The notes under the pieces: model-generated
Seen by the model: only the letters and a program-made list of their open reading frames with translations
Databases searched by the model: none
What the model was told of the DNA's origin: nothing
Part shown: one piece after another, positions 1 to 64,000 of the stretch
Layout: every line of letters begins with the position of its first letter
Numbering within the stretch: the first letter of the stretch is position 1
Program-made: the position numbers and the translations under genes
Assembly (NCBI GenBank): GCA_944470555.2
Contig: OX104127.1
Location: 68,409,646 to 68,473,645, forward strand
Length of the DNA: 64,000 nt
From: Heterobilharzia americana
Taxonomy: Eukaryota; Platyhelminthes; Trematoda; Strigeidida; Schistosomatidae
Direction: 5' to 3'

Positions 1-645
1 CCTCTACACCATTTCCCTTCCTATCGTAATCATTTAAACCCATCTCATCCCTATCACTTGCTATGAATTAGCCTCATCTACCTAATTTCTACATGTTTTT
101 GCACCCCTCTCATCTCACTTGGGCGTAAGTAGATTACTCCATCACTTCACTCTTCTTTGTCCTTTACTCACATATTTGTCTTCCTAGGTCATCTCTTCAC
201 TATCCTTGACCCTATATTACGGCCAGTCCAAACAACTCTCTGGCAACTCAACATCTGAAGAATCCAACTGGACCTCAGTCCCCAGCAAACTAACCAATAC
301 TCGACCTCCTGTTCTGTATACCATAGCCCTAGCAGACGAGTGGCTGGATATACTGTATCGGAATCTACCAAAGACCTGGAATCATTCCGCAAGACCGAGA
401 AGCCAGCACGGAGAAATCAACTGGTTTACACAAGCTCTTTAGACGGATATTGGATATTAAATTGGTTGACAGTTTTTGTACTTGTAGGTGGTTTGGATAT
501 GGGAAACAAGTGAACATTCAAGAGGTGGAAGACATTCCATTGAGACAGGCCTTGAACCCAAATTACCATTGTTCGCCACAAATACAACGCAAGATTGGAG
601 TTTGAAGTTCAAGGCGGCTTCGGAATTTCAAAACGTGTCTGCTGC
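1..645. other. 5' flank of the PPR gene
   Basis: No coding exon recognised. Positions 1-180 are C/T-rich on this strand. Small open frames at 206-442 and 488-718 have no recognisable content. The promoter, 5' UTR and any non-coding first exon of the PPR gene should lie here; I see no clear TATA or initiator element. Confidence 0.4.
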
Positions 646-1086
646 ATGTCTGGGTTATTGCGTTTTGGAGCTCGTTTGCTGTTCTCTAGCAGGGCTGTGT
701 CAAAGCACTTGGGTTTGATAAAGCCTGAGGCATGCCAAAGCAGGCTGCATTCGTCCATTATTTCGGAAGTGAATAATGAAAGCTACCGAAATGAATTATC
801 ATGGAACGCCAACAATACTGAAGACCTGGATAAAATTATTCGTTGGTTACAAGTTCACAGGCTTAAGTCTGTACTACACCGTGCTAAGGAGAATGAGAAA
901 AAGATTGATGGGTTCTGGGATAGAATCCTTAAGGGTGAGATATCGATTACATCACAACATAAATATGCAGAGGGTGACATATTTTTGACCGAAAAGTATT
1001 TACACGTGAAAGTCAAGATGGGGATTCCTTTTGACTACGAGGGTATTCTTAGGGATTTACAAGATGCTGGCATAATTCCAAATGTC
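646..1086 (+). CDS. Exon 1: presequence and first PPR helices
   Basis: The reading frame is open from 595, but the ATG at 646 gives the better mitochondrial presequence (Arg/Ser/Leu-rich, no acidic residue in the first 20). It continues through DLDKIIRWLQVHRLKSVLHR to GILRDLQDAGIIPNV. The donor GTAAGT begins at 1087, phase 0. The frame stays open to a stop near 1164, so a longer exon using one of several GTs at 1143-1162 is possible. Confidence 0.7.
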
Positions 1087-4000
1087 GTAAGTTCGATTTC
1101 CATGCATTCTATTTTTTTAGCGGATATTCGCTGCCTTGATACGTCAAAGTTGTACTGCTGGTGATATGAATCAGACACAGTAAAATTTAATTTAAATGAT
1201 AATATCTTTTAGTGCCATCTTGCGCTTGCTCCGGGAATACGGACTGAAACCGAATGTGTACATATATTGTCAGATCTTACATGGTTACGTTAAAGCCGGG
1301 TGAGTATTAACTATCAGTCCCTTTTACTGTTTTCTGACAAGTAAGACTTTGCAGATGAATTTTACTATTTGCTTGCTAAGTTCAATGCAGTGGTCGCTTT
1401 TTTAAGTGTTTGGAGTTAAATGCTGTGAAATGACGCCAGAAATAATCTGTCCTGGCGAGATCTTGGCCATAAAGTCGATATGAACAGAAGTGTATTCGAC
1501 AAGGTAGTACAGCATCCTCAATCACTGAGCAGCTAAGTAACTTTAGGCAGCCAATATAAGTGTCTGCATAATGACCTGCCAGAGGGCAGAACCGAATAAC
1601 ATTTACTGCTTTCACATTCCCGAGATCACTTGGACAAGGCTGTGATTCTGAGGAGAAAAAATGACATGAAAGGCTGGGGAGGTTGTCCGAAACTAACTTC
1701 GAGGCTTCGTAAATAACCCGGAAAATTTCTGAACTCAAACTGGGAATGTTAACTGGCGCTAATCAATAGCATGAAACTTCAATCCAGCGATATTTCTTGT
1801 CAAAGGACTACTTCCTCTAACTTGATTGGATCAGTAGCTGATGAGGACATATGTTGAGTCATCGAATTCACGAAAAAGCCTGAGGAGTAGAATTGGAGCG
1901 GTAACCGGCTTTTAAAATGAAAATGAGATGGCTACTTAAAATTCAGCTTGACCTTCCCAATGGATTATTAGTGATAAACTAAGGAACATTTACAGTGTGT
2001 ACAATAGGTTCACTTCGTCAAGAAGTCCTTTTAAACCCTTTTTTGGTGAGCGTTTCGTCCTCAAAATGCGTTTTAACTTGAAGGGATGTCAGCTGATTGT
2101 TTCAGAGTCATTTACTTGACGATTAAACGAGGACCGTAATATGATCGCTGACAAAAGGCTCATAACGCACTATTCCCAGTCGGTCACTCTTGTAAGTACT
2201 AACTAGGTCTGTCGTTGCTTAACTTCGTGAGTCACTTTGGTTAAGTATCCCAGATCTTAGGGTTCGTAGTTATCCGATGCCTAGCTAGAGCTCGCGAATA
2301 TCAAATGCGGAAAACCTGACGGTTCAGACCTAGACGAGGGCGCATCAATTCGAGTCTTACCCATTTACAGGTTATGAAACATAGATATGCTCATCGGCGG
2401 CCGATGCTTGCCACATTTCTTGACCAGAAGGCGGGATTTGACCCTGTTGACTATGAGGTGTTGCGGCAGTGTCCGACTACCTGAAGTACCGAGTGTATAT
2501 GTAACACTAATCAAATGTTCTGGAACTTACGCAGCCGTGTAAAGGATTTATACAGGGTTGCGAATTGATGACAGCCAATCATGCCGCCGAGGTATGCCTC
2601 TTCAACTTCCTTGTAGATGTAATAATCGACTATTCTAGATACCTCTGGTCTTGCAGGGATTGACCGTCTCCTTTGAGGACGTCTAACCAACCTGAATTAC
2701 ACGGATGATATTGTCGTGTTACACATGCTAACAGAATCCATGTTATTCCTACCCTTAAACAATGAAATGATGCCCCATAACGGCTCTGATCAGTGGTTAG
2801 TGGTGGTCCAAAACCACATGATGTACGTCCGACCACATCTTCCGTGATATAGGCTGACTTTCGTGGCATCGGAGAGACCGTGCGTGACTGGCCTCTAGCA
2901 GATGTCCCATCGGCTGTGGGATCATGCACTAATCCTTATTTTTCAGGTACCTCAAGAAGACCTAGCCTTCTACTGTGTGGGCAGCTGAGAAGTGTCAACC
3001 GCCCTCGCAACTGTCAGCACTCAAGTTCCCTCAAACCACTACCTGCCTCTCCGATTCTTACCTTATCTTCCTCCATGTCTCTTGGGTAACAATCCTACAT
3101 CTTTAATTCCTTCTGGCTGTGCAGCTTTCGACAACGATCTGAATCCACAGAACAACATCCTTGGTCTCTTAAATCCACGCTCCAAATTACACATTGGAGC
3201 CTTCAATGCGCGCACCCTCCGTCAACTTAGCTAATAATCTTCCTTAGCCAAAACTAGTAACTTGAACCATAGATGTGTACTGTGTTCGTGAGATACACAC
3301 AGAACCCAAATACAGTCATTCACTTTACCTCTCCTGGTCAATATGACGAATCTGCAAAATTCACCCTTCGAGTTTCTGAGGATTCAATGACCAGTCCTCG
3401 CGGTCTTGCAGGTGTAGGCATAGCACTAAGCACTTGAACAGATAGCTCACTACTAGACTGGATCTCAGTTGACAGTCGCCTATGTGCCGTCCAACTGAAC
3501 GGTTCGGTGGGAACTTAAAGGGATTGTGAAACTTGCAGTTGTCTTTTTGTAATGTCTGCTTATTCACCCACTGACTGCAATTTGGATGAAGTGAAGGATA
3601 AGCTCTACCGAAAACTGTCTAGCCTCCTTCTGAAAACGAAATGTTCAGATGCGGTTACTGTTGCATGAGATTTCAATGCTCAAGTAAGTAGGCTAAGTCA
3701 AGTAAAAGGCACTTTGGTGGCACTTTCGGAACCCCAGCTGAAGAAACGGAATGCGGTGGTCACCTGCTACAACTGTGCTTAGATAATCATTTATTTCTAG
3801 CTAGCACAAACTTCAGACGTAAAGAAAAACACTATCTGATGTAGCGTCTTCCGAGCTCAACTCAGCAATGGACATAAACAGACTACATTACTATCAGCTA
3901 TTGCTGGAAGATTGCCGCTCCTCCTGGAGTGCGTGTTTGGATAGCGACCATGCGTTGGTTCGTGCACGTATATGTCTGCATCTCAATGGACGTGGAAAAG

Positions 4001-7000
4001 TTTTGCAACAAGACCACTACGAGTGCAACTCGACAATGAGAGGACTATAAGCCGGTTTCAATAAGAAACTGGCTAGGCAGTTATCGGAACAGAAGACTAT
4101 CACTCATCCAGAAGCTTGGTGTCATCTCCAGTCTGGTGTGAAAACGGCGCTGAAGATTGTAGCCGACTCTGAAATAGTGGTTGAAAGGAGCCAGTGGATA
4201 TCAGCAGCTTCTTTTGAATTAATGGATACACGCGAACGCATCCCTGCAGGCTCTGAATACGATGAGGAGCGAACGCAACTCAAATGTGGACTGACAAAAA
4301 GTCTATGCAATGGCCGCGAAATGTAGTGGGCAGCGAAAGCTAAAGAGATGTTAAAGCAGCGGCGATAGGTAACAGTTGACAGTAATTTAAACTTACGGAA
4401 ACTGAGACGAAAAAGTCAACGGTTAGTAAGACTATAGCATAGAAGGATAGGTAGCGATTTGCGCAGGGGAGACGACTGAATCGATAGGTGGGACACTTTG
4501 AAGAACAGTTCAGCTGGTCTTCAGCTACTGTTGCGTTGTCCACTATCCAGTCGGGTACTGAGATAGACCCGTCAGAAGTCGAGAAAGCGGTAGGTAGATT
4601 GGATTAAGGAAGAGCAGCAGGTCCGGACGGACTAGTTCCTGAGGTATTTAAGGATGGTGGTAGAATGATTTTAGTCAACTGAAGTATTAACTAGTGTATG
4701 AAAGTCAAATATGATCCCTTTGACTGGACTGAATCACTCATTATCCCAGTCTTCAAGGAAGGCGAGAAACCCTCTTGTGATAACCACAGAAGAATCAACC
4801 TGACGAACGTAGTATCTAAAATTCCAGGTTTTATAATTCTTTGACGCCTAAGTGGAGCTCGAGAACAGCAAACCTGAGAAAGCCAGACAAACTTCGAACC
4901 TCTGCATGGACGTATCAACCAAATATCCACACTCAACCAAGTTCTGGAACACTGACGCCCGACGTCAGCTGTATTTTTCGACCTAAAGACATCATTCAAC
5001 TCCGTCGATCGAGATGTCTTATGGTAATGTCTCACTGAAAGGGGTACCGAAGAAGGACATCATTCTGTTAAGTGCTTTATATTCGAACATCCGTGAGCGC
5101 ATTAGAGCTTGTGATGAGTTATCAGGTGAGCTGTGTACGCCGAGTGGTGTAGGTCAAAGATACTCACTCTTATTCCTATTCAATTTTAGCATAGACTTTC
5201 TTATGGAGACCCCCTCTTGTCATCTGACTACACGTGAATTGACTGAATCACAGGAGATTGTTTGGTAAACCTCAAATATGCAGATGACATAGTCCTGTTG
5301 GGTGAAGACACTGACAAGGTGCAGAGCCTCCGGGGCACCTTGGGTGGCAATCCGAGAATGTTTGGGATGCGTTTCTCACCGCCCAAATGCAAATTGTTGC
5401 TCCAGGATTGGTCTTCAACGGTACCACGGTCACCAATTGAAATTTTGGTGGTTGAGCGCGTTGAATACTTACCTTGGAAGTCGGATAAGCCCTAGTGGCT
5501 CAGTCGCCGCTAAAATCTGCATGGGTAAAAAGGACTTGGTTGGCTTTTGCCAACTTAAACCATCTGTGACTCCGCCGTGATATTCGACTGTCTATTAAGG
5601 GTCGAATGTATGCTTCAGTCCTCTCTGTTCTACTGTATTGCTGTGAAACATGGTCATTGAAGGTTGAAGATTTGAGAAGGCTTCAGGTGTTTGACGACCA
5701 TTGCCATCGTAGCATAGGTTGTTTTGTGGCGTCATCACGTGTGTAAAGCAGAAGTCAGGCGTAGAGTTTTAGGCAGGGGAGGTAAGTCAGTTGATGCTGT
5801 TGTGAACCTTCATCGATTGAGATGGCTGGGACGTGTTACGTGTGCCTAGCCACCGTCTGCCTCGTAGCACAGGTTCAGGCTGGCAAAAGGTTCGGGGCGG
5901 CGAGGCTAAAACATAGCATCAAACATGAAGTCCCTGACTGTTGATTTAGACATGTTAGGGCATGCAGACTAGCTAGTTGAAGTTCAGGTTACTAGAAAAG
6001 CCAGTGGTTGGAGACTGTCTCTAGATGATATGGCCCAGAACCGGTGTTATTGGCTCAGATGTCTACATGCAATATTCTCATCTTGACCACCGTACCTAAT
6101 TTCATCATTTTCTTATTCCTCTTCCCTCTCTTTTGCTACTTTCTACTTCCTTTGACCGAGTTTTCTTTCTTCATTTTTCATTTTATTACCTTGTTACTTG
6201 ATGTACTGATATGAGATGTGGCAGCTTGGACCGTTACGCAGTAATGCCTAGTCCTATGTTGATGATGACCTGCGTCATCATTAACTTAAGGCCAGGTATT
6301 ACTGCATAACGGTTCAGGTTGCCAAACCTCATATCAGCACATCAAGCGAGAAAGCGCCTAAACGAAAGATGAAATGAAGAAAAATTGGTTCAAAGCGGTA
6401 AAAAGTTGTAAAAAAGAAATAGGAAAATCCTGAATTCAATAGGATGTTTGAGGTGAACATAATATGTGGTTACATATGTGCGCTAGAGCGACCTAGTTTC
6501 AGCCATCTCACCGAGACTTCATAACCAGTGATTCCTATCATCTTGGGGACTTCGACCAGGTAGTTTACATCTCCCAACTCTACTCAGACCAACAGTTATG
6601 GACTTTTGTCTGGCCGCCTCAAACCTTTTTTCAGGCTAAACCTACTTAAGCTAACATTGCCTGACGAATCGGACGATCACTAGGCATGCGTAACACATGT
6701 CTCAACCACCTGAGTTGATGAAGGTTCACAACCTCGGCAACTGACTTTCCTCTCCTCCCTCAAACTCCACCTGACTACATTAATTTGGTGACACCAAGAA
6801 ACACTATGCTATGGAGGCAACGGTGATGGAAAACCTGAAGCTTTATCATGTCATCAACCTTTAATGACCATATTTCATAGCCATACAAGAGAACAGGACG
6901 GATCGCGACACGTTACACTCGACTCTTCGTAGACAGTCGGCTACGGCGGCAACATCATAAGTGACTGGAGCCAATCGGGCCTTTTGTATTCTTGCAGTGA

Positions 7001-10000
7001 TTTTGTCGGCCAGTGACCCACCAAGGTTGGTCCGATTTACAAAGTAAAGTGTTCAATGTACTCAATCACTTGACTCCCTACTGTTAGACATGACACCACT
7101 GAAGATTAGTCCTGGAGCAACAGTTTGCATTTTGGGTGGTAAGAAACCTAACCGAAACCTCAAATTGCCACTCGAGGTGTCCAGAAAACTTCATTTTATC
7201 AGCGTCTTCACGAAACATGACCGTCGTCTACATACTACAGATCTACCAAGGATTCTAGTGTGGAGTCAGGCAACTAGAAGATTTATATAAGTAGGCCAAT
7301 GATAGAGTTAAATAAGGATTAGGAGAGTGCGCGTCCCTGACGTACACCACTTCACGTGCACTTGATAACCCACCATTGGGTCTAAAACGCTCATGGGTTT
7401 TCGAGTACGAAGCCTTCAACGTAGTTATGTACTCACTCAACATTCTTGTCAATGAGGGACATTGCCACAAGACCTTGATTCACGGTGTCGAATGCTGCTT
7501 TCAGGTGAAGATCCCTGGTGGTACTTTCTTCACAGTCAGACACTGCCATAATACCTCACGTTTGATAGAGTAAAATGACGTCTTCAGGTCAATAAATATG
7601 CCAAGTGTCAGTCACTGGTGGGTAAGTATGCCTGTGTTCAAGAACCTGTCGGAGGGTGAAAATATGACCAGTGCATCCTCCTCCAGCTCTGTCTGAAACC
7701 TGGCTGGTTTTCTCGACTTCGCGATTGTTGAGCTCCATTTACACGTCGGATAACTGTGGGTCTAAGAATCTTGTACACAATATTGGTCAAACTAATTCTC
7801 CTATGGTTGTCGTAGGAAGACACTCCTCCCTTCTGTGGACTGGGATAATCAGGGAGGTGGACCTGTCTTACGTCACTTTTGATTCATATAGATGACCTTT
7901 ACCTCCGTCCCTTAAAGGAGCTATTTCCTACCTCCCTCCTTAATAACGTTGTTCGACAAAAACTGTCAGGTCTTAGGGCTTTGCATCGTTTTAGGTTCGA
8001 TACAGCCTTTTCAACTTCATGGAAAGTTGTGCGATTAGCATTTACGCGCCTTTTTAATCCAGGTGGGATGTTGAGTGTTGCTTCTGGCCAGTTGGACTGT
8101 GCTTCGAAGTGTTCTATCCGTCTGTACTGGGACGTCGTTGGAGTAGCATCTTTCTCGGTGATTTTTCCACTATGATTGTGTTCTTGCCGATGTGCCTCAT
8201 AGGCCTAAGTTTTTGCCGGGAAAACTGGGAAAACTCGTCCGTAAATTTTGTATACCGCCTGTTCCAGTATAAAAGGGCCAAAGAAAATGTTATGGATGCC
8301 TAATCCACAATAGAACTAACTTATAATATGCTTATGTTATCATTGTAAAGTTTTAACCTTGTTTTCACGTCATTTTTGCACCTTGCTATGTTACTTCCTT
8401 TACTACAGTTTAGGATGCTGAACGCTAATTTTGCACTTTTGACATACTACTTTGTTTTCTCTGGCCAGGGCCATCTAAGGACATACAAACAACTGAGTTT
8501 TCAGCTGTCATTATTCGGCTGAAGTAAATATACTTTTAACCCCATCGTCTTCTGGTGTCAGCTAAAAATCGAGTTGTGAAGTCATTATCATATCGTTAAT
8601 TGCATCGCGTCGGAGTATTGTATCGTTATATATACCATGGATCGCTACATACACTGAATAATGTTTCTCAATCCTGTTAATTCATTATGTGCCTTACATC
8701 ACCCCCTTCTTTCTCCCTGAGTTCTGATGATATTTGCTTTGTTTTCTGATTGATTTTGGGCTTTCGTGTGTCCTCAATAGCTGAGCAATGCCTTCCACCA
8801 GGATCATTCATTTTATATTTTTATAGACGTAGAATTACGAATCAAATCATGTATAAATTAATATTTATCTTGTCTCAGACATGTAACTTCATGTGGTATA
8901 CAGCTAGTAGTGAAAAGCTGTCTTCTAAACATTGCCTACTCTGATCAAGATTGCGCAGAAGTTGATTATTAGTTAACAGATGTAACCTGTGATAAGGTAA
9001 TGTAGTTACTTTATGGCTCGATGTTGATAAAAAGGAATATTTTGCTTCACTGAAACTTGTGTTTAATTAACAAAATAACCCACTGAAAAATCCTCATAGC
9101 GTTTCTTAGTTAAGCTGGAAAATTGTAATAACGATATTCCTTTGTCTGCATTTCATCTGTTTATTTATACTTACCATACTCCAAAATTTAGCATTAGTCT
9201 TTGAGAGTAAATTAACAGTCCTGATTGTCTTTGTAAACGATACTGCTTTCCTCCAATTTTTCAGGTTGCCCGAGGAAGTTTCTTCCACACAGGAAATACT
9301 ATCTCAAATAGGTTTGTGGCCATCCAAAAGTGCATATGAAGCCCTGTCATCTGCATACGCTGATCTCGGGGATGAACAAAGTGTATTACGAACTCTTGAT
9401 GAGGCTTACGCTGTACTTCCTTCAATATCAGCTTCAGAAACTAAATTCAACAACGAAATTTCACCCACTTTTCTCTTAGATCTTTATACAAATTACTGTC
9501 TTCAAATCCGGATCAAAATGCAACATGTAGCAAGGTATATTGTAGTTTTTTGTGATGTACACTTGTGAGTTACCTTTCTCACTGTCAGTTAGAGGTGTTA
9601 TTCAGCAGATAAACATGGTTAAATTGTCCCCATCTTTGCCTGAGGAACCGCAAAACCTAAAGTTTGTAACGTTCAAAGTCTTCAATGATTTGACCACGTA
9701 TAAATACATATCCCTTCATTCTACTCAGGTTGTGAAGTAATGTGTACATTTGTTATCTTTGAATGAGATATTACTAAACGATGCGCAAGTTCTACCAACT
9801 GTGTGTGGGCCGAAGCCTGGATAAGTGGGACAGGGTTCGAAATAGTGACCATCTAGATGAAAGTCGATTGTCTGCACTAATGAGCTATGGCTTTTAGAGT
9901 AAGGAATAACAGTTTTCCTGAGTGTAAATAGACGTGCTGCAGCGTCTTATTTTGTCTGTTTTAAGACGAACCTTTACGTCGAAGTTCAAAGGGTTTCGAA

Positions 10001-13000
10001 AGTGCCCAGATCTGTTTTCAAACTAACTTATTGATCTGTATACACAAATAACATACATAGCCATGTTTTATTTTTTTTTCCTTATTATTTCACAGATGCT
10101 TGAGTTGTTGCATGTGGTAGAAGATCCACATTACCAATTATACGCAAAGGACACAGTTAAAGTGCTCCTAGCAATGGGACGTTTAGCTGCTGCTCTGAAA
10201 ATTTTCGAAAAATTATGTTTACAAACTGCAACAGATGGCTATCTGTATTCATTGGTTGCCTATGCTGATGCTGGTAGTTTGGTGAGTGACATTTCGGTTA
10301 AGAATAAATCAAGATCATGCTATACTTTTTACCTGGCTGTATTTTCAATTACTTTTGTTTACTCTTCTTTTGTGTCACTACATTTCATTACATTCAGTTT
10401 ATCTTTCTCTTACTAGGACATAGAATCATTGGAACCTTTTTGGCATGTAGCTAACTTGGACAGTGAACAATTGAAAGTGATCAGGAGTAAATGTCAATTG
10501 TGTAAGTTATGGAAACCTTTGTGTAGATTTATACATACATGGTCGTGATACACTTCATTCAGGTAGATAATTGGATGATGTATAACCGCCTATTCCAGTT
10601 TGCTTTGAAATAATAGTTAAGTTAGATTGAAGCAGCTTTCATTCCTCTTTAATTCAAGCATTTACAACGCCTTAGGGTTATAGGACTAGGTGAATAACGG
10701 TGGTACAAACATTCGAGTACACCACTGCGATCGTAAGTTGACAAGTGGTCTCTGTGTTTTGGGTATTTGATGTATAGCATTCTACTGAAGTATTTTTGAT
10801 AAATTTCTTAATAGTCTACTATCCCACAAACCACATGTTGCTACAAAAAAATGTGACGTGCTTTTAGTTTACTGTTCGTTGGTACGTGATTGATGTTTGT
10901 GTAGGTCTCCAGAAATAAATATCAGTGGTGAAATACGCGCCGGAACTGAATGTGTGGCCGTTGACATGTAAGACGCTGCCATGATTCGATTTTATGTTGT
11001 TTGTTTGAGTTTCTCAGGATGCGTTGCAAAGTTACAAGCGAAATAGAAAAAGTTATTTGTGTCATTATAAAGTAATCACAGTTGTTATCAATAATGTATG
11101 CATATATATATGCTAATCAAAACGTTTATTTTTTCAGTTCTCAATCGAAAAAGCAAATCGTCGAACTCATTGTTTTCTCGGTTCCAGAGAAGAATAGACG
11201 ACAACGATGTAGAAGGTCAGTTATTCTACCAATTGAGGAACCGTTTTGTGCTATGTACATCTACCCATTTGTTCTTTGCATGCTACTCTGAAGTGTGCAC
11301 GCTTTAACTAATACCCCTCTGCGCGATGTTCTACGTTGATTTTGTCTGTCCTTGTACTGGCAGATCAGAAAAAGGCGATATTGCATGCAAGTTGAAACGG
11401 AATTGGGAACCTCTGCGACCGCCGTTTAGTGCGAAATGTTCCGAACCTTATACTTAACTGTATTCAGTAAATAGGCCACACTCGTTTGACACAACGACAT
11501 CTAACTCGTAGATAGAAATCTCACTTCACCTACCTACGATAAACCTTTACAGATACTCCTTGAAAGTATATAGTGTTCTCTCTTGTATTTCTTTCTTGGG
11601 TTTTGACTGGTATACCTCCCTGATTATCCCAGTCCACAGAAGGGAGGAGTGTCTTCCTGCGACAACCATAGGAGAATTAGTTTGACCAATATTGTGTACA
11701 AGATTCTTAGACCCACAGTTATCCGACGTGTAAATGGAGCTCAACAATCGCGAAGTCGAGAAAACCAGCCAGGTTTCAGACAGAGCTGGAGGAGGATGCA
11801 CTGGTCATATTTTCACCCTCCGACAGGTTCTTGAACACAGGCATACTTACCCACCAGTGACTGACACTTGGCATATTTATTGACCTGAAGACGTCATTTT
11901 ACTCTATCAAACGTGAGGTATTATGGCAGTGTCTGACTGTGAAGAAAGTACCACCAGGGATCCCCACTATCACCGTTGCTACTCAACTTCGTTATAGACG
12001 TACTAACTGACATAATTTTAGGTATGTCTGATCTCACAGAGATTGAGCTACTCTCTAGAGGTCATCTGGTTGACTCGGAATATGTAGATGATAGTGTCCT
12101 GCTAGGTGAGGACGCTAACAAACGCATTGAGCAGAAATCTGAGTATGTTTGTCATGCGTTTTGTGCGTGCCAAGTGTAAGATGATGCTCCAGGACTGGAC
12201 TGCAACCACTTCCAGTTTAATGATAGGGAGAGAAATAGTGTAACGTGTCGACCACATAAATTGCTTTGGGAGTTGCATCAGCTCGGAGGGGTTGGTTACT
12301 GAAGAAATCTCAGCTGGGATACAGAAGGCCCGTATACCGGTTACCAACTTGCTTCAGCTTTGGTGCTGGATGGCGAGGTATCCAACTATTCATCACAACA
12401 TGAGTATACTGCACTACAGTTCGTTCTGTCCTGTTATACGGCTGAGACATGACCATTGGAAGTAGGAAATATGAAGCGGTTACAGGGCTCTGATCACAGA
12501 TGTTTTCGTGGCATCGCTCGCGTTGGGTGAAATAACCATGTGAGCAGTATTAAGGTCATGTGAAGGGTACTAGGCAAGACGGATAAGTTGATTGATGAAT
12601 GAGGTCGAGAACCTTAGTCGACTGAGGTGGCTCAGACATGTATTGCGCATGCCGAACAACTACCTACCTCGATGTGCCATGCTAGGGGGAACTGCATTAG
12701 GGTGACCAGACTAAAATGTGGCACTAATCGATGGAGTTCCTGACTGTTGTTTCCAACCGTGTTCGGAGATATAGACCACCTGGTTGGGTCCCTCAGACGA
12801 AAGGAATCAGTGGTTGAAGACTCTTAGTGAGTGACGTGGCTGGAAATCGGTCACAATGATGCAAATGTATTCACTCCTTGAATATTTGCACTGACCTTTA
12901 TCTCCAAGTTGTTTATTCCCTCACACAACGTTGTCTACTCTGACATCACTCTTTTTCTATCCACCTGTCTTAGTATCGTACTATTAAGTATGGCAACTTG

Positions 13001-13715
13001 AAGTGATGCATTTTTGTGCGAGGTTCTACGTTGATTCTATGTGTTTTGTGTTACCCAGTTTTACTAACTATGAAAGATGACCATTATGATGTGAAAAGGA
13101 TTCAGGTATTTGACGAAGACTGTCTATGCATCACAATCCATGTGGAATGCAGCCACTCGGTAAGCAATGTAGAGGTTGGGCACGGAATCATAAGTATGAA
13201 AGTCAGCTGATGAGTTTGTGGAGATGCATTGATTGAAGTGGTTTGGACGCCGGTTACAAAACTGTTAGCCAGTCTTCACTGAAGCATTGTAAGATGTAAG
13301 TAGGTTGGAAAAAGCTAAAGGTGACCTAAATAAACTTCGACATCAGTTCAAGCAACTTGATTTGAGGAACGTAAAATAGGACTTTTTGTTTAGAGAGGGC
13401 GGTATTTGTCGGTTTGTTTCATAATTTCCGATGCTCATGCAGTGATTCTGTCTGCTTTGGACACGTGATGGTTGTTGCTCGGATGATGTTCAGCGTTTTC
13501 CTTTACGTTGAAATACTGCAATAATTTGCTGCCGGTGATTCTTTTTTTTGTTGTAGGTGCTTTTGATATTTTGAGAGGCATATCTGTGAGAGAGAAAACA
13601 TTTGGATTTGTATCTATCGCTGAGAAGCTAGCGGATATGGGCTATTCATTAGTGAATGTTTTGGAACGAATTGAGGTAATTTGAGTGGGATTCGTATATA
13701 TTACATTCCGCTATA

Positions 13716-13772
<57 letters not shown>

Positions 13773-16700
13773 GTATGCTGTGAGTAGAAGTCTTTGATAG
13801 TGGTGGTTGTGGTGTTAATTTCATTGTAGATATTCGATTGCGTGTAGCACTCATATGATACTGCCCATTTACTTGGTTATGGTCGACCCAGTAATTAGGC
13901 TGTTTAAAGGTATGGGTACGTGGTTCGAGACAACATCACTCCCTAGCGGGAGGTACATCCAAATGAAACGAAACGCGCTTCCTGTATTTCACATCTTGAC
14001 ACAACCAAGTCAATTGTATCAAATATTCAGGTAATATCGATGGATCCACATGGGGGTTCATCTGCCTAGAGACGTTGATGAATTTGATGCAGTATAACAA
14101 CGGAAGATTACAAGTTTATCAACAAACTAGGCTGTTTACGTATGTGTTTACTAGTGTAAAAGCTGATGTTTCTAAAAAGCGACAGAACACATAGCCCAAT
14201 CAAACTCGTTAGAATTGCCATGTTTTCCAAAGGGTAGAGGTCGATGTTTGCAATCCCAGTTTTTCTGTATGCCTATGTGCATGTAGACGATGTGGTTTTT
14301 CGCTTCTTTGGTCGTTTTACGTCATATTTAACGTTAGGGTTTTCAGCACATAAATGCTGTAATCTGTTGTACGCAGTCATATATTCCAACTGGTAAAAAT
14401 GTTCTTTTACTAAAATAGCATTTGTTTTCTGATCGTTAGGTAGGTCTGATGATGCTAACCATTTGCTCAAACAAAATCGGTGAATTTGTGTAGAAATATG
14501 ACATATGTTAGTTGTTATCTCTCTCTGAATTTGTTATATATTCAATTGCCAACGGTTATATGTATTCCGAATGAATACAATACATACACTTAGCTGACAG
14601 CCAACTTAGAGTACGCAACCCTTGGACGAATCGAAAGAAGAGCGAAGCTGGATGATGCGAGAGTTTGTTACTCCGAGAATATAATAAATCAAACCCAAAA
14701 CACGTGAATGTGTACACATGAAAAATAACCTGGTCCACAATTTGAGACATTTGCATAGTAAGAGTGAAGATTAACCAATTAGCGATTTACATTACAATAG
14801 GGACAAAAAGTAGACTACTAGTCATACCGTAAAAAATGGTGTGGAATGATACGTCAAAATGTTCAGATCAATAACAATGTTTGATACAAAACTGGAGCCT
14901 TAAAGCAATTCAAAAGTTGATTTTCTCCTAAAATTTTCCCGTGTTCAAACCCTATTCCGACTATTCTCACCTAGCCTGTCGAGCAATAAATGAATCCATT
15001 GTCTTTCAACCAGTAAGTCATGGATTCAAACCCTACTCCACCTACCAAGATCTGTAAGGCCAGGTAGTATCATTAGCCCTCACACAAAAGGTACTGAGGC
15101 CCATTGCTTGATCCACTGACGTGTATGTGGCTGTTTGATAGGATTTTTGCACAGTAATGTACGTCGTTACATTATTTAACTCATATTCTAGCACACATGT
15201 CTGGTTTGAGTTGTTTATTAGTGTGAACGATTATTGTTCAACACCTCATGTATTCATGATACATCCTGAGGTGGTATTCCATTGTGCTTATTTGTCTACA
15301 GAGTATTAGGTACTCAACTTTTAACCACTAAGTCACTAGCTGATATGTTCAAAGTTGCATCCACTTTTATCGTTTTTTTGTAAGGAAATATTTCTGACAA
15401 GTTATTTTTCCTTATTCTTTTAGAATCCTGTAGTCAATGAAAGCTTGGTTTTTGGATATGTGTTTAACAAATTATCTTCACTTAATCCCAAAGAAAATGT
15501 AAAGTCAGAGTTGAAGAAGTGTTCAGATATGGTGAATGAATATCGTGAACTGAAATTACTTCCATGTACTGATGCCATTCGTTTTGCTAATCGCAATGTT
15601 GAAAAATTGGTAAGCACTTCAAATAACATGTTTCTTATGCACTGTCTTTCAAAGCCTCTGGAACCCACATCTTTATTCGATAATAATGACAATAATGATA
15701 ATACTAAAAGTAATAGTAGTGGGTAGTGAAGAAAAAGATAGATTTCTTTTCATAAGAGCATTAGTCAACGGGTTCTGTAGTTTGAAGGATATTCATTGTC
15801 GTGTTTGTTCTCTGCACTTCTTGGTCATATGAACGCTTTGAGATAAAAATTAGGTAATGCCTCTTATGTAAGCTTCTAGTCGTATTCACTGTTTACAGAA
15901 CGAAAAATAGTAACAGCTTATAAACAGCATGTATACGATGCAGATGATCGAACATGATCTCTGTGAATAGTTTTCAACATCAAGCATTAAATGATGACTG
16001 GAATGACTGTATGACCACCCATCGTGATATTTAGAAGTTTAATTCGTGGTCCATGCTTTTTCGGGATCAGATGAATCAATCAGCAATTTTTTTTAGTATA
16101 TTCAGTCGATGTTTGTTTGAATGAAACCTTCATTGGCTCTACATGAGTAACCTCTTTTCAGGGTAGTGTTTTGATCTCAACTAATATTTATATGTTTGGG
16201 AGTGATCACTACGCAATGAGAATGCCTCTCTGTGAACACTAAATATCAGCTAAAGTAATTGACTGACAAAAGGTAGAACCTCGCACAAAAATGCATCACT
16301 TCAAGTTGCCATACTTAATAGTACGATACTAAGACAGGTGGATAGAAAAAGAGTGATGTCAGAGTAGACAACGTTGTGTGAGGGAATAAACAACTTGGAG
16401 ATAAAGGTCAGTGCAAATATTCAAGGAGTGAATACATTTGCATCATTGTGACCGATTTCCAGCCACGTCACTCACTAAGAGTCTTCAACCACTGATTCCT
16501 TTCGTCTGAGGGACCCAACCAGGTGGTCTATATCTCCGAACACGGTTGGAAACAACAGTCAGGAACTCCATCGATTAGTGCCACATTTTAGTCTGGTCAC
16601 CCTAATGCAGTTCCCCCTAGCATGGCACATCGAGGTAGGTAGTTGTTCGGCATGCGCAATACATGTCTGAGCCACCTCAGTCGACTAAGGTTCTCGACCT

Positions 16701-17138
16701 CATTCATCAATCAACTTATCCGTCTTGCCTAGTACCCTTCACATGACCTTAATACTGCTCACATGGTTATTTCACCCAACGCGAGCGATGCCACGAAAAC
16801 ATCTGTGATCAGAGCCCTGTAACCGCTTCATATTTCCTACTTCCAATGGTCATGTCTCAGCCGTATAACAGGACAGAACGAACTGCAGTATAGTATACTC
16901 GTCGTGTGATAGATAGATATTTGTTCAAGCGGACAAAGGTGATTGATTCTTTATGGTTGGATGTTCACTGATTATGTCACTCAGTCAAATGATAAGTTCT
17001 AATCCATCCAGTAGGCGCTAAATAATGAAAATGTGGTTTGAGGTATTGGTTACTGGTAAGTTACACCTGTCCTTTGCAATATTTGAAGTCAGGTTGTATC
17101 TTACTGAATCTGTAACTCTCGAAATCTTGTATAATAGA

Positions 17139-17173
<35 letters not shown>

Positions 17174-20100
17174 TAGAACAGACCACTAGTCAACTTAAGC
17201 AAATAGAGAAAGCAGCATAGAATGTGGCGCAAAAGTAAGTCGGTTCAAGTTGACACAGCAGCAACATACTAGGGAAAGATGGATAGAAAGCAAAAGCATG
17301 AAGGTTGAAGAAAGTCGAGGGTACAGATCGATGAAGGCTAGTGAAGATCTTCAGGATTTCGAAGATGATCAAAAGTGCATACATCAACTGCACGAAAACA
17401 ATCAATTTTGATTCAGATCAGTAGTTTTTGACAGTCAACTTCAAACCCATATCACGAGTTTCAGTCCTCCTTTTTGTACCTACATTTGCTTAGCTAGTTG
17501 TGTATTACAACCCTCGTACAACGGATATAACCTGTTGTCGACTAACTAGATGTCAATATCTTTCTAACCTGCATTTTTGGAATCAGATTTGTTAATATGA
17601 TTAATTTTTTTTATAATTTCAGCTGTTAAGCATTCTATCCGTCTCAAATTTGTCAGAAATAATGATACATAAAAAATGTACCGTTATGCATGAAGTATTC
17701 GGCATACTACGGTACACATTATCCAGACGTGCATTCCAATCACTTTTCACACAAGTATTTGAGATTATGCAGATAACCACATACCGGTATTTTAACAAAG
17801 TCCCTAGAAACATTATAATTCAGCTTTTGGCTGATGTGTGCGTTCATCACGTAAGGAGAATACGTCAACTTTATTTTTTTTTAAACTGTTGGTATTTATG
17901 TCTTTCTGTAGTTTTCTGTGATAATAATTGTTTCAGGATGACAACAGCTAACTAAGGAGAGCGTAGTTATTACTTGGAACGACCTACTAACTCATACATG
18001 CTCATCCAGCGGTGTCTCTTGTATTTCTTTCTGTATACCACCACTAAGCTAAGTTTAGCTAGGCTATTTTATCTTGTGAACCCGGCGTTTTCTTTAATAT
18101 TGTCATAAGTGCGAGTACGAAGGAAATTATTATGGAGCTTTGCTTTTTGCCCTACAGCTTACTATTGTTACATGACACTTGCCCATTTACTTTTGTTATC
18201 CTAGACATTCGGCTTCTTGTCGCCTTCTGTTTATTTGTTTCTGTGCTTTTCTTCATGCCCTCTATTGACCCATTTATTCTTTTGTGAATTGTAACAACTT
18301 CAGTTGACACTTTCTCATAGGTTCTACGTTGTCTATCCAATTATCATATTTGCACTTCCTAGTCTAATGGGGATGCCAACTGCAATATAAGTTCTTGAAT
18401 TAAGTTTTGTATATATCTGTTATTATGATTACCGATGCAACTTATTTTTTCATGAAACATTGGGAAATATAAGTCCTGTGAATATGACTCTGATCAATTA
18501 CCTCTAAGTCATGAGTCTTATCTTTTACTTAAAATTAGAAAGAAAATACTGATCCACCTATAAACTATTTCAGTAAACCGATTAAGTTCATGAAGCTTGT
18601 GATTACTTCAATTAGCATTTGTTTGATACAGAGCGGTGACTGTTTAATACATATTGTGTAGCGAGATAATCGGATACTGTCGATTCACTGATGTTCAACC
18701 TAAGTGTAGGATACGAGTTCGAACATTTTATTGTTGATGCATACAAGTAATATTTCCAGCCTTAACGCTCGAGGTATGGCTCATTGCCCAACACATTAGG
18801 GTAGCACCATATGGTCACTAAGTTCCACTAGTTAGTATTATGCTTGGCTGATTTTCGTTATTCAACACACTTTGAGTTATATTTAAAATTTTGGTTTTAA
18901 TTGTTTTTATTTACTCTTCACATCTTGCAGAAAATCACATTTGGTCGTGATAATTGGTTGTTGCTTGCAATGAAGAATGCTGATGTGTCAGAGGTATGTT
19001 CATATCTACTGATATAATTTTTTCACAAGCTTTATTAGCCCATATCAAAATTAACCTGGGTCGTCAGACTGGACTGCAGTCTGTTCTATCCTGTTGTAAG
19101 GTTGTGAGCCGTTAAAAGTGAATGACCACGCGGTAACAGGGTTTTGATCATAAATTGTGTCGAAGCATTGCTCGCGTTTAGTGTAATCACTGTAAGCAAT
19201 ATTGAAGTCAGGAAAAAAGTACTAGGCAAGACAGGTAAGCCGACTGATAAGGTTGCAAACCTTCGTCAGGTAAGAAGACCTGTACATCATACTACGCATG
19301 TCGAACAACCAGCTACTCCGACATCCCTTGCTAGGAAATGCCACATTACGTTGGAAGAGGGTTTAGGGTGGCCAGACCAAAGCGTGACACCAGTCCACCA
19401 AGCCCCTGACTGCTGGTCTAAGATGTGTTAGGAAATGTAGACTACCTCGTTGAGTCCTTGGGACGAAAGGAATCTGGTTGAAGACTCTTAGTGAGTGACG
19501 TGGCTGGAAATCGGTCACAATGATGCAAATGTATTCACTCCTTGAATATTTGCACTGACCTTTATCTCCAAGTTGTTTATTCCCTCACACAACGTTGTCT
19601 ACTCTGACATCACTCTTTTTCTATCCACCTGTCTTAGTATCGTACTATTAAGTATGGCAACTTGAAGTGATGCATTTTTGTGCGAGGTTCTACGTTGATT
19701 TTGTCAGTCAGTCAGTCTTCCTTTGTGGGCGTCATGTTCACAGTTACTGTTTTGGTGTTTGTATACACCAGTTTTCGCCATAGGATCAACCAAGCAATTA
19801 CTACCGTTGCAAGTGTCATGCTTGCTACTGTTTACTAGAGTCTCCGATATCTGCTGTTCGAAGGGGATTTTTTTATATTGTTGTTCTCGGTGGGACAATT
19901 GTTGTGAGTGTATTTGTGGGGTAATTAACATATGCAAGTGAAAAAGAATGATTTTGTTATTTAGGTATGTATTCACTTTGATCAAAATAATCAAATACAC
20001 AAACAAATCCCTTTTTGGCTTGTACTTATCTAGGATGTCATTCAGAATCTTGCTAGCAGTTTAACAACGTCTAGAAATAAGTAAGTATTAAAGTTATTTT

Positions 20101-23100
20101 CTTATTTTTCACCAGCTATATTTCGAGTTAAAATTATTCTATCAAATGGCCATTATGGTTGTTCTCAAAGCAAAACGTTATTGGTTTATCTGATCGTTGT
20201 TTGGTCCTAATTACTACTTATATATATAGTTCATTGATTAATTAATTTATTAGAGAATTAACAAGGGCACCAAAAACATGTGCTTTACAAAATCATGTAT
20301 CACTATTCTGAACACGAAGCGAAGGAATGGAGGTAAAAAGAAAAACACAGTTACTTCTCATCAGCAGAAGATAAGAGGAAGCTACAGCATCATCCCCACT
20401 TGTTTCGACTCTGAGCCATATCCGATAAGCTCACAAGCCACTTAGTGGGTTGGTCTCTCGGATCCCACTCGGGGATTCGTGATGCACCGTAAGATGCTAA
20501 TCCAACACAACTATCCTTCATCCACACTGATCACCCCTTAGCTTTTTTCATCTAGTCCCAGGGTTAGCAAACAATGAACAGTATGGAGGCCGTTGGGACG
20601 ATATGCGTAACACATATCCAAACCATCGAAGCCGGTGTTTCCAGATGACTTCATTTATTGAATGACGATCTCCATCATGCCTAAACACATGCTGTCGTGC
20701 CTCGGAATTATTTATGTGGTGTTGGCACTGGATACAAGCAATCCTACGGAGATTTCGATGACCAAACATACAGAGTCGTCGCATATCCTCAGCTCCGAGA
20801 GGACAGGTTCCACATGCGTAGAGCGGAACTGCTCACACCAAATCATTGTAAACCCGACCTTTTACAGTCAGACTAACATCGTGATGGTGCTAAAGGTGAA
20901 CCAGAATTAAGTGTGCCTTTCTGGCTTTCGACATGCGGTTAGGAATTTCATCACATGTCTACCAGGGCTCACACAACTACCTAGATACAAGAACTTTTCG
21001 ACTACTTCCTAAAGCTTACCGCGGAGTTTAAACTCCGAGACAGGCTCCTGTCCATCTTGCCAAAGTAATTTGCACTTCGGAGGTGCGAGGCACACACTAT
21101 ACTTACGGACACTGCATATTTATATAATTATTATCCCTTTTTTTATTTATATGTTGGTTATTGAGAGAACACTAACATTTATACCATATTTATCATGTAA
21201 TTGAGTCAGAAGTTCTTTTCTAGAAGGGATGTCCAACTCGTTACATCAGTGAGGTTATTAGGTTAATGTGTCGACATGTTCATACAGAAGTAAACTGTTT
21301 CGTTCATTTTTGTGATTTAAGATCTGTTATATAACGAAAGGTTAGTTAGATCGTGTAAGTTAAAACCAACTACGGTTATAGTGGAGATAATTTTTACTCT
21401 GATAGAGATGTGACGGCAAGTAAAAGTAGTGTTTCCCACTAACGAATATCATACTTAGCTATATTGATTTCCTACTCGCGATTGCTTGACATAACTAGAT
21501 ACTTCGAAACTATCTCATGTTGCTTTCTTTTACAAATTTACTTCGTCTGCTTAGTTTTAAGAATTCTTAAGTTTGACCTGCTTCACAATCTTCCTTTCAC
21601 TTAACTGCCTTTACCTACATTTATTTCCTTTTTTAAAAATTTAGCTTTGCTGATGTCTGCACTTTGTTCAGTGGACCACCTGCAAGTAAGTCCATGGTAG
21701 TAAGATGTGTATGAAAGTTTTCGTGACAGGATCAAGAGACATATATTTTAACCATTCGACAGATTTCATGGTGTAAAGTAGTGGAAATTTTTAGGTGTTT
21801 CATCCATTATCTATGTATTGTTTTACTATAGTTATAAATGCATTTTGCTATAGATTTTTTCTCCATCGGAGGTTTAATGGTGAATTTGAACACGATATGC
21901 GTACCGTGTAGACGTAGAACTCAGATTCTGTCCTCAATCTGTGGTTTACTGTTTAAGATCAAATTCATGACTACAATTAATGTTTCAAATCTTGAATAAC
22001 CTCTACTGACTACTTGCTTGAACCTTGAGCTACAAAAAGGTTTCCATTGAATACATATCACATAAAATTGTTACCTCTCAATTTATTCGAATCTTTTAGT
22101 TATGTTTTCTAAAACTATTGTATATTCTCACCCTATTTTTAAACAGTTTCAACCACCCATTTTACAAGTTAACAAGAAAGCAAATGAAAAACGTCAGGGT
22201 GTATGGAAATACACAAAAAACATACTATTATTTTTCTAACTCTGTCATTCATTGTTGCTTCAAACGACTCAATGTTCTTGCTTTTTTCCCAAATTACTTT
22301 ATACGATTGTGTTAGTGTTGCTTTCTTATTATTAGAGTTTTCTTAAACTAATGTTGCTTTACTTTTTCGTGGTTTATCACAGCTTCACCTGATATTTTGT
22401 TGTATGCATTCCTAACTTTTATTTCACTTTTTCATTGTCAAGGCTCTAAAAGTAAACTGAAAGAAAACGAAACATTCCCGCTGGTTGACTCGATAGTATG
22501 TCAAACGTTTTTGTTCTTTCTTTTATAGCATGGTGTATATTTTTACTGCTACCGTCACTGAAGAATTAAATCACATATCCAATCAGCTTGTATCAGCGTA
22601 GCACATAGCATTACTGTCCAAGTTGCTACAGCTCAATTTAGGTCATTAAGGCACAAAGCAACAAAACTAAAAACAGAAATAAAAACGATGTGATGAAAAG
22701 TCATGAGAAGCAAATAAGGGACGGTAAACTAAACTAAACGACAGAACTTATTATGATAGGTAGAAGGTAAAACACGAATGCATTTGTATAACTGTAATCG
22801 ATCGTTAACCACGTATCACATGGAGTCGCCAACTGTCGATTCTCGTTGTCAAACTGATTTCAAGCTGGAAATCTACACTTCTTTGCGTAACTGGTATAAG
22901 TAGTCAGGGGCTTTATTCATCGATACCAGGTTTCAGCTTGATGACATTTTACCCTTCTATCCAATACTGCTTCGGCCCAACTTCGTACATACAAGTAGAT
23001 GATAACTGGGTATATGTGACACATATTTCAATCAACTTTGTCAATAAAGATGTACAATCCCCTGAAATGACTGATCTTTTTGTCGGATACTTTACATCTA

Positions 23101-24796
23101 GCCTCTTAAGTGCTAATGTATTGGTTCCACAACTCGTGGTTAGTACTTCTAAGGTAATGGTGTCCAATCACATAGAGCTTTTGTTTATTCTCCACCTGCA
23201 GTAACCAAGTTTCATATCCATAAAGTAAGGCAGAATGACATACACATACACCAACATAAGACCGGGTATTATTGCTTAGCGGTTCAAGTATCCACACTTC
23301 ATAATAGCATATGAAACGAGTATGCACTGACATGAAAGATAAAGAAAGCAGTCAAGGTTGATAAAAAGTTGTGATAACGTAATAGGTAGGAATGAATAAA
23401 TATTAAATTCACCAAAAGGATCGAGATTACTAAGGTGTTTTTGGTGAACACCTGCATCACTAAGACCAATCTTAAGCCATGTCGCTTAACTGTTTGCTAC
23501 ACATTGCATTCGCTAAGTGTTCGGGGTGTTTTACGACACAAACACAAGCGTATTACCAGCGTGCATTTAATTATGACATAAATAATCCTGTTTTGAAAAA
23601 GTTCCTGTACGCATTTCAAAAAATGTCTTGAAGTGACATACCTCATTTCCAGTTGGTGGGTGATAGGTTCGAAATCCACTTCATCTGGTAAGAATTGAAC
23701 GACCAAACTGTATCAGCTACATAAATAATCACTGTAGTTTATAACCTGGTGCTCAAGCGTTAAGTGACTCTAGTTAGATCACTTATTATTTTGAGCTCAT
23801 ATTACTACTCAACTTTCGTTGTCTGATGTTGTATTTTGATGTATGGTTAACCATTTAAGTCAACATTTACCCTCATACCTTTGTAGCTTAAGTTTTAACG
23901 TTACCAACTGATTGTATGAATTTCGGTATCTGCTAAAAGTAAATTCCTGCTCCAAGATAGCAAATACTCGTTTGTAGTGCCATGAAACACTCCCTATTGA
24001 TGCAAAGTGTACTTCATATTTTTCAAGTTAAGACACTACCTAAATTGTGAATTTAATTCACTGGAAGTTACGCGTATGACTCCTTAATCTGAACTTTCAT
24101 CTGAGAATTGCTTTTCTCTTACTTCACAGTTTGGTTTTCATCCACGTAAAAATTTATGTTTAATTGTCTTTTTGTTATATTCACCTGTTTATTCCTATTT
24201 TAATTATTTTGCAGAATGTATTCATAACGGAACCGTTACTTAAAGTTGCAGAATCACTAGTTAGGTGAGGTTATTTATAATTTAGTTGATAATTTGTGTC
24301 ACGTTTAAGTCAAATGAATCTTTACAACAATTTTAATCGAATTGTCTTCAAACATTCTGCTATGATCGTTGCCATTTGAAAACGGTTAATTATCAGAGAT
24401 TAGTTGTAATGCAGCTATTTTGCTCAGTTCCATGACTTTCCAATATTCTTGGAGTTATCAGAAAAAACAAATTCATATTAGCGTCTTCGTAAACGTAACT
24501 GAATTTGATCTACGTGTTGAAGAAAAGATGAATGATCAGTCATTTGAAAAGTCCAACTCGGGTGATTGGATGATAGTAGTGGAAATTGTCTCATCGAATT
24601 AGACGAGAGATTTTCAATCAGTGGGTTACTGGTTTGAAAACCCCGCACAGAGTGCACCGTTTTATCCTAAAGTTTCAGGGGAAAGCGCGTGAACCAACAT
24701 GTAAATATCTGACTAGTTGAAAAACAAAGTTCAGTAATATATTCAAATCTAGATAAGTCTTGAAACAGCCAAGTTCACTCTTAATATAAATAAACC

Positions 24797-24871
<75 letters not shown>

Positions 24872-27800
24872 TCAGGTTATATCCACTCAAACACATACAT
24901 AACGCTGGTCATATGTAATCACTAAAAGGATGAAGATATAAAACTTACCATCGAACTGTACGTTTTCCGGCAGAATACAACAGGGTGATCAATGCACAAT
25001 TATTGAATTTTCCGTATTTGTAGGTATCATTTCATTTCTATAAGTTCGTGGATCTGCTTTTTGTTGAATAAACTGCTTTCAAATTGAATTCTTGTTTGTC
25101 ACAAAATTATATTAAACCGTGTCTTTCAAACGGCATGTATTGTAATGAATTACCTTACGTATTCATTGCTGATCATAGCACCATTATGGAGCTAAAGTAA
25201 ACATTCGATTGATGCTTTATTTAGAAAATTTGGGTTGGATTCCTGATATTACTAGATCAGGCGGTACATAAAACTAAGAAGATGCGTAAATTATCTTGCA
25301 TGTTTATGCATGCGTAAACACGTATACGTTTCTGGTCTTTCCGTATGAAAGTGGTTATGCATTCAAACTGATCGAGTGCATTAATCATAAAACCAATTAA
25401 TGTTCAAGTAGGCAATGTGAAAAGATTTTCAAAATGAGTATTTAGATTTCCAAACGTTTCCAAATAACTACGATCTGACTTATTACTCTGTCGAACAAAA
25501 GACCAACAATTCATATAAAGAGTTGGGACATTATTCTTTTGTTAGACACTATTTTGCAAAATCAGAGTACGAAGAGAGTACTTACAGTACCCAAGAAGAC
25601 CTTGTTTATGCACGTTGTTTTCAAAGGCGATACGGCAGCAGAGATTCTGAAGAATCGACTGTCCAGATCACTGAAGAAGACATTCTTCTCTGCAAAACTG
25701 CAGACCAGCTTCTCTAGTCAACAACTCATTCCGGAGTGCGTTAAGGACAAGTTACCACTTAGGGCCACCTCAATGTGTGTCTAAAAATTTACTTGCTCCT
25801 GTGGAGCTAGTTATATAGGCCGCACAAAGAATACGCTTTCTAAACGTATCTCGGGGCACTATCCTGCATGGTTGTCGAGGTGAGAATGTAAATCAGTTAA
25901 CAGTTCAATTCTTGAACATTTGGTCAACTCTGGACATAAAGCTAGACCAGAATCTTCCTTCAATGTCATTCATCGTGTCAGATGGAACAGTTCAAAAGGA
26001 GTATGCCTTCGACAGTTGTGCACAGTGGAGGCATTGGCAATTCATCAATTCAAGCCTGATCTCTGTGTGCAAAAGAAGTATGTTCAATCTCTCATCTTAC
26101 CATGATCTTAACACTTTCATTCTTTTCTATTTCATGATAATTAGTTTATTATTATCACCTTCATTATGACCCTTGTCTCATTCTTCACCTTCTTTACACC
26201 TATCTATCAAGTGAACACTCGATATTTGCGTCTCTTATCTACCAACAATTTCTACCTTGTCAAACACCTTGCCTTCCTCGATATTTCTACTGTCTTAGTT
26301 TATTACGCAACTACTTTGCATTCTTGATTCTGGTTTTTTAGCACTAGGTTATTGATGTAGCTATTATACCCTATTGTTTTATAATCGACTGTTATATGTT
26401 TATGATATATATAAATACGATTGTACAGCTTTAGAAAATGATATCATCGAAAAAGAAAACTTTCTTCGTTGATTTATCTTTTCTCAAAACCCCGTTCCAC
26501 CTACCAATGCTGGGGTAACCAGGTAGTTTTGTCAGCTCTCACATTTAGTGTATATCACTGTGTTTGATGCGCAAATCTGCACGTGGTTGCTGAGTCACAT
26601 TCACTTGTTAGTTATTCTAGGGTGTCCGATATTACAGGTAATGGTATCAGAAACACCACTTTATCCTTAGTATGTGTAGTCTGATGTGGCTTATAACCAT
26701 GCTATAGACGAGCGTTTTTTCCATTAGAATAGTCTATAACATAAATACCAGTCTTGTTTTGTCTGTCATTGATATGGATTATTATGTAAATATGTGTTTA
26801 ATTATTATAGTATATTGTACAGAAAATAAAGGTTTTCACTTTGACAGTAACACTTTTGTTTCCCGGAAATATTCAATCACGTATCCTTGTATAAGATTGG
26901 CTCCACATCAATGAGGTATTATATCGAAATGATGAGTTTCTGACTTTTGACTAACTTGGAATTCATCGATATTTATGTTGTATTAAATTTACCGAACCTT
27001 TGTCATTGACAATGTTAGGATAGTGGAGCTGTGGTTCATTTGTTCAAGTAGAGAGAGAGAGAGAGAGATGACTTTCAAAAAATGGTTCATGGGTTTGTAC
27101 ACCACTTCACCTACCAAAGTTTAAGGAACCATGTTGTATCACTAGGCATCAGACAAAACAAGTGTGACCCATTGCCTATTGCACAAATGTGCACAATGTT
27201 AAATGCATTTTGAGTTGTTCGAATGTGCCTAACAGTTCATTCTCTCCTGTTCGGAATTAAGCGTATGCACACCATGTTATTATATTAGTGCTGAAGTGTT
27301 CCCTGTTAGCATTCATGCACCATTTATTATAGTCAAAAAACGATGATGACATCTAGGTGTACATAAAACTGTTTTTCACCTTTTAATAAACTATCCTTCA
27401 GTTTACTATAAAATTATTGTTGTTGCTTTTTCAGTTCATAACACAAAAATAATAAATATCTATAATTTTTTGTTCTTTTCTCCTAAAATTCTGATCATTA
27501 AACAGACTACAAAAGGAAGATCCCATTGTCTGTGATGAAAAATTAGCAGATATCAGAAAATCTTGGCGCCTAGAAAGTGAGTTATATTTACTTTGAAAAA
27601 CGTATTTATTTGTAAGTCTTTTATTTCTAAGCGGAATTATGTATTGAATAACCGTTAATTTTGCTAATATTTCATTACCTAGGAAAAGTAGCCTTGCTCT
27701 TCAATCTTGCAAACTTTGGTGCCGAAGATCTTATTGAACGTGTTATCCAGACTATTACTAACACAAATGATAATAGCAAGTATAAACTGCTGAAAGATCT

Positions 27801-28888
27801 TGCACATCTTATACGGTAAGTTTTATTAGTTCATGGTAAAACTTTTTATTTAATCCATTAAGAAGACAAGCGACAAAATATCTTCATTCAGTTTTCGGCA
27901 GCTTTCAAAAGTGATGACTACGATAATGAACTAATCCTTATTGTGTATATAGTAAGGTAACTATGTTTAATTCCATTTTCGTCTGTTTATTAGAAATGTC
28001 ATACAATGAAGGAATAGTACCATTTACTGGATAACGTTTCGGACATAATTAATTGTCCGTATTCATATCAGGTAACTCCACAGTTTTGAGACATTGTTTT
28101 TATAATTCTAATCTTCTCTCCTTCTTTATGGTGACAAAAGTGCTAGAATTTTCTTCATATATCTGAGACAGGTGCAGAATTATTTCTACTACTGCATGTA
28201 TTTGTTGTTGATTCGATCAACAAAGATTCGCTTATCAATCTCTTCCTTTATCCAACTAAGTTAACTTTTAATACTGTAGATCCATCCCACCTTATCGTGT
28301 AGTTGCCTACAAAACCATAAACGTTCTTTTCTCTAAATTTCTTATCTTACTAGGACCTACTAACCTTGATTGAGCTAGGGTATATGAAAAATTCTAGCAC
28401 TCTTGTCACCATAAAAAAGGAGAGAAGATTAGAATTATAAAAACAATATCTCAAAACTGTGGATTTACTTGATATGAATACGGACAATCAATTACATCCG
28501 AAACGTTATCCAGTAAGTGGTACTATTTCTTCGTTGTATGACATTTCTAACAAACAGACTAAAATGAAATTATAACCTACCACAGTGCCCAAGTTTGTAC
28601 TCCGATAGTAACTATTTTTAACAGTGATATTATAAAAGCCTATTCATTAAATCTTCCGAAGAGTTACGCAAAGATCACATGTTCAAGGATAACTTGGATC
28701 CTAGTTTTCTTATCACTTAAAACAAAATGGGCTCCCATCAATACACAGTTTCCTAGTATCCTGCAACTAGCAGAGACTTAGCATCGGTTCTTCAGGTGTG
28801 CTTCGTGGTGAATTAGGGAGACGTGTGATTGTACCAGCTCTTATTCTTGATGTCTGTGTGTTACGTAATCAATCAGACGAGCGTGGAT

Positions 28889-28961
<73 letters not shown>

Positions 28962-31900
28962 AACACATCAGTGACAGTTGTCCTGTTTCATTTGTTAATT
29001 GGTGTCAAGAGATTCGTATTGTTCTTGTTCCTTATCTATTGTAGAGTGTGTTCAGAAAGTGAAGATAATAAGGTTGAAGCTCCAGAAAGTGTAAAGGAAG
29101 TGATTAAAAGTTTACGAAGTCGTTCAGTGGAAGAATTACTCTATACACTCAAAGGTCCACACACGAACACACTATTCAAATGCTGGCCAGTTGATCACAT
29201 TTCAGACTGTAAGTTGTAATAGGCAGCGGGTAGTTTTGTACTATGGTACTCTTACATTACTGATGCCATGTTTACAAAAAATCATACTTGTTAAACGTTC
29301 CACATGAACACAAATGAACTGGACAGTGATTCTGTATTCTCGAAGGTTAATTCCCTCGTATTAATGTACATGTTATTACGTACATGTTATTATGTTTTGT
29401 TTTTATAATTTTATTGCCATTGTGTATGGACAACTCAACACAGATGTGCGTAAGACTGTAATCTATCACAGTGTGAAGGTGAAACAAAACCTATTTAGGT
29501 GATTCAACTTCTATTTGACTAGCTTCAGAGTGTCTTTAGCATGCTATTGTTCCTTGAACTCACATAACCACAAATAACCTTCACTGGACACTATAATTCA
29601 GGGAAGCAATTGGTGTTGGTTGCCACTAAACTAATTGTTGTATCCCTAACTGTGCAGCGTTAGTCGATGTAGAATTGTTTTACAAGAGAACTCAAAATTG
29701 CCAGTTCAAAACGTAGCATCAATCGATTATGCCCTTACTTTTAGTTTGAGCCACAAAGACTTGAACTGCTTGGTTAAAATCCTCAAGGTAATTGGAACCA
29801 ATGGTTGAAGACGCTTGGTGATGTGGCTGAAAATTGTTCACAATGGGGCAAATGTATTCACTCTTCCATGTCTTCTAAAGCTTGAATATTTTCATTGACC
29901 TTCATTTCTAAATTCTTTCTCTCCCGGTTCACCTTTATCTACTTTAATGTCAGGATTTTTCGATCCACTTTTGTTTTACATGCTACTGTGTTAAGTGTGA
30001 CAACTTGAACCGATGGACTTGCTACATGAGATTCCTCGTTGATTTTGTCTATCGTTTTCTACGTTGTAGACTAGGATAAATCCAACTGATAAATACTGCA
30101 AATATAGAAAAAAGTAATAATAAATTTTTTATAATTAGAGGAAAATGTAATGGATTCAAGTATGTGATGGCAAAAGCTGTTATATTTTCACAAAGGACTG
30201 TATGCTTTGGTGAGGGAACTAAAGCTATATCTCAATGATATAAATATTTGCGAAAAGCTTTCCAGTAAGTTACACTTCTTCACTGTGTTTCATTGCATAA
30301 AGAATCTAAAATGGGATTACTCTATCCCATAGTGCCCAACTTCGACATTAGGAAAACCTTTTCATTTTTATCCTCTTACCTTGGTTTCCAGCATCTCACT
30401 AAATATTTTTATTTCAGGGAAGCGTTTTTCGGGGTTGTTCTCTGTTCTCAACTCATCTTTCTTTACAAAGTTGTACTAAGTAGTGCACTGAGTTGTTGGA
30501 ATTGAACTGCGGTGTATATTAAAGGGGAAAATAAGACTCGATGTTTACGTGAAGGTTCGATTACCGGGCGACATTTTCGGATATTGTGTGAGGACTTTGA
30601 TACTCCCTTCTCATCTCAGCGCCGTTTCACGATTTAGACCCGTGAGCTACTGATTAAAGGTTCACAGCCTATATGAATAAGTCACCGATACCTATTCTTG
30701 CTTCTGCATTGGTTTATCTGCCTTTTTAAGATTGATTGTGACTCTCTTTATGAAGTTTACAGTCTTATTTTGGTTTTTTTTTGCTTGTCTGATCGATTTG
30801 TTTTACAGGTAGATAAATTACGGATTTCTGTTTCTTTAATTTTCCTAGTGATCGATGTAACTAATAAAGTTTCAGAATGTCGCCTCAAATCTTTCGCTTT
30901 ACAGCTTGCTGGTATTTTGATCAATCGGGGACTAAATGATCAAGTTGCCTGTTTATTACCGGTACGTTTTATATATTTGTTATACTCCAGTTCGCCTTTC
31001 TCTGTATATATCCAGTGGTAACATTTGCGCATACATTTTCAGTTTCTGGCCTCCATAGTAGAATATATCTATATCTATCTAATCTATCTATTTAATCTAT
31101 CTAATCTATCTATTTGATCTATCTAATCTGTCTATCTAATCTATTTAATCTATCCAATCTATCTATCTGCAACCTTTTGAAGCTAGCCCCATGACAGCCC
31201 AGTAGCTCTCATTTCCCCCTCGCACGATCTCCTCCATGTCATCCTCACCTTGGACGTCCAACTAGTCGCTTCTCATCTGGGTTCCACTCGAGTGACTGGC
31301 TTGGTGCGTGATGTCCTCAATCGACCTTCTCAGTGTGTGCCCAAGCCATCTACACTTCCTTCTGCATATCTGTTGGGTGATGGGTTCTTGGTTGGTTCGT
31401 TGCCAGCCCGAGTGAGTTCCTTGTTGCTTATTCTTATTATTCTGGCCATCTGATCTTCAGTAACGAGGGTAGGCAGTTGTCGATGAATGTCTGCAGTTTG
31501 TTGGAAATGCTTTACGTAACGCACCAAGTCTCTGAACCATACAGAAGCACTGACTTGACGTCGGCGTTGAAAATCCGGATCTTTTTCACGCTTTTTGCTG
31601 AGCGCGGAAGATCGCCACACTGGTTTCAGGTTAATGAACACCTGTCTTGCAGTCTTTCCGATCCTGGCTTTGACGTCCCCGTCTGTGCCACCTGTAGTTG
31701 AAACAGTGCTGTCTAGATAGGTGGAAGAGGCTACTTCCTTCAAGTTTCTCCCGTTGATGGTGATTGGAGCTTGTTATTGGCTGGGTATCTTCATCACCTC
31801 TGTCTTCTCTATATTCACTTGAAGTCCCGTCTTCTCTGCCTTACCTCTTCTGCCAACTTGTTAGTTTTCGCCTGTAGATCTTCAAGTTTGTGTGACATCA

Positions 31901-33147
31901 GACACAAGTCATCGGTGAAATCCAAATCTTCTAGGCTCTTTCCCCGGCCCAGCGTATCCCCCTCTTCTCGCTCCCCACTGTTTGCTGCACGATCCAGTCG
32001 ACCACAATCAGGAGTATCATCGGTGATAGTAGGCAACCCTGTCTTACTCCTGTCTTCGCTGCAAAGGCATCACTGAGCTTCCCATTGTGAATTACTTGGC
32101 TGGTATGTGGCGTCTTCATATAGTTGTTGAATGAAATTGATAAAAGTCTGTGGTATTCCGTAGTGTTGAAGCAACTGCCAAATTACCTCTCGATCGACGC
32201 TGTCAAAGGCCTTTTCAAAGTCGATGAAGTTGAGTTGGCTGTCATTCTATGCTCTGTTGTGTGATGATGCGTAGCGCGTAGCGTTGCGATTTGGTCCGCA
32301 CATGATTTTTGCTTCCTGAAACCTGCCTGTTCGGGTCGTAGTTTTGAATCCAGTGAATCGTCTAGTCTCTCCAGAATGATGAGGCTTAATGTTTTGCTTG
32401 GGGTGGACAGGAGAGTGATTCCGCGCCAGTTCTTGCAAACACTTAAGTTGCCCACCCTTGTTTGGGAGTTTGACAAGGTAGCCCTTCTTCCAATCGACCA
32501 GCAGGTACATTTCCTTCCTTCTAGACCTTCTGCAATGGTGGTATGAGCCTGTCTGCTGTTGTCCCTACGTCTGTTCTTGGTGCTTCTGGCGAGATCGCAT
32601 CTGGTCCTGCTTCTTTCCCGTATTTCAGTAGCCCTATGGCGTTCAGGACTTCGACTTTCGTCGTGTTCACTGGTAGTTCTGTGTCTGCAGGTGGCGGTGG
32701 ATTCAAGAGCTTTTTGAAGTGGCCAGCTCATCGTTTCTCTTCCTTGGTAATTATATTTTCTTCATCATCTTTTATTGGTTTCATCGGTATTGATCTCTTC
32801 CCTACCAGATAGTAACCTGGTTGTTTGATACAATGTTGTCAGGTCTCTCTTACCTGCAGCCTGTTGTGCTCCACTTGCCAGTGTTTCGTAGAAGTGTCTT
32901 TTTTCTTTCCGTGCACTCTGCTTCACTTCTTTGTTCAGTGTAGTGTTTTGTACACTGTGCTCAGTTCCTCTTGTCGTTGTTCATCCTTGCACTGGTTTAT
33001 CTTCTTTCTTCTTGCTTCCTAATACAGTTGTGCAGGTTTTCTTTCCACATCTCTTTCAAAGACTTCCAGCGTTCTTGTACACAAGTTTCTTCAGGGATGC
33101 TGCTTGATATCTCCCATTTTGTCGTTATGGCTGCCGTGAAGATTTAC

Positions 33148-33211
<64 letters not shown>

Positions 33212-35781
33212 ATTGTCATCGGTGACAGCTTTTGGTTGTCGTTGGGGGGTAGGCATTCAATAGATTCAACTTTTTTCTTCTGACTTTTCAGGAGTAACTA
33301 TGCCTTTTGTCTGAGTTACATAACTCCACTTATTAACCGGCAGACTGTTTTCCACGATAGGTGACTTTGGCATAGCATGGAGATTTCAGTCCAGAGTAGT
33401 TATTTAAATGTCCACTGATAGCGCAATAGAATAATTCGCCGCGGTTTTTATGATGATTATGTTTGTTAAAGATTTGAGTAATTGTGAAGTTAAATATTCG
33501 CTTAATGTACAGTATTTTTCTTAACCAAAGAGAATATGAACAGTTGATTATCAGTCTAAGCACTAGGCTTTCAGTTCACGTATCACAATTCTGCAACACG
33601 CTTCATTTAGAAGCTATTGGAACCTTTGGATGATATCAAATAGCGAATTCATTGCCTGTTGGATGTTAGTTTATTACTTCAGTAGTATTGTATATGGGAA
33701 AAGAGTTTTCGGTCAATTTCGTTACATATCATCCGAAATTTAACATGTGTCACTGTTGGGAAAGTTTTAAGACCTAAACGTTTCTTTAAGACAGAAAGTC
33801 TGTATACAAGTAGTGCCATCAGTATTATGTATAGTTTTCTAAACTTAATGGAAAGACGCAATCCGAAGTCTTTCCAAACCTCATGAATAAGAAAACTCAT
33901 TCGAGACTATTTTTTTGTCTGCTATATCATTCCACTTAGAATAATCAAAAAATACCGTTTACATTTCTGGTCGGCAGTCCTCATGAGTCCCTAACAGAAT
34001 CAGCTTTTCGTTCAACAATGAAATATATGGAGGAAGTTGATCCCAAGCACATCTCAGGTTTTGTGGATTATTGTCTTCGTAATGCAGGTAATACTCGTTG
34101 AATTTAATGTCTATATTTTTTTGTTTTTGTGTTCTGAATAAATAATTCTTTATATACTATGAACACTAGGAACTGTTTACTGTTTCATTATGGAATATTA
34201 TGCTACAGTTTTCGTATGTGTGCTCATATATACTGAAGTGACTTGGGCATGTATTTCTCATGCTGAACCACCACCTGCCTTAATGTGCCATGCTAGAGGG
34301 AAGGTGGATTAGGTCGCCTGAGGGTTCAGAGTAGCCAGACCAAGACATAACACGAATCCGTACAGTCCCCAACTATCAATCCAAACCGTGTTGGGAGATG
34401 TAAACTGCTTCGTATCTTAATATTGTTTGAAGCTTGAATATATGCGCTATTCGTTATCTTTAAACTTTTTATTTTCTTACACAGCTTGGTCTAGTTTGAT
34501 ATCACTTATTCTATCCATTTTTTTGTATACTACTGTGAAGTGTGCAAGTTGAACCGATGCACATGTATACGAGATTCCATGTTGACCTTGTCTCTTTCTC
34601 CCTTTAAAGTTCTACATTTATTCGTTTGTCTGTCTATGTCAAGAACCTGAAAAATTATTCTGTTATATATCTTGTATATGTTATTTTCTATTTTTCGTTT
34701 TCTATCCACAGCCTTATCAAACGATGAGACCAATCTCTTTCAATTAATACGTGCAACTGTATCACCACCGTACAATATGGAGTTGTCAGAAGTTTGTATC
34801 CTACCTACTCTTCAAGTATTATGCAATCGTTTAGAACAGTGTAAAACGGTAATTTCCAACTCCATTTTTTGATGATATTAATGACTTCGTTTTACGTGAT
34901 ATTTGCCTTTTTCTGGCAGCATCCAAGTCTTTTCGTTTACAGACTGCGATCGTTCATCTCATCTGCTCAGTCTTTTGACGATCATTGTGTGGGGTTCGAC
35001 GGTATCCTAACCGTGTTTGATAAAGATCTTTCGGTCAATGGCATGTTACTGATATATGCTTGTGGTGGATATATACAGTTATATGTGAACTGACTTTTGC
35101 ACGATAACCTTGGACTTCACCCCTGAGGGTCTCTCAGTCCTTCGAAAACAGAAAGAAGCGGCAAAAACGATAAAGGTTTATTGTCAAGTCAAACGTGTAC
35201 AAAAAGTCATGGCGTACATACATTTTTGATGGCTTAAGTGTGTTCTACGCTTTTCCAGAAAGTCCTCTAGCTAGTCTGACAGTCATACATTAGATCACGT
35301 GGTTCTTCGCGAAGGTTCAGCATGCTATAATTGACTGTGAAAGCTTTCCAGGGAATTCCATGCTTCTTTGATGTGTCTAGGAAATATTGTTGCACTGCAT
35401 AATAGTTTTGTGGCTTCAGGTGACGTTCTTTCGCTTATCCTAGTTTTTACTGAAGATACTTCAGTCACTAAGATTTTGTTAGAGGGTATTTCAGGTGTTT
35501 TTTTACATTCAGGATGGGATCATGTGCTTCATATTCGCTTTTATTAAACTGATTTGTTGTAAAGCAACTAATCCCTTTGATAAATTTAAACAGCGTAATG
35601 AGAAGACGAAGATTATCTGAAACACGTGATGTATTAGCGCTATACTATTCGAACAATCTGATCACACATGGACTTATTGTAATTTTTTCCTTTGTTTCAG
35701 TTGCCTGAAGATGTACTACAAGCAACGGGGTCATTAGTTCAAGTTTACAATTCATCATTGAACAACAAAGCAACGAACTGA
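646..35781 (+). CDS. LRPPRC/bsf-like mitochondrial PPR protein, 22-exon gene model
   Basis: Multi-exon host gene that I assembled by eye from open stretches with consensus splice borders. Exons: 646-1086, 1213-1299, 9265-9534, 9593-9728, 10096-10281, 10417-10501, 11138-11215, 13557-13675, 15424-15609, 17623-17850, 18931-18993, 20034-20080, 21645-21685, 22443-22495, 24215-24264, 27506-27576, 27683-27815, 29045-29208, 30813-30961, 33940-34087, 34712-34848, 35701-35781. They total 2953 nt, about 984 residues. All junctions keep frame except exon 1 to 2. The N terminus (MSGLLRFGARLLFSSRAVSK) is basic and free of acidic residues, like a mitochondrial presequence. Exons 1-3 carry PPR-type helices with the turn signature DAGIIPNV and YGLKPNVYIY. 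The rest is helical without a motif I can name. LRPPRC-family proteins stabilise mitochondrial mRNAs; length and layout fit that family best, but another PPR protein is possible. Confidence 0.6.
1213..1299 (+). CDS. Exon 2: PPR repeat
   Basis: Acceptor TTTTAG ends at 1212 and donor GTGAGT starts at 1300. It reads AILRLLREYGLKPNVYIYCQ then ILHGYVKAG, a clear PPR-type helix pair, ending in phase 2. It needs two bases from the preceding exon to be in frame, but exon 1 as called ends in phase 0 (see findings). Confidence 0.7.
1300..2334. other. Intron 2, 5' part, unassigned
   Basis: A minus-strand open frame of 118 codons (1382-1738) has no motif I recognise and is interrupted on both sides. Probably an old repeat. 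Nothing else is supported. Confidence 0.3.
2335..2760 (+). mobile_element. RTE-type LINE relic, RT fragment
   Basis: Degraded reverse-transcriptase palm. The stretch at 2410-2490 aligns by eye with the better copy at 40740-40830 (catalytic FLDLKAAFDSVDRE region, here with DQKAGFDPVD). Positions 2700-2735 match the LEYADDIVL box but read NYTDDIV. Gaps and stops throughout. Confidence 0.55.
3090..6250 (+). mobile_element. RTE-type LINE, near full-length, dead
   Basis: Order along the strand: an endonuclease start (KLHIGAFNARTLRQLS at about 3180-3233), a degraded endonuclease to about 4000, the pre-RT region with GRAAGPDGLVPEVFKDGG (about 4608-4665), the RT palm with ADDIVLLGEDTDKVQSL (about 5280-5330), then a C-terminal part with SLKVEDLRRLQVFDD (about 5655-5700). 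It ends in the family's 3' tail at 6197-6251. Many stops and frameshifts. Inserted in intron 2 in the same direction as the host gene. Confidence 0.7.
6197..6346. repeat. Inverted repeat of two LINE 3' tails
   Basis: Arms 6197-6251 and 6292-6346, 55 nt each with about nine mismatches and a 40-nt loop. Formed by convergent insertion of two RTE LINEs with the same tail, so RNA from either strand could fold here. Confidence 0.7.
6280..8290 (-). mobile_element. RTE-type LINE, minus strand
   Basis: Reverse complement of the same family. 5' to 3' on the minus strand: pre-RT with HEVEKAVSNLKRCKALRPD (about 8000-7940), SLIIPVHRR and the following RT segment (about 7855-7500), C-terminal region (about 7000-6600), and the 3' tail at 6346-6292. 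It meets the preceding element tail-to-tail. The segment 7510-7857 is almost identical to the reverse complement of 11615-11962. Confidence 0.7.
7510..7857. repeat. Inverted repeat arm, intron 2 (partner 11615-11962)
   Basis: 348 nt pairing with 11615-11962 at a constant coordinate sum of 19472. I see one difference (T/C) in the parts compared. Both arms are the RT segment of RTE LINEs in opposite orientation, one on each side of exons 3-7. Confidence 0.8.
8291..9264. other. Intron 2, 3' part
   Basis: AT-rich, no recognisable repeat or coding content up to the exon 3 acceptor. Confidence 0.4.
9265..9534 (+). CDS. Exon 3: PPR-like helices
   Basis: Acceptor TTTTTCAG, donor GTATAT. The phase agrees with exon 2 (GG+G). 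It reads LPEEVSSTQEILSQIGLWPS, then SAYEALSSAYADLGDEQSVL and on to QIRIKMQHVAR, a helical-repeat pattern. Separated from exon 2 by about 8 kb of intron filled with RTE LINE relics. Confidence 0.75.
9593..9728 (+). CDS. Exon 4
   Basis: Two AGs lie close together (…TCAGTTAG). Only the second keeps frame, because the first would give an immediate TAG. It reads GVIQQINMVKLSPSLPEEPQ, ending TQ before donor GTTGTG. The intron before it is only 58 nt. Phases on both sides match, which is the main support. Confidence 0.55.
10096..10281 (+). CDS. Exon 5: helical repeat
   Basis: Acceptor TTTCACAG, donor GTGAGT, phase 0 on both sides. It reads MLELLHVVEDPHYQLYAKDT, then VKVLLAMGRLAAALKIFEKL, typical alpha-alpha repeat spacing. 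Confidence 0.8.
10417..10501 (+). CDS. Exon 6
   Basis: Acceptor CTTACTAG, donor GTAAGT, starts in phase 0 and ends in phase 1. It reads DIESLEPFWHVANLDSEQLK then VIRSKCQL. The preceding intron is 135 nt. Confidence 0.75.
11138..11215 (+). CDS. Exon 7
   Basis: Acceptor TTTTTTCAG, donor GTCAGT. Enters in phase 1 and leaves in phase 1. It reads LNRKSKSSNSLFSRFQRRID then DNDVE, a Ser/Lys/Arg-rich hydrophilic linker. Confidence 0.7.
11610..13040 (+). mobile_element. RTE-type LINE, 5'-truncated, in intron 7
   Basis: Starts inside the RT region at LIIPVHRREE, carries RT relics (NFVIDVLTDIILGMSD; EYVDDSVLLGEDANK, with YVDD in place of YADD) and runs to the 3' end at about 13035. Several stops. 11615-11962 and 12402-13029 each have near-identical inverted partners, in introns 2 and 9 respectively. 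Confidence 0.7.
12402..13029. repeat. Inverted repeat arm, intron 7 (partner 16273-16900)
   Basis: 628 nt pairing without indels with 16273-16900 (coordinate sum 29302) and only a few mismatches seen, mostly at the 12402 end. The two arms flank exons 8 and 9. Confidence 0.8.
13041..13335 (+). mobile_element. RTE-type LINE 3' relic
   Basis: Degraded match to the C-terminal LINE segment (compare 41440-41650 in the better copy): the RLQVFDHRCLRSIG region survives as GFRYLTKTVYASQS-type readings with stops. Directly follows the previous element. Confidence 0.5.
13557..13675 (+). CDS. Exon 8
   Basis: Acceptor TTTGTTGTAG, donor GTAATT, ends in phase 0. It reads AFDILRGISVREKTFGFVSI then AEKLADMGYSLVNVLERIE, helical. 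A (TA)n tract starts about 50 nt after the donor. Confidence 0.8.
13676..15423. other. Intron 8 with (TA)n tract and SINE-like repeat
   Basis: A (TA)n microsatellite covers about 13718-13770. About 15000-15170 holds a dispersed SINE-like sequence (listed separately). The rest is AT-rich with no coding signal. Confidence 0.5.
15002..15170 (+). repeat. SINE-like dispersed repeat
   Basis: Contains GGATTCAAACCCTACTCCAC, a B-box-like tRNA promoter motif followed by CACCTACCAA and AGGCCAGGTAGTATCATTAG. Diverged relatives at 26480-26620 and 27080-27235 share the same order of blocks, including the CCCATTGC…GCAC part. Confidence 0.45.
15424..15609 (+). CDS. Exon 9
   Basis: Acceptor TTCTTTTAG, donor GTAAGC, phase 0 throughout (62 codons). 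It reads NPVVNESLVFGYVFNKLSSL to IRFANRNVEKL. The frame stays open past the donor to about 15726, so intron retention would give a short alternative C terminus. Confidence 0.8.
15610..16272. other. Intron 9, 5' part
   Basis: The exon 9 frame stays open to about 15726. Nothing else is recognised before the LINE. Confidence 0.4.
16273..16900 (-). mobile_element. RTE-type LINE 3' end, intron 9
   Basis: 5'-truncated minus-strand copy. It is nearly the exact reverse complement of 12402-13029, and its 3' end (16273) matches the end at 13029 in the intron 7 copy, as expected for a recent LINE insertion. A short (TA)n tract follows at about 17140-17170. Confidence 0.75.
16901..17622. other. Intron 9, 3' part
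   Basis: Contains the (TA)n tract near 17140-17170. No coding signal seen. Confidence 0.4.
17623..17850 (+). CDS. Exon 10 (probable)
   Basis: Acceptor TTATAATTTCAG, donor GTAAGG, exactly 76 codons in phase 0, matching both neighbours. It reads LLSILSVSNLSEIMIHKKCT to NIIIQLLADVCVHH and joins exon 11 (KITFGRDNWL) naturally. Less certain than its neighbours because no PPR signature is visible. Confidence 0.65.
17851..18930. other. Intron 10
   Basis: AT-rich. Around 18700-18840 there is a weakly SINE-like stretch with a GAGTTCGAAC motif. No coding signal. Confidence 0.35.
18931..18993 (+). CDS. Exon 11
   Basis: Acceptor CATCTTGCAG, donor GTATGT, 21 codons, phase 0. It reads KITFGRDNWLLLAMKNADVS then E. 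Confidence 0.75.
19050..19705 (+). mobile_element. RTE-type LINE 3' end, mosaic, intron 11
   Basis: Same 3' segment as 12400-13036. From about 19470 to 19705 it is almost identical to 12800-13036, whereas 19050-19460 is clearly more diverged from 12420-12790. Confidence 0.7.
20034..20080 (+). CDS. Exon 12
   Basis: Acceptor CTTATCTAG, donor GTAAGT, 47 nt ending in phase 2. It reads DVIQNLASSLTTSRN. Confidence 0.7.
20545..21115 (-). mobile_element. RTE-type LINE relic, other subfamily
   Basis: Minus strand reads MFGHRNLRRIACIQCQHHIN then HRLRWFGYVLRIS, the C-terminal LINE signature (compare LHRLRWLGHVLRMPS at about 41625). The upstream part (21115-20900) matches the post-RT CKLLW…FLYLGS region in broken frames. 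Confidence 0.6.
21116..22442. other. Introns 12-13 sequence
   Basis: Apart from exon 13 (21645-21685) it is AT-rich with no repeat or RNA gene recognised. Confidence 0.35.
21645..21685 (+). CDS. Exon 13 (small)
   Basis: A 41-nt exon with acceptor AAATTTAG and donor GTAAGT. It reads FADVCTLFSGPPA. Phase 2 in and phase 1 out, matching both neighbours. Confidence 0.65.
22443..22495 (+). CDS. Exon 14 (small)
   Basis: Acceptor ATTGTCAAG, donor GTATGT, 53 nt, enters in phase 1 and ends in phase 0. It reads SSKSKLKENETFPLVDSI. Confidence 0.65.
22496..23109. other. Intron 14, 5' part
   Basis: Short open frames on both strands at 22938-23204 have no recognisable content. Otherwise AT-rich. Confidence 0.35.
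23110..23330 (-). mobile_element. RTE-type LINE tail and C-terminal relic
   Basis: The minus strand reads ALLYGYETWLLQVENKQKLY, the LINE C-terminal box. It is preceded on the same strand by a diverged copy of the family's 3' tail (23320-23255). Confidence 0.55.
23331..24214. other. Intron 14, 3' part
   Basis: About 23620-23700 has a GGTTCGAAATCC motif like the SINE-like repeats. Nothing else recognised. Confidence 0.35.
24215..24264 (+). CDS. Exon 15 (small)
   Basis: Acceptor TATTTTGCAG, donor GTGAGG, 50 nt ending in phase 2. It reads NVFITEPLLKVAESLV. Confidence 0.7.
24799..24868. repeat. (TA)n microsatellite, intron 15
   Basis: About 70 nt of uninterrupted TA repeat. Confidence 0.95.
25520..26110 (+). 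mobile_element. Penelope-like element, 3' part with GIY-YIG domain
   Basis: Readings in two adjacent frames at 25523-25784 belong to the region between RT and endonuclease. Then about 25785-25880 gives FTCSCGASYIGRTKNTLSKR, the GIY-YIG signature of Penelope endonucleases (C-x-C-G, YIGRT, R). It continues to VHRVRW- and EALAIHQFKPDLC-type C-terminal readings (25980-26105). A stop breaks the frame at about 25783. Same strand as the host gene, in intron 15. Confidence 0.7.
26111..27505. other. Intron 15, 3' part with SINE-like repeats
   Basis: Two SINE-like repeats (26480-26620 and 27080-27235), a (GA)n run at about 27053-27068, otherwise AT-rich. Confidence 0.45.
27506..27576 (+). CDS. Exon 16
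   Basis: Acceptor ATTAAACAG, donor GTGAGT, phase 2 in and phase 1 out. It reads LQKEDPIVCDEKLADIRKSW then RLE. Confidence 0.75.
27683..27815 (+). CDS. Exon 17: helical repeat
   Basis: Acceptor CATTACCTAG, donor GTAAGT. It reads KVALLFNLANFGAEDLIERV, then IQTITNTNDNSKYKLLKDLA and HLI, resembling PPR/TPR-like helix pairs. Phase 1 in, phase 2 out. Confidence 0.8.
27970..28571. repeat. Foldback element with about 190-nt terminal inverted repeats
   Basis: Arms 27970-28164 and 28381-28571 are roughly 88% identical in reverse complement, with a central unique part of about 215 nt. The arms contain ATAACGTTTCGG and CATTCTTC-type blocks. No open frame. Fits a MITE or foldback element, or a head-to-head pair of Penelope termini. 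In intron 17. A partial relative of the right arm lies at about 30230-30350. Confidence 0.65.
28893..28957. repeat. (TA)n microsatellite, intron 17
   Basis: About 65 nt of TA repeat, ending about 90 nt before exon 18. Confidence 0.95.
29045..29208 (+). CDS. Exon 18
   Basis: Acceptor CTATTGTAG, donor GTAAGT, phase 2 in and phase 1 out. It reads VCSESEDNKVEAPESVKEVI, then KSLRSRSVEELLYTLKGPHT and on to WPVDHISD. A (TA)n tract lies about 90 nt upstream. Confidence 0.8.
29715..30055 (+). mobile_element. RTE-type LINE 3' end, intron 18
   Basis: Matches the last part of the LINE C-terminal region and 3' UTR (compare 12730-13036): GGAACCAATGGTTGAAGACG, GGGGCAAATGTATTCACTC and the tail TTCCTCGTTGATTTTGTC. 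Confidence 0.65.
30056..30812. other. Intron 18, 3' part
   Basis: About 30230-30350 resembles the right arm of the foldback element (shared CTTTCCAGTAAGT…ACTTCTTC block). No coding signal before exon 19. Confidence 0.4.
30813..30961 (+). CDS. Exon 19
   Basis: Tandem acceptor TTTTACAGGTAG. The second AG (30811-30812) is the one that keeps frame with exon 18. It reads KLRISVSLIFLVIDVTNKVS then ECRLKSFALQLAGILINRGL, ending LLP at donor GTACGT in phase 0. Confidence 0.75.
31069..31165. repeat. Degenerate (ATCT)n array at the LINE B 3' end
   Basis: Tetranucleotide-like CTAT/ATCT repeats replace the normal 3' terminus of the minus-strand LINE that follows. Homology to the other arm stops at 31166. 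Confidence 0.8.
31166..33148 (-). mobile_element. Young RTE LINE (SR2-like), copy B, 5'-truncated, intron 19
   Basis: Minus strand, 5' at the (TA)n tract (33148). It carries RT with FIDFEKAFDSVDREVIWQLL (about 32230-32170), GVRQGCLLSPMILLIVVDWI (about 32060-32000), the catalytic box LDFTDDLCLMS (F-T-D-D, about 31930-31895) and a C-terminal RRKCRWLGHTLRR segment (about 31360-31320). Frameshifts and stops disable it. SR2 is the schistosome RTE family I think of; the assignment is tentative. Near-identical inverted copy at 61312-63294. Confidence 0.75.
33149..33207. repeat. (TA)n microsatellite at the LINE B 5' junction
   Basis: About 58 nt of TA here. The matching tract in the other arm is 21 nt shorter (about 61277-61311), which shifts the pairing sum from 94481 to 94460. 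Confidence 0.9.
33940..34087 (+). CDS. Exon 20
   Basis: Acceptor ATTCCACTTAG, donor GTAATA, phase 0 in and phase 1 out. It reads NNQKIPFTFLVGSPHESLTE, then SAFRSTMKYMEEVDPKHISG and FVDYCLRNA. An internal GGCAG could pass for an acceptor but breaks frame. This exon also lies, inverted, at 60394-60541. Confidence 0.75.
34240..34605 (+). mobile_element. RTE-type LINE 3' end, intron 20
   Basis: Diverged LINE 3' end: CATGCTGAACCACCACCTGC, then CCATGCTAGAGGGAAGGTGG, and a tail with GTGCAAGTTGAACCGATGCA. Duplicated on the minus strand at 59876-60241. Confidence 0.6.
34712..34848 (+). CDS. Exon 21
   Basis: Acceptor CTATCCACAG, donor GTAATT, phase 1 in and phase 0 out. It reads LSNDETNLFQLIRATVSPPY, then NMELSEVCILPTLQVLCNRL and EQCKT. 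Duplicated inverted at 59633-59769. Confidence 0.8.
34849..35700. other. Intron 21
   Basis: Contains a 74-codon open frame (34869-35093) without recognisable content. A minus-strand stretch around 35170-35200 has an AATAAA-like motif. No repeat family identified. Confidence 0.35.
35701..35781 (+). CDS. Exon 22: C terminus and stop
   Basis: Acceptor TTGTTTCAG. It reads LPEDVLQATGSLVQVYNSSL then NNKATN and TGA at 35779-35781. Duplicated inverted at 58700-58780. Confidence 0.8.
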   Translation: MPEDVLQATGSLVQVYNSSLNNKATN

Positions 35782-35784
35782 ATG

Positions 35785-36868
35785 ATGTACTCTTATTGCA
35801 AATTTCTGCCGTTTTCGTTTGGAAGATCGTGATATAGCTGTCCTGTTTATTTAGGTGGACTTAGTTATCATCTTGTGAAATAAATCGTTTAATTAGGTTG
35901 ATTCCTACCTATTCTACTCTCATAACTTAATTTATTGACTATTCGACATGTGATTTTGCTGTTGGAGATTCTCTTGGCTATGATCACGCCTGTAGATTGA
36001 TGGCGTAACTTTTTCTCTTCGTGTTGCAGTTGAATCGCCCAGTGTGTAATTCTGTAGTTTGTATTCGTTTCATTGCTACCGCAACATCTCTCGCTGTAAG
36101 GCACTCCTCTCGATACCGTGATATGTTGTAGGTGTCATTTAATGTGTGTACATTTCGAAACTCGCTGATTAAAACCTCTGTACTCTGTCAACTCTTTTCG
36201 ACTTACTGTGCGAAGTTATTCTATCCGACACCACATACGCTTTTGAAGATGATCAGTTTTCAAACTTGCCATTTATTGCCGAAAAAACAACGGGTACCTT
36301 GACCTTCGCTATTAATATGTGCTGCTTTTTAAGGACCCGCATACAAAAAGCGAAGTGCTTGGCTGTTAAATGTAATAGCATGTTCCATATGTGTCTGTCC
36401 GGAGACCCTGTATCAGTCACACTGATTGACTGGATTCCAGATGCCAGTTATTTATCTATCGTTATGTTCGGAGGTTCAGTTCAACTGAAACGTTACTGTC
36501 GAGTATGACACATATTGTAACATCCATCCCTGTTTGTCGACGTCATTTATCCTAGATGTGGGAGGAAGTATATTCATCCGTCACGTAAATGGCTTAAATC
36601 AAGTATGATGGCATCATCTTCCTCGAAGCCACACGGTTGGAGTGTGCAGGTTGGTCGTCTGACTCAAAGGAGAGTGGAAACTATTCTCAATATAGATATG
36701 ACTGAAAACTGTTATACTTTCAGAACGGTTGTGTTTTTGGAACTTTATGGTCATGCAACATTGACCTACTTTCAGCTGCCTGCCTTACAGTCTTCATGTT
36801 TCAGTTTTGTAACTTGCAGGCAACTAAAGCAAACTCAACGCGAACCATATAATTTCCTGGCGGGGAGA
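35785..36868. other. 3' flank of the PPR gene, unassigned
   Basis: Holds an 80-codon frame at 36266-36508 (it ends GGSVQLKRYCRV) and another from 36605. Neither is recognised. Both are copied in the right arm at 57973-58215 and about 57640-57876. Confidence 0.35.
35879..35884 (+). promoter_or_regulatory. AATAAA poly(A) signal of the PPR gene
   Basis: Canonical hexamer about 100 nt after the stop codon, which suits a short 3' UTR. The same hexamer is present inverted at 58597-58602 in the duplicated arm. Confidence 0.6.
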
Positions 36869-38586
36869 TCCCTGGTGAGATTGCATCTGGTCCTGCTTCT
36901 TTCCCGTATTTCAGTAGCCCTATGGCGTTCAGGACTTCGACTTTCGTCGTGTTCACTGGTAGTTCTGTGTCTGCAGGTGGCGGTGGATTCAAGAGCTTTT
37001 TGAAGTGGCCAGCTCATCGTTTCTCTTCCTTGGTAATTATATTTTCTTCATCATCTTTTATTGGTTTCATCGGTATTGATCTCTTCCCTACCAGATAGTA
37101 ACCTGGTTGTTTGATACAATGTTGTCAGGTCTCTCTTACCTGCAGCCTGTTGTGCTCCACTTGCCAGTGTTTCGTAGAAGTGTCTTTTTTCTTTCCGTGC
37201 ACTCTGCTTCACTTCTTTGTTCAGTGTAGTGTTTTGTACACTGTGCTCAGTTCCTCTTGTCGTTGTTCATCCTTGCACTGGTTTATCTTCTGCTTCACCA
37301 TCCTCCTCTCCCTGCTCTACCAGCTTCCATGTGTCCATCGAGATCCATTCCTTATCTTCTTTCTTCTTCCTTCCTAATAGGGTTATACAGGTTTTTTTCA
37401 TATAGTTTTCAAAGAGTTCCAGTACTCATCCATACAGGTTTCTTCAGGGATGCTGCTCGATACCTCCCATTTTGTCTTGACGGCTGACGTGAAGATTTCC
37501 TTTGCACTTTCGTCTTTCAGTTTCCGAGTGTTTTACTTGGACTATGGTCTATCACCAACTTCCTTTAAGGCTTTCAATTTGATTTGGAAGGTTTCTTGCA
37601 CTAGATAGTGGTCTGAGTCTACATCGGCTCCCCTACTTGACCTTGTATCCAGTAGGCTGCGTCTCCACTTTCTTCAAATTGAGATGAAGTCGGTCTGATT
37701 TTTAGTGTAGTGTGTCCTGGTGTCTGGTGAAGTCCATATCGCTTTGTGTATATCCTTGTGCTTGAACACAGTGCCTCCAATCACCAAATCTTTGAATGCA
37801 CAGAATTCTGCAAACATTTCTCCATTCCCGTTCATTTCACCGAGTGCTTCTTGACCCATGGTTAGTTCTCTTCCTGTGTTGTCCGCTCCGAATTTGACAT
37901 TCATATCGCCCATTCGAATTTTGATGTCGCCAGCTGAGGTTTTGTCCAGTGTTGATTGCAGTTGTCTGTGGAATTCCTCCCTCTTCTCTTCATCTGCATT
38001 ATTTGTGGGTGCGTAGTGTGGCACTGTATGATTGTGACTTCCCTTCCTTTTGAGTTGAACCTTGCTGTTATGATCCTGGAGGAGATTGGTTCCCACTGTA
38101 TAAGAGCCTGCGATGCTCTCGGAGACATCATGATAGCCACTCCCTCCGTGTGCTCGTGGTTGTCGTCTGGGTGACAACATCGGAGTAGATTATTGACTCT
38201 CCAGTTGATAGTTGGGAGAGTCCACCTGCTTTCGCAGATTCCTAGCACTTCTATGCTATACCTTCTCATCTCCTTTGCAATCTGGGCGGCCTCACTGGGT
38301 TCAAACATAGTGCGGACATCCCATATCCCCACTTTTACTTTCGCCTTCATCGAGAGAAGACACAGCCAATTGGCTTCCCAAAGGCTTTCACCGACCGGCG
38401 TCATTTCGTCTCTCCGATTCCAGCGAGGAATAAGTTTGATTTTATTTTTTATATTCTGTCTGTGCTTTGAAGTTTCTTCAGCGGTTGGATTGGTTTTACG
38501 CGGTAGGGTTGCTAGCTCTAAGTCCAACCTTCCTTATATACCCGGGCTTAGGACCGGCTAGTAACCAGTGAACTAGTTTACCAGGC
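36869..38586 (-). mobile_element. Young RTE LINE (SR2-like), copy A, 5' part, 3'-truncated
   Basis: Minus strand with the 5' end at 38586 (GCCTGGTAAACTAGTTCACT). Endonuclease motifs: GIWDVRTMFEPSEA and CESRWT (about 38330-38215), GDMNVKFG (about 37905-37880) and TRTHYTKNQTDFISI (about 37720-37675), in two frames with a shift near 38010. The element breaks off at about 36869, before the RT core. Loss of the 3' rather than the 5' end is unusual for a LINE insertion. Confidence 0.75.
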
Positions 38587-40639
38587 GTGGTTCCTAAACG
38601 CCGTTGGTCGCATATATTATGCATGATCTGAAAACAATTCGTTGCGGTTCTTTAGTGCGGTGGTTCTGACAGGCTATCTGTCTGCTTGAGAATTACCGAC
38701 TAGGATTATTTGGATGAGCAGTTAAACAGAGGTCAGGCGTTTGTGATATGTAGGACATTTAAGTGTTCGGTACGCTACCTTGCATCACATTATGACACCT
38801 GTGATTAAAGAAACGCTGTTCGAAGATGTCTTGTATGATACACTTTTGAATTGTTGTGGTATTCATTTCTGAAAGGAGTTTGGTGAAAATCCTGCTTTTC
38901 GGGTGTGTGTATTGGCAGCGCCTTGGCCATCAGAAAACATGCGTCTGAAATTTTCTCTCTTCACGAGCTTCTGATCTTTATGTAGCGAGGTTTCGCTTGC
39001 GCATCTGAAGAGATGATCTCTTCATTACCTCCGTTGCTTAATAGTCTTAAATTTTCTGCTTTCTCTATGTGGCTTTTAACTAAGTTCTCATGCTTTCCAT
39101 GAAGATATCCTAATGGATGAAAATTCTCTGGATTTCTTCCATTATGGTCCTAATATTTTCTGTTTCTTTCCTGCGGTCATCAATACCGTTACTAATGATA
39201 GATATGATATCTTCAGTTCCGACGAAAGGTGTGGGGCATACGGCCAAACAATGCATCTGTCACAAAAAAGCACTGGAATGACCAAGTCTTTTATCTTACA
39301 CTGTGGTCAATTTTAGAACCCTCAACCGTAGATCGTCTCATTTATATCCGCATATCTCATATTATGTCCGATATGCTGACAAGAACTGCCTAAACTAAGA
39401 GAATCCCCTAGCGGAGTTCGTTCACTTGCTGCTGTAGGTCTTAGGTTGTTTCTTAAAGTCGAGAGTTCCTTATTGAGAACTTCCAATTGGGATTCGGCTG
39501 ACATGGGATTTTGCCTGGTGCGACTGTAATAGTTTTCAGATTGTTATTTAGTCGTATGTGATCCTACAGGTTAATGAACCCTTTAGCATTACATGCGGAA
39601 GTGAACTTGAAAGGAATAGAGCAAATCAACCGTGCTACTTTCTTGTGTAGGCGTTTGTGGTCACTGTACATGGCTGTCATGCAACGTGAGTTTAGTACCT
39701 TTTTCCTGACGACATCCAAGGGTATGGCCCCCCAGAACACCCCATAATATAGGGTGCTGAGAGGTCAGCCACATTACTTCAGTTCCTAGGTAGTCTGTTG
39801 GAGCTTAAGCTTTTCCGATATGATCTGTAACCACGTCGCTACGTCAAGGGTTGAGAGTCTTCAACTACACTCTTGATTCCATCCACCGTGGACATAATAT
39901 TGCCCATTTCTTTTGTATTCTTCCTGACGTTATTGTTAATTACCGACATAATGTCTTCAATTCTGACGAAAAATGTAAGGCATGTAGACTCTTTGAGATC
40001 TGAATTACATGATGCAATAGAGTTGCAAGACGATGGAATAGTAGTGGAACCAACTCTTTTATTACTTCGCCAGAGTTATTTAGATTGGTCCGTCTTATTC
40101 TTGAAACTGACTCAAAGTGAGATTTGGAACTCACAAAAAAGCTGGTAGGTGAAATATTTATTCCAGAAGGATGGGAATACACTGTCTGTAAGTCACAATG
40201 TAGCTTCATATCACTCAGACGGAAGAGGTCGTTATATCACCATAAATATAGAGTAATAATCAGCTACACACAAACGGAAATCCACAAACACATAATCAAG
40301 AACCACAAGTCAAGACAGTGTATCAATTCAGCGTTACCACAATGGACCCATAGTGAGGTACCATCAGAGGAACAACAGTGACAAAACGGAAATTCAAAGA
40401 TCCATCAATGAATAAACGCGGCTACTGGACCGAAAAAATGACAACTATCCAACTTCAAAGTTAGGGACAAACTTCTTGCCTAAAACTACAGACCGGCTTT
40501 CTGAACCTCATCTGAAGATGGGATGTGCTGAGCGCTCATCTACTGTTGAATTCAGTGCTGTCCGATTCCCTGAGATCAGGGGATGCACAACTGCGTGCAT
40601 TGCGAATAACAATTCTGTACACATGGCACTTCCAGACTA
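38587..40639. other. Unassigned sequence, probably old repeat
   Basis: The minus strand at 39790-39530 reads GVFWGAIPLDVVRKKVLNSR then CMTAMYSDHKRLHKKVARLI, and 39504-39322 reads a short coiled-coil-like QLEVLNKELSTLRNNL. Frames are broken by stops. It could be the ORF1 of an unidentified retroelement or a degraded gene. Confidence 0.35.
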
Positions 40640-42110
40640 CTCCACAGCAAGCCCGAGAAAACCAGGCAGGCTTTAGACCTGGCCGTGGATGTATCGACCA
40701 AATATTCACACTGCGCCAGGTCCTGGAACATAGGCATGCTTACAGACGCCCGACAATAGCTGTATTTCTCGACCTGAAGGCGGCATTTGACTCCGTTGAT
40801 CGAGAAGTCTTATGGCAGTGTCTGTCACTGAAAGGCGTGCCTAGTAAGTACATCACCTTATTGAAAGCTCTCTACTCGAACACTTGTGGGCATGTTAGAG
40901 CCTATGGTGAGTTGTCCAGGGAGCTATACTCATCAAGTGGTGTCCGTCAAGGATGCCCACTATCCCCATTCTTATTTAATTTTATCATAGATATTCTTAT
41001 GGAGGTTTCCCTCTCGTCACCTAATTACAAAGACGTTGACCCGATCACAGGTGAATTTTCCTTAGATCTAGAATATGCAGATGACATAGTCCTGTTAGGT
41101 GAAGACGCTGACAAGATGCAGAGTCTTCTGAACACTTTGAGTGGGAATTTGAGAATGTTTGGGATGCGATTTTCACCACCCAAATGCAAATTTTTGCTCC
41201 AGGACTGGTCTTCAGCGGTACCGCGGTTAACAATAGAGAGTGAAGTGGTTGAGTGTGTTGACCACTTCACTTACCTGGGAAGTAGGATCAACCCGGTGGG
41301 TTAGTTGCCGATGAGATTTCTGCACGGATACAAAAGGCTCGATTGGCTTTTGCCAATTTGCGCCACCTATGGCGCCGCCGTGATATTCGTTTGTCTATTA
41401 AGGGTCGCGTGTACTGCACAGCAGTCCGCTCTGTTCTACTGTATGGCTGTGAAACATGGCCATTGAAAGTGGAAGACATGAAAAGGTTACAGGTATTTGA
41501 CCACCGTTGCCTTCGTAGTATAGGACGTATTCCGTGGTGTCACCATGTGAGTAATGCAGAAGTTAGGTGTAGAGTTTTAGGGAGAAGAGGTAAGTCAGTC
41601 GACGAGGTTGTGAACCTTCATCGACTGAGATGGTTGGGACACGTACTACGTATGCCTAGTCACCGATTGCCTCGTCACACAATGTTGGCTGAGGTGGGTT
41701 CAGGCTGGAAAAAGGCCCGAGGTGGCCAGACTAAAACATGGCACCAATGTATGAAGTCTCTGACTGTTGGTTTAAGCCATGTAGGACGATGCAGACTAGG
41801 TGGTTGGGGTCCACGGGACAAGAGGAACCAGTGGTTGGAGACCCTAGGTGATATGGCTCAGAACCGAAGTCAGTGGCGCAGATGTATACACACATTATCC
41901 TCATCTTAACAACGCTATACCGAATCTCACTATTTTGTCACTCCTCTTTCCTTTCTTCTCATACTTTATATTTCTTTTGACTGCATTCACTTATCTTCAT
42001 CCTTCACCTCACTACCTTTTTACTTGATGTGCTGATATGAGGTGTGGCAACTCGGACCGTTACGCAGTAATGCCTGGTCATATGTTGATAATGATGAGAC
42101 TACTCCAGCG
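40640..42110 (+). mobile_element. RTE-type LINE, 5'-truncated, best-preserved RT in the window
   Basis: Starts at ARENQAGFRPGRGCIDQIFT and includes the RT palm FLDLKAAFDSVDREVLWQCL (about 40765-40825), SGVRQGCPLSPFLFNFIIDI (about 40935-40995), LEYADDIVLLGEDADKMQSL (about 41070-41130) and YLGSRINP. A single-base frameshift near 41300 moves the frame. The C-terminal part then runs open from 41343 to 41909 (GCETWPLKVEDMKRLQVFDH; LHRLRWLGHVLRMPS). The 3' tail is at about 42025-42100. Confidence 0.8.
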
Positions 42111-42729
42111 CCCTCCACCAGGCACACCGCAGAAAGCTGCCCTATAAGCGAGCTTTGGGCGTATCGAGGCAACTGTTAATGACTGATGAACCACCATGAA
42201 GATTAGATAAATAGCAATGAGTGGTAGGATATAATAGCCTGACTGCTTAACAATTTGCAGTTAGGGGCCTCAGACTCCCAGGGTCAGTGCTTCATACTCT
42301 TCTTCTTTTCCACTGACCTAAAGGGTTCTTTTAAGCTTCGTCCACTTCTACATACTGATGATCTAAACATTTCTAGGGAAACCGACAAGTTCATGGATGT
42401 CAATCTTTTCAGACAAGACCCGAACAAACCATGAAAACCGATCGTGGAAAACTCACCCCCACTTAAAATAAGCGCAGAATAATGCTTATGAGTGACCACA
42501 CTGGAAACGTCGTATACTATTTAGAAAAGACCAAAATATTCAGTCCAAAGGATGAGGGGGAACTAGGTGAATCTATTGTTAAGTCTTTTGGTGCAGACTG
42601 CCCATCATGTGTTGAAAAAGGCTTATGGTCTAACCGGATTTTGTCTAGTGGACCTTATGAAGCTTAATGTCAGAACTCGAAACATAATAGCATTTTATTA
42701 ACGCCTTTTCCAAAAAAATTGTAAATGAG
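42111..42729. other. Unassigned sequence between LINEs
   Basis: Short open frames without recognisable content. No gene supported. Confidence 0.35.
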
Positions 42730-44200
42730 GGAAGGTGCATGAAACTAGAGATTGACCCAATCTGGCTAAGACGCCTGAAGCTTAACCTTAACCTATTTTT
42801 TTCGCCTTTTGCATCGCACTACCCATGCTTCCTGCTGTTCTACTTTTAAGCCTATCCTTCTACCGTCAACACTATCATGAGTGTATTGTAGCTATCGAAA
42901 GACACTGGCTTAAATCTAGGTCACGATTCTTTAGCATTTTGGGACATCAAGTTGTGGAATAATTTCCCACTTCTATGTCCCCATTTCAGATTCAACATCA
43001 ACTTAACGATTTCCTTCAGTTCACGGATATCCATTAATTTCTTGACGTTCATGTTATACCCAAAAATATGAAGTATAGTGGGGCTATCGGTACGTAATTA
43101 TGGCCGAGCCGATGCGTCCACTGATAACACCCTCAGTTAGAATGAACACAGTTGTTATATAGTATCACTTTCAGTAAATTTATGGAAAGTTATCCGTCCT
43201 AACTACTATCCTGTATGATTTACTTGAGTACTTGCATCTGCGACGGTTTTTGGACTTAAAACTAAGCAAGTGATAATAAAACGAAAGAAAATGAGAATAA
43301 GGTCACTGAAAATATAAACTCTTCATGTCTACTTCAATTTACTATGCACTACTATATTCTCTTTGGCATTGATGTGATAACACTCAACAGAACACCATAG
43401 TGATCTCACTCATAAGAAATTATGAAGCGTGTTTATCACTGTGGCAAGAACGAGTTTTATTTCGAATTCTACAAATTCGTCTAACTTTTGTACATATGTC
43501 TTCTGTAACTAAGCAAATACCTGTCTTCAAATCCACACTTCCCTCTATTCCTTAGAGATATTTTCAATTTGTCTTGATTTCACTACTTCCGTACATACTT
43601 TCATCTTCTTCCCCATAAGCTGACCTCTAAACAGTTGGTTGAGGTTACTTCATAAAGTAACCTTTGAAGTCATGACAATTAAATCACCTATATATCACGA
43701 TTGATATACTTCCATGTGGTATTTTTGTGCTTCTATTTTGAGTTTTGGCCTGCTGCTTACTTTGCAATTCATTTTTCAGATCTACATGATCAACCCTTCA
43801 TTTATGTGAAAGCCTAGTAATCGCATTTGTCGGCGTATACCATGTCACCACTCTACAAGACTCAAGGTTACATCTGCACCACCCACTGTACCCTGAAGAA
43901 TATCTTATGGTTCAAACAACTGCCGAAAAAATCCTGATTACGCACTGAATTTAGTTATGTTGGTTTTTGGCCAATTATTGTTCTTTCTGCTAAATATTAA
44001 CTTTATTTCTTTGAATTCATCTCTCGTGTCCCTTAAAAAACGATGTTTAATGTATTACTTGTTATTGCACCCAACAGTGAGTTCATATTACCAATGTGAT
44101 AAAACCTGCAAACCGGTTTCTTTTCGTATTGCTTATGTTGCGTGAAATACACATTAATATGCTGCAACTCCTCAAGAAATAAATTGCGTCCTGAGGACAT
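42730..44200 (+). mobile_element. CR1-like LINE 3' end, diverged
   Basis: 42740-42810 (CTGGCTAAGACGCCTGAAGC onward) matches the RT C-terminal segment at 52730-52790. Matching continues loosely for over 1 kb: 43560-43640 with 53640-53720, and 43735-43810 with 53810-53880. It is a direct, diverged relative of 52730-54190. Confidence 0.6.
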
Positions 44201-44519
44201 GCAGAGAAAAGCAACTATGGGAGTGATCGGGTCAATAAGTGGACGGTATCGGGCAAATAAATTAACACACCCACCACTTCTGCAACACAAGAACTGTGTT
44301 GTATATGTTCATGGTCTAACGCATCGTCCAGTATCATGTCCATGCGAAGAATTCATTTTTGATGATTGACCTTAAATCTGATTGGTTCCCTCCGATTTCA
44401 GAGTTATTGTTTGTGGATGGGGGGCTGGGAGCCTGTATTAATCCTTTTTCAGTAGGTTTCTGTGCTTCTCCAATCCCCTTTTGAATGAGTCAGTTGAAGA
44501 TGCGGACACTGCTTTTAGT
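44201..44519. other. Unassigned gap
   Basis: No repeat boundary or gene seen. Confidence 0.3.
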
Positions 44520-46900
44520 AGTCGGTTCCGAGGTGTTGATTACTCGACGCGAAAACTAGTACTCTGCGGAGACCATGTATGTTCTTTGCTTTCGTAGTCT
44601 CCTACCATGTTCTCTGAGGTGTTCCAAGCTAGTGGGAAAAAAGGAGAAGATAGATTAGGTCTGAGGTCATTTCCTGGAATCCTGTATAGCATGCTTAGGC
44701 CTCCCCTCTGCCTGCGATAGGACAAAGTCGGTCTTCATAGGTGAGGCCAGCTATCGCAAGGATCATACGGGTAGCTGCCCTCTGAACTCTTTCTAGAGGG
44801 TCTGTGGCACCTTCCAGACAAGGATTTGCCGCCTGTGTGCAGTTTTCTAATTTTGACCTGACTAGGGATGTGTTTAAGATGGCGAACATGTCACCGCTTG
44901 TTTTCGCAGACGTTCTGCGTGATGCCCAGAGGGTCCTTAAACTCCGAGCTGCTATCAATCGACAGTGAGCCGTGGTTTTCAAGTCATAACTCACCGTGAC
45001 TCCCGGGTCATTGTGGGTCAGCACCGACGGCAAAGGAGTCGCATCAATACCGTGGTTGTTGCTGTGTGTATGTGCCCCAAGTGCAGCTCACACATTTACC
45101 TGCATTGATAGGCACCAACCACTTCTCTGACCAGGCGGACAAGCTGTTCAGGTCTGTTTGGAGCGCACACATATCCTCATCGTTCCTAATTTCCTGCCAG
45201 ATTATTACATCGTCAGCGTAGAGAACCATAGGGGATTTCGTGATGTTTGGCAGCTCATTTACTTATCGGAGAATCATCAGAGGGCCCGGGATTGTGCCTT
45301 GTGGCACTCTACTCTCTACCGGCTTCCAAGTGGAGAGTTGAGAATTGGTCCTAACTCTGTCTCTTACCGTCTCTTATCCATGCGACTAGACTGCCAGTGA
45401 TTCCAAAACTTCCCAGTTTCCCCGGCAACCTGGAATGGGGTACTTCGTCGAACGCCTTACTACAGTCTATGAAAATGACGTGTGTAGGTATCCCATCATC
45501 TTTGGACTTAACCCAACTTTCTCTAACTGTGGGAAGATTCGTCAAGCAAGGTAAATTTCTACGAAGACCATGCTGCGAGCAAGGCAAAAGAGTGCTGCTC
45601 TCATGGTGGACTATGATAGCCTTGTTGATTGCTGTTTCTAGGATTTTCTCTGCAGTACTAGTCATATCGGTCGGTAATTTGACGTGAGCCGCCTACAACC
45701 TGCCCTATGGATAGGTGTTACTGTGGCATCCTTCCAGCAACGAGGGTGTGTGCCTTCACTGAGAGACATTCTGAACATGGTAGTCAATGGGCCGGCTACA
45801 TGGAGTGCAAACTCTGGGCAGCCTTGAGTGTAGCTCATCCGGTCCCGTTGATTTTTCCACATCGAGACTACTCAATATCCAAAATACATCATTGCGATCG
45901 ATATCCATAGGGTTTATTCTGTTAGATTTCAGTGTCTCTGCAGTTCAATAAGTGTCTAAAGATTCCTAAATGAAGACCTCAACAAAATGCCCAGCCACGA
46001 CTTCTGCTTTTTCCACATCGTCCTCAATCAAACAGTCAGTCTCGATCCTTTTGATTAGGGCGGGTGTACCACGATACACCTTATTTCTCTGGTCCACGTA
46101 GGAAAATAACCTCTTTGAATGTTGCAATGCAGCCTCGGCAAGACGCCTTTCAAAGCGTATTCGAGGACGGCGGATAGCAGCGGTACACCTGCTGCCAGCT
46201 TCCTTGTAATCCTTTACCACTTCGGGTGTACCAAGGTTGGCGTCTGGACCGCAACACTTTTCCTTGCGCTGTAGCGAGATTCGGATTTCGTGGTTTATCC
46301 ATGGAGGACAGTGTTCCCGTTCCCTCGGGACAGATCATGGAATGAACGGTTGGGTCGCTGGTGCATATAACTGTTTGAAGTAGCACCACGCACCTCCAAC
46401 TGAGGCTCCTAGATTGACTGCCCAGTCCTTCGAAGATGCTGCCAGGTTAATAGCCTCCGTATTCGCTTTCCATATGTTGGGTCTGGCTGGGGGACCAGCC
46501 TGGTAAAAGATATCTACTGTGAATCTGAAGATGATCACAGTGTGATCACTTTCACCAAGAGGTGCAAGATGCTGGATGAAGTATACATCATCTGTATGTG
46601 AGAATACCAAGTGCAGAACCGATGAAGCACGCTGAGGATCACATCCGGCTTGTGTCCTAATGTGCCGTATGAGGGCTGAGGAAAGTGATGACTCCAATAA
46701 ACTCTGGTAAAACTAATTCCCTGCTGCTTTTGTTGTTGCTCAACCGGAGAAATCTCACGCTGGTTGGAAGACTCCAACAGATCGACCTAGGCATTCATCT
46801 GCACAGAGGGTCAGCCCAACTAGAAGGAAGTATGATGCTCCACAATAAGGGCTTCGAGATACGATGAATAGGTTCACGTCATACCTCTTGCGTTCCAGCC
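44520..46900 (-). mobile_element. CR1-like LINE ORF2 relic (endonuclease and RT)
   Basis: Minus strand, 5' to 3': endonuclease end with LAPLGESDHTVIIFRF (SDH motif, about 46560-46510), linker, RT with PCSQHGLRRNLPCLTNLPTV (about 45585-45525), VIFIDCSKAFDEVPHSRL (about 45480-45430), catalytic LYADDVIIWQE (about 45225-45195), then KLENCTQAANPCLEG and EDRLCPIAGRGEA (about 44860-44700). Several frame changes. Family by motif order is CR1-like (SR1/Perere group in schistosomes). Confidence 0.75.
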
Positions 46901-46999
46901 GGTAGAGCAGCATTTCACATGTCCCACCTTCATGTGAAGCTGTTTCTACGGCTTTTACAGCTGAGTTATTCTTAACGTTAAGGATGACACCGCTACCTC

Positions 47000-48430
47000 T
47001 GCTCGCTAACCTGTCTCATCTAAAGGGGACGAATCCTCGTGTGTTTCACAGTCACCGATCCAAGAAGAGAACCAATTTTGCGAGATGGGATTTTCTTCAA
47101 GTCTTTCTTTGCTTATCACACTGCTTTGTTCATTTCACTTGTTCTATAGACTATATGCTTTTGTTTGCAATACAGCGAAATTTGTTGAATGAGTTTGCGT
47201 CTTATCCTTAAAGGCTTCGGTATCAGTTTTCGCCGACGCCTCACTACGCGGTGACCCAATACCTTCTGGTCTTGCCCCCCTGCTGCTAATCTGTATTTTA
47301 GTCCTGCTTCTGCCTCTCGTTTTTTGATTCCATCTGCAGGAGCCGTATCCTCTAAGTCTGTGCATTCTTCAAAATCTGATCTCTCTCTTCTGCTGACTTG
47401 AACATGATCTTTATTAGCCGAAACTGATTTTCGATAACGGCCGTTCCCTGTTCTCCTAATCTATGTATCTTGAGCAGGGTGACTCCTGGCACGTTTTCTG
47501 GTAAAAGCTGAGTTATCGAACGTTGTACCTTGCCAAGGCCATTTTCAAAACGTTTACAGTCTCTACTTTCTTCCGCTCTGTGAAAATTACGGACCTGTCA
47601 GGGGGCTCTACTCTGTCTTGGCTACGTAGAGTGATGACAGCTGGCTCGGTTACCGTTACAGGCTTCTCTGCATGTCGTTTATGCTTAGTCACTTGCCATC
47701 CTCCAGATTCGGGTATGCAAGGTTTACTAAAGCCTAGTCCAATGACGTTGACACTCAGAGCCCCAGAATGGGCTTGCATTCCATTCGCTGCTATTTCCGT
47801 CAATGATTGGGTGGCAGAACTGGGTGTGACCCGCGGTCTGCGCGGTTATGTAGTTGGAGCTGAGAGCGCTTCACTCCTGCTTCTTTCGTCTGAAGTAGAC
47901 CTAGTCTCACGGTCAGCTGTTTTCGGACTGGGTCTGCCAGCCCTGGGGATGCGAGATCCAGAAGATACTCGCTTCAACCTGCTAGGTGTAGTTCTTTCCA
48001 AATCACTGTCAGCAAACCCACTAGCTAGTCTACGCGCCTGACTTACAGCCTGTCGATCGACGTCCTTAAAATTTTGCAAAGCGATCTGCATGTCAATGAA
48101 TGCTGTGTCGTTATCACTGTCACAGTTGTCAGCTTTGACTTCCGACGACAGTTCTCAGCTATCGTATTTAAAAGTGTTTTTGCTTCTTGTACCATAGTGC
48201 GAATGTCCGAGCAGCACAGCGTGCAAAGCCAGACACTTACTGCTTTGCTGCACCTCTTGTATGCTAAGGGCATGAAGCTTGTACAATTATCGTGGAACCA
48301 ACCCTTACATTCGCTACGCTGCATACCAGAGGCCGCTGTAAAGTGACACCTGGCCCTACCACAAGCATTTTCATGATACTCTTGGCTAACTATGTAGCAG
48401 AAACTACAGAAGTTCACCCAGTAAAGATTC
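47000..48430 (-). mobile_element. CR1-like LINE ORF1 relic with PHD-type zinc finger
   Basis: Minus strand 48417-48200 reads MNFCSFCYIVSQEY, then ECKGWFHDNCTSFM and VWLCTLC: the Cys4-His-Cys3 spacing of a PHD finger, typical of CR1-clade ORF1 proteins. It is followed by a coiled-coil-like stretch and an Arg/Ser-rich region (48090-47850). It sits directly upstream of the ORF2 relic on the same strand, so both are one element. Confidence 0.65.
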
Positions 48431-50449
48431 CTGTTTTACTTCACCAGAACAACGTTCCGACTGGAGCAAAAATACAACAGTCTTTGATGTGTCAACACAA
48501 CGAATAACCAGGATCAAGCTGAATGTGAAGAGTCACTCCTCTTTTCAAACTGCACTTACCTCCAGGATGAAAGAGCAGGAACAAAATTTCGAACCAAAGC
48601 TAGTGCAGTAAAGCTGTGTCCTCCATGGAATTCGTTTTTTGATGACATGGTTATGGCTGCATCGCTAAAAGCTTCAGAATGGAGGATAAATATCTACACC
48701 ACCTCTGGTAGATTGATGCCGTTTATATTAGGCATAGGTTATTCAAAGTTGACCACTGGCAATACCATCCACGGAGAATGACGGGTACTAATGTTCTTGG
48801 TTGCTTCATCCAGGACCTTGGAAAAAATAAGCAGGAACCCAACATTACGAGTAAGACCCAACTCCACTATTACTAGCTGTGAGCCCATAAGCCCTACACC
48901 TCCGTACTTCTTCAGCTCAAAAATTTGAAGACTCAGTCACTTGCCACAGTCCCGGCCTGGCATGATGGACGATCTCCTAACAATGTGAAACCTCTCAAAC
49001 AACTTGTGAGAAGATTAACCTCGTTGTGAATTTCCATCCAATAAATCAGGAACTGAAGCAAACAAGAGATTTCTAAACAATAGACCAACCACCCGAGATA
49101 AGCGCATAATCCAAAACATAGAAGCAGTCTGAAATACGGTTCTGTATTGATAAACAATGTTGGCTGATAAAATAAAAACCTAGAACGGTCAGGCCCCTGC
49201 AGGTGCATCGCCATCAGATCATTCCACAAAAGGGTATATCAGCATGAAAAGGCAGAGCTGTTTCCAAGCAACGAGTGGATACGCGAAATACAACCCTGAG
49301 TTCTCACAATGACGCAAAGGAGCAAGAAAAACGAGCATCCAATGTGAGATAGAATATCAGGGAACAACGAAAGGAGTTACAACACTATCATGAAGTGTGA
49401 AACATACTAATATCTGGGGCCGTTATACAGTGAACAATATACGATTGACCAGAACGAATAGTCAAGGCTGCAAATGAATCAGTGTCACGGAGAAACATGA
49501 AATATGCTACTCACTAGTCCTAAGCATTATAAAAATGAAGGTGTAAAGAGGGACACAAAGACAATATCCCATGGGGTAAACAAGAACAAGCAAGAAAGGG
49601 GTTAACTCCAATTTAACCCGTACTTACTAGTCTCATTTAAGAGGAAATCATCGAGGAATTGAGAAAACGAGATCAAACTTTCAACATTTAAAAATGCGTT
49701 TCTTCAACAGTTGGGAATTAGTGGAACTCTGTTGCAGCATGCATCAAGTGGGCTTTCTGTAGATGATCCCAAGGTAAAGTTAGATCTTCACGTCATGGCT
49801 AGTTGCAAGAAGCAAAATAGCTAGTTGACGTGCCATCCTTAAGCCTGAAACTATAGGTCAAAGGTCGGCGGGGATCCCTTCTTTACACGTGTGCTTTGGC
49901 AAGTCAGAGTGCCTGTAAGTAGCACGTTGTCACGTGAACTTAACGTGGTGGGACTGACATAGATGGTCATTTTTTCACTCATATAGCAGGTGGAACGAAT
50001 TTTTTGGCGGAAATTTTATAATCCCTTTATTTGCTGCAGTATTTTTAAGCAAATGGTTCGATTTGTTGTGCAGAAAGTCAGCTTGCCCGACATTAAACTG
50101 GGCATGTCGGCACTAGTCTCCGTCCGTCAGATGGCCTGTAGTCATTGTCTGCAACATCTACACTCCGTGTGGTAGACTTGTCTACTGATATGAAGAATTT
50201 ATGGTGAATCAGGTACATTCTACAGAATATTTAGTTGTAACCACCCAATATATGCTTGTCATGATGTGAAACTTCGGCTGGAAGGTCGATTTCTCCCTTA
50301 CTTATAGGCTGTTTCTGTGATGGATACGACCTAACGCTGCAAAAAGTGGAATGAACAGCGCTTCATACGTAAGTTTCAGGTTTCACGTAGATTTAAAACA
50401 AGTAAAAAGCGTCAAAAAAGCAGGATTTGATGAATCTATAAATTTCAGT
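48431..50449. other. Unassigned, A-rich repeat debris
   Basis: 49000-49700 is A-rich with no long frame. Short frames at 48933-49229 and 49990-50175 are not recognised. Nothing gene-like. Confidence 0.35.
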
Positions 50450-51240
50450 AGTACTCGTCAGCTGGATACTGTACGTACTTGATTATACATACATATAACG
50501 TGAACTGGGACATGCTTCAACCATTTCTGTATGTGCTCCACCATTCGGGTGGACAGACGCCCTTTCTTACGACCGATGTATCTGCTTCCGCAGGTACATT
50601 CGAATTGATACATGCATTTAGATGTGTCGAAGATCGGAGTCCTGTCTTTCCCTGATTGCTGCAATACCCTTTTGGTGGTGCTGAGGGGAATCAGTTAAGC
50701 TGCGTAGTAAGTCCTTCTGGTAAACTTCACCAGTCTTCGTCTAACTACCCCTGCACGTCATCACCTTTGAATGGCAAGGTGACACAGGCTGGTTTCTTCT
50801 GCACTGTTGGGGCCATTGTTCCGCTCCCTACCCACTTTGTGTGCTTGTTGAGAAAGCTTTCTGGGTACCCGTTCTTCGCCAACACGCTTGTCAAAGTCTT
50901 TATTTCGTAGTCTAGTGTGCTGTCGGAACAAATTTTCCTGGCTCTGTTACACGGCATTCTAACTGCATTCATTTTGTATTGGATTGAAACAAAGCTCCTG
51001 GAATGAAGGCATTGTCCTGTCCAAGAAGGTTTCCTGTAGATGGACCTTTCTATAGATCCATCGATTCTTTTCACTAATGAGACATCTAGGAAACTAATCA
51101 TGTTATTTTCCTCGGGCTCAATCGTAAAAGTCAGGTTTTGGTGACGAACTGAGGCTCTTCAGTAGTGCTTCTGCCTCCGCGTCACCATTACATACAACGA
51201 ATATGTCGTCCTTGACCTTTATGATTGAGCACGGGGAGAC
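50450..51240 (-). mobile_element. Penelope-like element, RT thumb and GIY-YIG endonuclease
   Basis: The minus strand 51101-50745 reads FLDVSLVKRIDGSIERSIYR then KPSWTGQCLHSRSF, the Penelope RT C-terminal motif. 50664-50458 reads MYQFECTCGSRYIGRKKGRL then STRMVEH, the GIY-YIG domain with C-x-C-G and the conserved Arg/Glu. A frame break lies between the two parts near 50700. 5' truncated. Confidence 0.75.
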
Positions 51241-51544
51241 AATATAAAACTTCATTATGCCATATTACGTGTTATCTAGCCTCACTAGTTTACTAGCTGG
51301 TCCTAAAGCTTGGAAAAAGTGGGGAGAATGGGCATACAGCTAGCGACCCGATCCCAGAAAGTTGTAGCTTCGCACCTCCCTCCAGATCAGCAGCCTAGGG
51401 TTCGACGAGTTTCAACATCGATGCCAACCTTCATAGTTCCATCAGACTAGCTAAGCTGAAGGAACCCGGTCAAGCACCCTCGTCGTTTGGCACGCCGTCA
51501 TGCTACGTTGCACTGCTCGTAATCGACCCTCTAGCCAACTAATC
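51241..51544. other. Unassigned, resembles a LINE 5' region
   Basis: The stretch CACTAGTTTACTAGCTGGTCCTAAAG at 51284-51309 is similar to the 5' end of the SR2-like LINE (38586 leftward; 56353 rightward), so this may be the 5' UTR of a related element. No open frame. Confidence 0.35.
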
Positions 51545-54190
51545 TGAATGCACCGGCCCCCTTCCTCCTTAGTCGAATACGACGACAAGCCAACAAGCAT
51601 GTTCGCTAGTGTGGCAACACTACCTCACACAGAGAAAATTATATGTGGTGACTTTAGCATGACAGATATAAAGTGGCAACCAATCAGCTATTCAGAGGGC
51701 TTTGATAAATTCATAAGCATTCTTGAAACAGAGGGTTGGCAACAACATGTGGAACACCCTACCAGGTACAATAGTGTCTTGGACCTAGTCTTCACAAACG
51801 GAACCACACCCACAAAACTCCAAGTGGGTAAACAATTTCCAGGTAGCGATCACAAGGTTGCATATGGATACTTCAACGTATCCAGCACACAGTTAGCCCA
51901 AAAGTCAGGAACAGTTCTGACTAGAAACTACAAGTATGCCAAACGGGACAAAGCAAGCATTCGATAAGGTGCCTCACAAACGCCTGGTCACCAAGTTGCA
52001 ATCATATGGTTTCCAAGACTTGTTACTGTCCTGGCTTAGAACATCTTTAGAGCATCGCTTCAATGTAGTGAAATTCAGTAGTCGCTACTCCTCCCCTAGA
52101 CCTATACAAAGTGGGGTCATCCAGGGTAGTGTGCCAGGACCAATACTTTACCCAGTCTATGTAAACGATGTCTGCAGTGTTATCCGAAATGGCATACGTT
52201 ACCTTTTCGCAGACGACTTGAAGATAGTCCATAGCTTTCCTCCTGCAGCACTAGCACAGGATTTCTCTCAAATACAAGATCTGAAGAGAATATTCACATG
52301 GAGCGTGATCTGGCAGCTCCCTCTAAACCCGAATAAAAGTGGCATCCTCCATTTCAATAAAACCCACCCAAAGCAACACTACACTCGGGTGACATCGCAC
52401 TGCAGATATACAACACTGTGAGGATCTCGGAATCACTTACTCCAGAAGTCTGACTTTTACGGAGTATGAAGATTCAACAGTTTCCGAAAGCAGAACACTC
52501 ATCGGTCTTCTACACAGAAACATACTCATACCTGAGGCAAAACTTATACTGTACAAGGTTATGACTCGCCCAATATTAGAGTACTGCATGGTGATCTATG
52601 GTAACATGAAAGTTTCGGACAGAATTCGAGTAGAGAGCATTCGGCGAAACTCTACTCGGCGCCTACTAATATATAACGAAGGACTTCCTTACGAAGTAAG
52701 ATGCAAAAAACTAGAACTAGAATCGCTCTGGCTGAGACGCCTGAAGCTCAACCTAACATTTCTTTTTCGCCTTTTATCTGGAAAATCTGAAACGAAATGT
52801 GCCACCACTTTTAAATCAACACAGGCATACAATCTGCTCAATAGCGAGTACACCATCTCAATAAATAAGTATCGCTCAAAACTTCGATGTAGGTTTTTCA
52901 TAACGCAATACAGTATGCTGTGGAACAAACTTCCCGCTACTATACGAGCACGTCGATCTCTCGGCCGGTCTCGAAGATTACTTAGTGAATTCCTCCTATC
53001 TAACGATTCTCATCAATTCGTTGACAGCCAAACCACAAACGGTAATACCATGTACAATGGTGCTACTGGTACCTAGACTCAAGGGAGGCTAACAGCAACG
53101 ACAAAAGTATACAATGCCGAAAACTAAACGTATTAGTTAACTTAAAATCCAATTTCCAAAAAATGAAAACTGACCAAGAGTGAACAGGAGTCGGAGTGAG
53201 ATACGATATGCAACAGTGAACTCAGCAGCTACTCTAATGTAACCTACATTTCTTCATAACCCAGCTGATCTCACGGCTTAACACCCATTTCCTAAAATTT
53301 GTCCCTTAAAATAATCTCTGTACTCCGAAAAGATAAAAGAACTGTCTATCGGTGAATTTTCATAGCGTGTAACATGTTGCATTATTTGCCCTTTGTTATC
53401 AGTACCTACATGTAAGTACTCTGCACCACCATATTGTTTCGGTAGCTCCAACATGGCAATACTCAACAGGCAACACCATGATCATCCCCCCTCCGTGACC
53501 AGATAAAGGGTGGTTACCGTCTTAGAAAAAACCACGAATCTCACCTGAATGTTTATAACTTAATCAAACGTTTGTACATAGGTATATAACAAGTGAACAC
53601 CCGGTCCGAAATCCTCTAATCTCTCTAGTTCGTAGTGATATCTTCAGCTTCAGACCAGTTTTCATTACCATCGTGCGCACCTTCATCTTTTTCCACCTAA
53701 GCTTACCCTGAACAGTTGACTCTGGACACTTCTTGAAGAAAGTTTTGCAGTCAGTACAAAGAAATCACCCAGATGCATCATGGTTGATCAACTCCTGTGT
53801 AGTACTTTTGTGCCCCTGTTTCGAATTTTGCCTGCTGCTCGCTTTTCTTATTCACCTTTCAGGTTTACCTAACCAGTCACGCATTCAAATGGAAACCCAG
53901 AAATCGCATTTGCCAGTGTGCACCTTGCCATCACAACCTTATGACGAACGCACACACCCCAAGGTCGTGACTGTGATGCAACTCCACCTTCAGGAATGTT
54001 GGAAGATTCAAACAATAACCGAATAATCCCTAAATTCGTACTGCACCTGCTTCAACACACCTCTTATATGCCACGAATAACGGTGCCTAATGTATAGCTT
54101 AACACTGTACATAATAGTCATTCCTCACTACCAAAATGACCAAACCTATAAACTGGTTTGTATTCACATAACCTGAGTTGTATGAAATAT
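51545..54190 (+). mobile_element. CR1-like LINE, internally deleted
   Basis: Endonuclease part 51610-51930 (KIICGDFSMTDIKW; EHPTRYNSVLDLVFTNGTTP; GSDHKVAYG), then an abrupt jump at about 51940 to RT motifs KQAFDKVPHKRLVTKLQSYG, SGVIQGSVPGPILYPVYVND and YLFADDLKIVHSF (catalytic F-A-D-D), and a C-terminal domain 52561-53076. The RT fingers are missing. The 3' UTR runs to a short (TA)n at about 54200. Related 3' end at 42730-44200. Confidence 0.75.
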
Positions 54191-54289
54191 GCATATGTAT
54201 ATATATATATTTATATATATGTATAATTGTTGTTATTACCTTGGCACGACCTCGTTAATATACTATTCCATCCGACTGGGCTATTGTAT

Positions 54290-56352
54290 TCATTCTTGGT
54301 CTCCTACTCGTGGGTATATAGCAGGTTGGAATAATTGGTGATTGGCCTCTTCGTTTCTCAGGTTCACATCAGAACAATTCCTTAACTGTTGAGCTCAACG
54401 TGACAACAAATCCCGGCCATTGAAAAATCCTTAATCGGTGAGCACTTTCCATTTTTTTACTTGTATATTGTTCTCATTTTGATAACCTTTATATATCCAC
54501 ATACTCCCTCCCGTGCCCTACCATATCCTGAAACTCATCCATATTAAGCCAACGACGAACAACATCCAGCTAGTGTCGTACTGGCCAGATGATGTAGAAA
54601 CGTGCTTTCTTTGTGTCGAGAAAAGGAAGTAGTGGACCCTCATTCTAGGTTTCTTGCTGTCATGCGTTCACTACCGCAGAAGTTGAACAGACATGTTGCA
54701 GCGCATATGTTTAGTCCTGAAGTTGGTGATCCTTATGCACTTCTCAAAGCTGCACTAATGAGGAAAAGTGATCTCACAGATCTCCAGCCCCTAGGCTAAT
54801 CGCTTCGTCACACCGAGCTAGGCAGCAACTCAGCTACTAAAGCTCTCGCACACATGCGAGTAGTTAGGGGCACACGAACGTTAGATAATTGCCTTTTCCG
54901 AGAACTGTTTCTCCGGAAACTATTAAAACCGAAGCAAACCGTGTTAGTGACACTTCAGTCAGTTCCATTCGATAACCTGGCGGCCCCAGCAGATAAATGC
55001 TGGAGATCTCAAGTGGACTCGTCTCCAACGTATATTCGTTCTGCGATAAACCCGAGAGCCACGATTCAAAAGTAACCAAGCTCTGCATTTCCGTTAGGCA
55101 GCTGCTACGAACTCGAAACCCTAGGTTACGTAGCTCATCCGAGAAACGCTTCTCAGCCCATCGCAACAACTCACACGTTGTACAAAACTAAACAAAACAT
55201 GGTGAAGGACCCTGAATGGTGCCGGTTTCGCAACAATTACAGGACGACGCTAGAAAATGCCGGAGGCCATGCAGTTTCACCACGGACACGAACTCGGGAA
55301 ACTATTATGCCGCCACATGTTCACAGCAAGTGCAGCCGGCGGAAACGGCCGTTTGCTTCACGTTTCAGGGGTAAAAACGAAAGTTCGCTACCTCGTCGAC
55401 ACCTGCACCCACAAAGGCGCTTCATCACGACGCATCCTTCAATCTTCAAGCAGCTAACGCCAAGGCAGTCGCAACATTTAGGAGACGGTACGTCTACCTC
55501 AACTTAGGTTCACGCAAGCCTATTCACTAGATTTTTCTCCCAGCTGACGTTCCTATGCCCATCATTGGAATGAGTTTGCAAAACCATTACGATTTACTCG
55601 AAGATGGTCGTCGTCGACGACTGATAGATGACAACACAAAGTTATCTATTGGCTGCACCACCTGTGTAGGTCCAAGTCTAGCCATCGTTACAACTGGACA
55701 ATCAGGTGACGTGTCCTATCAGCAGCTTTAAAGAAATGCGTAAAGTTACAACAACCGAAGCATGCCCTTCCGTGCATAACCGGCAATGTTGTGCACCACG
55801 TCACAATCACAGGTCCACCTGCGGAATCCAAAGCACGCCGTCTAGACCTTGATAGGATCAAAAAGGAGAAAAGTGAATTCCGCGACATGCTCGAAACCGG
55901 CATTATCAAACCTTTAAGCAGTCCTTGGGCATCATCACTGCATACGGTTCCCAAAAAGGATCACAAGGAAAGGCGTCCAAACGGTGACTACCGAAGGCTT
56001 GAAGCCGAAACAACACCGGTCTGCTACCCGATACCTCATGTTTGCGACTTGACTGTGACGTTATGTGGAATGAACATATGTTCCGAAACCGATCAGGTCA
56101 AAGCGTATAATCAGATACACACGGCAGCGGAAGATATCGTGAAAAAGCCATTATTACTCCTTTTGGCCTGTTTGAATTCCTACACATGCCATTCGGTCAT
56201 CGGAATGCAGCACAGACAATCCCACGTTTTATGGAAAATGTTTTCCACGGCTTAGATTTTGTCCAACCCCCATCGATGACTGTCTCGTTGCGAGTTCAGA
56301 CAAGGAAGCTTGCCTTGAACATTTGAACCTCGTATTCAGTAGGCTGAACCTA
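54290..56352 (+). mobile_element. CsRn1-like Ty3/Gypsy retrotransposon, 5' half (gag, protease, RT)
   Basis: Gag readings at 54620-54980: SRFLAVMRSLPQKLNRHVAA, then SLRHTELGSNSATKALAHMR, FRELFLRKLL and DNLAAPADK. A nucleocapsid-like DPEWCRFRNNYRT follows at about 55210, and protease-like RYLVDTCTHKGASSRR (DTC in place of DTG) at about 55390-55440. RT starts at 55795 (HHVTITGPPAESKARRLDLD; GIIKPLSSPWASSLHTVPKK; NGDYRRLEAETTPVCYPIPH). The RT decays after 56160 and stops at 56352, where a LINE 5' end begins. An LTR probably lies around 54210-54420, but I could not fix its ends. Confidence 0.75.
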
Positions 56353-57612
56353 GCCTGGTAAACTAGTTCACTGGTTACTAGCCGGTCCTAAGCCCGGGTA
56401 TATAAGGAAGGTTGGACTTAGAGCTAGCAACCCTACCGCGTAAAACCAATCCAACCGCTGAAGAAACTTCAAAGCACAGACAGAATATAAAAAATAAAAT
56501 CAAACTTATTCCTCGCTGGAATCGGAGAGACGAAATGACGCCGGTCGGTGAAAGCCTTTGGGAAGCCGATTGGCTGTGTCTTCTCTCGATGAAGGCGAAA
56601 GTAAAAGTGGGGATATGGAATGTCCGCACTATGTTTGAACCCAGTGAGGCCCCCCAGATTGCAAAGGAGATGAGAAGGTATAGCATAGAAGTGCTAGAAA
56701 TCTGCGAAAGCAGGTGGACTCTCCCAACTATCAACTGGAGAGTCAATAATCTACTCCGATGTTGTCACCCAGACGACAACCACGAGCACACGGAGGGAGT
56801 GGCTATCATGATGTCTCCGAGAGCATCGCAGGCTCTTATACAGTGGGAACCAATCTCCTCCAGGATCATAACAGCAAGGTTCAACTCAAAAGGAAGGGAA
56901 GTCACAATCATACAGTGCCACACTACGCACCCACAAATAATGCAGATGAAGAGAAGAGGGAGGAATTCCACAGACAACTGCAATCAACACTGGACAAAAC
57001 CTCAGCTGGCGACATCAAAATTCGAATGGGCGATATGAATGTCAAATTCGGAGCGGACAACACAGGAAGAGAACTAACCATGGGTCAAGAAGCACTCGGT
57101 GAAATGAACGGGAATGGAGAAATGTTTGCAGAATTCTGTGCATTCAAAGATTTGGTGATTGGAGGCACTGTGTTCAAGCACAAGGATATACACAAAGCGA
57201 TATGGACTTCACCAGACACCAGGACACACTACACTAAAAATCAGACCGACTTCATCTCAATTTGAAGAAAGTGGAGACGCAGCCTACTGGATACAAGGTC
57301 AAGTAGGGGAGCCGATGTAGACTCAGACCACTATCTAGTGCAAGAAACCTTCCAAATCAAATTGAAAGCCTTAAAGGAAGTTGGTGATAGACCATAGTCC
57401 AAGTAAAACACTCGGAAACTGAAAGACGAAAGTGCAAAGGAAATCTTCACGTCAGCCGTCAAGACAAAATGGGAGGTATCGAGCAGCATCCCTGAAGAAA
57501 CCTGTATGGATGAGTACTGGAACTCTTTGAAAACTATATGAAAAAAACCTGAACGCCATAGGGCTACTGAAATACGGGAAAGAAGCAGGACCAGATGCAA
57601 TCTCACCAGGGA
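56353..57612 (+). mobile_element. SR2-like RTE LINE, copy A', deleted
   Basis: Plus-strand twin of copy A. It carries the same endonuclease frames (GIWNVRTMFEPSEA at about 56600, GDMNVKFG at about 57030, TRTHYTKNQTDFISI at about 57220) and the same frameshift. Four substitutions relative to the left arm cluster in 56569-56699. At about 57550 the sequence jumps 458 nt at a CCTG microhomology. Confidence 0.8.
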
Positions 57613-58699
57613 GCTCCCCGCCAGGAAATTATATGGTTCGCGTTGAGTTTGCTTTAGTTGCCTGCAAGTTACAAAACTGAAACATGAAGACTGTAAGGCA
57701 GGCAGCTGAAAGTAGGTCAATGTTGCATGACCATAAAGTTCCAAAAACACAACCGTTCTGAAAGTATAACAGTTTTCAGTCATATCTATATTGAGAATAG
57801 TTTCCACTCTCCTTTGAGTCAGACGACCAACCTGCACACTCCAACCGTGTGGCTTCGAGGAAGATGATGCCATCATACTTGATTTAAGCCATTTACGTGA
57901 CGGATGAATATACTTCCTCCCACATCTAGGATAAATGACGTCGACAAACAGGGATGGATGTTACAATATGTGTCATACTCGACAGTAACGTTTCAGTTGA
58001 ACTGAACCTCCGAACATAACGATAGATAAATAACTGGCATCTGGAATCCAGTCAATCAGTGTGACTGATACAGGGTCTCCGGACAGACACATATGGAACA
58101 TGCTATTACATTTAACAGCCAAGCACTTCGCTTTTTGTATGCGGGTCCTTAAAAAGCAGCACATATTAATAGCGAAGGTCAAGGTACCCGTTGTTTTTTC
58201 GGCAATAAATGGCAAGTTTGAAAACTGATCATCTTCAAAAGCGTATGTGGTGTCGGATAGAATAACTTCGCACAGTAAGTCGAAAAGAGTTGACAGAGTA
58301 CAGAGGTTTTAATCAGCGAGTTTCGAAATGTACACACATTAAATGACACCTACAACATATCACGGTATCGAGAGGAGTGCCTTACAGCGAGAGATGTTGC
58401 GGTAGCAATGAAACGAATACAAACTACAGAATTACACACTGGGCGATTCAACTGCAACACGAAGAGAAAAAGTTACGCCATCAATCTACAGGCGTGATCA
58501 TAGCCAAGAGAATCTCCAACAGCAAAATCACATGTCGAATAGTCAATAAATTAAGTTATGAGAGTAGAATAGGTAGGAATCAACCTAATTAAACGATTTA
58601 TTTCACAAGATGATAACTAAGTCCACCTAAATAAACAGGACAGCTATATCACGATCTTCCAAACGAAAACGGCAGAAATTTGCAATAAGAGTACATCAT

Positions 58700-58780
58700 T
58701 CAGTTCGTTGCTTTGTTGTTCAATGATGAATTGTAAACTTGAACTAATGACCCCGTTGCTTGTAGTACATCTTCAGGCAA
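58700..58780 (-). pseudogene. Duplicate of PPR-gene exon 22
   Basis: Inverted copy of 35701-35781, stop codon included, with its acceptor and the AATAAA at 58597-58602. No upstream exons 1-19 exist on this strand, so it cannot encode the protein. Confidence 0.85.
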
Positions 58781-59632
58781 CTGAAACAAAGGAAAAAATT
58801 ACAATAAGTCCATGTGTGATCAGATTGTTCGAATAGTATAGCGCTAATACATCACGTGTTTCAGATAATCTTCGTCTTCTCATTACGCTGTTTAAATTTA
58901 TCAAAGGGATTAGTTGCTTTACAACAAATCAGTTTAATAAAAGCGAATATGAAGCACATGATCCCATCCTGAATGTAAAAAAACACCTGAAATACCCTCT
59001 AACAAAATCTTAGTGACTGAAGTATCTTCAGTAAAAACTAGGATAAGCGAAAGAACGTCACCTGAAGCCACAAAACTATTATGCAGTGCAACAATATTTC
59101 CTAGACACATCAAAGAAGCATGGAATTCCCTGGAAAGCTTTCACAGTCAATTATAGCATGCTGAACCTTCGCGAAGAACCACGTGATCTAATGTATGACT
59201 GTCAGACTAGCTAGAGGACTTTCTGGAAAAGCGTAGAACACACTTAAGCCATCAAAAATGTATGTACGCCATGACTTTTTGTACACGTTTGACTTGACAA
59301 TAAACCTTTATCGTTTTTGCCGCTTCTTTCTGTTTTCGAAGGACTGAGAGACCCTCAGGGGTGAAGTCCAAGGTTATCGTGCAAAAGTCAGTTCACATAT
59401 AACTGTATATATCCACCACAAGCATATATCAGTAACATGCCATTGACCGAAAGATCTTTATCAAACACGGTTAGGATACCGTCGAACCCCACACAATGAT
59501 CGTCAAAAGACTGAGCAGATGAGATGAACGATCGCAGTCTGTAAACGAAAAGACTTGGATGCTGCCAGAAAAAGGCAAATATCACGTAAAACGAAGTCAT
59601 TAATATCATCAAAAAATGGAGTTGGAAATTAC

Positions 59633-59769
59633 CGTTTTACACTGTTCTAAACGATTGCATAATACTTGAAGAGTAGGTAGGATACAAACTTCTGACAACT
59701 CCATATTGTACGGTGGTGATACAGTTGCACGTATTAATTGAAAGAGATTGGTCTCATCGTTTGATAAGG
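59633..59769 (-). pseudogene. Duplicate of PPR-gene exon 21
   Basis: Inverted copy of 34712-34848 with intact splice borders and no difference seen by eye. Confidence 0.85.
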
Positions 59770-59875
59770 CTGTGGATAGAAAACGAAAAATAGAAAATAA
59801 CATATACAAGATATATAACAGAATAATTTTTCAGGTTCTTGACATAGACAGACAAACGAATAAATGTAGAACTTT

Positions 59876-60241
59876 AAAGGGAGAAAGAGACAAGGTCAAC
59901 ATGGAATCTCGTATACATGTGCATCGGTTCAACTTGCACACTTCACAGTAGTATACAAAAAAATGGATAGAATAAGTGATATCAAACTAGACCAAGCTGT
60001 GTAAGAAAATAAAAAGTTTAAAGATAACGAATAGCGCATATATTCAAGCTTCAAACAATATTAAGATACGAAGCAGTTTACATCTCCCAACACGGTTTGG
60101 ATTGATAGTTGGGGACTGTACGGATTCGTGTTATGTCTTGGTCTGGCTACTCTGAACCCTCAGGCGACCTAATCCACCTTCCCTCTAGCATGGCACATTA
60201 AGGCAGGTGGTGGTTCAGCATGAGAAATACATGCCCAAGTC
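59876..60241 (-). mobile_element. Duplicate of the intron 20 LINE 3' end
   Basis: Inverted copy of 34240-34605, carried along in the duplicated arm. Confidence 0.75.
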
Positions 60242-60393
60242 ACTTCAGTATATATGAGCACACATACGAAAACTGTAGCATAATATTCCATAATGAAACA
60301 GTAAACAGTTCCTAGTGTTCATAGTATATAAAGAATTATTTATTCAGAACACAAAAACAAAAAAATATAGACATTAAATTCAACGAGTATTAC

Positions 60394-60541
60394 CTGCATT
60401 ACGAAGACAATAATCCACAAAACCTGAGATGTGCTTGGGATCAACTTCCTCCATATATTTCATTGTTGAACGAAAAGCTGATTCTGTTAGGGACTCATGA
60501 GGACTGCCGACCAGAAATGTAAACGGTATTTTTTGATTATT
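60394..60541 (-). pseudogene. Duplicate of PPR-gene exon 20
   Basis: Inverted copy of 33940-34087 with intact borders and no difference seen by eye. Together with the two other copied exons it forms a promoterless gene fragment with its introns retained, so it did not come from spliced mRNA. Confidence 0.85.
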
Positions 60542-61275
60542 CTAAGTGGAATGATATAGCAGACAAAAAAATAGTCTCGAATGAGTTTTCTTATTCATGA
60601 GGTTTGGAAAGACTTCGGATTGCGTCTTTCCATTAAGTTTAGAAAACTATACATAATACTGATGGCACTACTTGTATACAGACTTTCTGTCTTAAAGAAA
60701 CGTTTAGGTCTTAAAACTTTCCCAACAGTGACACATGTTAAATTTCGGATGATATGTAACGAAATTGACCGAAAACTCTTTTCCCATATACAATACTACT
60801 GAAGTAATAAACTAACATCCAACAGGCAATGAATTCGCTATTTGATATCATCCAAAGGTTCCAATAGCTTCTAAATGAAGCGTGTTGCAGAATTGTGATA
60901 CGTGAACTGAAAGCCTAGTGCTTAGACTGATAATCAACTGTTCATATTCTCTTTGGTTAAGAAAAATACTGTACATTAAGCGAATATTTAACTTCACAAT
61001 TACTCAAATCTTTAACAAACATAATCATCATAAAAACCGCGGCGAATTATTCTATTGCGCTATCAGTGGACATTTAAATAACTACTCTGGACTGAAATCT
61101 CCATGCTATGCCAAAGTCACCTATCGTGGAAAACAGTCTGCCGGTTAATAAGTGGAGTTATGTAACTCAGACAAAAGGCATAGTTACTCCTGAAAAGTCA
61201 GAAGAAAAAAGTTGAATCTATTGAATGCCTACCCCCCAACGACAACCAAAAGCTGTCACCGATAACAATGCGCAT

Positions 61276-61311
<36 letters not shown>

Positions 61312-63370
61312 CGTAAATCTTCACGGCAGCCATAACGACAAAATGGGAGATATCAAGCAGCATCCCTGAAGAAACTTGTGTACAAGAACGCTGGAAGTCT
61401 TTGAAAGAGATGTGGAAAGAAAACCTGCACAACTGTATTAGGAAGCAAGAAGAAAGAAGATAAACCAGTGCAAGGATGAACAACGACAAGAGGAACTGAG
61501 CACAGTGTACAAAACACTACACTGAACAGAGAAGTGAAGCAGAGTGCACGGAAAGAAAAAAGACACTTCTACGAAACACTGGCAAGTGGAGCACAACAGG
61601 CTGCAGGTAAGAGAGACCTGACAACATTGTATCAAACAACCAGGTTACTATCTGGTAGGGAAGAGATCAATACCGATGAAACCAATAAAAGATGATGAAG
61701 AAAATATAATTACCAAGGAAGAGAAACGATGAGCTGGCCACTTCAAAAAGCTCTTGAATCCACCGCCACCTGCAGACACAGAACTACCAGTGAACACGAC
61801 GAAAGTCGAAGTCCTGAACGCCATAGGGCTACTGAAATACGGGAAAGAAGCAGGACCAGATGCGATCTCGCCAGAAGCACCAAGAACAGACGTAGGGACA
61901 ACAGCAGACAGGCTCATACCACCATTGCAGAAGGTCTAGAAGGAAGGAAATGTACCTGCTGGTCGATTGGAAGAAGGGCTACCTTGTCAAACTCCCAAAC
62001 AAGGGTGGGCAACTTAAGTGTTTGCAAGAACTGGCGCGGAATCACTCTCCTGTCCACCCCAAGCAAAACATTAAGCCTCATCATTCTGGAGAGACTAGAC
62101 GATTCACTGGATTCAAAACTACGACCCGAACAGGCAGGTTTCAGGAAGCAAAAATCATGTGCGGACCAAATCGCAACGCTACGCGCTACGCATCATCACA
62201 CAACAGAGCATAGAATGACAGCCAACTCAACTTCATCGACTTTGAAAAGGCCTTTGACAGCGTCGATCGAGAGGTAATTTGGCAGTTGCTTCAACACTAC
62301 GGAATACCACAGACTTTTATCAATTTCATTCAACAACTATATGAAGACGCCACATACCAGCCAAGTAATTCACAATGGGAAGCTCAGTGATGCCTTTGCA
62401 GCGAAGACAGGAGTAAGACAGGGTTGCCTACTATCACCGATGATACTCCTGATTGTGGTCGACTGGATCGTGCAGCAAACAGTGGGGAGCGAGAAGAGGG
62501 GGATACGCTGGGCCGGGGAAAGAGCCTAGAAGATTTGGATTTCACCGATGACTTGTGTCTGATGTCACACAAACTTGAAGATCTACAGGCGAAAACTAAC
62601 AAGTTGGCAGAAGAGGTAAGGCAGAGAAGACGGGACTTCAAGTGAATATAGAGAAGACAGAGGTGATGAAGATACCCAGCCAATAACAAGCTCCAATCAC
62701 CATCAACGGGAGAAACTTGAAGGAAGTAGCCTCTTCCACCTATCTAGACAGCACTGTTTCAACTACAGGTGGCACAGACGGGGACGTCAAAGCCAGGATC
62801 GGAAAGACTGCAAGACAGGTGTTCATTAACCTGAAACCAGTGTGGCGATCTTCCGCGCTCAGCAAAAAGCGTGAAAAAGATCCGGATTTTCAACGCCGAC
62901 GTCAAGTCAGTGCTTCTGTATGGTTCAGAGACTTGGTGCGTTACGTAAAGCATTTCCAACAAACTGCAGACATTCATCGACAACTGCCTACCCTCGTTAC
63001 TGAAGATCAGATGGCCAGAATAATAAGAATAAGCAACAAGGAACTCACTCGGGCTGGCAACGAACCAACCAAGAACCCATCACCCAACAGATATGCAGAA
63101 GGAAGTGTAGATGGCTTGGGCACACACTGAGAAGGTCGATTGAGGACATCACGCACCAAGCCAGTCACTCGAGTGGAACCCAGATGAGAAGCGACTAGTT
63201 GGACGTCCAAGGTGAGGATGACATGGAGGAGATCGTGCGAGGGGGAAATGAGAGCTACTGGGCTGTCATGGGGCCAGGTTCAAGAGGTTGCAGAGAAGAG
63301 AGCGCAATGGATGCGTGCTGCTACTGCCCTATGTTCCACTAGGAACCCAAGGGACAAATAATGATGATAA
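61312..63370 (+). mobile_element. SR2-like RTE LINE, copy B', with complete 3' end
   Basis: Plus-strand twin of copy B: FIDFEKAFDSVDREVIWQLL (about 62235-62295), GVRQGCLLSPMILLIVVDWI (about 62410-62470), LDFTDDLCLMS (about 62535-62565), RRKCRWLGHTLRR (about 63095-63135). It shares the same disabling frame breaks. Unlike the left copy it continues to a normal terminus ending GGGACAAATAATGATGATAA. Confidence 0.8.
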
Positions 63371-64000
63371 ACTCGGTAGACTGAGAAAGTTTACATGATA
63401 GTCGACTTGCACTACTTTTTTGCTGGCTGGGAATGAACGAAGACTTTAAGGAATGGTTCAGCCGTACTTAGCTTGCCAGAGGCGTAAAGTTGCGAGACAC
63501 ACGAAAAGCCCTTCAGGTTCTTTTCTAGCCCAATGCACGCCTTTCGACCTTGTCCATATGGATATTATAGGACCTCTACCAGAATCTAATGGATGTGCTT
63601 ACCTTATCATCCACGTGGATCGTTTTACGCGATTGTCAGAAGCATCACCTATTAGGAATATTACTGCTGAAACTGTCGCCCTTGTTTTCGTAGAAAGATG
63701 GATCGCGAACTTTGGATGTTCGTCTTGCGTAACAACCGACCGTGAACGCCAATTCGAGTGTGGATTATCTCACGCTTTAACTGCACTTTTAGGTGTCACT
63801 CGGTTCCTAACGATGGTTTGCCATCCACAAATAAATGTGATTGTATAACGTTTTTATAGATGGCTGAAAGCTTCCTTTTCAGCTGCGAAACAAACCTCAG
63901 TGGACCGAGGCTCTGCCTATGGTCCCACTAGGTTTTCGCAACGCGTTGAAAGCTGATGATGGATGCACCTTCGCGGGACTCGTCTGTGGGACTACTCCTC
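63371..64000 (+). mobile_element. CsRn1-like Ty3/Gypsy retrotransposon, integrase part
   Basis: After a short flank, 63455-63850 reads LACQRRKVARHTKSP (zinc-binding region end), FDLVHMDIIGPLPESNGCAY (catalytic Asp within HMDIIGPLP) and YLIIHVDRFTRLSEASPI, then CVTTDRERQFECGL (second catalytic Asp region, TDRERQF where TDRGRQF is usual). A stop at about 63846 is followed by FYRWLKASFSAAKQ in the same frame, then LPMV-type readings in another. The RNase H part is missing between 56352 and here. Continues past the window end. Confidence 0.75.

Follow-up and report, generated by a model that had tools for sequence, protein, structure and literature searches.

RTE-flanked duplication has already been proposed in Schistosoma japonicum (Mbanefo et al. 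2012, PMC3434034). As described in the available part of that paper, the dispersed duplications have mostly partial RTE-like/Perere retrotransposons on both sides, and recombination at the DNA level was proposed as their origin. The locus of Heterobilharzia americana described here, also from a schistosomatid, resembles them in these respects; however, while the S. japonicum account, as far as that part goes, concerns 34 contigs with unresolved breakpoints, here there is one copy with base-level breakpoints and a probable switch to the 3' end of a third LINE. In S. mansoni, a micro-exon of MEG-3.1 was duplicated beside an SM-alpha-like retrotransposon (DeMarco 2010, as cited in the available part of PMC8293314), which is likewise an exon copied near a retroelement and attributed to break repair, but that case involves a 9-bp exon and SM-alpha, and ours three exons, their introns and two LINE fragments. 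Human structural variants flanked by L1-L1 homology (PMC12350158, available part) also use LINE pairs as flanking homology, although they comprise 219 deletions against one insertion, in contrast to the duplicative insertion in H. americana. In the L1/SVA transductions treated in the same part of PMC12350158, host DNA is moved along with a LINE; the transduced DNA lies 5' or 3' of one element, whereas in H. americana it is enclosed by two fragments, with a source devoid of a LINE 3' end.

In the window, i.e., the whole analysed stretch of 64,000 nucleotides, two LINE fragments (E2 and E1) enclose the three terminal exons, with introns, of the PPR gene, which matches H. americana. The features of this source locus are as follows.

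31166..33145, minus strand: E1, a 5'-truncated LINE between two PPR gene exons, ending in (AGAT)n without a LINE 3' end
33940..35781, plus strand: source of the three exons, the end of the PPR gene (tblastn of P0049, residues 769-889; stop codon read in the sequence)
36872..38593, minus strand: E2, a LINE that retains its 5' part and whose 3' end is truncated at the border to host DNA
36883..37291, minus strand: 409-bp tract of E2 identical to E1 (32597-33005), beside about 80% identity, gene-conversion-like

The LINE-host-LINE order claimed in an earlier note on this DNA is present at this locus and in the copy, which lies inverted within a Gypsy-type pol fragment about 18 kb away.

55710..56352, plus strand: Gypsy/Ty3-type pol, reverse transcriptase (RT) part, frameshifted; Ty3 RT matches 4ol8 (E 0.0017) and 7q5b (E 0.0078), with the IDD motif and the next residues in another frame
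56336..56347, plus strand: possible left target-site duplication (TSD) in the Gypsy RT sequence, TCAGTAGGCTGA, weak
56353..57547, plus strand: E2-derived LINE 5' part (endonuclease region), copy of 38586-37392; tblastn matches to schistosomatid LINE-type proteins P0001, P0003 and P0017
57547..57552, plus strand: deletion junction, with 4-bp microhomology CCTG at 57548-57551, where two BLAST blocks overlap by 4 bases
57548..57609, plus strand: terminal 62 bp of E2 (E1-like tract) adjoining host DNA, 97% identical to 61813-61874
57610..61273, minus strand: host DNA, namely the PPR gene 3' flank and last three coding exons with introns, antisense to the LINE
61274..61314, plus strand: (TA)n run and a few neighbouring bases; the source has 21 bp more
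61315..63274, plus strand: E1-derived LINE part (RT region), copy of 33145-31186, with frameshifts common to the source
63275..63372, plus strand: LINE 3' end unlike E1, with an open C-terminal frame, a stop and a TGATGATAA tail; end of the putative resident LINE, E3
63373..63384, plus strand: possible right TSD, TCGGTAGACTGA
63385..63848, plus strand: Gypsy/Ty3-type integrase, zinc finger and core, frameshifted; rve match (E 4.7e-6, 27.2 bits vs. a cut-off of 32.6), PFV and Ty3 integrase matches

The earlier placement of Gypsy RT on one side of the unit and integrase on the other is borne out by the Ty3, PFV and rve matches, with RT to the left and integrase to the right, and RT precedes integrase in one orientation, as in Gypsy/Ty3 elements, with weak E-values and broken frames. 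A Pfam search of the RT part (55710..56352) gave no match, and a protein search for its relatives, which bears on the suggested CsRn1 affinity, returned 20 candidates, none at E <= 0.001. An extrapolation from the Ty3 alignments of the flanks indicates that the Gypsy pol lacks roughly 1 kb at the insertion point, comprising late RT and RNase H.

The composite LINE measures 3151 bp; its endonuclease region matches schistosomatid LINE-type proteins, and the RVT_1 match of its E1-derived part is just under the cut-off (E 2.6e-6, 27.7 bits vs. 29.6). The presence of endonuclease and RT, the length near 3.2 kb and the very short AT-rich 3' UTR suggest, by resemblance, a member of the RTE clade as delimited in the available part of PMC1291365. 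The lengths given there, 3,211 bp for SR3 and 3,913 bp for SR2, place the composite near the former and offer no support for its previous description as SR2-like. Within the window, Rfam yielded no matches at the gathering threshold.

Sequence comparison of the two arms upholds the claim that they are inverted and near-identical: 56353-63274 of the copy is an inverted match to 31186-38586 with 8 substitutions in 6922 bases, a donor as similar as repeat-mediated ectopic gene conversion calls for. The reading of the 7-kb unit as a copy of the parental locus holds for this part (source 38586-31186) and fails for the rest of the unit. The source is longer (7401 vs. 6922 bp), as the copy lacks 21 bp of the TA run and a further 458 bp, a figure obtained by subtracting the 21 bp from the length difference; the latter gap corresponds to 36934-37391, a position that the shared CCTG leaves uncertain by up to 4 bases.

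The intron-bearing copy of the exons is likewise confirmed. Its tblastn matches (60541-60395, 59776-59630 and 58780-58703) and their E-values are identical to those of the source exons, and "exons 20-22", as numbered in the earlier note, are the last three coding exons (P0049 residues 769-889). As terminal exons that lack a start, they give no reason to assume a new gene. Across 57610-61264 there are two substitutions, at the fourth and the last base, and the host core between them (57614-61263) has no change in 3650 bases, an outcome with a chance of 0.005 for seven uniformly placed changes, given boundaries picked post hoc. Four of the seven non-microsatellite changes between copy and source fall within 131 bp of LINE sequence (scan P 0.0009, post hoc), namely at 56568-56698 in the E2-derived part.

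Such an identical core, together with a divergence that looks allelic (8/6922, with the 458-bp indel and the microsatellite length change), would also be expected if the alternate haplotype of the source had been joined into a Gypsy-nested LINE during assembly through the LINE repeats at both ends. We regard this artefact as a real but lesser possibility. Both junctions lie within LINE repeats, and repeats at both junctions are a usual place of misassembly; this reverses the earlier argument, in which the LINE termini at the two ends were taken as evidence against an artefact. On the other hand, two wrong joins would be required, and the assembly, whose contig carrying the matching H. americana protein has 162,561,350 bases, looks chromosome-scale and is presumably based on long reads, which would bridge a unit of 7 kb. 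We reject a simple fold-back of one set of reads as the sole cause, in view of the missing 458 bp, the TA run shortened by 21 bp and the 8 substitutions; these differences do not argue against a joined-in alternate haplotype.

The duplicated exons look most like a product of DNA repair with LINEs as the matching ends, and we lean, if only slightly, towards an ectopic gene conversion (gap repair) that was real and recent and took place at the DNA level. According to this scenario, an RTE-type LINE (E3) would first have inserted into the Gypsy element and then have been opened by a double-strand break. Its broken ends would have paired with the two related, inverted LINE fragments about 18 kb off, E2 serving as partner on the 5' side and E1 on the 3' side, and synthesis would have passed through the intervening host DNA. 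E3 would thus now hold E2, the host exons and E1, while retaining its own 3' end (from 63275) and perhaps also its first bases.

The 3' switch, inside LINE homology, is clear and abrupt. Past 63274 the copy stays LINE coding sequence up to the stop and the TGATGATAA tail, with a true 3' end near 63372, whereas in the source this frame closes with a stop and gives way to an imperfect microsatellite. In 63275-63294, beyond which the source is (AGAT)n, there are 3 mismatches in 20 bases, compared with 2 in the preceding 1999 (one within the TA run); none of 200,000 uniform placements of 10 changes, computed post hoc, put 3 in these final 20 bases. The end of identity at 63274 and the continuation of the source as (AGAT)n disfavour E1 as donor of the LINE 3' end of the copy. 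Because the source enters this repeat without a LINE 3' end, the end was probably contributed by a third LINE, E3; a LINE 3' terminus, described earlier for the unit, is thus a property of the copy and not of the source.

Both the concentration of mismatches at 63274/63275 and the contrast between LINE end and microsatellite count for gene conversion. So does the separate 409-bp tract identical in E1 and E2, which suggests an earlier LINE-LINE conversion at the source locus, while an unchanged host core with changes clustered in LINE sequence is as expected for mosaic LINE ends. The TSD-like words TCAGTAGGCTGA and TCGGTAGACTGA also count for it: they match at 10 of 12 positions, a weak similarity equalled by 0.57% of 3000 random 25-mer pairs from the window (9 matches and 2.2% for words of 11, 10 matches and 1.7% for words of 13), and TSDs of 10 and 12 bp are reported for SR3 in the available part of PMC1291365.

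Several observations count against gene conversion. E3 is a LINE that we infer rather than see. The 5' switch lies within the first 346 bp at most, at a position that is not clear; over 56353-56567 (215 bases) the copy does not differ from E2, and compared with P0003 and P0001 both copy and source have lost one codon just within the substitution cluster, so that E3 may have contributed very little or nothing on this side. At the four clustered positions, the P0003 residue occurs in the source at three and in the copy at one, a pattern also obtainable by plain mutation of the copy. Moreover, a clean LINE insertion does not predict the loss of about 1 kb of Gypsy sequence, and repeat-induced misassembly predicts nearly the same sequence.

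The missing Gypsy stretch, the clustered changes and the 4-bp microhomology at the 458-bp deletion are features that replication-based template switching (MMBIR/FoSTeS type) would accommodate: repair of a break in the Gypsy element would have copied the source in inverted orientation and then continued by a jump to a different LINE, which supplied the 3' end; roughly 1 kb of the Gypsy element would have been deleted. We consider this unlikely, as microhomology is unnecessary given LINE homology at both ends, and entry exactly at a LINE 5' end would be due to chance. The deletion itself may have arisen during copying, afterwards or already in the donor allele. Splicing was rejected as its origin: by eye, no placement permitted by CCTG gives GT-AG on the transcript strand, one giving GT but ending in CT.

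Among the routes raised in the earlier note, a LINE-guided move is supported, as the duplicated DNA begins and ends in LINE sequence; a LINE-templated one fits poorly because the source is without a LINE 3' end. In the latter, a transcript starting at the 5' end of E2 and crossing the antisense host DNA into E1 would have been reverse transcribed into the Gypsy element by LINE machinery, with a 3' template jump from another LINE RNA. The copy does span a LINE 5' end to a LINE 3' end, an antisense transcript would keep introns, and there are possible TSDs. However, the source, which enters (AGAT)n, offers no LINE 3' terminus at which target-primed reverse transcription (TPRT) of a chimeric RNA could start, the transcript strand of the host part contains 11 AATAAA/ATTAAA hexamers, neither E1 nor E2 has an intact reading frame, and this route, too, needs a change to another LINE at 63274/63275, all of which makes it quite improbable. 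Similarly improbable is that two decayed LINE fragments and the host segment acted as one composite mobile unit, in which LINE machinery would have copied E2, host exons and E1 as RNA, jumped onto it from the 3' end of an intact LINE and inserted 7 kb of intron-bearing host DNA.

If real, the duplication attributed here to gene conversion would be a base-resolved case of schistosomatid LINE repeats dispersing parts of host genes by a DNA-repair route, one that the available part of PMC3434034 proposes for S. japonicum without resolved breakpoints. The 7-kb inverted repeats, lying about 18 kb apart, could in turn drive inversions.

The window contains no N, and a repeat search together with BLAST within it revealed three collinear, inverted blocks shared between the source and its copy in the Gypsy-type pol fragment:

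Inverted block pairs (source / copy; repeat search and BLAST)
33206-36933 / 57548-61275, inverted
31166-33184 / 61276-63294, inverted
37388-38593 / 56346-57551, inverted

Base-by-base comparison of the three blocks together gave 13 differences:

Positions of differences
56351, 56352: extreme 5' end of the blocks (2)
63275, 63278, 63284: final 20 bases of the blocks (3)
61282: inside a TA run (1)
56568, 56619, 56652, 56698, 57613, 61264, 61529: remaining differences (7)

If 56353-63274 is taken as the true copy, 8 of 6922 bases differ, and not one change falls in the 3650 bases of its host core. The corresponding source stretch measures 7401 bases; the copy lacks 458 bp of it, with a 4 bp overlap at the junction (57548-57551), and its TA run is 21 bp shorter.

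A protein search with the first 148 residues of the PPR gene found P0049 of Heterobilharzia americana, the only one of 174 candidates with E <= 0.001. In tblastn, P0049 aligns with the window throughout the gene (646-35778), with mismatches confined to block edges or intron read-through stretches; the block at 19995-20078 reaches only 54% identity as a whole, since it extends into unrelated sequence. Its last three exons (residues 769-889) match source and copy with equal E-values:

Last three exons of P0049 (tblastn)
33940-34086, 34705-34851, 35701-35778: source
60541-60395, 59776-59630, 58780-58703: copy

Their native place is the source and not the copy, since the upstream exons adjoin the source in order. 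Within the first exon region (646-1086), 12 residues open in the frame of the window are absent from the P0049 model, which would point to either a short intron or an alternative form. Also within the gene span are three repeat copies of 99-100% identity (12386-13032, 16270-16916 and 19475-19700, the middle one inverted), which may be a young element or may reflect a further local conversion, and an inverted pair of 363 bp and 98% identity (7505-7867 / 11605-11967).

The LINE fragments on either side of the host exons at the source, E2 and E1, are decayed and have the same orientation. A search with one open frame of the LINE endonuclease region left 48 of 93 candidates at E <= 0.001. The best is P0001 of Trichobilharzia regenti, with 66% over 60% of the query; the matches after it include Heterobilharzia americana P0003 and P0017 and, at greater distance, proteins of molluscs and corals. 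For the RT part, the match to RVT_1 falls slightly under the Pfam cut-off. The earlier note called the LINE 5' end SR2-like; in length and 3' end, however, the composite LINE (3151 bp, ending in a stop and TGATGATAA) resembles not SR2 but SR3, described as 3,211 bp long with a short AT-rich 3' UTR (PMC1291365). Long open frames of a LINE RT at 40516-41909 (RVT_1, E 1.5e-28), for which no BLAST match to E1 or E2 was listed, apparently belong to a different family.

The earlier note described the same LINE-exons-LINE order at the parental locus; identity to that source holds as far as 63274, where the copy ceases to track E1. From 63275 to ~63372 the copy carries an open LINE C-terminus, stop and tail, whereas the source has a stop codon, two further changes and then an imperfect (AGAT)n array before 31166. 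Being imperfect, the array is probably old, and this, with the unchanged host core, makes it hard to see how E1 lost its own 3' end after copying. Another LINE therefore probably provided the 3' end of the copy, most simply one already resident in the Gypsy element. The array (31073-31165) abuts the E1 3' end, and E1 may have been primed internally at this microsatellite.

The case for foreign LINE sequence at the left end is weaker. The two differences at 56351-56352 are followed by 215 identical bases and then by four differences clustered in 131 bp, at which the source has the P0003 residue in three of four positions and the copy in one of four; a one-codon loss inside the cluster is common to both. 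At the source, the final 420 bases of E2 differ from E1 at two positions, both in the last 11 bases, leaving 409 identical. Directly to the 5' side, identity is only ~80% (107 bases), with a gap of 69 bases in E1. Gene conversion between the two direct repeats would leave just such a pattern.

Left of the unit, a Gypsy/Ty3-type RT stops ~24 codons beyond the IDD motif, and the integrase zinc finger and core lie to the right; extrapolation from aligned positions 703 and 1172 of Ty3 chain 7q5b indicates that ~340-350 codons (1 kb) of pol are absent. The two 12-base words on either side of the unit agree at 10 positions, a score reached by 0.57% of 3000 random pairs (1.7-2.2% were as good for two other word lengths), which suggests, short of proof, an aged LINE insertion with a TSD.

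Ectopic gap repair would place E2, the host exons and E1 into a LINE already in the Gypsy element; it explains the near-identity, the LINE at both ends, the intron-bearing host passenger and a 3' end that comes from a foreign LINE, and it agrees with the identical tract that E1 and E2 already share. Microhomology-driven template switching accounts better for the Gypsy deletion but leaves the LINE ends on both sides unexplained. RNA templating of the unit requires a transcript through 11 AATAAA/ATTAAA hexamers, together with externally supplied machinery and a jump between templates. Misassembly is a serious rival: the same sequence fits it or gene conversion, and does not by itself tell them apart.

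A literature search, largely at the level of listings and not including the gene name, found no account of this locus. Repeat-flanked duplications are already known, so that it represents another instance: in Schistosoma japonicum, a dispersed duplication flanked on each side by RTE-like and Perere elements was attributed to proposed non-allelic recombination (PMC3434034); in Schistosoma mansoni, an exon duplicated next to a retrotransposon is ascribed in a review to break repair (PMC8293314); and in 1,019 humans, L1-flanked variants comprised 219 deletions and one insertion (PMC12350158). While the breakpoints are unresolved in the description of the Schistosoma japonicum duplication (PMC3434034), here they are resolved, and in this lies the value of the present locus.
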